39,852 bases of DNA from Candidatus Hadarchaeum sp. (lineage in GTDB: Archaea > Hadarchaeota > Hadarchaeia > Hadarchaeales > Hadarchaeaceae). Both the position numbers and the translations under genes were made by a program. Below are positions 1 through 39,852 of this stretch, in pieces. Under the pieces are notes generated by a model that made no database searches, was not told the DNA's origin, and worked only from the letters and a program-made list of their open reading frames with translations. Location of the stretch: contig DYTO01000007.1 in assembly GCA_020725895.1 (NCBI GenBank), positions 1 to 39,852 on the forward strand, given 5' to 3'. How positions within the stretch are numbered: position 1 is the first letter of the stretch; every line of letters begins with the position of its first letter.

Positions 1-2
1 CA

Positions 3-47
3 CAAGAATTGGCTGACGGCCTGAGTTTCGCATGGGCGAAAAGCTAA
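3..47 (+). CDS. 3' end of an upstream CDS (…QELADGLSFAWAKS*), truncated by window edge
   Basis: Frame 3 is open from the window edge to TAA at 45-47; too short to identify. Confidence 0.3.
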   Translation, partial: QELADGLSFAWAKS

Positions 48-105
48 AAACATACCTTTCAAATCCTTTTTAGGGAAGAACTCGATAAAAAAAAGGAGCC
101 AAAAG

Positions 106-1707
106 ATGACATACTACCTAGGACTTTCAATCGGGGACCACAGCCCCGCGGCAGCCCTCCTGGAGGATGGGAAGATAATCGCTGTCGGGGAGGAGGAGCG
201 CTTCCTCGGCTTCAAGCACGCCCTCGGGCAGATGCCGATACAATCGATCAAGTACTGCCTGAAGGAGGCCAAGATAAAGCTGAAGGACGTTGACGTCGTC
301 GCAACCGACTGGAACCCCAAAATATACCTGAAGAAGATAGCAAAGGGCGGCCTCGGGAAGACCGTCACAAACACGTTCTCATACCTCGGCCTCAAGGGCA
401 AGATCAACGTCCTGGAGAGGCTGATGCAATACCACTTCGATGCCAAAAAGAAGATCATCCCCGTCGAGCACCACCTTGCCCACGCATACTCATCCATCCC
501 GTTCTCGGGGTTCAAGGACGACTGCTACTCGATAACGGTCGACGGGTACGGGGAGATGACGAGCACGCTAATCTACCACCCGAAGGAGGGGAAGATAAAA
601 GAAATTTTCGTCCCGCACTCTCTCGGCGTCTTCTACACGGAGATCACCCGCTGGATAGGATTCGAGCTCCTCGAGGAGGGGAAGACGATGGGTCTGGCCT
701 CATACGGGACGGAGAGGTACGACATGTCCAAGTACATCAAGTGGGGGAACGGCGACTACAAGATAGTGCCCAACCTCGCCGAGCAGCTCGAGAAGAACAT
801 GGGGCCGAGGAGGCGCGGCGGCGAGATTACACACAAGCAAAAGAACGTCGCATACTCAGCCCAGCGCTGTCTCGAGGACATCATGCTCCACCTGACGGAG
901 TACTACGTGGGGAAGAACAACCTCTGCCTCGCGGGAGGGGTCACCCTGAACTGCGTCACAAACGGCAGGCTCATCAGGGAATCCGGGATAAAGGACATCT
1001 TCATCCAGCCGATGGCGAACGACGCCGGCGGTGCGATTGGAGCCGCGGCATACTTCGCCTGGAAGGACGGGAAAAAGTTCGAGAAAATGAACCACGCTTA
1101 TTACAGCCAGGGTTTCAGCAACGAGCAAATTGAAAAAATCATGAAGCAGGCAGGCCTGAAATACGACTACGTGAAGGATCCGTCGGGGACTGCGGCCGAC
1201 CTCCTCGCAGACGGCAAGATAATAGGATGGATGCAGGGAAGGATGGAGATAGGGCCACGCGCCCTCGGGAACAGGAGCATCCTCGCAGACCCGCGCAGGG
1301 AGGAGATGAAGGATATCATAAACAAGCGCGTGAAACACAGGGAGCCGTTCAGGCCTTTCGCCCCGTCGATGCTGGAGGAGGACAAGCACAAGTACCTCGT
1401 GAAGGCCTACGTCTCGCCGTACATGCTTCTCTCGTTCGATGTCGTCCCCGAGATGAGGAATGTGATCCCGGCCGTGACACACGTGGACGGGACCGCGCGC
1501 CCGCAGACGGTGACGAGGACGCAGAACAAGCTCTACTACGACCTGATAAACGACTTCAAGAAGGAGACTGGAGTTTCAGTCGTCCTGAACACCTCGTTCA
1601 ACATAAGAGGCAAGCCGATCAACCGCGAACCGAAAGAGGCGATTGCGACGCTCTACACGGAAGACATGGACGCCCTTGTGATGGGCAACTACCTGATCCA
1701 AAAATAG
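106..1707 (+). CDS. Carbamoyltransferase, NodU/CmcH family
   Basis: N-term YYLGLSIGDHSPAAALLEDGKIIAVGEEERF and HHLAHAYSS; C-term GRMEIGPRALGNRSILADPR and LNTSFNIRGKPI are family hallmarks; Shine-Dalgarno-like AAGGAG upstream. Confidence 0.92.
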   Translation: MTYYLGLSIGDHSPAAALLEDGKIIAVGEEERFLGFKHALGQMPIQSIKYCLKEAKIKLKDVDVVATDWNPKIYLKKIAKGGLGKTVTNTFSYLGLKGKINVLERLMQYHFDAKKKIIPVEHHLAHAYSSIPFSGFKDDCYSITVDGYGEMTSTLIYHPKEGKIKEIFVPHSLGVFYTEITRWIGFELLEEGKTMGLASYGTERYDMSKYIKWGNGDYKIVPNLAEQLEKNMGPRRRGGEITHKQKNVAYSAQRCLEDIMLHLTEYYVGKNNLCLAGGVTLNCVTNGRLIRESGIKDIFIQPMANDAGGAIGAAAYFAWKDGKKFEKMNHAYYSQGFSNEQIEKIMKQAGLKYDYVKDPSGTAADLLADGKIIGWMQGRMEIGPRALGNRSILADPRREEMKDIINKRVKHREPFRPFAPSMLEEDKHKYLVKAYVSPYMLLSFDVVPEMRNVIPAVTHVDGTARPQTVTRTQNKLYYDLINDFKKETGVSVVLNTSFNIRGKPINREPKEAIATLYTEDMDALVMGNYLIQK

Positions 1708-1715
1708 ATTCTCGA

Positions 1716-2378
1716 TTACTTGCCCTTGAAGACCATCACTTGAACTATCTTCAGCGGGTCCGTCGCCACGTCGTCGACTTTCCTGTCGAAATTCTTCACG
1801 AGCTTGTACGGCGCCAAAACCTTCTCGTATGTCTCGACGGGGCGCGGCCAAGACCTGAACTTGAACCCTCCCTGCCCGCGGACCCTCTCGTGGAAGAAAA
1901 ACGTGGCGTTCGGCGCGGCCACCCTCTTCATCTCCTCTATCGACTTCTCGTACTCGCCGGGCGGGATGTGGTGGAGAACCGAGAAGCTAACAATGAGATC
2001 GAAATATCCGTCCGGGTACGGGAGCTTCTGGGCCGTGGCCCTCGTGAATTTGACCTTCGGGAAAGATTTCGAGGCGAGCGCCAAGAGCGCTGGCTCCGGC
2101 TCGACCGCGTGATGCTCCTTTGAATACCTCGCGACCCATGGCGTGATCCTCCCGAACCCGCAGCCGACCTCGAGCGACCTGTTGAACTTTGAGCCGCCAA
2201 GCGCCTTGTCAAGAAGCTTCGTCTCCCGATACAGGTTCGCCGTGAACTCGGCGATCTTCGGCGACGATATCCCGAGCGCGACGTTCTCGACATCCGACGG
2301 GAGCCGACCCTCCTTCTTGAGAGTCTGCCTCGTCCTTATCTTGAATTTTATCCCCTTGATTATCCTTTTCGGGCGCAT
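1716..2378 (-). CDS. Class I SAM-dependent methyltransferase
   Basis: SLEVGCGFGRITPWVA motif I; YFDLIVSFSVLHHIPPGEYEKSIEEMKRV. Confidence 0.85.
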   Translation of the reverse strand: MRPKRIIKGIKFKIRTRQTLKKEGRLPSDVENVALGISSPKIAEFTANLYRETKLLDKALGGSKFNRSLEVGCGFGRITPWVARYSKEHHAVEPEPALLALASKSFPKVKFTRATAQKLPYPDGYFDLIVSFSVLHHIPPGEYEKSIEEMKRVAAPNATFFFHERVRGQGGFKFRSWPRPVETYEKVLAPYKLVKNFDRKVDDVATDPLKIVQVMVFKGK

Positions 2379-2431
2379 TTCATCAAACCCAAATGTTTCC
2401 GCGGGTTTTTAAAACGGGTGGTCGGTGAAAA

Positions 2432-3544
2432 CTAGCATATGACCTGGTACTGGTGGAGGCACATGTTGCACGGGTACGGCTGCTTCTTCTCCTTGAACTG
2501 CGACCTAATCAGGCGGTACTTCTCGTTGTTCCATATCTCTTTGAGCGGCGTCTGGTTTATGTTCCCCATCACCCAGGGCGCGAACTCAACCTGCTTCTTC
2601 CCCACCTTCCCCTCGTGGAGAATGTAGTGCATCCCGATCGGGTATGCTATCCACGGGCAGAGGGTGACAGAGCCGTCCCACCTGACGTTCATCGGCCCGA
2701 ACCAAGGGAACCTGCAGACCGAGCGCCCGCTCACCTCGAGCTCCGGGAGCCTGACGAATATCCCCTTCTCCTTCGCGACGCGCCTCGTCTCCTCGAAAGC
2801 CTGCCTGACCTTCTCGCTCCCGCGCATTGACAGGATCGACTGCTCTGTCGTGAACTTGTCCCAGCTTATGACGTTCTGGAACCACACCTTCTCTATGCCG
2901 AGCCTGTGTGCGAGGTTGATCAGGTCTGGCGCGCCAGAGATGTTCATCTTCAGAAGAGTGCACGTCATCGAGACGCTTGGAACCTTCGAGCCCTTCTCCT
3001 TCTTTATCGCGAGAAGCCTCTCCAGGTTGCCGATGACCTTGTCGTACTTTGCGTGCCTCCTTATCTTCTCGAACATCTCCGGGTCTGCGCTGTCCACGGA
3101 GAAGACGATCTCGTCCACCTGAAGCTCGACTATCTTCCTCGCCATCTTCTCGTCAATGAATGTCCCGTTCGTGGAGAAGCTGACCTTCATCCCAAGCTCC
3201 TTCGCGGCCTCGACCATCTTCAGGAAGTTCGGGTTCGTTAGCGGCTCGCCGACTCCCCATAGGTAGACGTACTCGAGCTCCGGCCTCGACTGCTCGATCG
3301 CCTTCTTGAATATCTCCAGCGACATGTCGGCCATCTTGAATCCCTTGAAGCCGCGGTTGGGGCACATTATGCAGTTTAGATTGCATTTCGTCGTAATCTC
3401 GAGCTGGACGCCGCGCGGTTGAAACGGGAGGCTGGTCGGAACCGTGCGGTAAAACAGGGAGGGCGACCTGGACCAGACTAGCTCCGAAACCCTCGCCGCC
3501 AAGCTGTTGAACTTGGCACTTGATTTTTTCGATTGTTCCGACAT
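2432..3544 (-). CDS. Radical SAM/SPASM protein
   Basis: CNLNCIMC (CxxxCxxC); C-terminal Cys cluster CPWIAYP…CNMCLHQYQVIC. ATG at 3544 preferred over the track's TTG at 3547. Confidence 0.87.
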   Translation of the reverse strand: MSEQSKKSSAKFNSLAARVSELVWSRSPSLFYRTVPTSLPFQPRGVQLEITTKCNLNCIMCPNRGFKGFKMADMSLEIFKKAIEQSRPELEYVYLWGVGEPLTNPNFLKMVEAAKELGMKVSFSTNGTFIDEKMARKIVELQVDEIVFSVDSADPEMFEKIRRHAKYDKVIGNLERLLAIKKEKGSKVPSVSMTCTLLKMNISGAPDLINLAHRLGIEKVWFQNVISWDKFTTEQSILSMRGSEKVRQAFEETRRVAKEKGIFVRLPELEVSGRSVCRFPWFGPMNVRWDGSVTLCPWIAYPIGMHYILHEGKVGKKQVEFAPWVMGNINQTPLKEIWNNEKYRLIRSQFKEKKQPYPCNMCLHQYQVIC

Positions 3545-3611
3545 CAATACCCAGTTAACTTGGCGGCATTTTAATAAAACGATTGCAATCTTGGCTGCTG
3601 CCCCTATTGTT

Positions 3612-4799
3612 CTAAGCCTTTGAGATGCCGTATTTTTTTATCCTGTCGCGCGTGTCGAAGGCCCTGCAGCCGACACACATGAAAGGCACCGGCCCGTCCT
3701 CGCGCGGAATCAGCTTCCTGTCGTTGCGGAAACGCTCAGAGTTCCAGATTTCCTTCATCGGCTTCTCAAAAATGTTCCCGTAGCAGTGCTCTCGCAGGAA
3801 AGGCCTCTTGTTGGACATAAGGACCGCGCAGCACTGCACCACGTATCCGCCCATCATGATGTACGGCTCCGCCCACGCCGTGCAGTATTTTATGTGGGGC
3901 AGCGCCGGCTCGTTTATGTGGGAAAAAGCGACTTTGACGCCAAGCACCTCCGCCTTCTTCACCGTCTCGTCTATCCTCGCCTGCGGGACCTCCGGGATGT
4001 AGAGATGTGCGATCTCCCCGAACTTCAATATCCCAACGAACTCCACCTTGCTCCCGTCGCCCAAGTCACCGAATGAGTGAATCAGCTCGACGAATTTCGG
4101 CATCTCGTCCACGTTGAGCTTGTTTACCACGAACCTGAAGCACAGTGACGGGAGCGGCGACCCCATCTCCTTCTTCATCTGGCAGAAGCGCCTGATGTTG
4201 CCGACGACCTTGTCGAAATCGCAGCCCTTCTTGATCTTCTCGTACGTCTCCTTGGTGGCGCCGTCCATCGATATCCAGATGCAGTTCACTCCCAGGTCGA
4301 TGAGCTTCTTCCCTATCTCCTCGTTCACGTGCTCGAACTCGTCCACGAAGTTCACCGAGATCCTCCTCGACCTCAGGTGCTCGAGCATCCTGATGAAATC
4401 CTTGTTAAGGTAGGCCGTGCCCTCTCCTGTTATGTTTATCCACCTGAGTTTGGGGAACTGGTCCAGGATGTACCTGAACTTCTCGTAGCTCAGGTTCTCC
4501 GGATTCTCGTGCCAGTACGTGTGCTCGCAGATGAGACACTTTTTGTCGCAAATCGTCGTCGGCTCCAGCTCTATCTTGTACGGGTATCTCACGAGGCTAG
4601 GGTGGAGCCTGAAAAGCGGGTCGAGGACCGAGAATTCGCCGCCCTCGTCGGAAACGAAAAGCTTGATGAAAATGAAATCGGCTGCCGCACGAGGACCCTT
4701 CTTCCTGAGAATGTAGTAAATCGTCCTCCTGTAACCGACCATCGTTTTGAGGATGTTGTGTATCTCCCCAATCCTTATCCTCACAGATTCAAGCACCAT
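3612..4799 (-). CDS. Radical SAM/SPASM protein
   Basis: CDKKCLIC (CxxxCxxC); C-terminal VQCCAV…CVGCRAF auxiliary Cys. Confidence 0.86.
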   Translation of the reverse strand: MVLESVRIRIGEIHNILKTMVGYRRTIYYILRKKGPRAAADFIFIKLFVSDEGGEFSVLDPLFRLHPSLVRYPYKIELEPTTICDKKCLICEHTYWHENPENLSYEKFRYILDQFPKLRWINITGEGTAYLNKDFIRMLEHLRSRRISVNFVDEFEHVNEEIGKKLIDLGVNCIWISMDGATKETYEKIKKGCDFDKVVGNIRRFCQMKKEMGSPLPSLCFRFVVNKLNVDEMPKFVELIHSFGDLGDGSKVEFVGILKFGEIAHLYIPEVPQARIDETVKKAEVLGVKVAFSHINEPALPHIKYCTAWAEPYIMMGGYVVQCCAVLMSNKRPFLREHCYGNIFEKPMKEIWNSERFRNDRKLIPREDGPVPFMCVGCRAFDTRDRIKKYGISKA

Positions 4800-4858
4800 C
4801 GGATGACCTCTTCATTTTCCGAATTTTATCCATTGCCTCCGATTTAAGACTACCCAAA

Positions 4859-6745
4859 TCAAGATTTCAAATCGACTTTTGAAATCGATTGGGGTGGCAG
4901 CTCAAGCGTCTTTCTCAACCTTTTCGGAGGGTTCGAGATTTCAATAGACTTGGTTTTCTTTGTCGCGGTCGCGTTGTAGTAAAGAATCCTATCCTTGAAA
5001 AGAGTGGCGTAAACGCCATCCACTTCCCCGTCTATCTCGGCCAGCCCCCTCCAAGGATAATCCCCGCCCTTGTTGTAAACGACATCCCTTAGAAAATCAG
5101 GTGCCCCGCCGCCGATGCGGACAAAATATCCTTGCTTGACTTTGGACAAATGAACCTCTGGCCCGAACATTTCGCTTTCTTTGTTCCCCGTGTCACGAAT
5201 TTGGTCTCCGATGAAAACGCCGCCGCGAGCGACCCACTTTTCAATTTCCTTCAATGTTTCCGGAATGACCAAATTGCCGTCCAGCTGAATCAGAAATCTA
5301 TAGGTCTTCAGGGCGCCGTCGCCGATCATCTTCTCGTCCACATAGTCGAAATCCAGAACGTCGCGGAGCTTCATCGACTTCGAGTATATCGAGCTCAGGA
5401 TTAGGGGGTCTATAGCGAAAGAGGTTTCGGGCAGCAAAACCGCGATTTCAATTTTTGGGTTTTCCCCGGTGATGAAATCCGCGCTTTTTGAAAATCTCGC
5501 AGCGCATTCGGTCGGCTCACCCACGTCAGGGTACTGAGTCCACTTCGCATCGATGTCCTCAGATATCAAGTCCTTGAAGTAAATCGCTGACGCGCCCGAA
5601 GTCGCGGCCTCGAAGACCCTCGCCGTTATCCCCTCCGGCAGGCTGTGCCACGCCTCTTCCGTCGCGTAACGAGTCCCGTAAAATCGGCATGCGGAAGAAA
5701 TCCAGCGACTCAGGACGAAAGTCTTCACGTAATCGTCCTCCTGGTTCGTTATCCTCACGCCCGCACCGTTCTTCGCCGCGACCTCCGCCTGCTCAGAGAA
5801 GTCCGCCCCTAGAATCGCGTTCCCGTCGCCCCCGACAGCGAGATAAATCTCGTTTCTCGGGAAGTATTTCCGCGCGGTTTTCAGCCAGAAGCCCGCCCAG
5901 CGCGTCATGGCATTCTCGTACCACTTGACAAAATCCAGCCAATGCCGATGCGAATTTTTGTTTTTGAAGGACGGGTACTTCAGCCTGATCGCACCTATTG
6001 AAACCCTGTCCCAGAAATCGGCCTTCCTGGCCAAGGTCCTCACCCCGAATTTCGTCAAGTTCTTCATGGCCCCCGCGTACCAGTGCACGAACCTCGGCGC
6101 CGCCCGCGGGTACTTCACCTCGCTGAAATCCGAGAGATTCACACACCATGCTTCGTTCAAACTCTTGATTGACCTGTACTTTTTCTTGACGAAATCTTGG
6201 AAATCCTCGCGCGCATGATCGTCACCACACCACCAGCCGGGGTGAGTGTGGAAATCCTTCGGCTGGTTGAATCCACCCGTGGCAGGGTAGAGCGACTCGC
6301 CCCAGTTGCCGCTTATGCCGAGCAAAATACTTCCGAGAACTTTCTTTCGTGAGTAGTGCTCGCTGAAAATCCGCAAGAACCTGTCGACCTGCTCGGGCAA
6401 GCTGGGGTTCCAAATCGATTGTATCATCGTTTCCTTTCCATGCTCGAGGCATTTCGCGCAGACACTGCCCTCGCTTTTCTGGAACCATTCGGGCGTCGCA
6501 TACTGCGGCCCTAGAATCAGGAAAGGCGTCCATTTCAACCCGTGCTTCTTCAGCCGATCGACAAGCTCATCGTAAGTCGAAAAATCAATCTCGCCTTTTC
6601 TTTTCTCGATCTCCGCCCAGTAGACGTAGGATTGCAAACTCGTCACCCCGACCTTCTTGCAGTTCTCAAACGCGCGACCCTCAAGCAGTTTCGGGCTGAC
6701 CTCCCCTACAGATTGCCATTGGTGGATAACCTCGATTTTCTTCAT
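4859..6745 (-). CDS. Glycoside-hydrolase-like TIM-barrel protein (beta-galactosidase/GH42-like)
   Basis: SYVYWAEIEKRKGEIDFSTYDELVDRLKKHGLKWTPFLILGPQYATPEWF resembles the GH42-like barrel start; GISGNWGESLYP a possible catalytic-acid strand. Family assignment approximate. Confidence 0.6.
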   Translation of the reverse strand: MKKIEVIHQWQSVGEVSPKLLEGRAFENCKKVGVTSLQSYVYWAEIEKRKGEIDFSTYDELVDRLKKHGLKWTPFLILGPQYATPEWFQKSEGSVCAKCLEHGKETMIQSIWNPSLPEQVDRFLRIFSEHYSRKKVLGSILLGISGNWGESLYPATGGFNQPKDFHTHPGWWCGDDHAREDFQDFVKKKYRSIKSLNEAWCVNLSDFSEVKYPRAAPRFVHWYAGAMKNLTKFGVRTLARKADFWDRVSIGAIRLKYPSFKNKNSHRHWLDFVKWYENAMTRWAGFWLKTARKYFPRNEIYLAVGGDGNAILGADFSEQAEVAAKNGAGVRITNQEDDYVKTFVLSRWISSACRFYGTRYATEEAWHSLPEGITARVFEAATSGASAIYFKDLISEDIDAKWTQYPDVGEPTECAARFSKSADFITGENPKIEIAVLLPETSFAIDPLILSSIYSKSMKLRDVLDFDYVDEKMIGDGALKTYRFLIQLDGNLVIPETLKEIEKWVARGGVFIGDQIRDTGNKESEMFGPEVHLSKVKQGYFVRIGGGAPDFLRDVVYNKGGDYPWRGLAEIDGEVDGVYATLFKDRILYYNATATKKTKSIEISNPPKRLRKTLELPPQSISKVDLKS

Positions 6746-6798
6746 CCAATCCCAGTTATCTACTGTCGGTTTTCGAATCTTTTAGAGTTGCCTAAACG

Positions 6799-6812
6799 CA
6801 TATTTTAAAGAC
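6799..6812 (+). promoter_or_regulatory. Candidate archaeal TATA element upstream of NeuB-1
   Basis: CATATTTTAAAGAC in the 96-bp intergenic gap between divergent genes, ~30-40 nt before ATG 6842. Confidence 0.4.
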
Positions 6813-6841
6813 ATGGCGACAACTGGAGTTAGGGAACAATA

Positions 6842-7957
6842 ATGGCGAAAAAACCCGTGATAAAAATAGGCAAGTACACGATCTCGGAGGACTCCCCATG
6901 CTTCGTCATCGTTGAAATAGGCCACAACCACCAGGGCGAGATCGAGATCGCGAAGAAGATGATCGACGCCGTGGCCGGGGCGGGGGCGCAGGCCGTGAAA
7001 TTCCAAAAGCGCTCCAACAAGGCCCTCTACACCAAGGAGATGTACAACATGCGATACGACCACGAAAACAGCTTTGGAAAGACTTACGGTGAGCACAGGG
7101 AGTATCTGGAGTTCAGTGAAAAGCAGTACAGGATTTTGAAAAAATACGCCGAAAAGAAGGGTCTGATTTTTTTCGCCACGGCCTTCGACATGCAAAGCGT
7201 CGATTTCCTGGAGAGGATCGGCGTCCCGGCATACAAGCTGGCTTCCGCACTCGTCACCGACACGCCGCTGATCGAGTACATCGCCAAGAAGGGAAAACCG
7301 ATATTCATGTCTACCGGCACTTCAACTCTTGAGGAGATAGACCGCGCCTACGACATTATAAAAAAATACAAGGTTCCTCTATGCATACTCCAATGCACGG
7401 CGGTTTACCCGATGTTCGACTATACCGAAGCCGACCTGTGCGTCATCAAGAACTACAAGCGGAGATATCCCGACGCGATAATCGGTTACTCCGGTCACGA
7501 GAGCGGGATAGTGCTGCCCGTCGTCGCTTACATCCTCGGCGCGCGCGTCGTTGAGAAGCACTTCACCCTGAACCGCGCGATGAAGGGCTCCGATCACCAC
7601 TATTCTCTCGAACCGCAGGGCCTGACAAAACTGATGAGGGACCTTGACAGGGTTTACAAGTCGCTGGGGTCGGAACTGAAGAGGGTTTACCTCTCCGAGT
7701 TCGAGGCAAAGAAAAAGATGGGCAAGAGCATCGTTGCGAAAAAGAATATCAAAAAGGGCACCGTGATAACCCCAGAACTTTTGGCTTTCAAGTCGCCGGG
7801 CACCGGCCTTCCCCCGTACCTGGCTGAGCGACTTTTGGGCAAGGTCGCCTTGAGCGACATCGCCGAAGACACTATTCTTGAGCTTAAGCACCTCAGCAAA
7901 ACCGCTGCGAAGGGATTCAAGATTAAAAAACCCATCGACTGGGGCAGCTACAAATGA
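6842..7957 (+). CDS. neuB: NeuB-family ulosonate/nonulosonate synthase with C-terminal SAF (antifreeze-like) domain (NeuB-1)
   Basis: VIVEIGHNHQGEIEIAKKMIDAVAGAGAQAVKFQKR; LQCTAVYP; IGYSGHESG; VVEKHFTLNR; C-term SIVAKKNIKKGTVITPELLAFKSPGTGLPP (SAF). Confidence 0.92.
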   Translation: MAKKPVIKIGKYTISEDSPCFVIVEIGHNHQGEIEIAKKMIDAVAGAGAQAVKFQKRSNKALYTKEMYNMRYDHENSFGKTYGEHREYLEFSEKQYRILKKYAEKKGLIFFATAFDMQSVDFLERIGVPAYKLASALVTDTPLIEYIAKKGKPIFMSTGTSTLEEIDRAYDIIKKYKVPLCILQCTAVYPMFDYTEADLCVIKNYKRRYPDAIIGYSGHESGIVLPVVAYILGARVVEKHFTLNRAMKGSDHHYSLEPQGLTKLMRDLDRVYKSLGSELKRVYLSEFEAKKKMGKSIVAKKNIKKGTVITPELLAFKSPGTGLPPYLAERLLGKVALSDIAEDTILELKHLSKTAAKGFKIKKPIDWGSYK

Positions 7958-8439
7958 AAAATCTCGGCGATGTGAAAATTGTTGCTTTAGATTTTGACGG
8001 CGTCATGACAGACAACCGCGTTTATGTCGACCAGGACGGGAGGGAGACTGTCGCGTGCTGGAGGTCAGACGGGATCGGGTTGGGCAGGCTCAAAGAGGTT
8101 GGTGTCGAAACGGTGGTGATCTCATCCGAGGTAAACCAGGTTGTTGAAAAAAGGTGCTCAAAGTTGAAGATCAACTGCGTTCGCGGCGAGAGCGACAAGC
8201 TCTCTACGTTGAAAAAAATATTGAAAGAAAAGAAACTGTCTCTGGAAGAAACCTGCTTCGTCGGGAACGACCTGCCCGACTTGGAGTGCCTAGAAAATGT
8301 CGGCTACCCGATCGCGGTGAAAAACAGCGCTAAAGAGGTGTTAAAAGTCGCCAAGTATATCACTAAGCGAGAAGGAGGAATGGGTGCCGTAAGGGAAGTG
8401 TGCGACATGATCTACGACGCCAAGAAGGTGAAAAAATGA
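7954..8439 (+). CDS. KdsC-like HAD-family phosphatase
   Basis: VKIVALDFDGVMTDNRVYVDQDGRE…RSDGIGLGRLKEVGVETVVISSE…CFVGNDLPDL; ATGA overlap with NeuB-1. Confidence 0.9.
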   Translation: MKNLGDVKIVALDFDGVMTDNRVYVDQDGRETVACWRSDGIGLGRLKEVGVETVVISSEVNQVVEKRCSKLKINCVRGESDKLSTLKKILKEKKLSLEETCFVGNDLPDLECLENVGYPIAVKNSAKEVLKVAKYITKREGGMGAVREVCDMIYDAKKVKK

Positions 8440-9251
8440 AGGGAAAAATGGAAGGGATGTTCCGCCTCGACGGTAAAGTAGCGATAGTAACCGGCGGTAT
8501 GGGATTGCTTGGAAGGGAATTCGTCAAAACCCTCAAGGACGCCGGCGCGAATGTCGCCATCTTTGACAAGCAAGTCAAAAATTATCCCAAGGATTTCGAG
8601 GAGGTTTTGCGCGAAAAGAACGTGGCGGCCTTCGAGACCGACGTTACGAATAAAAAATCGATATCTGAATCCTTGAAATCCGTGGAGAAAAAATTCGGCG
8701 CGGCCGAGGTATTGGTGAACGCCGCGGCTATCGACGTGCCCCCTAACTACGACGCGGAGGCCCTGTTGTTCGAGAACTATCCCGAAGAGCTCTGGGATAA
8801 AATAATGGAAGTAAACGTTAAGGGGATCTTTCTTTGCTCACAGGTGATCGGGACCGCCATGGCGAAGGGGAAGGGCGGCAGCATCATCAACGTTTCTTCG
8901 ATATACGGGGAAATCTCCCCCGACCAGAGAATATACGTCAAGAAAGACAGGAAAGAGAAATTCGTGAAACCGATAGCATACAGCGTCAGCAAGGGCGCGA
9001 TCCCGAGCCTGACCCGTTACCTCGCCACATACTGGGCCGCCAAGAGTATCCGCGTGAACGCGATAACGTTCGGCGGGGTTTTCAGCAATCAGGATAAAGA
9101 GTTCGTCAAGAATTATTCCTCAAAGGTCCCCCTCGGGAGGATGGCGAGGTCCGACGAGTATAACGGCGCGATACTTTTCCTCGCCTCCGACGCGTCCTCG
9201 TACATGACCGGGGCGAACCTTGTGATAGACGGCGGTTACACGGCCTGGTAA
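8436..9251 (+). CDS. Short-chain dehydrogenase/reductase (SDR)
   Basis: KVAIVTGGMGLLGREF; NVSSIYG; YSVSKGA (YxxxK); C-term YMTGANLVIDGGYTAW. ATG at 8436 gives an ATGA overlap with the upstream gene. Confidence 0.92.
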   Translation: MKGKMEGMFRLDGKVAIVTGGMGLLGREFVKTLKDAGANVAIFDKQVKNYPKDFEEVLREKNVAAFETDVTNKKSISESLKSVEKKFGAAEVLVNAAAIDVPPNYDAEALLFENYPEELWDKIMEVNVKGIFLCSQVIGTAMAKGKGGSIINVSSIYGEISPDQRIYVKKDRKEKFVKPIAYSVSKGAIPSLTRYLATYWAAKSIRVNAITFGGVFSNQDKEFVKNYSSKVPLGRMARSDEYNGAILFLASDASSYMTGANLVIDGGYTAW

Positions 9252-9344
9252 CTCGGGGGGAACAAAACGCCTAGCTCCGCAAAAGAATCCACCAAGGTTT
9301 TTTTCAGGCCTTCGGACTTTGAAGAGATAAAAAAATGCAGGTCC

Positions 9345-11210
9345 TTGACGCAGCCTGAACGGTTGAAGATAATCGCGGACATGATCAGGTGGAACGCCCT
9401 GACATCGATAATGAACGCCCGATCGGGGCACATCGGCGCGTCCTTCAGCATCGCCGACATCCTGGCAGTCCTCTACCACAGCGAGATGAAAGTCGATCCG
9501 AAAAATCCTAGGGGTTTCGGGCGGGACGTCCTCATACTTTCAAAGGGGCACGCGGCCTCGTCGCTGTACGCGACATTGGCGTCGCGCGGCTTCTTCCCGA
9601 CCGAAAAACTTCTCAAGTTCAGGAGATTGAAGGGCCTCGAAGGCCACGCTGAGATCTCGGCGCCGGGCGTCGATTCAAACACGGGCTCGCTAGCGATGGG
9701 GATTTCGAAGGGTAAGGGTTACGCGTGGAGTTACAAGGCCAGCTGGAGCAAGGCCACGGTCTTCGTGATTATGGGCGACGGGGAGCTCCAAGAGGGCCAA
9801 AACTGGGAGGCGATAATGTCCGCCAGCTTCATGAAGTTGGACAACCTCTGCCTGATAATCGACAGGAACCGCGTCCAGACGGACAAGGAGGTCAAGGAAA
9901 TCCTTGACGTTTCACCGATCGAGGCAAAATTGAAGGCCTTCGGCTGGCACGTTACGACTATCAACGGCAACGACACAAAGGAAATCCTGGAATCGTTAAA
10001 GAAATTGAAAAGGGTTTATGGAAAACCCAAGGCCATCGTGGCGAACACCCTGAAGGGCGCCGGAGTCTCCTTCATGGAACACCCACACGCTCTGAAGGCG
10101 GGCAAGGGATACTACAAGTGGCACGACAAGCTGCCGAACGAGAAGGAATACAGGCGCGTCTGGGCCGAGATTTGCGCCAGGATAAACAAAAAAACAAAGA
10201 AATGCGCGCTGAAGAAATTCTCGCTGCCGGCTTTTCCCGAAGAGATCGCCAAGAAGAAAATCGTCCGTGTGGGGGAATCGCTGCTGAAACATTATTCTGA
10301 AATACTCGTTGAAATCGGCGCAAAAAACAAGAACGTTGTCGTCCTGGACGCCGACCTTGCGGAAAGCTGCGGCCTGAGGGAGTTCGAGAACAAGTTCCCG
10401 AGAAAGTTCATAGAAGTCGGGATTGCCGAGCAGGACATGGTCTCGATGGCCGGGGGGCTAGCGCTTTCCGGTAGGATACCGATCGTGAACACATACGCAT
10501 CTTTCCTGACCTCGAGGGCGAACGAGCAGATATTCAACAACGCCTCCGAAGGTTCGAAGATAATCTACGTCGGGCACATCGCGGGGATCATCCCGGCCAA
10601 GCCGGGCAAGTCGCACCAGGGTCTGAGAGACATAACGGTGATGAAATCCATGCCGAACGTTCTGGTTTGCCAGCCGTGCAACTCTCTGGAACTGCGAAAG
10701 CTCATGAACTTTTTGGTGACGAAATCCGATATCGCGGGCTATCTGCGCTTGGAACACGCGATTCCAAAAATAGCCGTGCATTTGCCGGTGAACTATGAAG
10801 TCAAGGTTGGCCAAGGGGCGACTTTGGCGGATGGGGCAGACGCGATAATAATAGGGCATGGCCCTCTCCTGCTATCGGAGGCCTTGATCGCGAGAGAGAT
10901 CTTGAAAGAGAAAAATATAAGCGTCAAGGTTGTTAACCTCCCGTGGCTCAACTGCGTCGATGAGAAATGGCTCAGGAACACGATTGGAAAAATCAAGAAT
11001 GTTTTTTGCCTGGAGAACCACTCGGTAGCCGGCGGTATGACAGAAATAGTTGCGCGCGCGCTGCTTACTGGCGGGCCCTGCGACTTGAAACTTCAAACAA
11101 TCGGGATCGAAGGTTTCGGCAGGTCCGGCGAGGACGAGGAAATATTGAAACACTACGCGATTGATGCTTCGAGCATCGCCAAAAAAATCAAGGGGTCGAT
11201 CAAAAGATGA
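9345..11210 (+). CDS. Transketolase-family protein (both N- and C-terminal halves)
   Basis: ARSGHIGASFSIADILAVLYH; LSKGHAASSLYATLA; IMGDGELQEGQNWEA (ThDP); FIEVGIAEQDMVSMAGGLALSGRIPIVNTYASF (Pyr domain). TTG start in track; true start unclear, see findings. Confidence 0.92.
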   Translation: MTQPERLKIIADMIRWNALTSIMNARSGHIGASFSIADILAVLYHSEMKVDPKNPRGFGRDVLILSKGHAASSLYATLASRGFFPTEKLLKFRRLKGLEGHAEISAPGVDSNTGSLAMGISKGKGYAWSYKASWSKATVFVIMGDGELQEGQNWEAIMSASFMKLDNLCLIIDRNRVQTDKEVKEILDVSPIEAKLKAFGWHVTTINGNDTKEILESLKKLKRVYGKPKAIVANTLKGAGVSFMEHPHALKAGKGYYKWHDKLPNEKEYRRVWAEICARINKKTKKCALKKFSLPAFPEEIAKKKIVRVGESLLKHYSEILVEIGAKNKNVVVLDADLAESCGLREFENKFPRKFIEVGIAEQDMVSMAGGLALSGRIPIVNTYASFLTSRANEQIFNNASEGSKIIYVGHIAGIIPAKPGKSHQGLRDITVMKSMPNVLVCQPCNSLELRKLMNFLVTKSDIAGYLRLEHAIPKIAVHLPVNYEVKVGQGATLADGADAIIIGHGPLLLSEALIAREILKEKNISVKVVNLPWLNCVDEKWLRNTIGKIKNVFCLENHSVAGGMTEIVARALLTGGPCDLKLQTIGIEGFGRSGEDEEILKHYAIDASSIAKKIKGSIKR

Positions 11211-11935
11211 AAATTCTTTGCTTGATTCTCGCGCGCGGCGGGTCCAAGAGACTGCCCGGGAAAAATATCAAGGCGCTCGGCGGACAGCCACTGATTTGCC
11301 ACACTGTCAAAGCCGCAAAAGGTTCGAAACACATAAACAGGATAATCGTTTCGACCGACGACGAAGAGATAGCAAGGATCTCAAAATCTTGCGGCGCTGA
11401 AGTGCCTTTCTACCGCCCATCACCAATCTCCAAGGACGACTCGACGGAACTAGAGGCTTTTGAGCATGCGCTGAGCTGGTTGAAGGAAAAAGAAGAGTAC
11501 GTTCCGGACCTGATAGTTAAGCTATTCCCAACGACCCCTTTCAAAACGACGAAATCGATAGACAAGGCGATAAAACTAATGCTCGCAAACCCGCGCGCGG
11601 ACTCCGTCCGTTCGGTCAGGCCATGCAAGGAGCACCCATACAAGATGTGGACCATCGAGAAGAAACGCCTGAAATCCTTCGTGCCGATTGAGAACAAGCC
11701 CAAAGAGGCGCACACTCTCGCATACCAATCGTTGCCCACGGTCTACATCCAGAACGCATGCATAGATGTGACAAAACCTTCCAACGTCTGGAAGAAGAAA
11801 TCAATCACCGGCACAGAAATAGTCCCGTTCGTCATGGATGAGATAGAATCGATAGACATCAACACCCCCTTGGATCTCAAATTCGCTGAACTGGTCCTCA
11901 AAGAGGGAATCGCTTGGAAAAAGAAATCGAAGTGA
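11207..11935 (+). CDS. neuA: CMP-ulosonate cytidylyltransferase (NeuA-like)
   Basis: ILCLILARGGSKRLPGKNIKALGGQPLICHTV; IIVSTDDEEIARISKSCGAEVPFYRP; IDINTPLDLKFAE; ATGA overlap with transketolase. Confidence 0.93.
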   Translation: MKILCLILARGGSKRLPGKNIKALGGQPLICHTVKAAKGSKHINRIIVSTDDEEIARISKSCGAEVPFYRPSPISKDDSTELEAFEHALSWLKEKEEYVPDLIVKLFPTTPFKTTKSIDKAIKLMLANPRADSVRSVRPCKEHPYKMWTIEKKRLKSFVPIENKPKEAHTLAYQSLPTVYIQNACIDVTKPSNVWKKKSITGTEIVPFVMDEIESIDINTPLDLKFAELVLKEGIAWKKKSK

Positions 11936-12822
11936 ACAAGAACATAATCCGGGAAGATCTGGAAGCATACGCGAAGTACCTTAAAGTTGAAAAGAATTGC
12001 ATCCTGTGCGACAAGAAAAACCATGAAACCTGGGCGAAGTACGGCTCTTACACTGCTGTGAAGTGCAAGAACGACGACATGATCTGGATAAACCCACAGC
12101 TTTCGGAAGAGGGCCTGAACAAGTACTACGAGGACTACATCGGGATGCGCTTCAAGGATGAGATAAAGACGAAGCAAAGGAAAGTCCAATACCAGCTAGA
12201 CAAGGAATACATCGAGAACTGGATCTCTTCCGGGCGTGTCCTGGACGTCGGCTGTAGTGGTGGTTTCTTCCTGGACGCCCTGAGCGATTCTTTCGAAAAG
12301 CACGGGATAGAGATAGACTCAAAGGCGGTTGAATACGCGAATAAGACATACTCATTCGGGAAGAAGGTCAACTCCGTGCGGATTGAGGACGTGAAATATC
12401 CTGAAGGTTATTTTGACCTCGTTGTGATGAGGGGCGCAATCGAGCACCTGCCGGATCCCAAAACTGCTGTGAAAAAAGTTTCAAAAATTCTGAAAAAAGG
12501 CGGATACTTCTACATCGCCGCAACGCCGAACGCCGCGAGCTTCTGCGCCGACCTCTACCGCGAGAAATGGAACATGTTTCACCCTGTGAGGCACATCTTC
12601 TACTTCGGCGCAGATACGATTTCAAAGCTCTGCGCTCCATTCGGCCTGAAACTCGTCGGTAGGCACTACCCATACGAGGAGACGCCGTACGCGAACATAG
12701 AATCAGATCAAAAAGAGGTCCTTCGCGCCTGGGAACTGAAGATGGAAGGAAAGTTCGAAAAAATCGGGCGCAGCCCCTCCTTCTGGGGCAACATGATGAA
12801 CCTCGTGCTCAGGAAAACCTGA
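11932..12822 (+). CDS. Class I SAM-dependent methyltransferase with N-terminal CxxC (possible Zn site)
   Basis: CILCDKKNHETWAKYG; RVLDVGCSGGFFLDALS; FDLVVMRGAIEHLPDP. GTG at 11932 makes a GTGA overlap with neuA and is preferred to TTG 11914. Confidence 0.87.
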   Translation: MNKNIIREDLEAYAKYLKVEKNCILCDKKNHETWAKYGSYTAVKCKNDDMIWINPQLSEEGLNKYYEDYIGMRFKDEIKTKQRKVQYQLDKEYIENWISSGRVLDVGCSGGFFLDALSDSFEKHGIEIDSKAVEYANKTYSFGKKVNSVRIEDVKYPEGYFDLVVMRGAIEHLPDPKTAVKKVSKILKKGGYFYIAATPNAASFCADLYREKWNMFHPVRHIFYFGADTISKLCAPFGLKLVGRHYPYEETPYANIESDQKEVLRAWELKMEGKFEKIGRSPSFWGNMMNLVLRKT

Positions 12823-14259
12823 TCATCTCTTCAGGCCCAAAAAATTCAGTATGTAGTTCCCTATCCTCTCGCCGCATTTGCCGTCCTGCGGGCCGCAGTG
12901 CTCGTCGACTATCTTCTTCCTGCCATCGCTGTCAAGCTTCGGGTCGTCCAGATACGCATTTATGTGTGCGATCAGCTCGTCCGCGTTCTGCGCAATCTTC
13001 ACCCCACCTGACTTTGGTATGAACTCGTAATGAGTGTACATGAAAATCCTCGCGTTCGACTCGAGGAAATCCCTCTTCGCATACCCGTCGAACGAGATGT
13101 TGACTATCGGGATGTCCAGAGCCGCGGCATCCAAAGTGACAGACGACGCAACGTTAATCGCCACGTCGCTGCACGCCAGAAGATTCGCATAGTGAATCAT
13201 CTCCTCATCGTCCGGCACCCATATCTCTGGGCGCGCGGCCGAGACCATCGCCATCTTTCCGGACCAGAACCTCTCGCTGACGGTTTTCTTCGGTATCTCG
13301 AAGGTTATGATATTCCCGAATTCTTTCAGCTTGTCGTATCTCGCCAGGATGTCTTCGGGGTGGATTCTGACGTGGACATGCGAAGGATATTTTATCTTCC
13401 CTTCCTTGACCGCTTTGCAGATGATTTCGATTATATCCTGCTCGTCCTCGGACCCCCTGGCCGTCGCGTACGAGATGAGTTTTCTGTCCTCTGTGGCCCC
13501 GATCTTTTTGAAGAATTCTTTCTTGGGCAAAAACTTGTCCTTTGACTTCACGAAATAGTCCTGATGGGGGATGCCTGCTACCAGGATGTCCTCTGGGCGA
13601 TATCCATAGTAGTCGACGAGCTGCTTCTTGTTGAACTCGTTCCAAACTATCACTCTGTCGGACTTGTGGAGAATCCCCTTCGCAAAGTGATCCCAGTTTG
13701 CTATCATCGAGATTACGTGGACTTTTTTGCGCCTAGCGGTTTTTGCGATGCTCCACTCGTAGGGGTGCAGGAAATCCGTCGTGAAAACCAGGTCAGGTTT
13801 GTAATTTTCAAATGGTTTGTTGTAGAATTTCATCTTCCCTCTAGAGATAATTGCGTCTAGATTGTCAAGCGCCTTTATCAGATTCTTGTCCTTCCCGATT
13901 ATTTTTTTTACAATTTTTCGCGACAGGTATTTGTAGTGGCTCCTCTTCTTCAAAATTTTATCTTTTATCTCGACGGTCCCCGGGCGGTTTGCGTTGAAAA
14001 TCACTATTTCAGCGGCTTTCTTCAGTATCCTTTCAACGATGTTCGGTTTGTATATCGCCAGATTCTCGTGGATTATGTTCTCGCCCTGGGCTTCGGGAAA
14101 ATCGGAGATTATGCTCTTTCCGTCGACGAACGGCGCAAAAATCACGATTTTCAAATCTTTCTCGGATTTCAATATCCTGAACGAGTCCGACCTGAATATG
14201 TTCCGGATTCCATACCCGCCCGTTATAGTCATGAACACCGTTTTCAAATTTTTCACCAT
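12823..14259 (-). CDS. GT-B-fold glycosyl/polyol-phosphate transferase-like protein (CDP-glycerol transferase / 2-epimerase-like superfamily)
   Basis: DRVIVWNEFNKKQLVDYYGYRPEDILVAGIPHQD; HVRIHPED; CSDVAINVASSVTLDAAALDIPIVNISFDG. Confidence 0.6.
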   Translation of the reverse strand: MVKNLKTVFMTITGGYGIRNIFRSDSFRILKSEKDLKIVIFAPFVDGKSIISDFPEAQGENIIHENLAIYKPNIVERILKKAAEIVIFNANRPGTVEIKDKILKKRSHYKYLSRKIVKKIIGKDKNLIKALDNLDAIISRGKMKFYNKPFENYKPDLVFTTDFLHPYEWSIAKTARRKKVHVISMIANWDHFAKGILHKSDRVIVWNEFNKKQLVDYYGYRPEDILVAGIPHQDYFVKSKDKFLPKKEFFKKIGATEDRKLISYATARGSEDEQDIIEIICKAVKEGKIKYPSHVHVRIHPEDILARYDKLKEFGNIITFEIPKKTVSERFWSGKMAMVSAARPEIWVPDDEEMIHYANLLACSDVAINVASSVTLDAAALDIPIVNISFDGYAKRDFLESNARIFMYTHYEFIPKSGGVKIAQNADELIAHINAYLDDPKLDSDGRKKIVDEHCGPQDGKCGERIGNYILNFLGLKR

Positions 14260-14286
14260 TGAATCTGAAATCCGTCTGCTTTAATA

Positions 14287-15867
14287 CTAATCCTTTGCAA
14301 ACATGCTCAACAGCTTAAACAACCATCTCGGCAACGGGAGCATCTGCGGGAAAAGTGAGAGGTCCTTTTTCGTCAGCGCACCCGAGGACAAAATCCAGAT
14401 GACATAAATCAGCAGACTGAAAACTCCGACGATAATCGCTTCGAACAAAGTTGACAGGACAAGCAAGTTCTTCAGGCCGAAAATGAATATCAACATAAGT
14501 GCGCCGCCGATGATCGTTTTGACGAGAGGATAAATTGGAACTGAAAAACTAACGAACTTCTTAGCATAGTAGAAAAGTGCTATTGCGCCACTCGACAGTG
14601 CGATTAACGACGCGATAGCCGCACCCTCGACACCGTAGATCGGGATCAACAACAAGTTGAAAACGACGATCAAAGTCGCCATCACTATGGTCGCCCTCGC
14701 CTCGTATCCTGGCTTGCCTATTCCAATCAAAGACAAGCCCAAGATGCGGTATATTATCCACGGTATCGTCGATACTGCGAATATCTGCAATGCCGTTGCG
14801 GCAGGCAAGTACTCCTGACCGAACAACAGGTGAATGACCAGATTAGGGAAAGCCACCAATATAAGCACTATCGGCATCACGAAAATGAAAGAGAATTTTG
14901 TCAAAAAGTGCAGCATTTCACCCAACAGTTTACTCTGGTGCTTAGCCCACATCTCTGCAACCATGGGGAAGAAAACAAACATGACTGACCCGACAACAGA
15001 TGTCAGAAACGCTGACATTGGAAGTGCGACTTGGTAGTATCCCACTTCTGCAAGACTACGAAAAGCGGCAATTGTCAAAGTGCCCATATATCCTATCACG
15101 AGACCGATCAAACCGGACAGGAAGACAGGCAGGGCGAATTTCGACATTTTCTTCGCCATGGGCCCCCTGATGTGCGAACTTGCGTTGAAAACCTGTGGGT
15201 ATTTTCGCCTCAAAATCGCGAAACTGAGCATAACCGTTGCAATCGCCGTAATCATGTAAGAATAAGCTGCTCCGATCACTCCCATCCCCAGGCTGCCGAC
15301 AAAGAAAAGCGCAAGGACCATGACCAGCATGTTGTCAAAGAACCTCACAACGGAATACATCGTCATATCCTGGAAACCCTGGAATATCTTGGTGAAAGTG
15401 AAAAAGCTCATCAAGACGAACCAGATCGCCAGTATCCGAATAAGCGGCACAACAATTGTCATGGGGATGCCCTTCGCCAAGTATGCGGCTGCGAGATAAT
15501 CCGAGAAAACGAAGAAGAATCCTGCGATCACGAGGCTTGCAACCAACTGGATGAGGATAACGAAATATGTTGCAGATTTTATGTGGTGATACTCCTTTTT
15601 CACGATGAATTCTGGGATGTGGCGCACCAGCGCCGTATCCAATCCAAGACCTCTGAAAAGCTCAAAAATCGAAACCATGGCGAACGCCAGCTCGAAAAGC
15701 CCGTAAAATGTGCCTGGCGTGACGGCATTGAACGCGTCTTGAAGGATAAACGTTCGCGCCAAGAACGCGCGGAGAAGTAGTCCGAGAATCCCTGTGATGA
15801 AAAGCGTCACAAAAATTATGGTGCTTCCCCTAACGAGCCTTCTTGCATATACCACTGATTCTGACAT
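14287..15867 (-). CDS. Wzx/MATE-like polysaccharide flippase (oligosaccharide transporter)
   Basis: Many hydrophobic TM segments, RGSTIIFVTLFITGILGLLLRAFLAR; ATG at 15867 with GGAGG Shine-Dalgarno preferred over 15966. Confidence 0.87.
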   Translation of the reverse strand: MSESVVYARRLVRGSTIIFVTLFITGILGLLLRAFLARTFILQDAFNAVTPGTFYGLFELAFAMVSIFELFRGLGLDTALVRHIPEFIVKKEYHHIKSATYFVILIQLVASLVIAGFFFVFSDYLAAAYLAKGIPMTIVVPLIRILAIWFVLMSFFTFTKIFQGFQDMTMYSVVRFFDNMLVMVLALFFVGSLGMGVIGAAYSYMITAIATVMLSFAILRRKYPQVFNASSHIRGPMAKKMSKFALPVFLSGLIGLVIGYMGTLTIAAFRSLAEVGYYQVALPMSAFLTSVVGSVMFVFFPMVAEMWAKHQSKLLGEMLHFLTKFSFIFVMPIVLILVAFPNLVIHLLFGQEYLPAATALQIFAVSTIPWIIYRILGLSLIGIGKPGYEARATIVMATLIVVFNLLLIPIYGVEGAAIASLIALSSGAIALFYYAKKFVSFSVPIYPLVKTIIGGALMLIFIFGLKNLLVLSTLFEAIIVGVFSLLIYVIWILSSGALTKKDLSLFPQMLPLPRWLFKLLSMFAKD

Positions 15868-15958
15868 TTTACCTCCACCAAAGCAATTGATTGCGCCTTG
15901 TCTTAAAACTAGGGGCACCATATCTGATAAATGGCCATATGCCTGAACTTTATCGAGG

Positions 15959-17083
15959 ATGAACAACGTGAAAAAAAGCTCTGGAACGGTTTTCTTCGGG
16001 CCGTTCGTCGGCGAGTTCGGATGGGAGCTGCTCTACTGGCACGGCTGGGTGAAAAGGCTCTGCCGGGGCAAGTATCGGAACTACCACAAGATCGCGTGCA
16101 GTTTCCCGGGACGGTACCCGTTCTATCCCGATGTCGACGAGTTCTGGTCTTTGCCCGATAAAATCCTGAAACACAAGATTTCGTCGCGGGGGTACATGAC
16201 AGACAACTGGATTGATGGATTCCCCAAACCTTCGAAACCGACCAAAGAACTGGTTGATGTCTCGCCACTTGTGAAGGACATTATTGCCGAATTCAAAAAG
16301 AAGTTTCCAAAAGGAACTGAAATGATCCTCCCGTGGGAACTCAGGTTCGACGAAGAGGACAAGATGAAATACGGCGTCGAGATTCCTGATAAACCAAAGT
16401 CGGACGCTGAATTCGTGACCCACTTCATCCCATTCCAAAACCAGATCCTCGAACCTCTCAAGCCCACCGATGCCGGAAAAAACGTCTTCGAGAAGATGGC
16501 CGGGGCAAAAGAAAAACTGATATGCGTCTTTCCGAGGCACCGCCCCTTCAGGCGGCCGGACAAGGACTGGACCAGAGAAAAGTACGAGATCTTGATTGAA
16601 AGGCTCCAGAAGGAATTTCCGCAGTTCAAGATCGCGATATTGGGTGAGCCGGGCGGGGCGTTTTTCGCCGAGGGCGTGCCACACGGATGCTTGGACATTA
16701 TCAACGTCGACCCGAAGAAAAGAATGGATATTCAACTGGCAGCTTTGGAAAGATCCGTTCTGGCGATCGGCGGCCAGTCGGGGGGGACGGCTTTCGCATT
16801 GGCTGCGGGTTGCCCGACATTCACCTGGGGCGGCGCGATAGGGGAGAAAGGATTCAAGGAACAAAATTATCTCGGTACAAAACTCGTGTTCTACACCGCT
16901 ACCGACCCGCCGGTTGATCTTATCGTTAACTATGCAAAATGGATGCTTGGCCTCGGCAGCAAGCCTCGTGGCCACGAGTTGAAAAGGACGGTGCTTGTCA
17001 ACTTGCTGAACCGCATGCCAAGGTTCGTTAGAAAATCAAAAATAGCGATGAAGATAAAAAAATTCCTCAGGTTAAAATTCTAG
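15959..17083 (+). CDS. Glycosyltransferase-like protein, uncharacterised
   Basis: N-term FFGPFVGEFGWELLYWHGWVKRL; C-term GT9-like ILGEPGGAFF…LAALERSVLAIGGQSGGTAFALAAGCPTFTWGG. Confidence 0.55.
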   Translation: MNNVKKSSGTVFFGPFVGEFGWELLYWHGWVKRLCRGKYRNYHKIACSFPGRYPFYPDVDEFWSLPDKILKHKISSRGYMTDNWIDGFPKPSKPTKELVDVSPLVKDIIAEFKKKFPKGTEMILPWELRFDEEDKMKYGVEIPDKPKSDAEFVTHFIPFQNQILEPLKPTDAGKNVFEKMAGAKEKLICVFPRHRPFRRPDKDWTREKYEILIERLQKEFPQFKIAILGEPGGAFFAEGVPHGCLDIINVDPKKRMDIQLAALERSVLAIGGQSGGTAFALAAGCPTFTWGGAIGEKGFKEQNYLGTKLVFYTATDPPVDLIVNYAKWMLGLGSKPRGHELKRTVLVNLLNRMPRFVRKSKIAMKIKKFLRLKF

Positions 17084-17084
17084 C

Positions 17085-18653
17085 TCAAATGCCCTGGAAC
17101 CTGTCCCTGTCCAATTCGCGCAGAGCCTGGCTTGCCATCAGCATGCTCTTTTTAGTGAAGATGCTGTAGGGTTGTCCGCGTTTCAACTCGTAATGCTCCC
17201 TGATCTCCTTGATGATCTTCTTCATGAACTTCAGCCTTATCAGCGCCTGGGTCGCCGAAGGAACGTGCGAAATCCCGCGCTCCTCAATGAACTTTTTGAT
17301 CTCCGCGTTTATCCCGCCGTAAAACCTGAGCTGGGCTTCCCTGACGTAGGGGTCGTTCGCCAGGATGTTGAAGTGCCGCTTTATCGTCTTCTTTGTCCCC
17401 GGTATCTCGATGACCTCGGTCGAAAAGTCGAAATATTTCTCGTGCATCGTCGAGCCCTTCAGGGGGATTATCGCCATCGCTATCGATGCGGTCGCCGTCC
17501 CGTCCTCGACGAGTCCCATAGTTTTGTCGACGGTTATCTCGACGTCGTCCAGATTGCTTTCAGGTGTTATCAGTATTGCGCTGATGAAGGGGCTGATCCC
17601 GTGTTTCTTTACGAGCCGAATCCTCTCCTCCGTCTCGCGCGCATCGTATTTCTTGTTTATCTCGTCGAGCACTTTCTGCGAAAAGGACTCAACCCCGATG
17701 TTAAGCAGCCTGAAGTTCGCACGCTTCATCCAGGAGAGAATCTCGTCGTTTAGGTCGCTGACCCTCGCGAAGCAGATGTAACCAAGACCGAATTTCCTCT
17801 TCTCGGCCTCCTGGCAGAACTTTATCAATTTCTCCTTGTTGACTGTGAAATTGTCGTCCGTGAAATAAATCGTCCGGACCCTCGGATGGGCTTTTTTGAT
17901 TCGCTCAATCAAGTCGAGCAGGTTCTTCGCCTCGATCTCCACGAGAGGCACGCCGAACTTCCCCGCCGCCGAAGCTAGCTGGTGTGTCGAGGAGCAGAAC
18001 GTGCAGCCGAACGGGCAGTAGTTGTGCGTGAATATCCTAATAGTGTGAATCTCCTGCATCCGGTTGTCGTCGAGCTGGCCCTCGTACTTCTTCACGTAAA
18101 AGTCCCAATATTTCTCATATGGGATTTTCTCCCAGTCTATGCCTTTCGTCGCCTCGAAGAATTCCTCGCGATTGAACGTTGTGGCGTCCTTCCTTACAGC
18201 GATACCGGGGATGTCCTCGAGATGCTCCTCGTTCGCAAGCATAAGCAGCGGGACCTCCCCCTCGCCAAGTATCGCTATCTTGCAAGGGCTTTTGTCGAGA
18301 ATCGTCTGGTAGTTGAACTGGGCCTCTATCCCGCCCGCCACGAGCAAGGCGTCGGGGCATGTCTTCTGCGCCAGGTACATGTTCTTGATGTCGCTGACCA
18401 GGCTGTCGTCCAGGACTGAGAACCCTATGATGTCCCAATCATTCTCATTCAGCTTCTCTTCCAGGCTCGGCCCCTCACCTGAAATCATGTGATAGTTGCT
18501 GTCGATCCACTCGGCTTGGTGGCCCTTTGCGTTCAAATATCCCACAAGCCTCAAAATCCCGAGCGGCGGAGTCAGCCACTTGACCTCGGACATCGACTTC
18601 TCGCTCATGGGGGAGATGAGCAATATCTTTTTTGGCTTTACTTTCTTTTCCAT
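17085..18653 (-). CDS. B12-binding-domain radical SAM protein
   Basis: KKILLISPMSEKS…WLTPPLGILRLVGYLNAKGHQAEWID (B12-binding-like N-term); CPFGCTFC; YFTDDNFTVNKEKLIKFCQE. Confidence 0.88.
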   Translation of the reverse strand: MEKKVKPKKILLISPMSEKSMSEVKWLTPPLGILRLVGYLNAKGHQAEWIDSNYHMISGEGPSLEEKLNENDWDIIGFSVLDDSLVSDIKNMYLAQKTCPDALLVAGGIEAQFNYQTILDKSPCKIAILGEGEVPLLMLANEEHLEDIPGIAVRKDATTFNREEFFEATKGIDWEKIPYEKYWDFYVKKYEGQLDDNRMQEIHTIRIFTHNYCPFGCTFCSSTHQLASAAGKFGVPLVEIEAKNLLDLIERIKKAHPRVRTIYFTDDNFTVNKEKLIKFCQEAEKRKFGLGYICFARVSDLNDEILSWMKRANFRLLNIGVESFSQKVLDEINKKYDARETEERIRLVKKHGISPFISAILITPESNLDDVEITVDKTMGLVEDGTATASIAMAIIPLKGSTMHEKYFDFSTEVIEIPGTKKTIKRHFNILANDPYVREAQLRFYGGINAEIKKFIEERGISHVPSATQALIRLKFMKKIIKEIREHYELKRGQPYSIFTKKSMLMASQALRELDRDRFQGI

Positions 18654-18665
18654 GAAATCCCGTAT

Positions 18666-19754
18666 TCAATCGATTTTCACGTTTTTAATTCCTTCATTCC
18701 TTTTGAGGACGTGCGCGATTGTTCTCTTTTCGTCGCCTTTCATGTCGTTTATCATGTGCCGCGGCCCAACGGGCAGGTCACTGATTATCTGGTCGAAGAC
18801 TATCCCCAGCGATTCGAGCTTGTTCAGGACGCCGAAGATCTTGTGATATTGCCTTGACGTTGTGAGGATCAGATAATATCCCTTCTCCCTGAAATCTTTC
18901 AACTTCTCGGGTGTCCCATCGAGCACCTCTATGTCCTCGCCTGTCTCGGAGGGTACAGGCACGTGCTTGATCAAAGTCCCGTCCAGGTCGCTGAATATGG
19001 CCCCCTTGTACGTCTTTTTGACGGATTTCGGGACGTGCTCCATCGGGACGGGGATTTGGTTGACCTCTTTTATCTCGGGGTATTCGCTCAGCACTCCATC
19101 CGAATCGCAAACGAGAAGCTTTTGTGAATATTTGTCAATCAGAAATTTCAAGAAAAGGTTCTCGCTGTACGAAGTCAGCAGATACCTTGAAACCACCTCG
19201 AAAACGTTCCTCCTGTCGGCATCTTTCTTTATTATCCGATCAAGGCAGGTGCTATCGGGGGTGTTCAACAAGACGATGAAGTCCAGCTTTTCAAGGATTT
19301 CCGCCCCGCCCAGAATGCAGTTCTCATAGAAAATCACTCCATTTTTCTGGGCCTTGAGCTCCACTTTCATGTCCTTCTTTCCGGTGTTGCGGTCATAGGC
19401 GTCGCTTATCACAACACCTTTGCCGGAAGCCATCTTTTCGATGTCATTGTAAATTTTTTCGAAATCCCACCAGTTGAACTGGTTGGCCGCTTCTAGGTAT
19501 GCGTGCGCGCCCACGAACCATTTCTCCTGAAGCCATCTCTTGCGCTGCTCGGAATCCAACTTGAACCTCCAGTCTCCCGAATAATGAATCGTTGGAATCG
19601 ACTGTTCACCGAGCTCCTTTGCTATCTTGTTGGCGATCGTTGTCTTGCCGGAACCGGCCCTCCCACAAATCCCCACGAGCATCGGCGCCTTCGCCGACTC
19701 CAGCCTGTTAACAATGCCTTCAGTGACCTGCATTCTTATCACCGAGGTAATCAC
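18666..19754 (-). CDS. Fusion: P-loop uridine-kinase-like domain plus C-terminal HAD-like phosphatase domain
   Basis: VGICGRAGSGKTTIANKIAKEL (Walker A); DRIIKKDADRRNVFEV; C-term GAIFSDLDGTLIKHVP…LILTTSRQYHKIFGVLNKL. ATG/alternate start may be 19733. Confidence 0.8.
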   Translation of the reverse strand: MITSVIRMQVTEGIVNRLESAKAPMLVGICGRAGSGKTTIANKIAKELGEQSIPTIHYSGDWRFKLDSEQRKRWLQEKWFVGAHAYLEAANQFNWWDFEKIYNDIEKMASGKGVVISDAYDRNTGKKDMKVELKAQKNGVIFYENCILGGAEILEKLDFIVLLNTPDSTCLDRIIKKDADRRNVFEVVSRYLLTSYSENLFLKFLIDKYSQKLLVCDSDGVLSEYPEIKEVNQIPVPMEHVPKSVKKTYKGAIFSDLDGTLIKHVPVPSETGEDIEVLDGTPEKLKDFREKGYYLILTTSRQYHKIFGVLNKLESLGIVFDQIISDLPVGPRHMINDMKGDEKRTIAHVLKRNEGIKNVKID

Positions 19755-20487
19755 GAACTTTTTTCAGCATGTCTGGAGTCCCGAACTCGAACATTTGGGA
19801 TAGCGGCAGGGCAAGGGTCTTGACTTTTGAAATATAATTTTTCATTATATCGAAAGTGTAGTCGGGCTTTCCATCGGTTTCGTACGCTTTTGTGTATGCG
19901 ATGGCCTTCAGAAGCGTTGTGTTGTGGCATATCGAAAGTCCCATGAAACCGCCGTAAGTCTCTCTTTTGAGATCCTTGTTCGGGAGAAGACCCGTCACGA
20001 CGCCTTCGTCAACAACTGCCAGCCCTTTCGGGTGGTGGTCAACAATGTAGGGCGGGTTTGGTTTTTGGCTCACCCCAAGGGCGTCGTGGTCCACGGAGAC
20101 GTATTCTTCAATCAGGTAATCGCAAAAAGTTATTATCGTGGGGGAACGCGACGACGCGTAATCCAGCGCCAGGACCAGCGATTTTCCGGGCCCTGCGAGC
20201 TCGGAAACTTTCTCCCTGCTGAAAAGCGGGTTCAATTTGGAATATTTCCCCCTTGCGTAATTCTCGAGGATGTCGGCGCCGTGCCCTGCCGCGATTATTA
20301 TCCTGTCCGAAATGTACTGAAATTTCTGTATCGTGTAGTCTATCGCGCGCATGTTCCCCAGCGGGATCAAGGCCTTGGGGATGTGGTCGGTCTCGGGCCT
20401 GAGCCTTGTGCCTGCTCCTGCAGCCAGTATCACAACGTTGAATTTCTCTCCCCGCACGCTGAAAGAAGGCGCTTTTTTAAACGTCAT
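19720..20487 (-). CDS. Sugar-phosphate nucleotidyltransferase-like protein
   Basis: FNVVILAAGAGTRLRPETDHIPKALIPLGN; coding overlap with the kinase-HAD gene. Confidence 0.87.
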   Translation of the reverse strand: MTFKKAPSFSVRGEKFNVVILAAGAGTRLRPETDHIPKALIPLGNMRAIDYTIQKFQYISDRIIIAAGHGADILENYARGKYSKLNPLFSREKVSELAGPGKSLVLALDYASSRSPTIITFCDYLIEEYVSVDHDALGVSQKPNPPYIVDHHPKGLAVVDEGVVTGLLPNKDLKRETYGGFMGLSICHNTTLLKAIAYTKAYETDGKPDYTFDIMKNYISKVKTLALPLSQMFEFGTPDMLKKVRDYLGDKNAGH

Positions 20488-20580
20488 TCCATCATCGAAA
20501 TTCGATGCCTGAGATATTTAAAGATGAACTTGATGGGGTCGCGCGTCGAGTAATGCTTAAACCATACAAAAGAAAGCTAG

Positions 20581-22170
20581 ATGAAGAAGCCGAAAGAAGG
20601 TGATAGAATAAAATATGAGCAGATTTTGGAGCAACTGCGAGATCTATCGGAAAAGAAGATAGATTCGGAGAAATTCGGAGAAAAATTCCAAATAGACGGC
20701 ATGCCTGCCTGGTGGTTCCTATGGTCTTTCGTGAACTCTTCATTCCTGCCGCGACCGTTCAAATCTTTGCTTGAAATCGAAGAAGAAATAAACAACAAAA
20801 AAAACCCCACCTCACTTGAGAAAATAAACTTCGAATTCCGCGAGTTTTTCATGCGAAGGGCGTTGGCGGCCAACGAGATAATAAAATTTTACATCTCAAA
20901 GCGCGGCGGTCGAAAAATCGAAACTGGAGAAAAAGACGTTCTTTTTTTGGCCGTTACCGACAAGATCAATTTAAAAGACGGAAAAATCGAATATGTTGAA
21001 TTTGAAAAAATAATTTCTGAACTGAAAAATGAAAACGTGAAATGTCTGGTTCTAACCGGCGACCCCTTCTCAAAAAACTCTCTTTTCAAACTGAACAAGT
21101 ACGAGTCCTTGATATACGATTACATCACGCCTGATATCCTGAAAATGAGCAAAAAAATCACCAAGGAATTGCGTGAAAAATGGAAAGACCTTGATGAAAA
21201 ATCAAAGATAGATTTGTTCACCTTCAATGGAAATAGTTACTGGAAGTATTTTGAGAACGATATCAATTATTTGTTTTCTAAGGAAGTTTTGTACACACTG
21301 ACAAAATATTACCTGACGATGAAAGATATAATCGAAAATCGCAAGATAAAAGTCGTGTATCTCACGAGCTTCACCAATTTCTACGACCTTTCTTTGCTCG
21401 GCGCTGCACACGAACTCGACAAGAAGGTCGTCTATTCGTCGCACGGTTACACTAGAGGCACTCCTGGAAAATGGAAGTTTATGAAAAATGTTATTTTTGC
21501 CGCGGGCGGCGATGAAAACGTCAAAGACCTTGTGATACGTGATGTCAAAAGAAACCAAATCGTGATAACTGGTTACCCGTTCCTGGATGAGATCGCCAAA
21601 CATCGTGGCAAGCCACCCCAAAAAACAAAGAAAACTGTCGCGCTTCTGACCACGATCGCTGTCGAAAGCAAATTCATCGAAAGGGACGAATACTTCAAGA
21701 TGATTCGCGAAGTACTTGAGCAACTCAAAAAGGTTGAGGAAATCGACAAGGTGGTCATCAAGCTCCATCCAAAGGAAAAATACAGATCAGAATACGAATC
21801 TGCGGCGAAATCAGTTGGGTTGGAAAACGTGGAAATCGTGCAAAAGGGGCCGCTCCATCGGATACTGAGAGAATCGGACCTATTGATCGGTTTCGGCACG
21901 ACGGCGGTTCTCGAGGGACTTATGATGGGCAAGGACGCAATCCATCTGGAAATGCTGGAGACGAGGCCGGTATTCGAATTCACCGAAGCCACCCTTCGGG
22001 TGAAAAAATTGGATGAACTGGCTGGCACTGTCAAAAAAATAATTGCCGACAAAAAATCCCGAACCCAACTGAATGAAAAGAGAGAGAGGTATCTCAAAAA
22101 GGCGTTTTACAGGATTGATGGGCGCGCATATGAGAGAGTCGCAAAGTTGATAAAATCGTTTGTCAAGTGA
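20581..22170 (+). CDS. GT-B-fold CDP-glycerol transferase-like / capsule glycosyltransferase-like protein
   Basis: KKVVYSSHGYTRGTPGKWKFM; VITGYPFLDEIAK; VVIKLHPKEKYRSEYESA; DLLIGFGTTAVLEGLMMGKDAIHLE. Confidence 0.6.
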   Translation: MKKPKEGDRIKYEQILEQLRDLSEKKIDSEKFGEKFQIDGMPAWWFLWSFVNSSFLPRPFKSLLEIEEEINNKKNPTSLEKINFEFREFFMRRALAANEIIKFYISKRGGRKIETGEKDVLFLAVTDKINLKDGKIEYVEFEKIISELKNENVKCLVLTGDPFSKNSLFKLNKYESLIYDYITPDILKMSKKITKELREKWKDLDEKSKIDLFTFNGNSYWKYFENDINYLFSKEVLYTLTKYYLTMKDIIENRKIKVVYLTSFTNFYDLSLLGAAHELDKKVVYSSHGYTRGTPGKWKFMKNVIFAAGGDENVKDLVIRDVKRNQIVITGYPFLDEIAKHRGKPPQKTKKTVALLTTIAVESKFIERDEYFKMIREVLEQLKKVEEIDKVVIKLHPKEKYRSEYESAAKSVGLENVEIVQKGPLHRILRESDLLIGFGTTAVLEGLMMGKDAIHLEMLETRPVFEFTEATLRVKKLDELAGTVKKIIADKKSRTQLNEKRERYLKKAFYRIDGRAYERVAKLIKSFVK

Positions 22171-22183
22171 CGATGGTGGAAAT

Positions 22184-23125
22184 GTGAAATCAAGGAAAGT
22201 TGTAGTAACCGGCGGGTGCGGGTTCATCGGATCCAACATGGCGGCCGAACTAGCTAAAGAAAACCACGTGACAGTGATTGACAACTTGAGCAACGGCAGG
22301 GCCGAAAATCTGGCCGATCTGCCAATGCAGAATGTTCAATTGGTGAAGGGCGACATCACGAATTACAATCTTCTGGAAAAAGTCTTGAAAAACAAGGATT
22401 ACGTCTTCCACCAGGCGGCCATGGCGAGCATCGCCGAAAGCTGGGAAAAGCCGAGGGAGGCAAACGAGGCAAACATCACAGGGACCCAGAACATCCTTCG
22501 TGCCGCGGTCAAGAACAAGGTCAAGAAGGTCATCTTCGCGTCCTCCTCCTCTGTTTACGGGGTGCCGAAAAAGGTCCCGATACCAGAGGCGGCTGAGACG
22601 AAACCCCTCTCGCCTTACGGCGCGGCCAAGCTCATCGGTGAACACTACTGCAGGATATACATGGAGGCTTACGGAATGCCGACTGTTTCCCTGCGCTACT
22701 TCAACGTCTACGGGCCGAAACAAAACCTGGACTCACCATACGCTGCCGTGATCCCGAAATTCATCCGATGGGGTTCTGAGGGCGAACCTTTCGAAATATA
22801 CGGCGATGGGAAGCAGACCAGAGATTTCATTTACGTGAAGGATCTTGTCCAGGTCGCCATCCTCGCGGCAGAGTGCAAAAAGTGCGACGGTGAGGTGCTG
22901 AACGTCGGGAGCGGTGAAAAGACCTCGATCAAGCAATTGGGCGAAAAAATCTCAGAGCTTTTGGGCAGGGAATTCAAGGCCAGATATCTTCCGCCTCGCC
23001 TCGGGGACATCAAAAGTTCTCTCGCGGATGTGAGCAAGATGAAAAGTATTCTTGGCTTCAAACCCGCATTCTCGCTGGAGCATGGCCTATCCGAAACGAT
23101 AAAGTTTTTAGGCGGCAGCGAATAG
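22184..23125 (+). CDS. NAD-dependent epimerase/dehydratase, UDP-glucose 4-epimerase-like
   Basis: VVVTGGCGFIGSNMAAELAKENHVTVIDNLSNG; FASSSSVYG; YGAAKLIGEHY; TRDFIYVKDLV. GTG at 22184 with GGTGG upstream preferred to TTG 22160. Confidence 0.92.
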   Translation: MKSRKVVVTGGCGFIGSNMAAELAKENHVTVIDNLSNGRAENLADLPMQNVQLVKGDITNYNLLEKVLKNKDYVFHQAAMASIAESWEKPREANEANITGTQNILRAAVKNKVKKVIFASSSSVYGVPKKVPIPEAAETKPLSPYGAAKLIGEHYCRIYMEAYGMPTVSLRYFNVYGPKQNLDSPYAAVIPKFIRWGSEGEPFEIYGDGKQTRDFIYVKDLVQVAILAAECKKCDGEVLNVGSGEKTSIKQLGEKISELLGREFKARYLPPRLGDIKSSLADVSKMKSILGFKPAFSLEHGLSETIKFLGGSE

Positions 23126-23135
23126 GGGCGTTGAT

Positions 23136-24464
23136 ATGACTAGTATAAAAAACAAGCTGCTGAACGGCGAGAAGAAAATCGGGATATGGGGCTTGGGTTA
23201 CATCGGGTATTCCTCGATGGCCTACTTCGCGAAGAGCGGCGTGAAGTGCCTCGGCACCGACGTCTCAAAGGTAAAAATCGACGCCGTGAACAATGGGGAA
23301 ATCGCGATCCCGAACCTCGATTACTGGATAGGGTTCAACGTCAAGCCTCTCGCGGAAGCGGGCCTGATGAAGGCGACGCTGAACTGGAGGGAACTGATAA
23401 ACAACGAAGTGGCGGTGCATCTGATCTGCATACCGACCGAAAAGGGCGCAAAACCGTACGACGAGATACTGATCGACGTCATTGAAAAATTGTGCGAGTT
23501 CAAAAAAGTCAAAACCGATCACCCGCCCCTGGTAATCATAGAGAGCACGATAACGCCCAACCGGGTCGATGAACTCATCATCCCGATCCTGGAGAAGCAC
23601 AAGCTGAAGGCCGGGAAGGACATTTTGATCGGGGTGGCGCCCAGGAGGGACTGGTTCGTTTCGCCCGAGAAGACGCTGAAGACCCTTCCGCGGGTCGTCG
23701 GCGGGACAACCAAAGAAACGACAGACATGATGGCGGAGGTTCTGGGGGTGGTCTGCGACACCGTCTTGAAAGCGCCGGACCACAAGCACGCGGCGCTCGT
23801 CAAGAGCATCGAGAACGCGTACCGCCATCTGGACATCACGCTGGCAAACCAGCTTTCAATGGCCTATCCTGGGCTGGACATGAGGACCGTGCTGAGGCTT
23901 GTGGGGACTAAATGGAACATCGGAACATACACCCCATCTTTCGGGACTGGCGGCTACTGCATCCCGCTCGCGCCGCAGTACGTGCTTGAGGGTGCGCCAA
24001 AGGCCGAGGAGTTGACCCTCCTGAAGGAAGCGCTCAGATATGATTTCAACATGCCTGCGAGGGTCGTGGAGCACCTCGCGCGCATCGGGGCGAAGAAAGT
24101 AGGGGTTCTAGGCCTTGCTTACAAGGGCGACTTGAAGGTGGAGATCCTGAGCCCAGCGATAAAAATCGCCGAGGGCTTGAAGAAACACAAGATCGGCGTG
24201 AAGGTCAACGACCCATATTATTCCGCCGATGAAATAAAGAAAATAACTGGCTGTGAGAGCTTTTCATTCCCTGCCGGCATGAACGAGTTCGATGTGCTGC
24301 TGCTGGTCGCCGACCACACCCACTACAAGTCGATTCCGATCAAGAACATCCTTAGCAACATGAAAAACTGCAAACTTATCCTTGACAACACCGGGATTTG
24401 GAAGGGCATAGATTTCGGTAAGATAAAATATCATTTGGCCGGAGACAGCGGCTGGCTCGGGTAG
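23136..24464 (+). CDS. Nucleotide-sugar dehydrogenase (UDP-ManNAc/UDP-Glc dehydrogenase family, divergent)
   Basis: GIWGLGYIGYSSMAYFAKSGVKCLGTDV; VVGGTTKETTDMMAEVL; GTGGYCIPLAPQYV (catalytic Cys region); LGLAYKGDLKVEILSPA. Confidence 0.88.
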   Translation: MTSIKNKLLNGEKKIGIWGLGYIGYSSMAYFAKSGVKCLGTDVSKVKIDAVNNGEIAIPNLDYWIGFNVKPLAEAGLMKATLNWRELINNEVAVHLICIPTEKGAKPYDEILIDVIEKLCEFKKVKTDHPPLVIIESTITPNRVDELIIPILEKHKLKAGKDILIGVAPRRDWFVSPEKTLKTLPRVVGGTTKETTDMMAEVLGVVCDTVLKAPDHKHAALVKSIENAYRHLDITLANQLSMAYPGLDMRTVLRLVGTKWNIGTYTPSFGTGGYCIPLAPQYVLEGAPKAEELTLLKEALRYDFNMPARVVEHLARIGAKKVGVLGLAYKGDLKVEILSPAIKIAEGLKKHKIGVKVNDPYYSADEIKKITGCESFSFPAGMNEFDVLLLVADHTHYKSIPIKNILSNMKNCKLILDNTGIWKGIDFGKIKYHLAGDSGWLG

Positions 24465-24489
24465 TGGCGAAATGCCGGGCGGTGGGAAA

Positions 24490-25509
24490 ATGGACACCGT
24501 GAAAATTGGCAAAAAAGTTGTTGGTAGGAATAATCCGGTCTGTATAGTGGCAGAGATCGCGTCGGCCCACCAGGGGAATCCCGAGACCTGCAAGGAATTG
24601 GTGCGGGAGGTTGCTCGGGCGGGCGCTGACGCCGTGAAGTTCCAAAAATTCAGCGCCGAAGAGCTGGTCGTTTCCGGCCCCAAACAGGAACATTTCAAGA
24701 AGATAGAGCTGGCGGACAGCGAATGGCGCGAGATAATCTCGATCGCGAGAAAATCGGGCCTGGAAGTGATGGCAGACGTTTTCGACGAGAAAAGCTGCGA
24801 CCTCATGGATGAACTCGGTGTGTCGGCGTTCAAGATACACTCGACGGATCTGTCGAACCCTTACATGCTGGCGCACGTCGCTGGAAAAAAGAAGCCGGTT
24901 CTTCTGGGGGTCGGTGGCGGCAAGCCAGAGGAAATCAAAGAGGCGATTGAAATCGTGAAAAAAAACGGGTGTAAGGATATTATGCTAGTCCACGGATTTC
25001 AGGCCTACCCGACGAAACTCGAAGATACAAATTTTGGATTGATTTCTGCATTGAAAGAGAGATTCGGGTTGAATGTAGGTTACCACGATCATGTCGACGC
25101 CGAAAGCGACCTGGCCTTGTTCATGCCCTGCGTCTCGGTAGCTTATGGGGCCTCCTTGGTGGAGAAGCACGTCATACTCAGCAGAAAGGAAAAGGGGCTG
25201 GACTACCAATCGGCGCTCACGCCAGAAGAATTCAAGAGGCTGATCAAGAACATCAGAGAATTTGAAAGAGCGATTGGCCACGGGAAATTCGAATTCTCGG
25301 ATGCCGAGAAGAAGTACCGTGAAGAGGTCAGGAAAAACATCGTCGCAAGGAGAGACATCCCTGCCGGCACCGTGATAACGCTTGAGATGCTGGCTTTCAA
25401 GAGATCGAAGCCCGGGTTGTCGCCTCTTGAAGCGCCGAAAGTCGTGGGCAAAAAAACCAAAGTTAAAATTCTGAAAGATGAAGTCATTAGCCGGGAAAAA
25501 TTGACATGA
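24490..25509 (+). CDS. NeuB/SpsE-family synthase, divergent (NeuB-2)
   Basis: CIVAEIASAHQGNPETCKELVREVARAGADAVKFQKF; LVEKHVILSRK; SAF-like IVARRDIPAGTVITLEMLAFKRSKPGLSP; ATG 24490 preceded by GGTGGG. Confidence 0.88.
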   Translation: MDTVKIGKKVVGRNNPVCIVAEIASAHQGNPETCKELVREVARAGADAVKFQKFSAEELVVSGPKQEHFKKIELADSEWREIISIARKSGLEVMADVFDEKSCDLMDELGVSAFKIHSTDLSNPYMLAHVAGKKKPVLLGVGGGKPEEIKEAIEIVKKNGCKDIMLVHGFQAYPTKLEDTNFGLISALKERFGLNVGYHDHVDAESDLALFMPCVSVAYGASLVEKHVILSRKEKGLDYQSALTPEEFKRLIKNIREFERAIGHGKFEFSDAEKKYREEVRKNIVARRDIPAGTVITLEMLAFKRSKPGLSPLEAPKVVGKKTKVKILKDEVISREKLT

Positions 25510-26270
25510 AAACAATTGTTCTCATCGCTGTGCGAATGAAATCGACGAGACTGCCGAAAAAGGCCCTTGCCGAGATAGAAGGGAAGCCTTTGATAAACCA
25601 CCTCATCGAGAGGCTCAAGACTGCCAAAGTTCCGGCATCCCTGGTCCTTTGCACATCCACCCACCAAGACGACTCTGTGCTTGTTGAAATCGCGAAGAAA
25701 GCGGGCGTGAAATGGTTCGGGGGGAGCGAGGATGACGTTCTTGAGAGGTTCATCAGGGCGGCCGAGAGCGAGGGGGCAGACAATATCGTCCGCGCGACAG
25801 GGGACAACCCGCTCACCGACCCGGAGTACATCGACAAGGCGATAACCAAGCATGTGGCCGCGAAAGCCGACTACACTTTCGTCGAGGGGCTTCCAAAGGG
25901 GACTGAGTGCGAGGTGATCTCGGTCAAGGCATTGAAAAAATGCAAGAGCTCGGCCGACAACCCGGAAATGAGCGAGTACATGACTCTTTACTTCAAGAAT
26001 TCGGGGCTCTTCAAAACGGAGAAGATAACCGCGGCGCCCGAAGTCAATCGCCCGCAGTATCGGCTGACCGTGGACGCCCCCGAAGACTTGAAACTGGTGC
26101 GCGAGATCTACGGCCGCCTCTACAGGGGGGGCAGGGTCTTCCCTCTCTCCGATGTCGTGAAGTTCCTGGACGATAACCCGAAACTCGGCGAGATGAACGC
26201 AAACATAAAGCCGAAAGAAGTAAAAATGCAATTCGTCAAGGGGAAGATGAGAATCGTGGAGGGAAAATGA
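25506..26270 (+). CDS. SpsF-like cytidylyltransferase
   Basis: TIVLIAVRMKSTRLPKKALAEIEGKPLINHLIERLK; VRATGDNPLTDPEYIDKAI; ATGA overlap with NeuB-2. Confidence 0.9.
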   Translation: MKTIVLIAVRMKSTRLPKKALAEIEGKPLINHLIERLKTAKVPASLVLCTSTHQDDSVLVEIAKKAGVKWFGGSEDDVLERFIRAAESEGADNIVRATGDNPLTDPEYIDKAITKHVAAKADYTFVEGLPKGTECEVISVKALKKCKSSADNPEMSEYMTLYFKNSGLFKTEKITAAPEVNRPQYRLTVDAPEDLKLVREIYGRLYRGGRVFPLSDVVKFLDDNPKLGEMNANIKPKEVKMQFVKGKMRIVEGK

Positions 26271-27659
26271 ATGCCTAAGGTAAGCGTGATTGTCACCGCA
26301 CACAATTATGGGAAATATCTTAGGACTTGCCTGGACAGCGCTCTGAACCAGTCCTACAAGGATTTCGAGGTCATCGTCGTTGACGACGGCTCGACGGACG
26401 ACACGGCGAAGATCCTGAAAGAATACGGCGACAAGATAAGGGTCGTCAGGCTCAGCGGAGTCGGTCTGGCGAGGGCATGCAACAGCGGCGTTGCGCTCGC
26501 GAAGGGCGAATACATCGTGAGGCTGGACGCCGACGATTACTTTGACGAGAACATCCTGCTTATCGAGACGACGTTCCTTGACAACCACCCGGACGTCGAC
26601 CTTGTATACCCCGATTATTTCTTCATAAGCGAGGGCGGCGAAGTCCTCGAACACGTGAGACAGATGAAGGTCGGGGAGGAACTGCGCCTTCTGTACAGGA
26701 ACCCGCTTGCCGCAGGGGCGATGTTCAGGAAGACAAAGTTCGACGACATATGCGGATACACCGAAAAGCCTGGATACACGGAAGACTACGACTTCTGGAT
26801 AAGGTTCGCGACGAAATACAAGGTCGCCAACATAAACCTCCCCCTCATGTACTACAGGCGGCACGGCGGCAGCATGTCCGCGAACAGGCACTGGAAGACG
26901 GGGGCGAGGAGGCTGGTGAAGAAGGAATTCGTGGAGACCCGGCTTAAAAACGTCCTGAAGAAAACGAAGATCCTCGGGATAATCCCCGCTCGCGGCGAGT
27001 CCAGGATCGATGGAGGGAAGCTGGCGCTCAGGGACCTCAACGGCAAGTCTCTGATCGCCTACACCATTGAAGAGGCGCTCAAGTGCAAACTTCTGGACCG
27101 CGTGATAGTCTCAACCGAGGACAGGGAAATCGCGGACGTCGCGAAGAAATACGGCGCCGAAGTCCCGTTCTTGCGCCCGAAGGAGTTGACGGGGCCTGAG
27201 ATCCCGGTAGAGAGCGTCGTCCTGCACGCGCTGGAATTTCTCGCCAAAGAAAAATACGAGCCGGACATAATCGCGATACTCCACGTCGTCTCGCCCCTCA
27301 AGAATGAGGAGCACATCACCGAGGCAATCCATACGATGCTGATATTCAACACTGACACCGTGATAAGCGCTACCCCGGACAAGTCGTTCCACTGGAGGCC
27401 CGACACGCACGGCCTTTCGCCGCTCTTCGAGAAGAGGCTCCTGATGTACGAGAGGGAGATGCTATACAGGGAGAACGGCGCGATATATCTTGTGAAGAGG
27501 GATGTCCTGGAGAAGAAGAAAAACGTGATTGGAAAAACTGTCGCACACATCGAAATGCTTCCGGAGGAATCAATCCACATAGACTCGGAGCATGACTTTT
27601 GGCTGGCTGAACAAATCCTGAAAAGAAAACCGAAGAAGGGGGCCTCGAAACGAAGATAG
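26271..27659 (+). CDS. Fusion: family 2 glycosyltransferase plus NeuA-like cytidylyltransferase
   Basis: N-half VSVIVTAHNYGKYLRTCLDSALNQSYKDFEVIVVDDGSTDDT…RLDADDYFDE (GT2); C-half ILGIIPARGESRIDGGKLALRDLNGKSLIAYTIEEALKC…VIVSTEDREIADVAKKYGAEVPFLRP (NeuA). Confidence 0.92.
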   Translation: MPKVSVIVTAHNYGKYLRTCLDSALNQSYKDFEVIVVDDGSTDDTAKILKEYGDKIRVVRLSGVGLARACNSGVALAKGEYIVRLDADDYFDENILLIETTFLDNHPDVDLVYPDYFFISEGGEVLEHVRQMKVGEELRLLYRNPLAAGAMFRKTKFDDICGYTEKPGYTEDYDFWIRFATKYKVANINLPLMYYRRHGGSMSANRHWKTGARRLVKKEFVETRLKNVLKKTKILGIIPARGESRIDGGKLALRDLNGKSLIAYTIEEALKCKLLDRVIVSTEDREIADVAKKYGAEVPFLRPKELTGPEIPVESVVLHALEFLAKEKYEPDIIAILHVVSPLKNEEHITEAIHTMLIFNTDTVISATPDKSFHWRPDTHGLSPLFEKRLLMYEREMLYRENGAIYLVKRDVLEKKKNVIGKTVAHIEMLPEESIHIDSEHDFWLAEQILKRKPKKGASKRR

Positions 27660-27685
27660 GGAACGTCGACCTCGACAAAAAGGTC

Positions 27686-28651
27686 ATGGTCGTCGCGGAA
27701 GTCGGCGGGAACCACGGCGGGGACTTCGAACTCGCGAGGAAATACGTGAAAGTGGTTGCGAGGACTGGGGCGGACGCCGTCAAGTTCCAGATGATAAGCG
27801 CCGACAAGTTCGTGGTCGCGGACGCGCCCGCCGTCCCGCCGGTGAAAATGACGCAGAGGGAGTGGTTCAAGAGCCTTGAGTTCACGCCGGAGCAGTGGAC
27901 GCAACTCGCGGATGACGCCAGGAAAAACGGGATAATGTTCTTCGCGAGCGTCTTCGACACTGACAGCGCGGACCTTCTCGACAAGCTTTCGCCCGGTTTC
28001 AAGATTGCCTCTGGGGATTTCACGAACCTTCCCCTCATAAGGCACGTCGTCAAGAAGAGGAAGCCGATTTTCATCTCTACTGGCGGCACCAAATTGGAGG
28101 AGATAGACCGCGTTGTCAATGAAGTTCCGAAGAAATCTTTGGCCCTGATGCACTGCATAAGCAGTTACCCGTCGACGGAGTCTGAAGCCCATCTCCTTAC
28201 AATCCCATTCCTGAAGGAGAGGTACGGGGTAACCGTCGGCTACTCTGACCACACGATGGGGATACTGGCCTCCATAGCCGCCGCGTCACTGGGTGCGCGC
28301 GTTATTGAAAAACACTTCATTTTGGACAGGCGCCAGAAGATCGGCGACTCGATACTCTCCGCCGAGCCTCAGGAGATGAAGGATCTTGTAGGGTATGTCG
28401 GACGCGTTGAAAAAATGCTTAAGCTCAGAAAGGGGCCGATCGAGGCCGAGAAAAAATTCATCCCCTCGCTGAGAAGGAGCCTGGCCGCTGCAACCGACAT
28501 GAAGCGCGGCACAGTCGTCACAGCAGGCAAACTCATCCCGCTGAGGCCGGCTAGGGGGATATCGCCACTTGAAATAGACGAGATAGTAGGGATGAAAGCC
28601 AGGCGAGACATCAAGAAAGGCGAGATAATCAAGAAGAGCGACTTGAGCTAG
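27686..28651 (+). CDS. neuB: NeuB-family N-acetylneuraminate/pseudaminate synthase with SAF domain (NeuB-3)
   Basis: VVAEVGGNHGGDFELARKYVKVVARTGADAVKFQM; LMHCISSYPS; VGYSDHTMG; VIEKHFILDR; SAF-like MKRGTVVTAGKLIPLRPARGISP. True start may be upstream (27656). Confidence 0.93.
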   Translation: MVVAEVGGNHGGDFELARKYVKVVARTGADAVKFQMISADKFVVADAPAVPPVKMTQREWFKSLEFTPEQWTQLADDARKNGIMFFASVFDTDSADLLDKLSPGFKIASGDFTNLPLIRHVVKKRKPIFISTGGTKLEEIDRVVNEVPKKSLALMHCISSYPSTESEAHLLTIPFLKERYGVTVGYSDHTMGILASIAAASLGARVIEKHFILDRRQKIGDSILSAEPQEMKDLVGYVGRVEKMLKLRKGPIEAEKKFIPSLRRSLAAATDMKRGTVVTAGKLIPLRPARGISPLEIDEIVGMKARRDIKKGEIIKKSDLS

Positions 28652-29720
28652 CCGATATCTTGTAAGCCTTCAAAATCTCGTCCAGCTCCTCGTCGAACTG
28701 CGGAGTGTTGACCTCGCAGCGTGCGCATATCGGAACCGCTTCGAGCCTTCCCCTCTTGTGCAGCATCCTCACGAAATTGTATTTTTCCCCGTTCCACATT
28801 TCTCTCAGCGTCTCCTTCTTGGCGTTGCCCAGCGGATATTCACCGTGCCAGTCACCGCAGCACATGAAAGTCTCTCCGGTCCACAAGACGACCATCCTCT
28901 GCCAGATCTGGTGGCATGGGAAATGCTCGAACTCCAGGCCTTTCACAACTGGCTCGCCGATGGTGTGGGGCTGCGGGCACGGGAAGCTCTCCGCGATCTT
29001 GTCCAGTTTCAGGTAAGGCTCTCGCCTCACTGTCACGGCGACGCGATTGACCACGTCGACCCACATCTTGATGAACTTCTCGATCTCGTGCTTGTTCTGC
29101 TCCATCTTGACCATCTGCACGCGGACGGAGGGGCGCTTAAGGCCCATTGAGTTGCGGATTTCCACGAGATTCTTGATGTTGCCGACCACCCTCTCGAAAT
29201 TCGCGCCCGTCCTGATCTTCTCGTATGTCTCCTTGGTTGCGCCGTCCACTGAGAACAGAATCCTGTCCAGGCCTGCTTTCAGGAGTTCTTCAGAAATCTT
29301 TTCTGTCAGCGGCATCCCGTTCGTGTTGAACTGCACCTCCAGGATCCCCATGTCCTTGGCATACTTGACGAGCTTCGGCAGGTCGGGGTGCAGTAGCGGC
29401 TCGCCGCGGAAGTTCAGCTTCAGGGAGGGCAGCTTGTGGTCCGCCGCCTCGTCAATCACTTTCTTGTAAAGCCCGAAATCTATGAAGCCGATTTCCTCCT
29501 CCATGAAATTCCTCGTGCACATCACGCACTTCAGGTTGCAGGCGTTCGTCGACTCGACGTCGAGGTGGAGCGGGAAATCCCCCAAGGTGTAGTTCTGTGG
29601 GTATTCGAACCATTTCCTGCGGTACTCCTTGTACTCGGGGCCGAACGTCTCGTCTGCGTTGCCCGACCTGTCCGTCCCGAGTATCTCGTAGAAGCCTGCG
29701 TTGACGACTATCCTCTTCAT
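28629..29720 (-). CDS. Radical SAM/SPASM protein
   Basis: ACNLKCVMC (CxxxCxxC); TFMCCGDW…CARCEVN Cys-rich C-terminus. Confidence 0.88.
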   Translation of the reverse strand: MKRIVVNAGFYEILGTDRSGNADETFGPEYKEYRRKWFEYPQNYTLGDFPLHLDVESTNACNLKCVMCTRNFMEEEIGFIDFGLYKKVIDEAADHKLPSLKLNFRGEPLLHPDLPKLVKYAKDMGILEVQFNTNGMPLTEKISEELLKAGLDRILFSVDGATKETYEKIRTGANFERVVGNIKNLVEIRNSMGLKRPSVRVQMVKMEQNKHEIEKFIKMWVDVVNRVAVTVRREPYLKLDKIAESFPCPQPHTIGEPVVKGLEFEHFPCHQIWQRMVVLWTGETFMCCGDWHGEYPLGNAKKETLREMWNGEKYNFVRMLHKRGRLEAVPICARCEVNTPQFDEELDEILKAYKISASSSRSS

Positions 29721-29822
29721 CGAATTAAATCGGCGCGCGTGCTAATAAAATCTGTATGTGTTGCTGTCTTCTTGACAAACATTAAAATCTTTTCTTGATT
29801 GCCACTAAAATCGCGAGACCGA

Positions 29823-30537
29823 TTAAAGAGATATTGCGACAATGACGTAAACTCCTGACAAGTCGGATTGATTTGAAGAATCATCTGCGACCGTGCTATC
29901 CGATCCATGATTTTCATTGTAACCTGAAGCAGTTGACTTCAGAACGTTCACCCAGTTCTCACCGTCAGTTGTGTACCACGTGTCGTTCACTAGGCCCGTG
30001 GTGGCATTTCCACCAGCAATTCAGATCTTGTTGTCGAAAACTGTCGAGGCGAGAGATTCTCTTGCCGGCCAATTTGCGTCGAACACCACCCAATTCTCCA
30101 TGTCGTTCGAGTACCACACTCTGTTCGATTTCGACTCATTGAAAATGCCGGATTCTTTGTTGTCCAGACCTGAAGTGTCCCCGTTATCTCCGCCGATCAC
30201 ATAAACTCCTCCCCCAAACGCTTCCGATGCAAAATATGTTTTCGCCATCTGTGGAGTACCAGATGTCGTTCAGCAAAGGCACTTGGGCTGGGCTACCTCC
30301 GGTTATCCACATCTTGCCGTTGAATGTCGTCAATGAGTGAGTGTACCTTTGTTTCCAGAGGCCCGAATCATTCCTCGTAATTGTGCCGATCCAGTTCTCA
30401 AAAATAGCATAATTTCCTTACCAAGAGGGCGTCTCGTCTCCGCCTTGCGCGCCAAGCGGAGAAATCAATGTTATCATCAATGCCAACGCCGCCAGGCAGC
30501 ACGTCGCAATTTTCACCATGCTAAAATTCTTTTTCAT
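29823..30537 (-). pseudogene. Decayed secreted kelch-repeat protein
   Basis: Signal peptide MKKNFSMVKIATCCLAALALMITLISPLGAQ followed by TAA (30418-30420), a frameshift near 30240, TGA (30021-30023) and final TAA (29823-29825); three repeats NDIWYSTDGE / NRVWYSNDMENWVVF / NDTWYTTDGENWVNV, each region with ITGG/VIGG/IAGG. Confidence 0.85.
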
Positions 30538-30550
30538 ATCATATGGGCGT

Positions 30551-31705
30551 TCATATCACAGAGTTATAAACATTCTCAAGCTTGTCGACGACATTCTCCC
30601 AGTCCCATTCGCGCGCGAAATTCAACGAGTTCTCAGACATCTTCTTCCTGAGATTTTCATCGGAGAGCAGCTGTTTGATTCTCTCAGCAATCGCCTCTGG
30701 TTTGACCTCCGTGAAGAAACCGTTCTCGCCCTGGACGATCAGCCTCTTGTCTATGCCGAGCGGGTGATCGACGGCTATCGCTGGCAGGCCGCAGGCGTTT
30801 GCCTCCTGTGTCACTATGCTCGCCCCTCCCTCCTGAATCGATGGTATCACGAAAACTTTCGAAGATTTCATCAGCGAAATCACGTCGTCGTGGTCCTCGA
30901 CGAAGCCGTGGAACTTTACGTTGTCCTGGACTCCCAGTTCTTTCGCCAGAGTCTCAAGCGAGCTTTGCTCCGGGCCGCTGCCGATGACGCTGACTCTCAG
31001 GCGCGGGAAATCTTTCTTCAATTCCGCCGCGGCCCTGATCAGTAAATCGACGTTCTTCGGCTTGATCAGCCTTCCAAGATAAACAACGTCTGAAGTCTCC
31101 TTCGATGGGTTGATTTTTTGAACGTGGGTGTAATCGACGCCGTTCGGGACCACCGAGATATTCTTCGAATCGACGCCCAGCTTCATCAGGTCGTCCCTCG
31201 TCTGGTCTGAAACAGCTATGACGCGGTCGGCCAACCCAAGCAGAATCATCTTCTCCATCAGCCTGCCGAACACACCCGGCGAGCCCAGGTACTCCTGCCA
31301 GTATCCGCGCCAGACCTCGTGCCATGTGATGATCAGCGGCGAGCGCTTGAAAACAGAGCTCAACTTGGCGGGAAAGCTGTGCAGGTACGGTGCCTGGAAG
31401 CAATCAATGACGTCGAAGCGCTTGCTTGAAATCTTCGGGAAGACCTTGCTGGCAAAAATCGCCGCCGACTTTATCGAGCGCCTCCCCTGTGAGTAAAGCT
31501 GGGCACCCTCCGAAACGCCGTGGATCTTCACCCCTTCCAGCTCGATGTCGCCTTTCTCCTTCCACCAGTGCATCCCGTATATGTGGACCTCGTGCCCGCG
31601 CTTGACGAGCCTGCGCGACACCTCGTACATCCTCCTTTCCGCCCCGCCCTTGATGAAGGGGTAGACCGCGTCGTGAACGTATGCTATTTTCATTTTCATG
31701 CCCAT
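30551..31705 (-). CDS. Family 4 glycosyltransferase
   Basis: MKIAYVHDAVYPFIKGGAERRMYEVSRRLVKRGHEVHIYG; VVYLGRLIKPKNVDLLIRA; VIPSIQEGGASIVTQEANACGLPAIAVDHPLG. Confidence 0.93.
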   Translation of the reverse strand: MGMKMKIAYVHDAVYPFIKGGAERRMYEVSRRLVKRGHEVHIYGMHWWKEKGDIELEGVKIHGVSEGAQLYSQGRRSIKSAAIFASKVFPKISSKRFDVIDCFQAPYLHSFPAKLSSVFKRSPLIITWHEVWRGYWQEYLGSPGVFGRLMEKMILLGLADRVIAVSDQTRDDLMKLGVDSKNISVVPNGVDYTHVQKINPSKETSDVVYLGRLIKPKNVDLLIRAAAELKKDFPRLRVSVIGSGPEQSSLETLAKELGVQDNVKFHGFVEDHDDVISLMKSSKVFVIPSIQEGGASIVTQEANACGLPAIAVDHPLGIDKRLIVQGENGFFTEVKPEAIAERIKQLLSDENLRKKMSENSLNFAREWDWENVVDKLENVYNSVI

Positions 31706-31745
31706 TCCAGTTGAACTTCAAAAGTTAAATATCGCGGTGGGCCTT

Positions 31746-32771
31746 TCACTTCAGCTTCACGACTTTTCCTGTCTTTGATGATTCATAGATCGCGTGCGCC
31801 ATTTCAACTACCTTCATCCCGTCGTGGCCGCTCGCCGTCGGCTGCTTCTTCTTGTTCACGCAGTCGATAAAGTCCAGGAGCTCGAGCTCGTATGACCTGG
31901 GCTTCTCCGCCGAATAGTCGAAGACCTGGCGCGTACCCTCCTTCGTCGTGTGGATCGTCTGGCTAGTGACAAACCATTTGCCGGAGTCCGCGACTCTCTC
32001 GCCGCGGTTGTCTATGACGACCGAACCCTCAGGGCCGTATATCTCGAGGTACATATAGCCCGACCACTCTGTCCATGAGGCTTGCACCGACGCCATCCTA
32101 CCGTCCTTCCTCCTGAATAGGCCCATGCCATTGTCCTCGACCTCTATCGGCATGTGTAAAGTCCCCACTTGACCGAAGCACTCGTCGAAGTCGCCGACGA
32201 AGTACCTGAAGAGGTCCAGTATGTGGGCGCCGTTGTCAAGGACCGTGCCCCCGCCCGAGAGCTCCTTCTTTGCGTTCCATGAGTGCAAGACCTTCGCCCC
32301 GTCGTGTCCTATCCAGCCGCGGACGAATAACGGCTTTCCGATGGCGTTCGAGTCGACGAGCTCCTTTGCCTTCTTGACGTTCGAGAAGTATCTTAGGTTC
32401 GACCCGGTCTTCAGGAATACCTTGTTCTTCTTGGCTGCGTCGACCATCGCGTGGGCCTCCTCGGGGTTCCTCGCCAGGGGCTTTTCGCAGATGACGTGCT
32501 TGCCGGCGTTCATTGCAGCGATCGTTATCGGAGCGTGCAAGACGTTTGGAGTCGCTATGATCACGCAGTCGATGTCGTCGCGTTTGACGGCCTCGAGATA
32601 ATCCGTGTGGTATTCCGCGCCCGTCTCGGCGGCCAACTTTGATATCATGTCCTTGTTAACATCGACGAGGCATGTCAGGCTCGCGAGAGGTGCACCAATC
32701 TCCTTGACAGCTTTCACACGCCTGATCCCGAATCCACCGCAACCGACAACAGCGAAACTCAGTTTTGCCAA
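31746..32771 (-). CDS. Gfo/Idh/MocA-family oxidoreductase
   Basis: LSFAVVGCGGFGIRRVKAV; GKHVICEKPLARNPEEA; GGGTVLDNGAHILDLFRYF. Confidence 0.92.
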   Translation of the reverse strand: MAKLSFAVVGCGGFGIRRVKAVKEIGAPLASLTCLVDVNKDMISKLAAETGAEYHTDYLEAVKRDDIDCVIIATPNVLHAPITIAAMNAGKHVICEKPLARNPEEAHAMVDAAKKNKVFLKTGSNLRYFSNVKKAKELVDSNAIGKPLFVRGWIGHDGAKVLHSWNAKKELSGGGTVLDNGAHILDLFRYFVGDFDECFGQVGTLHMPIEVEDNGMGLFRRKDGRMASVQASWTEWSGYMYLEIYGPEGSVVIDNRGERVADSGKWFVTSQTIHTTKEGTRQVFDYSAEKPRSYELELLDFIDCVNKKKQPTASGHDGMKVVEMAHAIYESSKTGKVVKLK

Positions 32772-32775
32772 GAGC

Positions 32776-33873
32776 TCACCTTTTCGCAGATGCGATGGCG
32801 TCGCAGACGGTCTTTATCTGTTCCTTCGTGAGCATGTTGCCTGACGGGAGGTTTATACCCTTCCTTCCGAGGTCCTCCGCCACCGGGTACTTCTCCCCCT
32901 TGTACTGGTTCTCGTATACCGGCTGGATGTGGACGGGGTAGAAGGCGGACCTCGTGTCGACTCCCTTCTCCTTCAGGAAGACCATCAGCTCGTCCCTGCC
33001 CATCCCGAAGGAGTCCTCTATCAGAACCGTGTACATCCAGTAGACGTTCTTCGCCCACGTCGCCTCGGGCGGCAGTGTTATCCCCTCGACGTTCTTAAGG
33101 AACGAGTTGTATGTCATGGCGTTGCGCCTCCTCGTCTCGACCGACTCGTCTATCAGGTCCATCTGGCCGGCGCCGACCGCCGCCTGGAGGTTAGTCATCC
33201 TGTAGTTGAAGCCGACGTGGCGGTGCAGGAAGCGCTTCTTCTCGAAAGCCTGGTCGCGCAGGAGCCTCGCCATCTCGGCGATCTTGTCGTCGTTCGTGAC
33301 GACCATGCCTCCCTCGCCAGTCGTTATAATCTTGTTCGCGTAGAAGCTGAAGCACCCGGCGTCGCTGAGCCCCCCGACCCTCTCCCCCTTGTACTCGGCG
33401 CCGTGGGCCTCGGCCGCGTCCTCCAGAAGGTAGAGGTCGTGCTTGTCTGCGATCTCCTGGAGGGGGCCCATGTCGCAGGGGTGGCCGTAGGTGTGCATTA
33501 CCATGATCGCCTTCGTTTTTGGCGTGATCTTCTTCTCGATTTTCGACGGGTCGATGTTCCAGGTTTCGGGCTCGGAGTCCACCAGGACGGGCTTCGCGCC
33601 TGTGTACGTGACGGGGTTTACTGTGGCAATCATCGTGAAAGTCGGGATTATAACCTCGTCGCCCGCCTTTATCCCCAGGCTCGCTAGGGCAAGGTGTATC
33701 GCGACTGTCCCGTTAGAACATGCAATGCCGTGCTTGGCGCCGCAATACTTGCTGAACCTCTGCTCGAACTCGTCGATGTACTTCCCCTTTGAAGAAATCC
33801 AGTTGGTCTTTACTGCGTCGATGACGTTTTCTAGTTCCTTCGACCCGAGTTTAGGCTCGCACACCGGTATCAT
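32776..33873 (-). CDS. DegT/DnrJ/EryC1-family PLP aminotransferase (perosamine-synthetase-like)
   Basis: IPVCEPKLGSKELENVIDAVKTNWISSKGKYIDEFE; LLEDAAEAHGAEYKG; CFSFYANKIITTGEGGMV (PLP Lys). Confidence 0.94.
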   Translation of the reverse strand: MIPVCEPKLGSKELENVIDAVKTNWISSKGKYIDEFEQRFSKYCGAKHGIACSNGTVAIHLALASLGIKAGDEVIIPTFTMIATVNPVTYTGAKPVLVDSEPETWNIDPSKIEKKITPKTKAIMVMHTYGHPCDMGPLQEIADKHDLYLLEDAAEAHGAEYKGERVGGLSDAGCFSFYANKIITTGEGGMVVTNDDKIAEMARLLRDQAFEKKRFLHRHVGFNYRMTNLQAAVGAGQMDLIDESVETRRRNAMTYNSFLKNVEGITLPPEATWAKNVYWMYTVLIEDSFGMGRDELMVFLKEKGVDTRSAFYPVHIQPVYENQYKGEKYPVAEDLGRKGINLPSGNMLTKEQIKTVCDAIASAKR

Positions 33874-34029
33874 TTATTTCTCTCCTCCAACAACCTCAAT
33901 TTTCGTTTAGGGTAGTTATTTCTGGATAAAAAGGTTTGGTTTTGAAAATGGCGGGCGAATGTGCGATACTAAATTCTAGTCAAGGTGTTTATTTTTTCAT
34001 GCGGCCTTGCGAATTCATTATTGTTTTAT

Positions 34030-35010
34030 CTATTTTTTGTGGCGACCTATTTTGGTCTTCAGTTCGTTGTATTCTTTCATGAAAAGATTTATTGTTGGTT
34101 TTAAATCATGATTTTTTTCGTACGCTCGCAATGCGGCATAGTATTCTCCTCTATTTTTGAAGTCGATGTTCATTGGAGGCAAGTTATGTTTAATCAAGAT
34201 ATTGTTCAGCAATACCCTTCCTACTCTTCCATTGCCGTCCTTGAAGGGGTGGATATTCTCAAACTGATTGTGAACAACCGCACCAAGAATCAATCCTGGA
34301 TATTTGTTTTCATTATTTCCATACCAGCCCATCAATTCACGCAAAAGATGGTTTATTCTTTGCTGCGGCGCTCCTTCGTGAACCACATTCCCCATGCCGT
34401 CAATGACAACCATTTCTTCACCTTTCTTTCTCAATTGCCCGGCGAATGGTTTGGAGTTCTTGAAGACTATCTTGTGTATCTTTTTTATCAGCTCCAATGA
34501 GATGTGTTCTTTCGCGCGCCGTATGTATGAAATTGCTTCGTCGACGCCAAACGCTTCTGCAATGTCCTCCTTCGATTTTTCTGGCCATTTGTCTTTTTCC
34601 AGCAGTTCTTTCACTTCTTTCAGGTTTAATCTGCTTCCTTCGATGGCGTTCGTGTTGTATGTGAATAATTTTGAGAATTCTTTCCAATCGGCTTCGGACA
34701 AATGGCTTATTCTCAGAGATATTTTGGTTTCAAGAGTTTTTATTGACTCTATTTCTTCTTCTGAAAGCTCTTCCAGAATCGGATCCATTATTATTTGGTA
34801 TTTGTGGATTTCTTCAATTATTCGTTTCTCGGCAATTTTTTTCTTTTTTTCCAGCATTGATGGGCTCAAATCCTGACCCAGATATTCCCTGAATTTGTGA
34901 ACGTTGGGGCCCTCCCGATAGGAATGCGCCAGAAAATATTTTGTCCGCCTCCCATCTTTTCTTTTCTCAAGGTACATTATTCTATTTTGGGTGTCTACAT
35001 ATTTAAACAT
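34030..35010 (-). CDS. Fic-domain protein with N-terminal inhibitory-like motif
   Basis: HPFKDGNGRVGRVLLNN (HPFx(D/E)GNGR); TNAIEGSRL fits (S/T)xxxE(G/N). Confidence 0.92.
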   Translation of the reverse strand: MFKYVDTQNRIMYLEKRKDGRRTKYFLAHSYREGPNVHKFREYLGQDLSPSMLEKKKKIAEKRIIEEIHKYQIIMDPILEELSEEEIESIKTLETKISLRISHLSEADWKEFSKLFTYNTNAIEGSRLNLKEVKELLEKDKWPEKSKEDIAEAFGVDEAISYIRRAKEHISLELIKKIHKIVFKNSKPFAGQLRKKGEEMVVIDGMGNVVHEGAPQQRINHLLRELMGWYGNNENKYPGLILGAVVHNQFENIHPFKDGNGRVGRVLLNNILIKHNLPPMNIDFKNRGEYYAALRAYEKNHDLKPTINLFMKEYNELKTKIGRHKK

Positions 35011-35030
35011 AATGGTCTCAGGTGTCTACA
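34990..35030. repeat. 10-bp direct repeat GGTGTCTACA (34990-34999 and 35021-35030) flanking the Fic start codon
   Basis: Exact match of both copies, 31 bp apart; the ATG (complement of CAT 35008-35010) lies between them. Confidence 0.6.
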
Positions 35031-35097
35031 AATCGTGCTTTTTGTGGTCACCTTTTAGATAACTCCAAAAACTTTTGAAAAGTCGAACCGGCTGGAA

Positions 35098-35205
35098 TGG
35101 CGGGCCCGGGGGGATTCGAACCCTCGATTTGCAGCTTTCTTCGCCTAGTTAGAAGGCTTGCGGGTCTTGCGACTTGCCGCCTTATCCAGACTAGGCCACG
35201 GGCCC
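35098..35205 (-). tRNA. tRNA-Arg(UCU) with two introns (35158-35174 and 35137-35149), CCA encoded
   Basis: Acceptor GGGCCCG/CGGGCCC, D-arm GCCT/AGGC with GG, T-loop TTCGAAT, 3' GCCA. Removing 17+13 nt gives anticodon arm GCAGC-CUUCUAA-GCUGC and a standard 75-nt body plus CCA. Confidence 0.9.
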
Positions 35206-35230
35206 ACAACGATAACTCAGGGTCAACGAT

Positions 35231-35240
35231 TAAATAAATC
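35231..35240 (+). promoter_or_regulatory. Candidate bidirectional TATA element (tRNA-Arg leftward, phosphohexomutase rightward)
   Basis: TAAATAAATC centred ~30 bp from the tRNA 5' end (35205) and ~28 bp from ATG 35263. Confidence 0.45.
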
Positions 35241-35262
35241 CCCGCTAAATTAACCAGATACT

Positions 35263-36621
35263 ATGCCAAAACTATTCGGGACTTTCGGCGTGCGGGGGCT
35301 CGCGAACCAGGACCTCACGCCAGAGGCAGCATACAGGCTCGGCCTGGCCTACGCCACCCACCTTGGCGGGAAGGGGAAAATCGCGATTGGCCACGACAAC
35401 CGCACGTCCAGCGAGATGTTCGAGAGCGCCATGGCTGCCGGGCTACTCGCGGGCGGGTGCAACGTCCTTCGGCTCTACCTAACACCCACGCCCGTCCTAT
35501 CGTTCGCCACGAAGAACTTCGGCTGCGACGGAGGCGTCATGATCACGGCATCGCACAACCCGGCCGAGTACAACGGGATCAAGCTCTGGGCGGAGGACGG
35601 CGCAGGCCTCGAGAGGGAATGCGAGCGCGAGATCGAGGCGATATTCGAGAAAGGCGGGGAGCAGGTCGAATGGTTCGAGACGGGGAAAACCACCAAGATG
35701 GATGCGATCGGCCCATACGTGCGGGCGATATTGGAAAGGGCGCCGAGATTCAAGCGCAAGCTCAGGGTAGTGGTCGACTGCGCGAACGCCATGGGCTCAC
35801 TCGTCACCCCACAGATCCTCAGAGAGCTCGGATGCAGCGTCCTATCAATGAACTCTAACCTTGACGGGACTTTCCCCGGGCGGAAACTCGAGCCAGTGCC
35901 CGAGAACCTGGGCGAGCTCTCGAAGACTGTCGTGGCGTGCAAGGCCGACGTCGGGATAGCGCACGATGGGGACGCGGACAGGACGATCATGGTAAACGAG
36001 AAGGGAGAGATATTGAGCGGCGACCGGGTCTTCGCCTTCGCGGCGATGCGATATCTGAAGGGAAAGAAATCGCCAAGGGTGATAACGACCGTCGCGACGA
36101 GCATGGTGATCGAGGACATGGCGAAGAAGCTTGGATGGAGCGTCGTCAGGGGGAAGGTCGGCGAGCCCGAGATCGTCGGGATATTCAAGAAGAGCGGCGG
36201 GGACATCGGAGGGGAGGAGAACGGCGGGGTGCTATTCTTCGACTGGCTTCCTTGCCGGGAGGGGATGATGACCGCTATCCAGTTTTTGGCCGCCGTCGAC
36301 GAGAGCGGCGGGACAGTCTCGGAGCTGGACGCCACGCTGCCGAAGTATTACCAGTTCAAGCAGAGGGCGAAGTGCCCGAACGAGATGAAGGAGAAGGTGC
36401 TCGAGATTCTTGCGGGGGCGTTTTCGGATTACAGGGTCGATCGGACGGACGGCATCCGCGTGGTTTTCGACGCCGACTGGCTACTCCTCCGGCCATCGGG
36501 CACGGAGCCTATATTCAGGTGCTTTGCCGAAGCCAAGACGAGCAAGCGCGCCGAGGATCTCGTGGGCCTCGGGATGAAGGAACTCGAAAAAGCAATCAAG
36601 AAGGCTAGCGCCCCGAGCTAG
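35263..36621 (+). CDS. Phosphoglucosamine/phosphomannomutase family protein
   Basis: FGTFGVRG; MITASHNPAEYNGIKLW (active Ser); IAHDGDADRTI; RPSGTEPIFR. Confidence 0.94.
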   Translation: MPKLFGTFGVRGLANQDLTPEAAYRLGLAYATHLGGKGKIAIGHDNRTSSEMFESAMAAGLLAGGCNVLRLYLTPTPVLSFATKNFGCDGGVMITASHNPAEYNGIKLWAEDGAGLERECEREIEAIFEKGGEQVEWFETGKTTKMDAIGPYVRAILERAPRFKRKLRVVVDCANAMGSLVTPQILRELGCSVLSMNSNLDGTFPGRKLEPVPENLGELSKTVVACKADVGIAHDGDADRTIMVNEKGEILSGDRVFAFAAMRYLKGKKSPRVITTVATSMVIEDMAKKLGWSVVRGKVGEPEIVGIFKKSGGDIGGEENGGVLFFDWLPCREGMMTAIQFLAAVDESGGTVSELDATLPKYYQFKQRAKCPNEMKEKVLEILAGAFSDYRVDRTDGIRVVFDADWLLLRPSGTEPIFRCFAEAKTSKRAEDLVGLGMKELEKAIKKASAPS

Positions 36622-37636
36622 GGACGTATTTTCCCGTGACTTTTATCTCGGCCCCGCACTTTGGGCATTTTCCATCCTTCAGCTTGAATTGCGTTACGTC
36701 GAACCCGAACCTCTCGATGACCTTCGCCCCGCAGCCGTGACAGTACGTGTTGTCGGAGTCATGAGCGGGGACGTTCCCCACATAGACATAACGGATGCCT
36801 GCCTCCTTCGCGACGTGGTGCGCCATGTCGAGGGTTGCGATCTCGGTTGGCTCCCTGTCGACCATCTTGTAGTGGGGGAAGAACCTGCTGAAGTGGACCG
36901 GGATGTCCGGGCCGAGGTCCTCCATGACCCACTTGCAGAAGGAGCCAATCTCGTCGGCCGAGTCGTTCTCTCGCGGGATGATCAGGTATGTGATTTCCAG
37001 GTGGATGCCGTGCTTTACCATCCACTCGCAAGTGTCGAGTACTGGCTGGAGGCTCTTGACCCCGCATATCTTCTGGTAGAATCGGTCTGTGAATGCCTTG
37101 ACGTCGACGTTGGCCCCGTCGAGGTGTGGCGCGAACTCTTCGAGCGCCTCAATCGTGATGTATCCGTTCGAGACGTACGTGTTGTAGATGCCTTCCTTGT
37201 GGGCGAGCTTGCCGACGTCCATCGCGTACTCGGTCCACAAAGTCGGCTCGGTATAAGTGTGTGATATTCCTTGGCAGCCGTAATTTTTCGCCATCTCGAC
37301 GAGCTTTTCAGGGGCGACATCCTCAGTTGGGATTCCCCCGAGTTTTGCTCTTGAGAGCGTCCAGTTCTGACATTGGGCGCAGAAAAAGTTGCAACCTGGT
37401 GCGGCTATTGAAAATGACTGGCTTCCCGGCCAGAAGTGGTAGAAGGGTTTCTTCTCTATCGGGTCAACCGCCATCGAAGCTATCGTCCCGTAGACTAACG
37501 TTTGCAGCTCTCCTCCTTCGTTCTTCCTCACGTTGCATACGCCGGACTTGCCCAGGGCAATCGAACACCGCCAGTTGCACAGGAAACACTTGACCTTCTC
37601 GCCGCCGGCTTTCCAGAATTTCGCTATTTTTTTCAC
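36605..37636 (-). CDS. amrS: AmmeMemoRadiSam system radical SAM enzyme
   Basis: KCFLCNWRCSIALGKSGVCNVRKNEGGELQTLVYG; CNFFCAQCQNW; PFYHFWPGSQSFSIAAPG. Track start TTG 37705; GTG 37636 with GGGGAT upstream preferred because the conserved region follows it. Confidence 0.92.
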   Translation of the reverse strand: MKKIAKFWKAGGEKVKCFLCNWRCSIALGKSGVCNVRKNEGGELQTLVYGTIASMAVDPIEKKPFYHFWPGSQSFSIAAPGCNFFCAQCQNWTLSRAKLGGIPTEDVAPEKLVEMAKNYGCQGISHTYTEPTLWTEYAMDVGKLAHKEGIYNTYVSNGYITIEALEEFAPHLDGANVDVKAFTDRFYQKICGVKSLQPVLDTCEWMVKHGIHLEITYLIIPRENDSADEIGSFCKWVMEDLGPDIPVHFSRFFPHYKMVDREPTEIATLDMAHHVAKEAGIRYVYVGNVPAHDSDNTYCHGCGAKVIERFGFDVTQFKLKDGKCPKCGAEIKVTGKYVPSSGR

Positions 37637-37733
37637 TTTATCCCCAATGAATTTATCTTTTGTCGCCTTAAATTTTGCCAAACCGCCAAACACTAAACTT
37701 TTCAAATGGCCCGTTTAATCAAGTGGGATTGGA

Positions 37734-37988
37734 ATGGATGAAAAGTTGAAAGGAATCGAGCGCAGCGCAGATGAGATAGTGCAGTCCTTCGTGGAGGCGA
37801 CCGAGGACCTCCCCGAGACGAAGGAGACTTACTACAACCAGGGGGCCTACAACATCGTGCGCCCGGACGGCGAGCCCACCCCCAAGAAGGAGCTCGACGA
37901 ATTCAAGAAGCGTTTCACGCAGAACATGCCAAAATCAGACGAAGATGGGAACCTCAAGGTGGAAGTAGCGAAATGGGTGGAACGGTAG
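37734..37988 (+). CDS. gatC: Glutamyl/aspartyl-tRNA amidotransferase subunit C
   Basis: Small ORF directly upstream of and overlapping gatA; LPETKETYYNQGAYNIVRPDGEPT resembles archaeal GatC C-terminus. Confidence 0.75.
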   Translation: MDEKLKGIERSADEIVQSFVEATEDLPETKETYYNQGAYNIVRPDGEPTPKKELDEFKKRFTQNMPKSDEDGNLKVEVAKWVER

Positions 37989-39340
37989 AGACTGTCGAGA
38001 GGATAAAACGGGGCGAGTTCTCGGCTGTCGAGAACACCTGGCAGTACCTCGAGAGGATAGAGAGGCTCAACAAGAAGATAAACGCGTTCATCGAGACGAA
38101 CCCCAACGCCATGGTCGAGGCGGGGGCGGTTGACCACAGGCGCAAGCACGGCGGGGCGCCAGGGCGCCTGGAGGGGCTGGTCATAGGGGTCAAGTCGAAC
38201 ATCAACGTCAAGGGGCTGAGGGCGACGTGCGCCTCGCGGACGCTCGACAATTACTTCTCTACTTTCGACGCCGAGGTCGTCAAGAGGATCAGGGGAGAGG
38301 GCGCTGTCGTGATAGGCATGACGAACATGGACGAGTTCGCGTGCGGGTCGAGCGGCGAGACCAGCGCTTTCGGCGCGACCGAGAACCCCGCCGTCCCCGG
38401 TAGGATTCCGGGTGGATCGAGCAGCGGCGGAGGCGCGGCGATCGCGGCGGAGCTCTGCGATCTGTGCATCGGCACGGACACTGGCGGCTCCATAAGGAAC
38501 CCAGCAAGCCACTGCGGTGTCGTCGGCGTGAAGCCGAGCTACGGTCTCGTGCCTCGCCAGGGACTGATCGACCTTGGCATGAGCCTTGACCAGATAGGAC
38601 CTCTCGCGCCAGACGTCGAGGGCGCGGCTCTTTTACTCGAGGTAATCGCGGGGAAAACCCCGAACGAGTGCGTCATGCTCGACGTCGACAAGGTCAACTA
38701 CCTCGAAAAGCTGGAAGAAAGCGTCAGCGGGATGAAGATAGGCGTGAGCCAGAAGTTCTCCGACCTGACCGACCCGAAGATAATGATGGTCATCCAGGAG
38801 TCGATCGAGAAGCTCCAGTGCCTGGGCGCGAAAATAGTCGAGATAGAGCTTCCAAACCTAGAGAAGGCGCTCCCGACATACTACCTGATCGTCTCCGTGG
38901 AATTCTTCTCCGGGACGCGAAAGTTCGACGGCAGGAAGTACGGCAAGAAAATAGAGGAGGCTTGCGGCGACGAGGTGCTGAGGAGGATACTCCGGGGCAA
39001 GCACATAAGCCAGAAGGAGTACCGCGGAAAGTTCTACCAGAGGGCGCTGCAGGTCAGGACTCTGATAAGGCACGAACTCATGGAGGCCCTGAAGAAGGTT
39101 GACGTGATCGTGGGGCCGACTGTGCCGAAGCTCCCGCACAGGATCGGCGACGAGATATCGGTAAACGACATGTACGCTTACGATTACCTCACGGTGCCGA
39201 CGAACCTCGCTGGAATCTGCGGAGGTGTCCTGAAGGCTGGGGAGGTCAACGGTATCCCCGTCGGAATCCAAGTGCAGGGGAAAGTCCTCGGTGAGCCCGA
39301 AGTCCTGCGCGTGATGAAATTCCTGGAGGCCGTCGCATGA
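37973..39340 (+). CDS. gatA: Aspartyl/glutamyl-tRNA(Asn/Gln) amidotransferase subunit A
   Basis: GLVIGVKSNINVKG; RIPGGSSSGGGAAIAAELCDLCIGTDTGGSIRNPASHCGVVGVKPSYG amidase signature. Confidence 0.96.
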   Translation: MGGTVETVERIKRGEFSAVENTWQYLERIERLNKKINAFIETNPNAMVEAGAVDHRRKHGGAPGRLEGLVIGVKSNINVKGLRATCASRTLDNYFSTFDAEVVKRIRGEGAVVIGMTNMDEFACGSSGETSAFGATENPAVPGRIPGGSSSGGGAAIAAELCDLCIGTDTGGSIRNPASHCGVVGVKPSYGLVPRQGLIDLGMSLDQIGPLAPDVEGAALLLEVIAGKTPNECVMLDVDKVNYLEKLEESVSGMKIGVSQKFSDLTDPKIMMVIQESIEKLQCLGAKIVEIELPNLEKALPTYYLIVSVEFFSGTRKFDGRKYGKKIEEACGDEVLRRILRGKHISQKEYRGKFYQRALQVRTLIRHELMEALKKVDVIVGPTVPKLPHRIGDEISVNDMYAYDYLTVPTNLAGICGGVLKAGEVNGIPVGIQVQGKVLGEPEVLRVMKFLEAVA

Positions 39341-39852
39341 ACATAAAGATAGGATTCGAGGTCCACCAGCAGCTCGCCACGAAGAGGAAGATGTACTGCG
39401 ACTGCCCGACGGACTACCAAGACGTCCCACCGAACTCGAACGTCTGCGAGATATGCACGGGGATGCCCGGGTCTAAGCCGAAGCCGCCGAACGAGAAGTC
39501 GATCGACACGGCTATCGAAATCGCGCTCATGCTCGGCTGCAAAGTCATCACGGGCGAGACGATATACATCCAGCGCAAACACTATGACTACCCGGACCTG
39601 CCATCGGGATACCAGAGGACGAGCCTGCCGATTGCGAGGGATGGCGAGCTCGAGGGAGTGAGGATAAGGGAGGTCCACCTCGAGGAGGATCCGGGCCAGT
39701 ACAACCCGACCGCGGGGACGGCCGACTACAACAGGTCAGGCGTGCCTCTTGTGGAGATCGTCACGGAGCCCGACATGAAGACGCCCGAGGAGGGGAGGAA
39801 GTTCCTGCGCCTGCTCACACGGATACTCGAATATACCGGGAAGGTGAGGCCC
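39337..39852 (+). CDS. gatB: Aspartyl/glutamyl-tRNA amidotransferase subunit B (partial, runs off window)
   Basis: Open frame MNIKIGFEVHQQLATKRKMYCDCPTDY…CEICTGMPGSKPK…DYPDLPSGYQ…HLEEDPGQ…DYNRSGVPLVEIVTEPD; ATGA overlap with gatA. Confidence 0.92.
   Translation, partial: MNIKIGFEVHQQLATKRKMYCDCPTDYQDVPPNSNVCEICTGMPGSKPKPPNEKSIDTAIEIALMLGCKVITGETIYIQRKHYDYPDLPSGYQRTSLPIARDGELEGVRIREVHLEEDPGQYNPTAGTADYNRSGVPLVEIVTEPDMKTPEEGRKFLRLLTRILEYTGKVRP

Follow-up and report, generated by a model that had tools for sequence, protein, structure and literature searches.

A conserved gene cassette with an altered transketolase suggests a possible route from nonulosonic to seven-carbon ulosaric acids in archaea and bacteria

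Sialic-acid-like sugars are normally diversified via substituents on a fixed nine-carbon frame. The legionaminic and pseudaminic acid pathways share a NeuB-family synthase and a PseF-like cytidylyltransferase with the gene cassette described here, but the constant gene set of the cassette lacks the dehydratase and aminotransferase genes of these pathways; conversely, to our knowledge, transketolase (TKT), ALDH and KdsC-type HAD are no part of either of them. The Kdn route of Bacteroides thetaiotaomicron (Kdn-9-P synthase BT1714, Kdn-9-P phosphatase and CMP-Kdn synthetase) resembles the cassette in that a NeuB-family synthase, a HAD similar to KdsC and Kdn-9-P phosphatase, and a CMP-synthetase act in series, but includes no SDR, ALDH or transketolase. 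Such a phosphorylated Kdn route is known in Bacteroides and Prymnesium (PMC6200933). The logic that we propose for the cassette is that of the route from 5-ketogluconate to tartaric acid (gluconate 5-dehydrogenase, transketolase and semialdehyde dehydrogenase), in which the penultimate hydroxyl is oxidised, a C2 unit is removed by TKT and the aldehyde is oxidised; that route, however, is a proposed or engineered one, has a C6 aldonic acid as its substrate and lies outside surface-sugar pathways. For tartaric acid, a combination of TKT and succinate semialdehyde dehydrogenase was proposed (PMC7970118), and the engineered E. coli TktA R358I/H461S/R520Q converts 5-keto-D-gluconate to tartaric semialdehyde (PMC12016104).

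The window analysed here is a 39,852-nucleotide stretch of a Candidatus Hadarchaeum sp. genome (contig DYTO01000007.1). In agreement with the original prediction, it contains six genes, for NeuB, HAD, SDR, TKT, a NeuA-like protein and a methyltransferase, all on the forward strand (Table 1), several of which overlap as described: ATGA is found at the NeuB/HAD, HAD/SDR and TKT/NeuA junctions, and the NeuA/methyltransferase overlap is 22 b. The TKT gene starts with neither ATG nor GTG; its frame is open back to 9252, the TTG at 9345 lines up with TTG in two relatives and with ATG in a third, and homology reaches back to about 9315. Unlike the cassette of most relatives, the operon has no ALDH gene, and the search of this genome for ALDH gave just one weak partial match (47 bits).

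Table 1. Genes of the operon and the adjacent convergent gene in the window
Feature	Coordinates	Strand	Evidence
NeuB1, predicted ulosonate-phosphate synthase (NeuB + SAF domains)	6842..7957	+	PF03102 251 bits, PF08666
KdsC-type HAD phosphatase	7954..8439	+	TIGR01670 119.7 bits
SDR, proposed C8 (penultimate) hydroxyl oxidation	8436..9251	+	best NCBIfam PRK08213, gluconate 5-dehydrogenase, 181.6 bits
P-type transketolase (TKT)	9345..11210	+	D469P, H461I, R520H, R358L (E. coli numbering); TTG start
NeuA1, predicted CMP-ulosonate synthetase (PseF-like)	11207..11935	+	PF02348; TIGR03584 141.9 bits
SAM methyltransferase, probable decorating step	11914..12822	+	PF13489, PF08241
GT-B-fold protein, candidate glycosyltransferase for product	12823..14259	- (convergent)	PF04464 weak

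We give about an even chance to the reading that the cassette first makes a nonulosonic acid and then prunes it to a 3-deoxy-hept-2-ulosaric acid, which would be activated with CMP. The transketolase is central to this reading. Like canonical TKTs (E. coli TktA, human TKT), the cassette enzyme has three domains and the ThDP-binding and catalytic residues (H26, H66, H100, D155, H261, E411 and H473), which are retained in every row covering them among the 12 cassette TKTs checked. In contrast to canonical TKTs, the phosphate ligands R358, H461 and R520 and the acceptor contact D469 are replaced: in 12 of 12 sequences checked, R358 is changed to L/V/S/I, H461 to I/L/Y, D469 to P and R520 to H/I/S, and across all 33 cassette TKTs His461 is absent and Pro takes the place of Asp469 (E. 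coli numbering), whereas H461, D469 and R520 are retained in 10 of 11 controls. The P-type TKTs form a monophyletic clade (support 0.998) with a long stem, apart from the canonical TKTs. Because the TktA mutant is altered at exactly the same three positions, R358, H461 and R520, the substitutions suggest, by analogy, that the donor is a keto sugar acid that carries no phosphate.

Transketolases are reversible, and D469P hints that the acceptor lacks the 2R-hydroxyl normally present. The enzyme could instead attach two carbons at an aldehyde or ketone group of the ulosonate or an NDP-sugar, yielding a longer or branched sugar; branched sugars are generally known to be made by ThDP enzymes. We consider such an addition improbable, given that ALDH would destroy the aldehyde acceptor and that the constant gene set includes no gene for making such an aldehyde. 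DXS-like pyruvate chemistry was rejected: the sequence scores 425 bits as TKT versus 185 bits as DXS, and the C1-hydroxyl ligands H100 and H473 are retained. In the AlphaFold model of the window TKT (mean pLDDT 82, with loop 415-428 below 50), the monomer packs with a TM of 0.75 to DXS versus 0.47 to human TKT, which is probably a single-chain artefact.

P-type TKTs are present in 33 genomes, where they are accompanied by a NANS-like NeuB, KdsC-type phosphatase, SDR and CMP-sugar synthetase and, in most cases, by ALDH. The carriers are archaea of the phylum of the window, one further archaeon, Methylobacter, Chromatiales, Anaerolineae and Deltaproteobacteria. The cassette is widely transferred and common to archaea and diverse bacteria. 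Searches of phage and plasmid proteins gave distant matches only, with TKTs reaching at most 39% identity and SDRs at most 48%. In a hand tally of the 30 loci that are not cut right at the TKT, among which several partner genes are undecidable owing to contig ends, linked genes were counted for NeuA at 27, NeuB at 26, SDR and ALDH at 25 each, and HAD at 21. A linked ALDH is missing at four Chloroflexota loci, and linked SDR and HAD are missing at three other loci and in one further genome (G061). HAD and SDR are usually adjacent and follow NeuB, and methyltransferases are frequent neighbors. NeuB is encoded on the same stretch as 12 of 14 TKTs of the P-type clade versus 0 of 81 other TKTs (Fisher p 1.7e-13), so the clustering exceeds chance. 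The suggested search for conserved synteny thus finds the same families clustered in many genomes, and the combination of a conserved cassette with an altered TKT supports the predicted distinct ulosonate route, the chemistry of which we infer from sequence.

It had been anticipated that a transketolase that is the only copy in its genome would be a housekeeping enzyme. The window TKT is indeed the sole copy in its genome, but the housekeeping inference fails because 13 of 21 relatives of the same family have no TKT match, the bacterial carriers possess separate canonical TKTs, and the sugar-phosphate site is lost. Together with the near-perfect clustering with NeuB, these observations make a housekeeping TKT placed beside glycan genes by chance extremely improbable, and we reject it.

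The pairing of a NeuB-family synthase with a KdsC/YrbI-family HAD is that of the Kdn-9-phosphate route, and the position of the phosphatase next to NeuB suggests, as originally predicted, a phosphorylated intermediate. The HAD passes the KdsC/YrbI family model TIGR01670 (cut-off 106.95) and falls below the KDN-9-P phosphatase equivalog NF058599 (94.9 bits, cut-off 180). NeuB1 is below the equivalogs for N-acetylneuraminate synthase (TIGR03569, 295.7 versus a cut-off of 399.65) and PseI (231.9 versus 340.25). With most cassette NeuBs it shares the insertion YxxENSFGxTYGEHREYLEF, which we take to resemble NANS. Arg314 of N. meningitidis NeuB is absent in all cassette NeuBs (Ser in NeuB1), a loss that is only suggestive of mannose 6-phosphate use by NeuB1. 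NeuA1, 65-66% identical to its counterparts in two carriers (G007 and G061), scores below the cut-off of the PseF model (205.7).

The original prediction held that TKT and SDR could act before NeuB, building or remodelling its aldose acceptor. The shared operon, the ability of TKT to release an aldose and the requirement of NeuB for an aldose acceptor are compatible with this role, and in the aminoshikimate route a transketolase provides imino-erythrose 4-phosphate. The analysis nevertheless does not support it, and we regard it as quite unlikely: the HAD implies a phosphorylated acceptor, yet three phosphate ligands are gone from the TKT; ALDH would have no role; and HAD and SDR usually stand side by side after NeuB. 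Action downstream of the phosphatase, on a free ulosonic acid, fits better with a TKT that lacks the phosphate site and is accompanied by a ketone-forming SDR and ALDH.

The SDR, which is 65-69% identical in three carriers (G007, G011 and G015) and retains the catalytic Ser/Tyr/Lys, is closest to the gluconate 5-dehydrogenase and GolD/DthD subfamilies, which yield -CO-CH2OH ends; its score is under the PRK08213 cut-off of 279. The Asp ending beta2 suggests NAD as the cofactor. For the ALDHs of archaeal and bacterial members, the best models are alpha-ketoglutaric semialdehyde and 2,5-dioxovalerate dehydrogenases, which act on omega-aldehydes of 2-keto acids. In the relatives, NF042993 (alpha-ketoglutaric semialdehyde dehydrogenase) is the top model, with scores of 556.6 and 414.5 that do not reach the cut-off of 770, and the catalytic Cys and Glu are retained in 9 of 9 ALDHs checked. 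The scores of NeuB, SDR, ALDH and NeuA are all under curated cut-offs.

Because ALDH is absent from the window and from four Chloroflexota loci, it may be auxiliary, oxidising the glycolaldehyde released as TKT shortens the sugar; the product would then be the C7 aldehyde itself or a form capped by other enzymes, such as the methyltransferases that often neighbor the cassette. This appears unlikely considering that ALDH is present at 25 of 30 loci and that its best models describe dehydrogenases of 2-keto acid semialdehydes rather than of glycolaldehyde.

Under the pruning pathway that we favor, NeuB1 would form a nonulosonate 9-phosphate by condensing PEP and a hexose 6-phosphate, for which mannose 6-phosphate is the likeliest candidate. 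The KdsC-type HAD would take off the phosphate to give free Kdn or a close relative. The SDR would then oxidise the C8 hydroxyl, so that the sugar ends in -CHOH-CO-CH2OH, the group that transketolases use as donor, and the P-type TKT would break the C7-C8 bond so that C8-C9 leave as a glycolaldehyde unit and a C7 aldehyde remains. In most carriers, ALDH would oxidise this aldehyde to 3-deoxy-hept-2-ulosaric acid, and NeuA would activate the product with CMP, ready to be transferred to a surface glycan. The genes present, their broad conservation and the missing phosphate site in a TKT with intact catalytic residues are observed; which substrates are used, in what sequence the steps run and what product results are our deductions. 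The lack of ALDH makes the end product less certain in the genome of the window, where synthesis may stop at the aldehyde or the aldehyde may be processed otherwise. Our literature searches found no description of a transketolase in an ulosonate context, and what they returned on ulosaric acid was mostly on plant pectin or off-topic. That this is a natural, previously undescribed pathway of archaea and bacteria, in which a dedicated non-phosphate transketolase trims a nonulosonic acid toward a CMP-activated seven-carbon ulosaric acid, is a tentative proposal, to which we assign slightly less than an even chance. If correct, charged surface sugars would be made in a new way, by shortening the carbon chain and introducing another carboxylate; transketolase would have a biosynthetic task of its own, apart from central metabolism; and the engineered tartaric semialdehyde enzyme would have a natural counterpart. 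The carriers are defined bacteria and archaea whose glycans are worth checking for seven-carbon ulosaric acids.

Two further genes of the window might act on the product. The best Foldseek matches of the convergently encoded protein are UDP-GlcNAc 2-epimerases and GT-B enzymes, and its relatives are found beside the cassette at four loci: L038 (50%), L045 and, with weak similarity, L046 and L039. The methyltransferase, which may cap the product, is 57% identical to one fused to NeuA in G061 (L039 13398-15002), and in light of this fusion the predicted methylation of the product by the last gene of the operon is plausible.

All six genes of the window cassette are found where the original prediction placed them, with ATGA overlaps at three gene joints. 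Profile searches identified a NeuB with a SAF domain, a KdsC-type HAD phosphatase, an SDR, a full-length transketolase (TKT), a PseF-like cytidylyltransferase (here NeuA) and a SAM methyltransferase; the family scores of NeuB, SDR and NeuA are under the curated cut-offs. The anticipated synteny also holds, the set recurring across archaeal and bacterial genomes, 33 in total after further searches. In three of these (G007, G011 and G015), TKT is encoded together with SDR, NeuB and an aldehyde dehydrogenase (ALDH), plus HAD or NeuA where contig extent permits. A scan of genome contigs also detected the set in a deltaproteobacterium, Anaerolineae, Syntrophorhabdus, a gammaproteobacterium, Methylobacter, Chromatiales and Thiohalobacter, and the usual bacterial gene order is NeuB-HAD-SDR-ALDH-NeuA-TKT. 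Among 30 loci counted by hand, excluding those where the contig ends right at TKT, the linked genes are NeuA (27), NeuB (26), SDR (25), ALDH (25) and HAD (21). ALDH is missing from the window cassette and from four Chloroflexota loci, and linked SDR and HAD are absent from three genomes of the Anaerolineae class. In genome G061, TKT is accompanied by ALDH, a TylF-like methyltransferase and a fusion of NeuA with a methyltransferase; neither NeuB nor SDR was found across its 35 kb contig.

In alignment to E. coli TktA, the phosphate ligands R358, H461 and R520 are replaced in all 12 cassette TKTs examined, with the R358 position, which lies in a badly aligned linker, read off the TR motif of the controls. 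The acceptor-contacting D469 is invariably replaced by Pro, and all tested catalytic residues are retained wherever the sequence covers them. Of 95 classified TKTs, 14 belong to this P type, and NeuB is present on the locus in 12 of the 14 compared to none of the 81 others (Fisher p 1.7e-13); the two exceptions are G061 and a gene split across two contigs, with NeuB by the other half. The P-type TKTs form a single clade (support 0.998). All 19 P-type TKTs identified later show the identical residue pattern, and the canonical TKT recovered alongside them has no NeuB at its locus. Separately, in a planctomycete (L103) and a Selenomonadaceae (L115) locus, SDR adjoins a split TKT that has also lost H461, D469 and R520, with no NeuB; such TKTs possibly represent other non-phosphate transketolase routes.

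The original prediction counted a sole TKT copy, as a housekeeping enzyme, against a dedicated route. The cassette TKT is indeed the only one in this genome (1.12 Mb, 90% complete; the window is its entire contig C3), but the housekeeping role does not follow. The genome is archaeal, as it encodes ribosomal protein S8e, whose family was otherwise detected in the archaeal controls alone. Among 21 genomes of the same family, no TKT was matched in 13, 5 have a split form and 3 the same fused form (61-65% identity to the window TKT), and bacteria with a P-type TKT possess further TKT genes; TKT is thus part of the cluster and not of central metabolism. The reading frame of the window TKT is open and relative-like 5' of the first usable start codon, the sole start, a TTG; relatives have TTG or ATG at the same place.

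The R358I/H461S/R520Q variant of E. coli TktA has raised activity on 5-keto-D-gluconate and yields tartaric semialdehyde in Gluconobacter (PMC12016104), and a tartaric acid route via TKT followed by succinate semialdehyde dehydrogenase has been proposed (PMC7970118). The cassette TKTs are naturally altered at the three positions engineered in TktA, which suggests that the donor is a keto sugar acid without phosphate. The nearest models of the SDR are gluconate 5-dehydrogenase and GolD/DthD, which oxidize the penultimate hydroxyl to give a -CO-CH2OH end. For the cassette ALDH, the best-scoring model, with a score likewise under the cut-off, is alpha-ketoglutaric semialdehyde dehydrogenase, which acts on the omega-aldehyde of a 2-keto acid. 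Both affinities fit such a donor.

An insertion, YxxENSFGxTYGEHREYLEF, is common to the cassette NeuBs, with some variation in the Methylobacter group, and is absent from window NeuB2 and NeuB3 and from N. meningitidis NeuB; human NANS presumably has a similar one. The cassette NeuBs also lack Arg314 (N. meningitidis numbering), which binds the N-acetyl group in the N. meningitidis enzyme, whereas NeuB2 and NeuB3, in contrast to NeuB1, keep an Arg at this position. A mutant structure at this position exists (PDB 4ipi). Because a KdsC-type phosphatase adjoins NeuB, the NeuB product is likely a nonulosonate 9-phosphate, e.g. Kdn-9-P; a phosphorylated Kdn route is known from Bacteroides and Prymnesium (PMC6200933). 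The SDR and TKT steps would likewise require a C9 acid whose C7-C9 tail is free.

In the proposed pathway, NeuB would convert PEP and mannose 6-phosphate to Kdn-9-P, HAD would yield Kdn and SDR 8-keto-Kdn, which TKT would split into a C7 aldehyde and a ThDP-bound C2 unit; ALDH would then produce 3-deoxy-hept-2-ulosaric acid and NeuA its CMP form, and CMP activation might occur at an earlier step. The arrangement of the genes favours this order of reactions without proving it. The Kdn-derived residue would be L-arabino at C4-C6 (Fischer projection) and therefore not the plant sugar Dha, which is D-lyxo. The end product in the window is less certain than in the relatives because ALDH is missing from the cassette and the genome contains only a weak partial match elsewhere. 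No description of a TKT-trimmed ulosonate route was found among the open-access papers searched. In two genomes, TKT is followed by a gene for an enolase-superfamily sugar-acid dehydratase-like protein (nearest PDB match 2oo6/3go2/3sn0), and in the longer contig, L037, also by an ApbA-like reductase gene, L036 stopping at that point; these genes suit an acidic intermediate.

Positions of features in the window and in related loci
Sequence	Position	Feature	Strand
Window	2432-3547	Radical SAM protein	
Window	3612-4799	Radical SAM protein	
Window	6842-12822	Six-gene cassette	+
Window	9252-9345	Open frame 5' of TKT start	
Window	9345	TTG start of TKT	
Window	12823-14259	GT-B protein	Opposite to cassette
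Window	17085-18653	Radical SAM protein	
Window	18666-20487	PRK-HAD fusion	
Window	24472-28651	Second nonulosonate set	
Window	28629-29720	Radical SAM protein	
Window	34030-35010	Fic-domain protein	
Window	36605-37705	Radical SAM protein	
L037	1-2079	Dehydratase-like gene	
L036	1-321	Dehydratase-like gene	
L103	9204-11788	SDR and split TKT	
L115	7596-11671	SDR and split TKT	

The window contig is a glycan locus that, besides the cassette, encodes glycosyltransferases, a flippase-like protein, an aminotransferase and two more NeuB proteins. The GT-B protein, relatives of which are found near several cassettes, may transfer the cassette product. The second nonulosonate set comprises NeuB2, NeuA2, a fusion of GT2 with a cytidylyltransferase, and NeuB3. 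Dispersed in the locus are five radical SAM proteins, of which one carries a B12-binding domain. The fusion of a kinase-like (PRK) and a HAD-like domain adjoins a nucleotidyltransferase and may be involved in activation of another sugar phosphate, and the Fic-domain protein gene is flanked by aminotransferase and phosphomannomutase genes.
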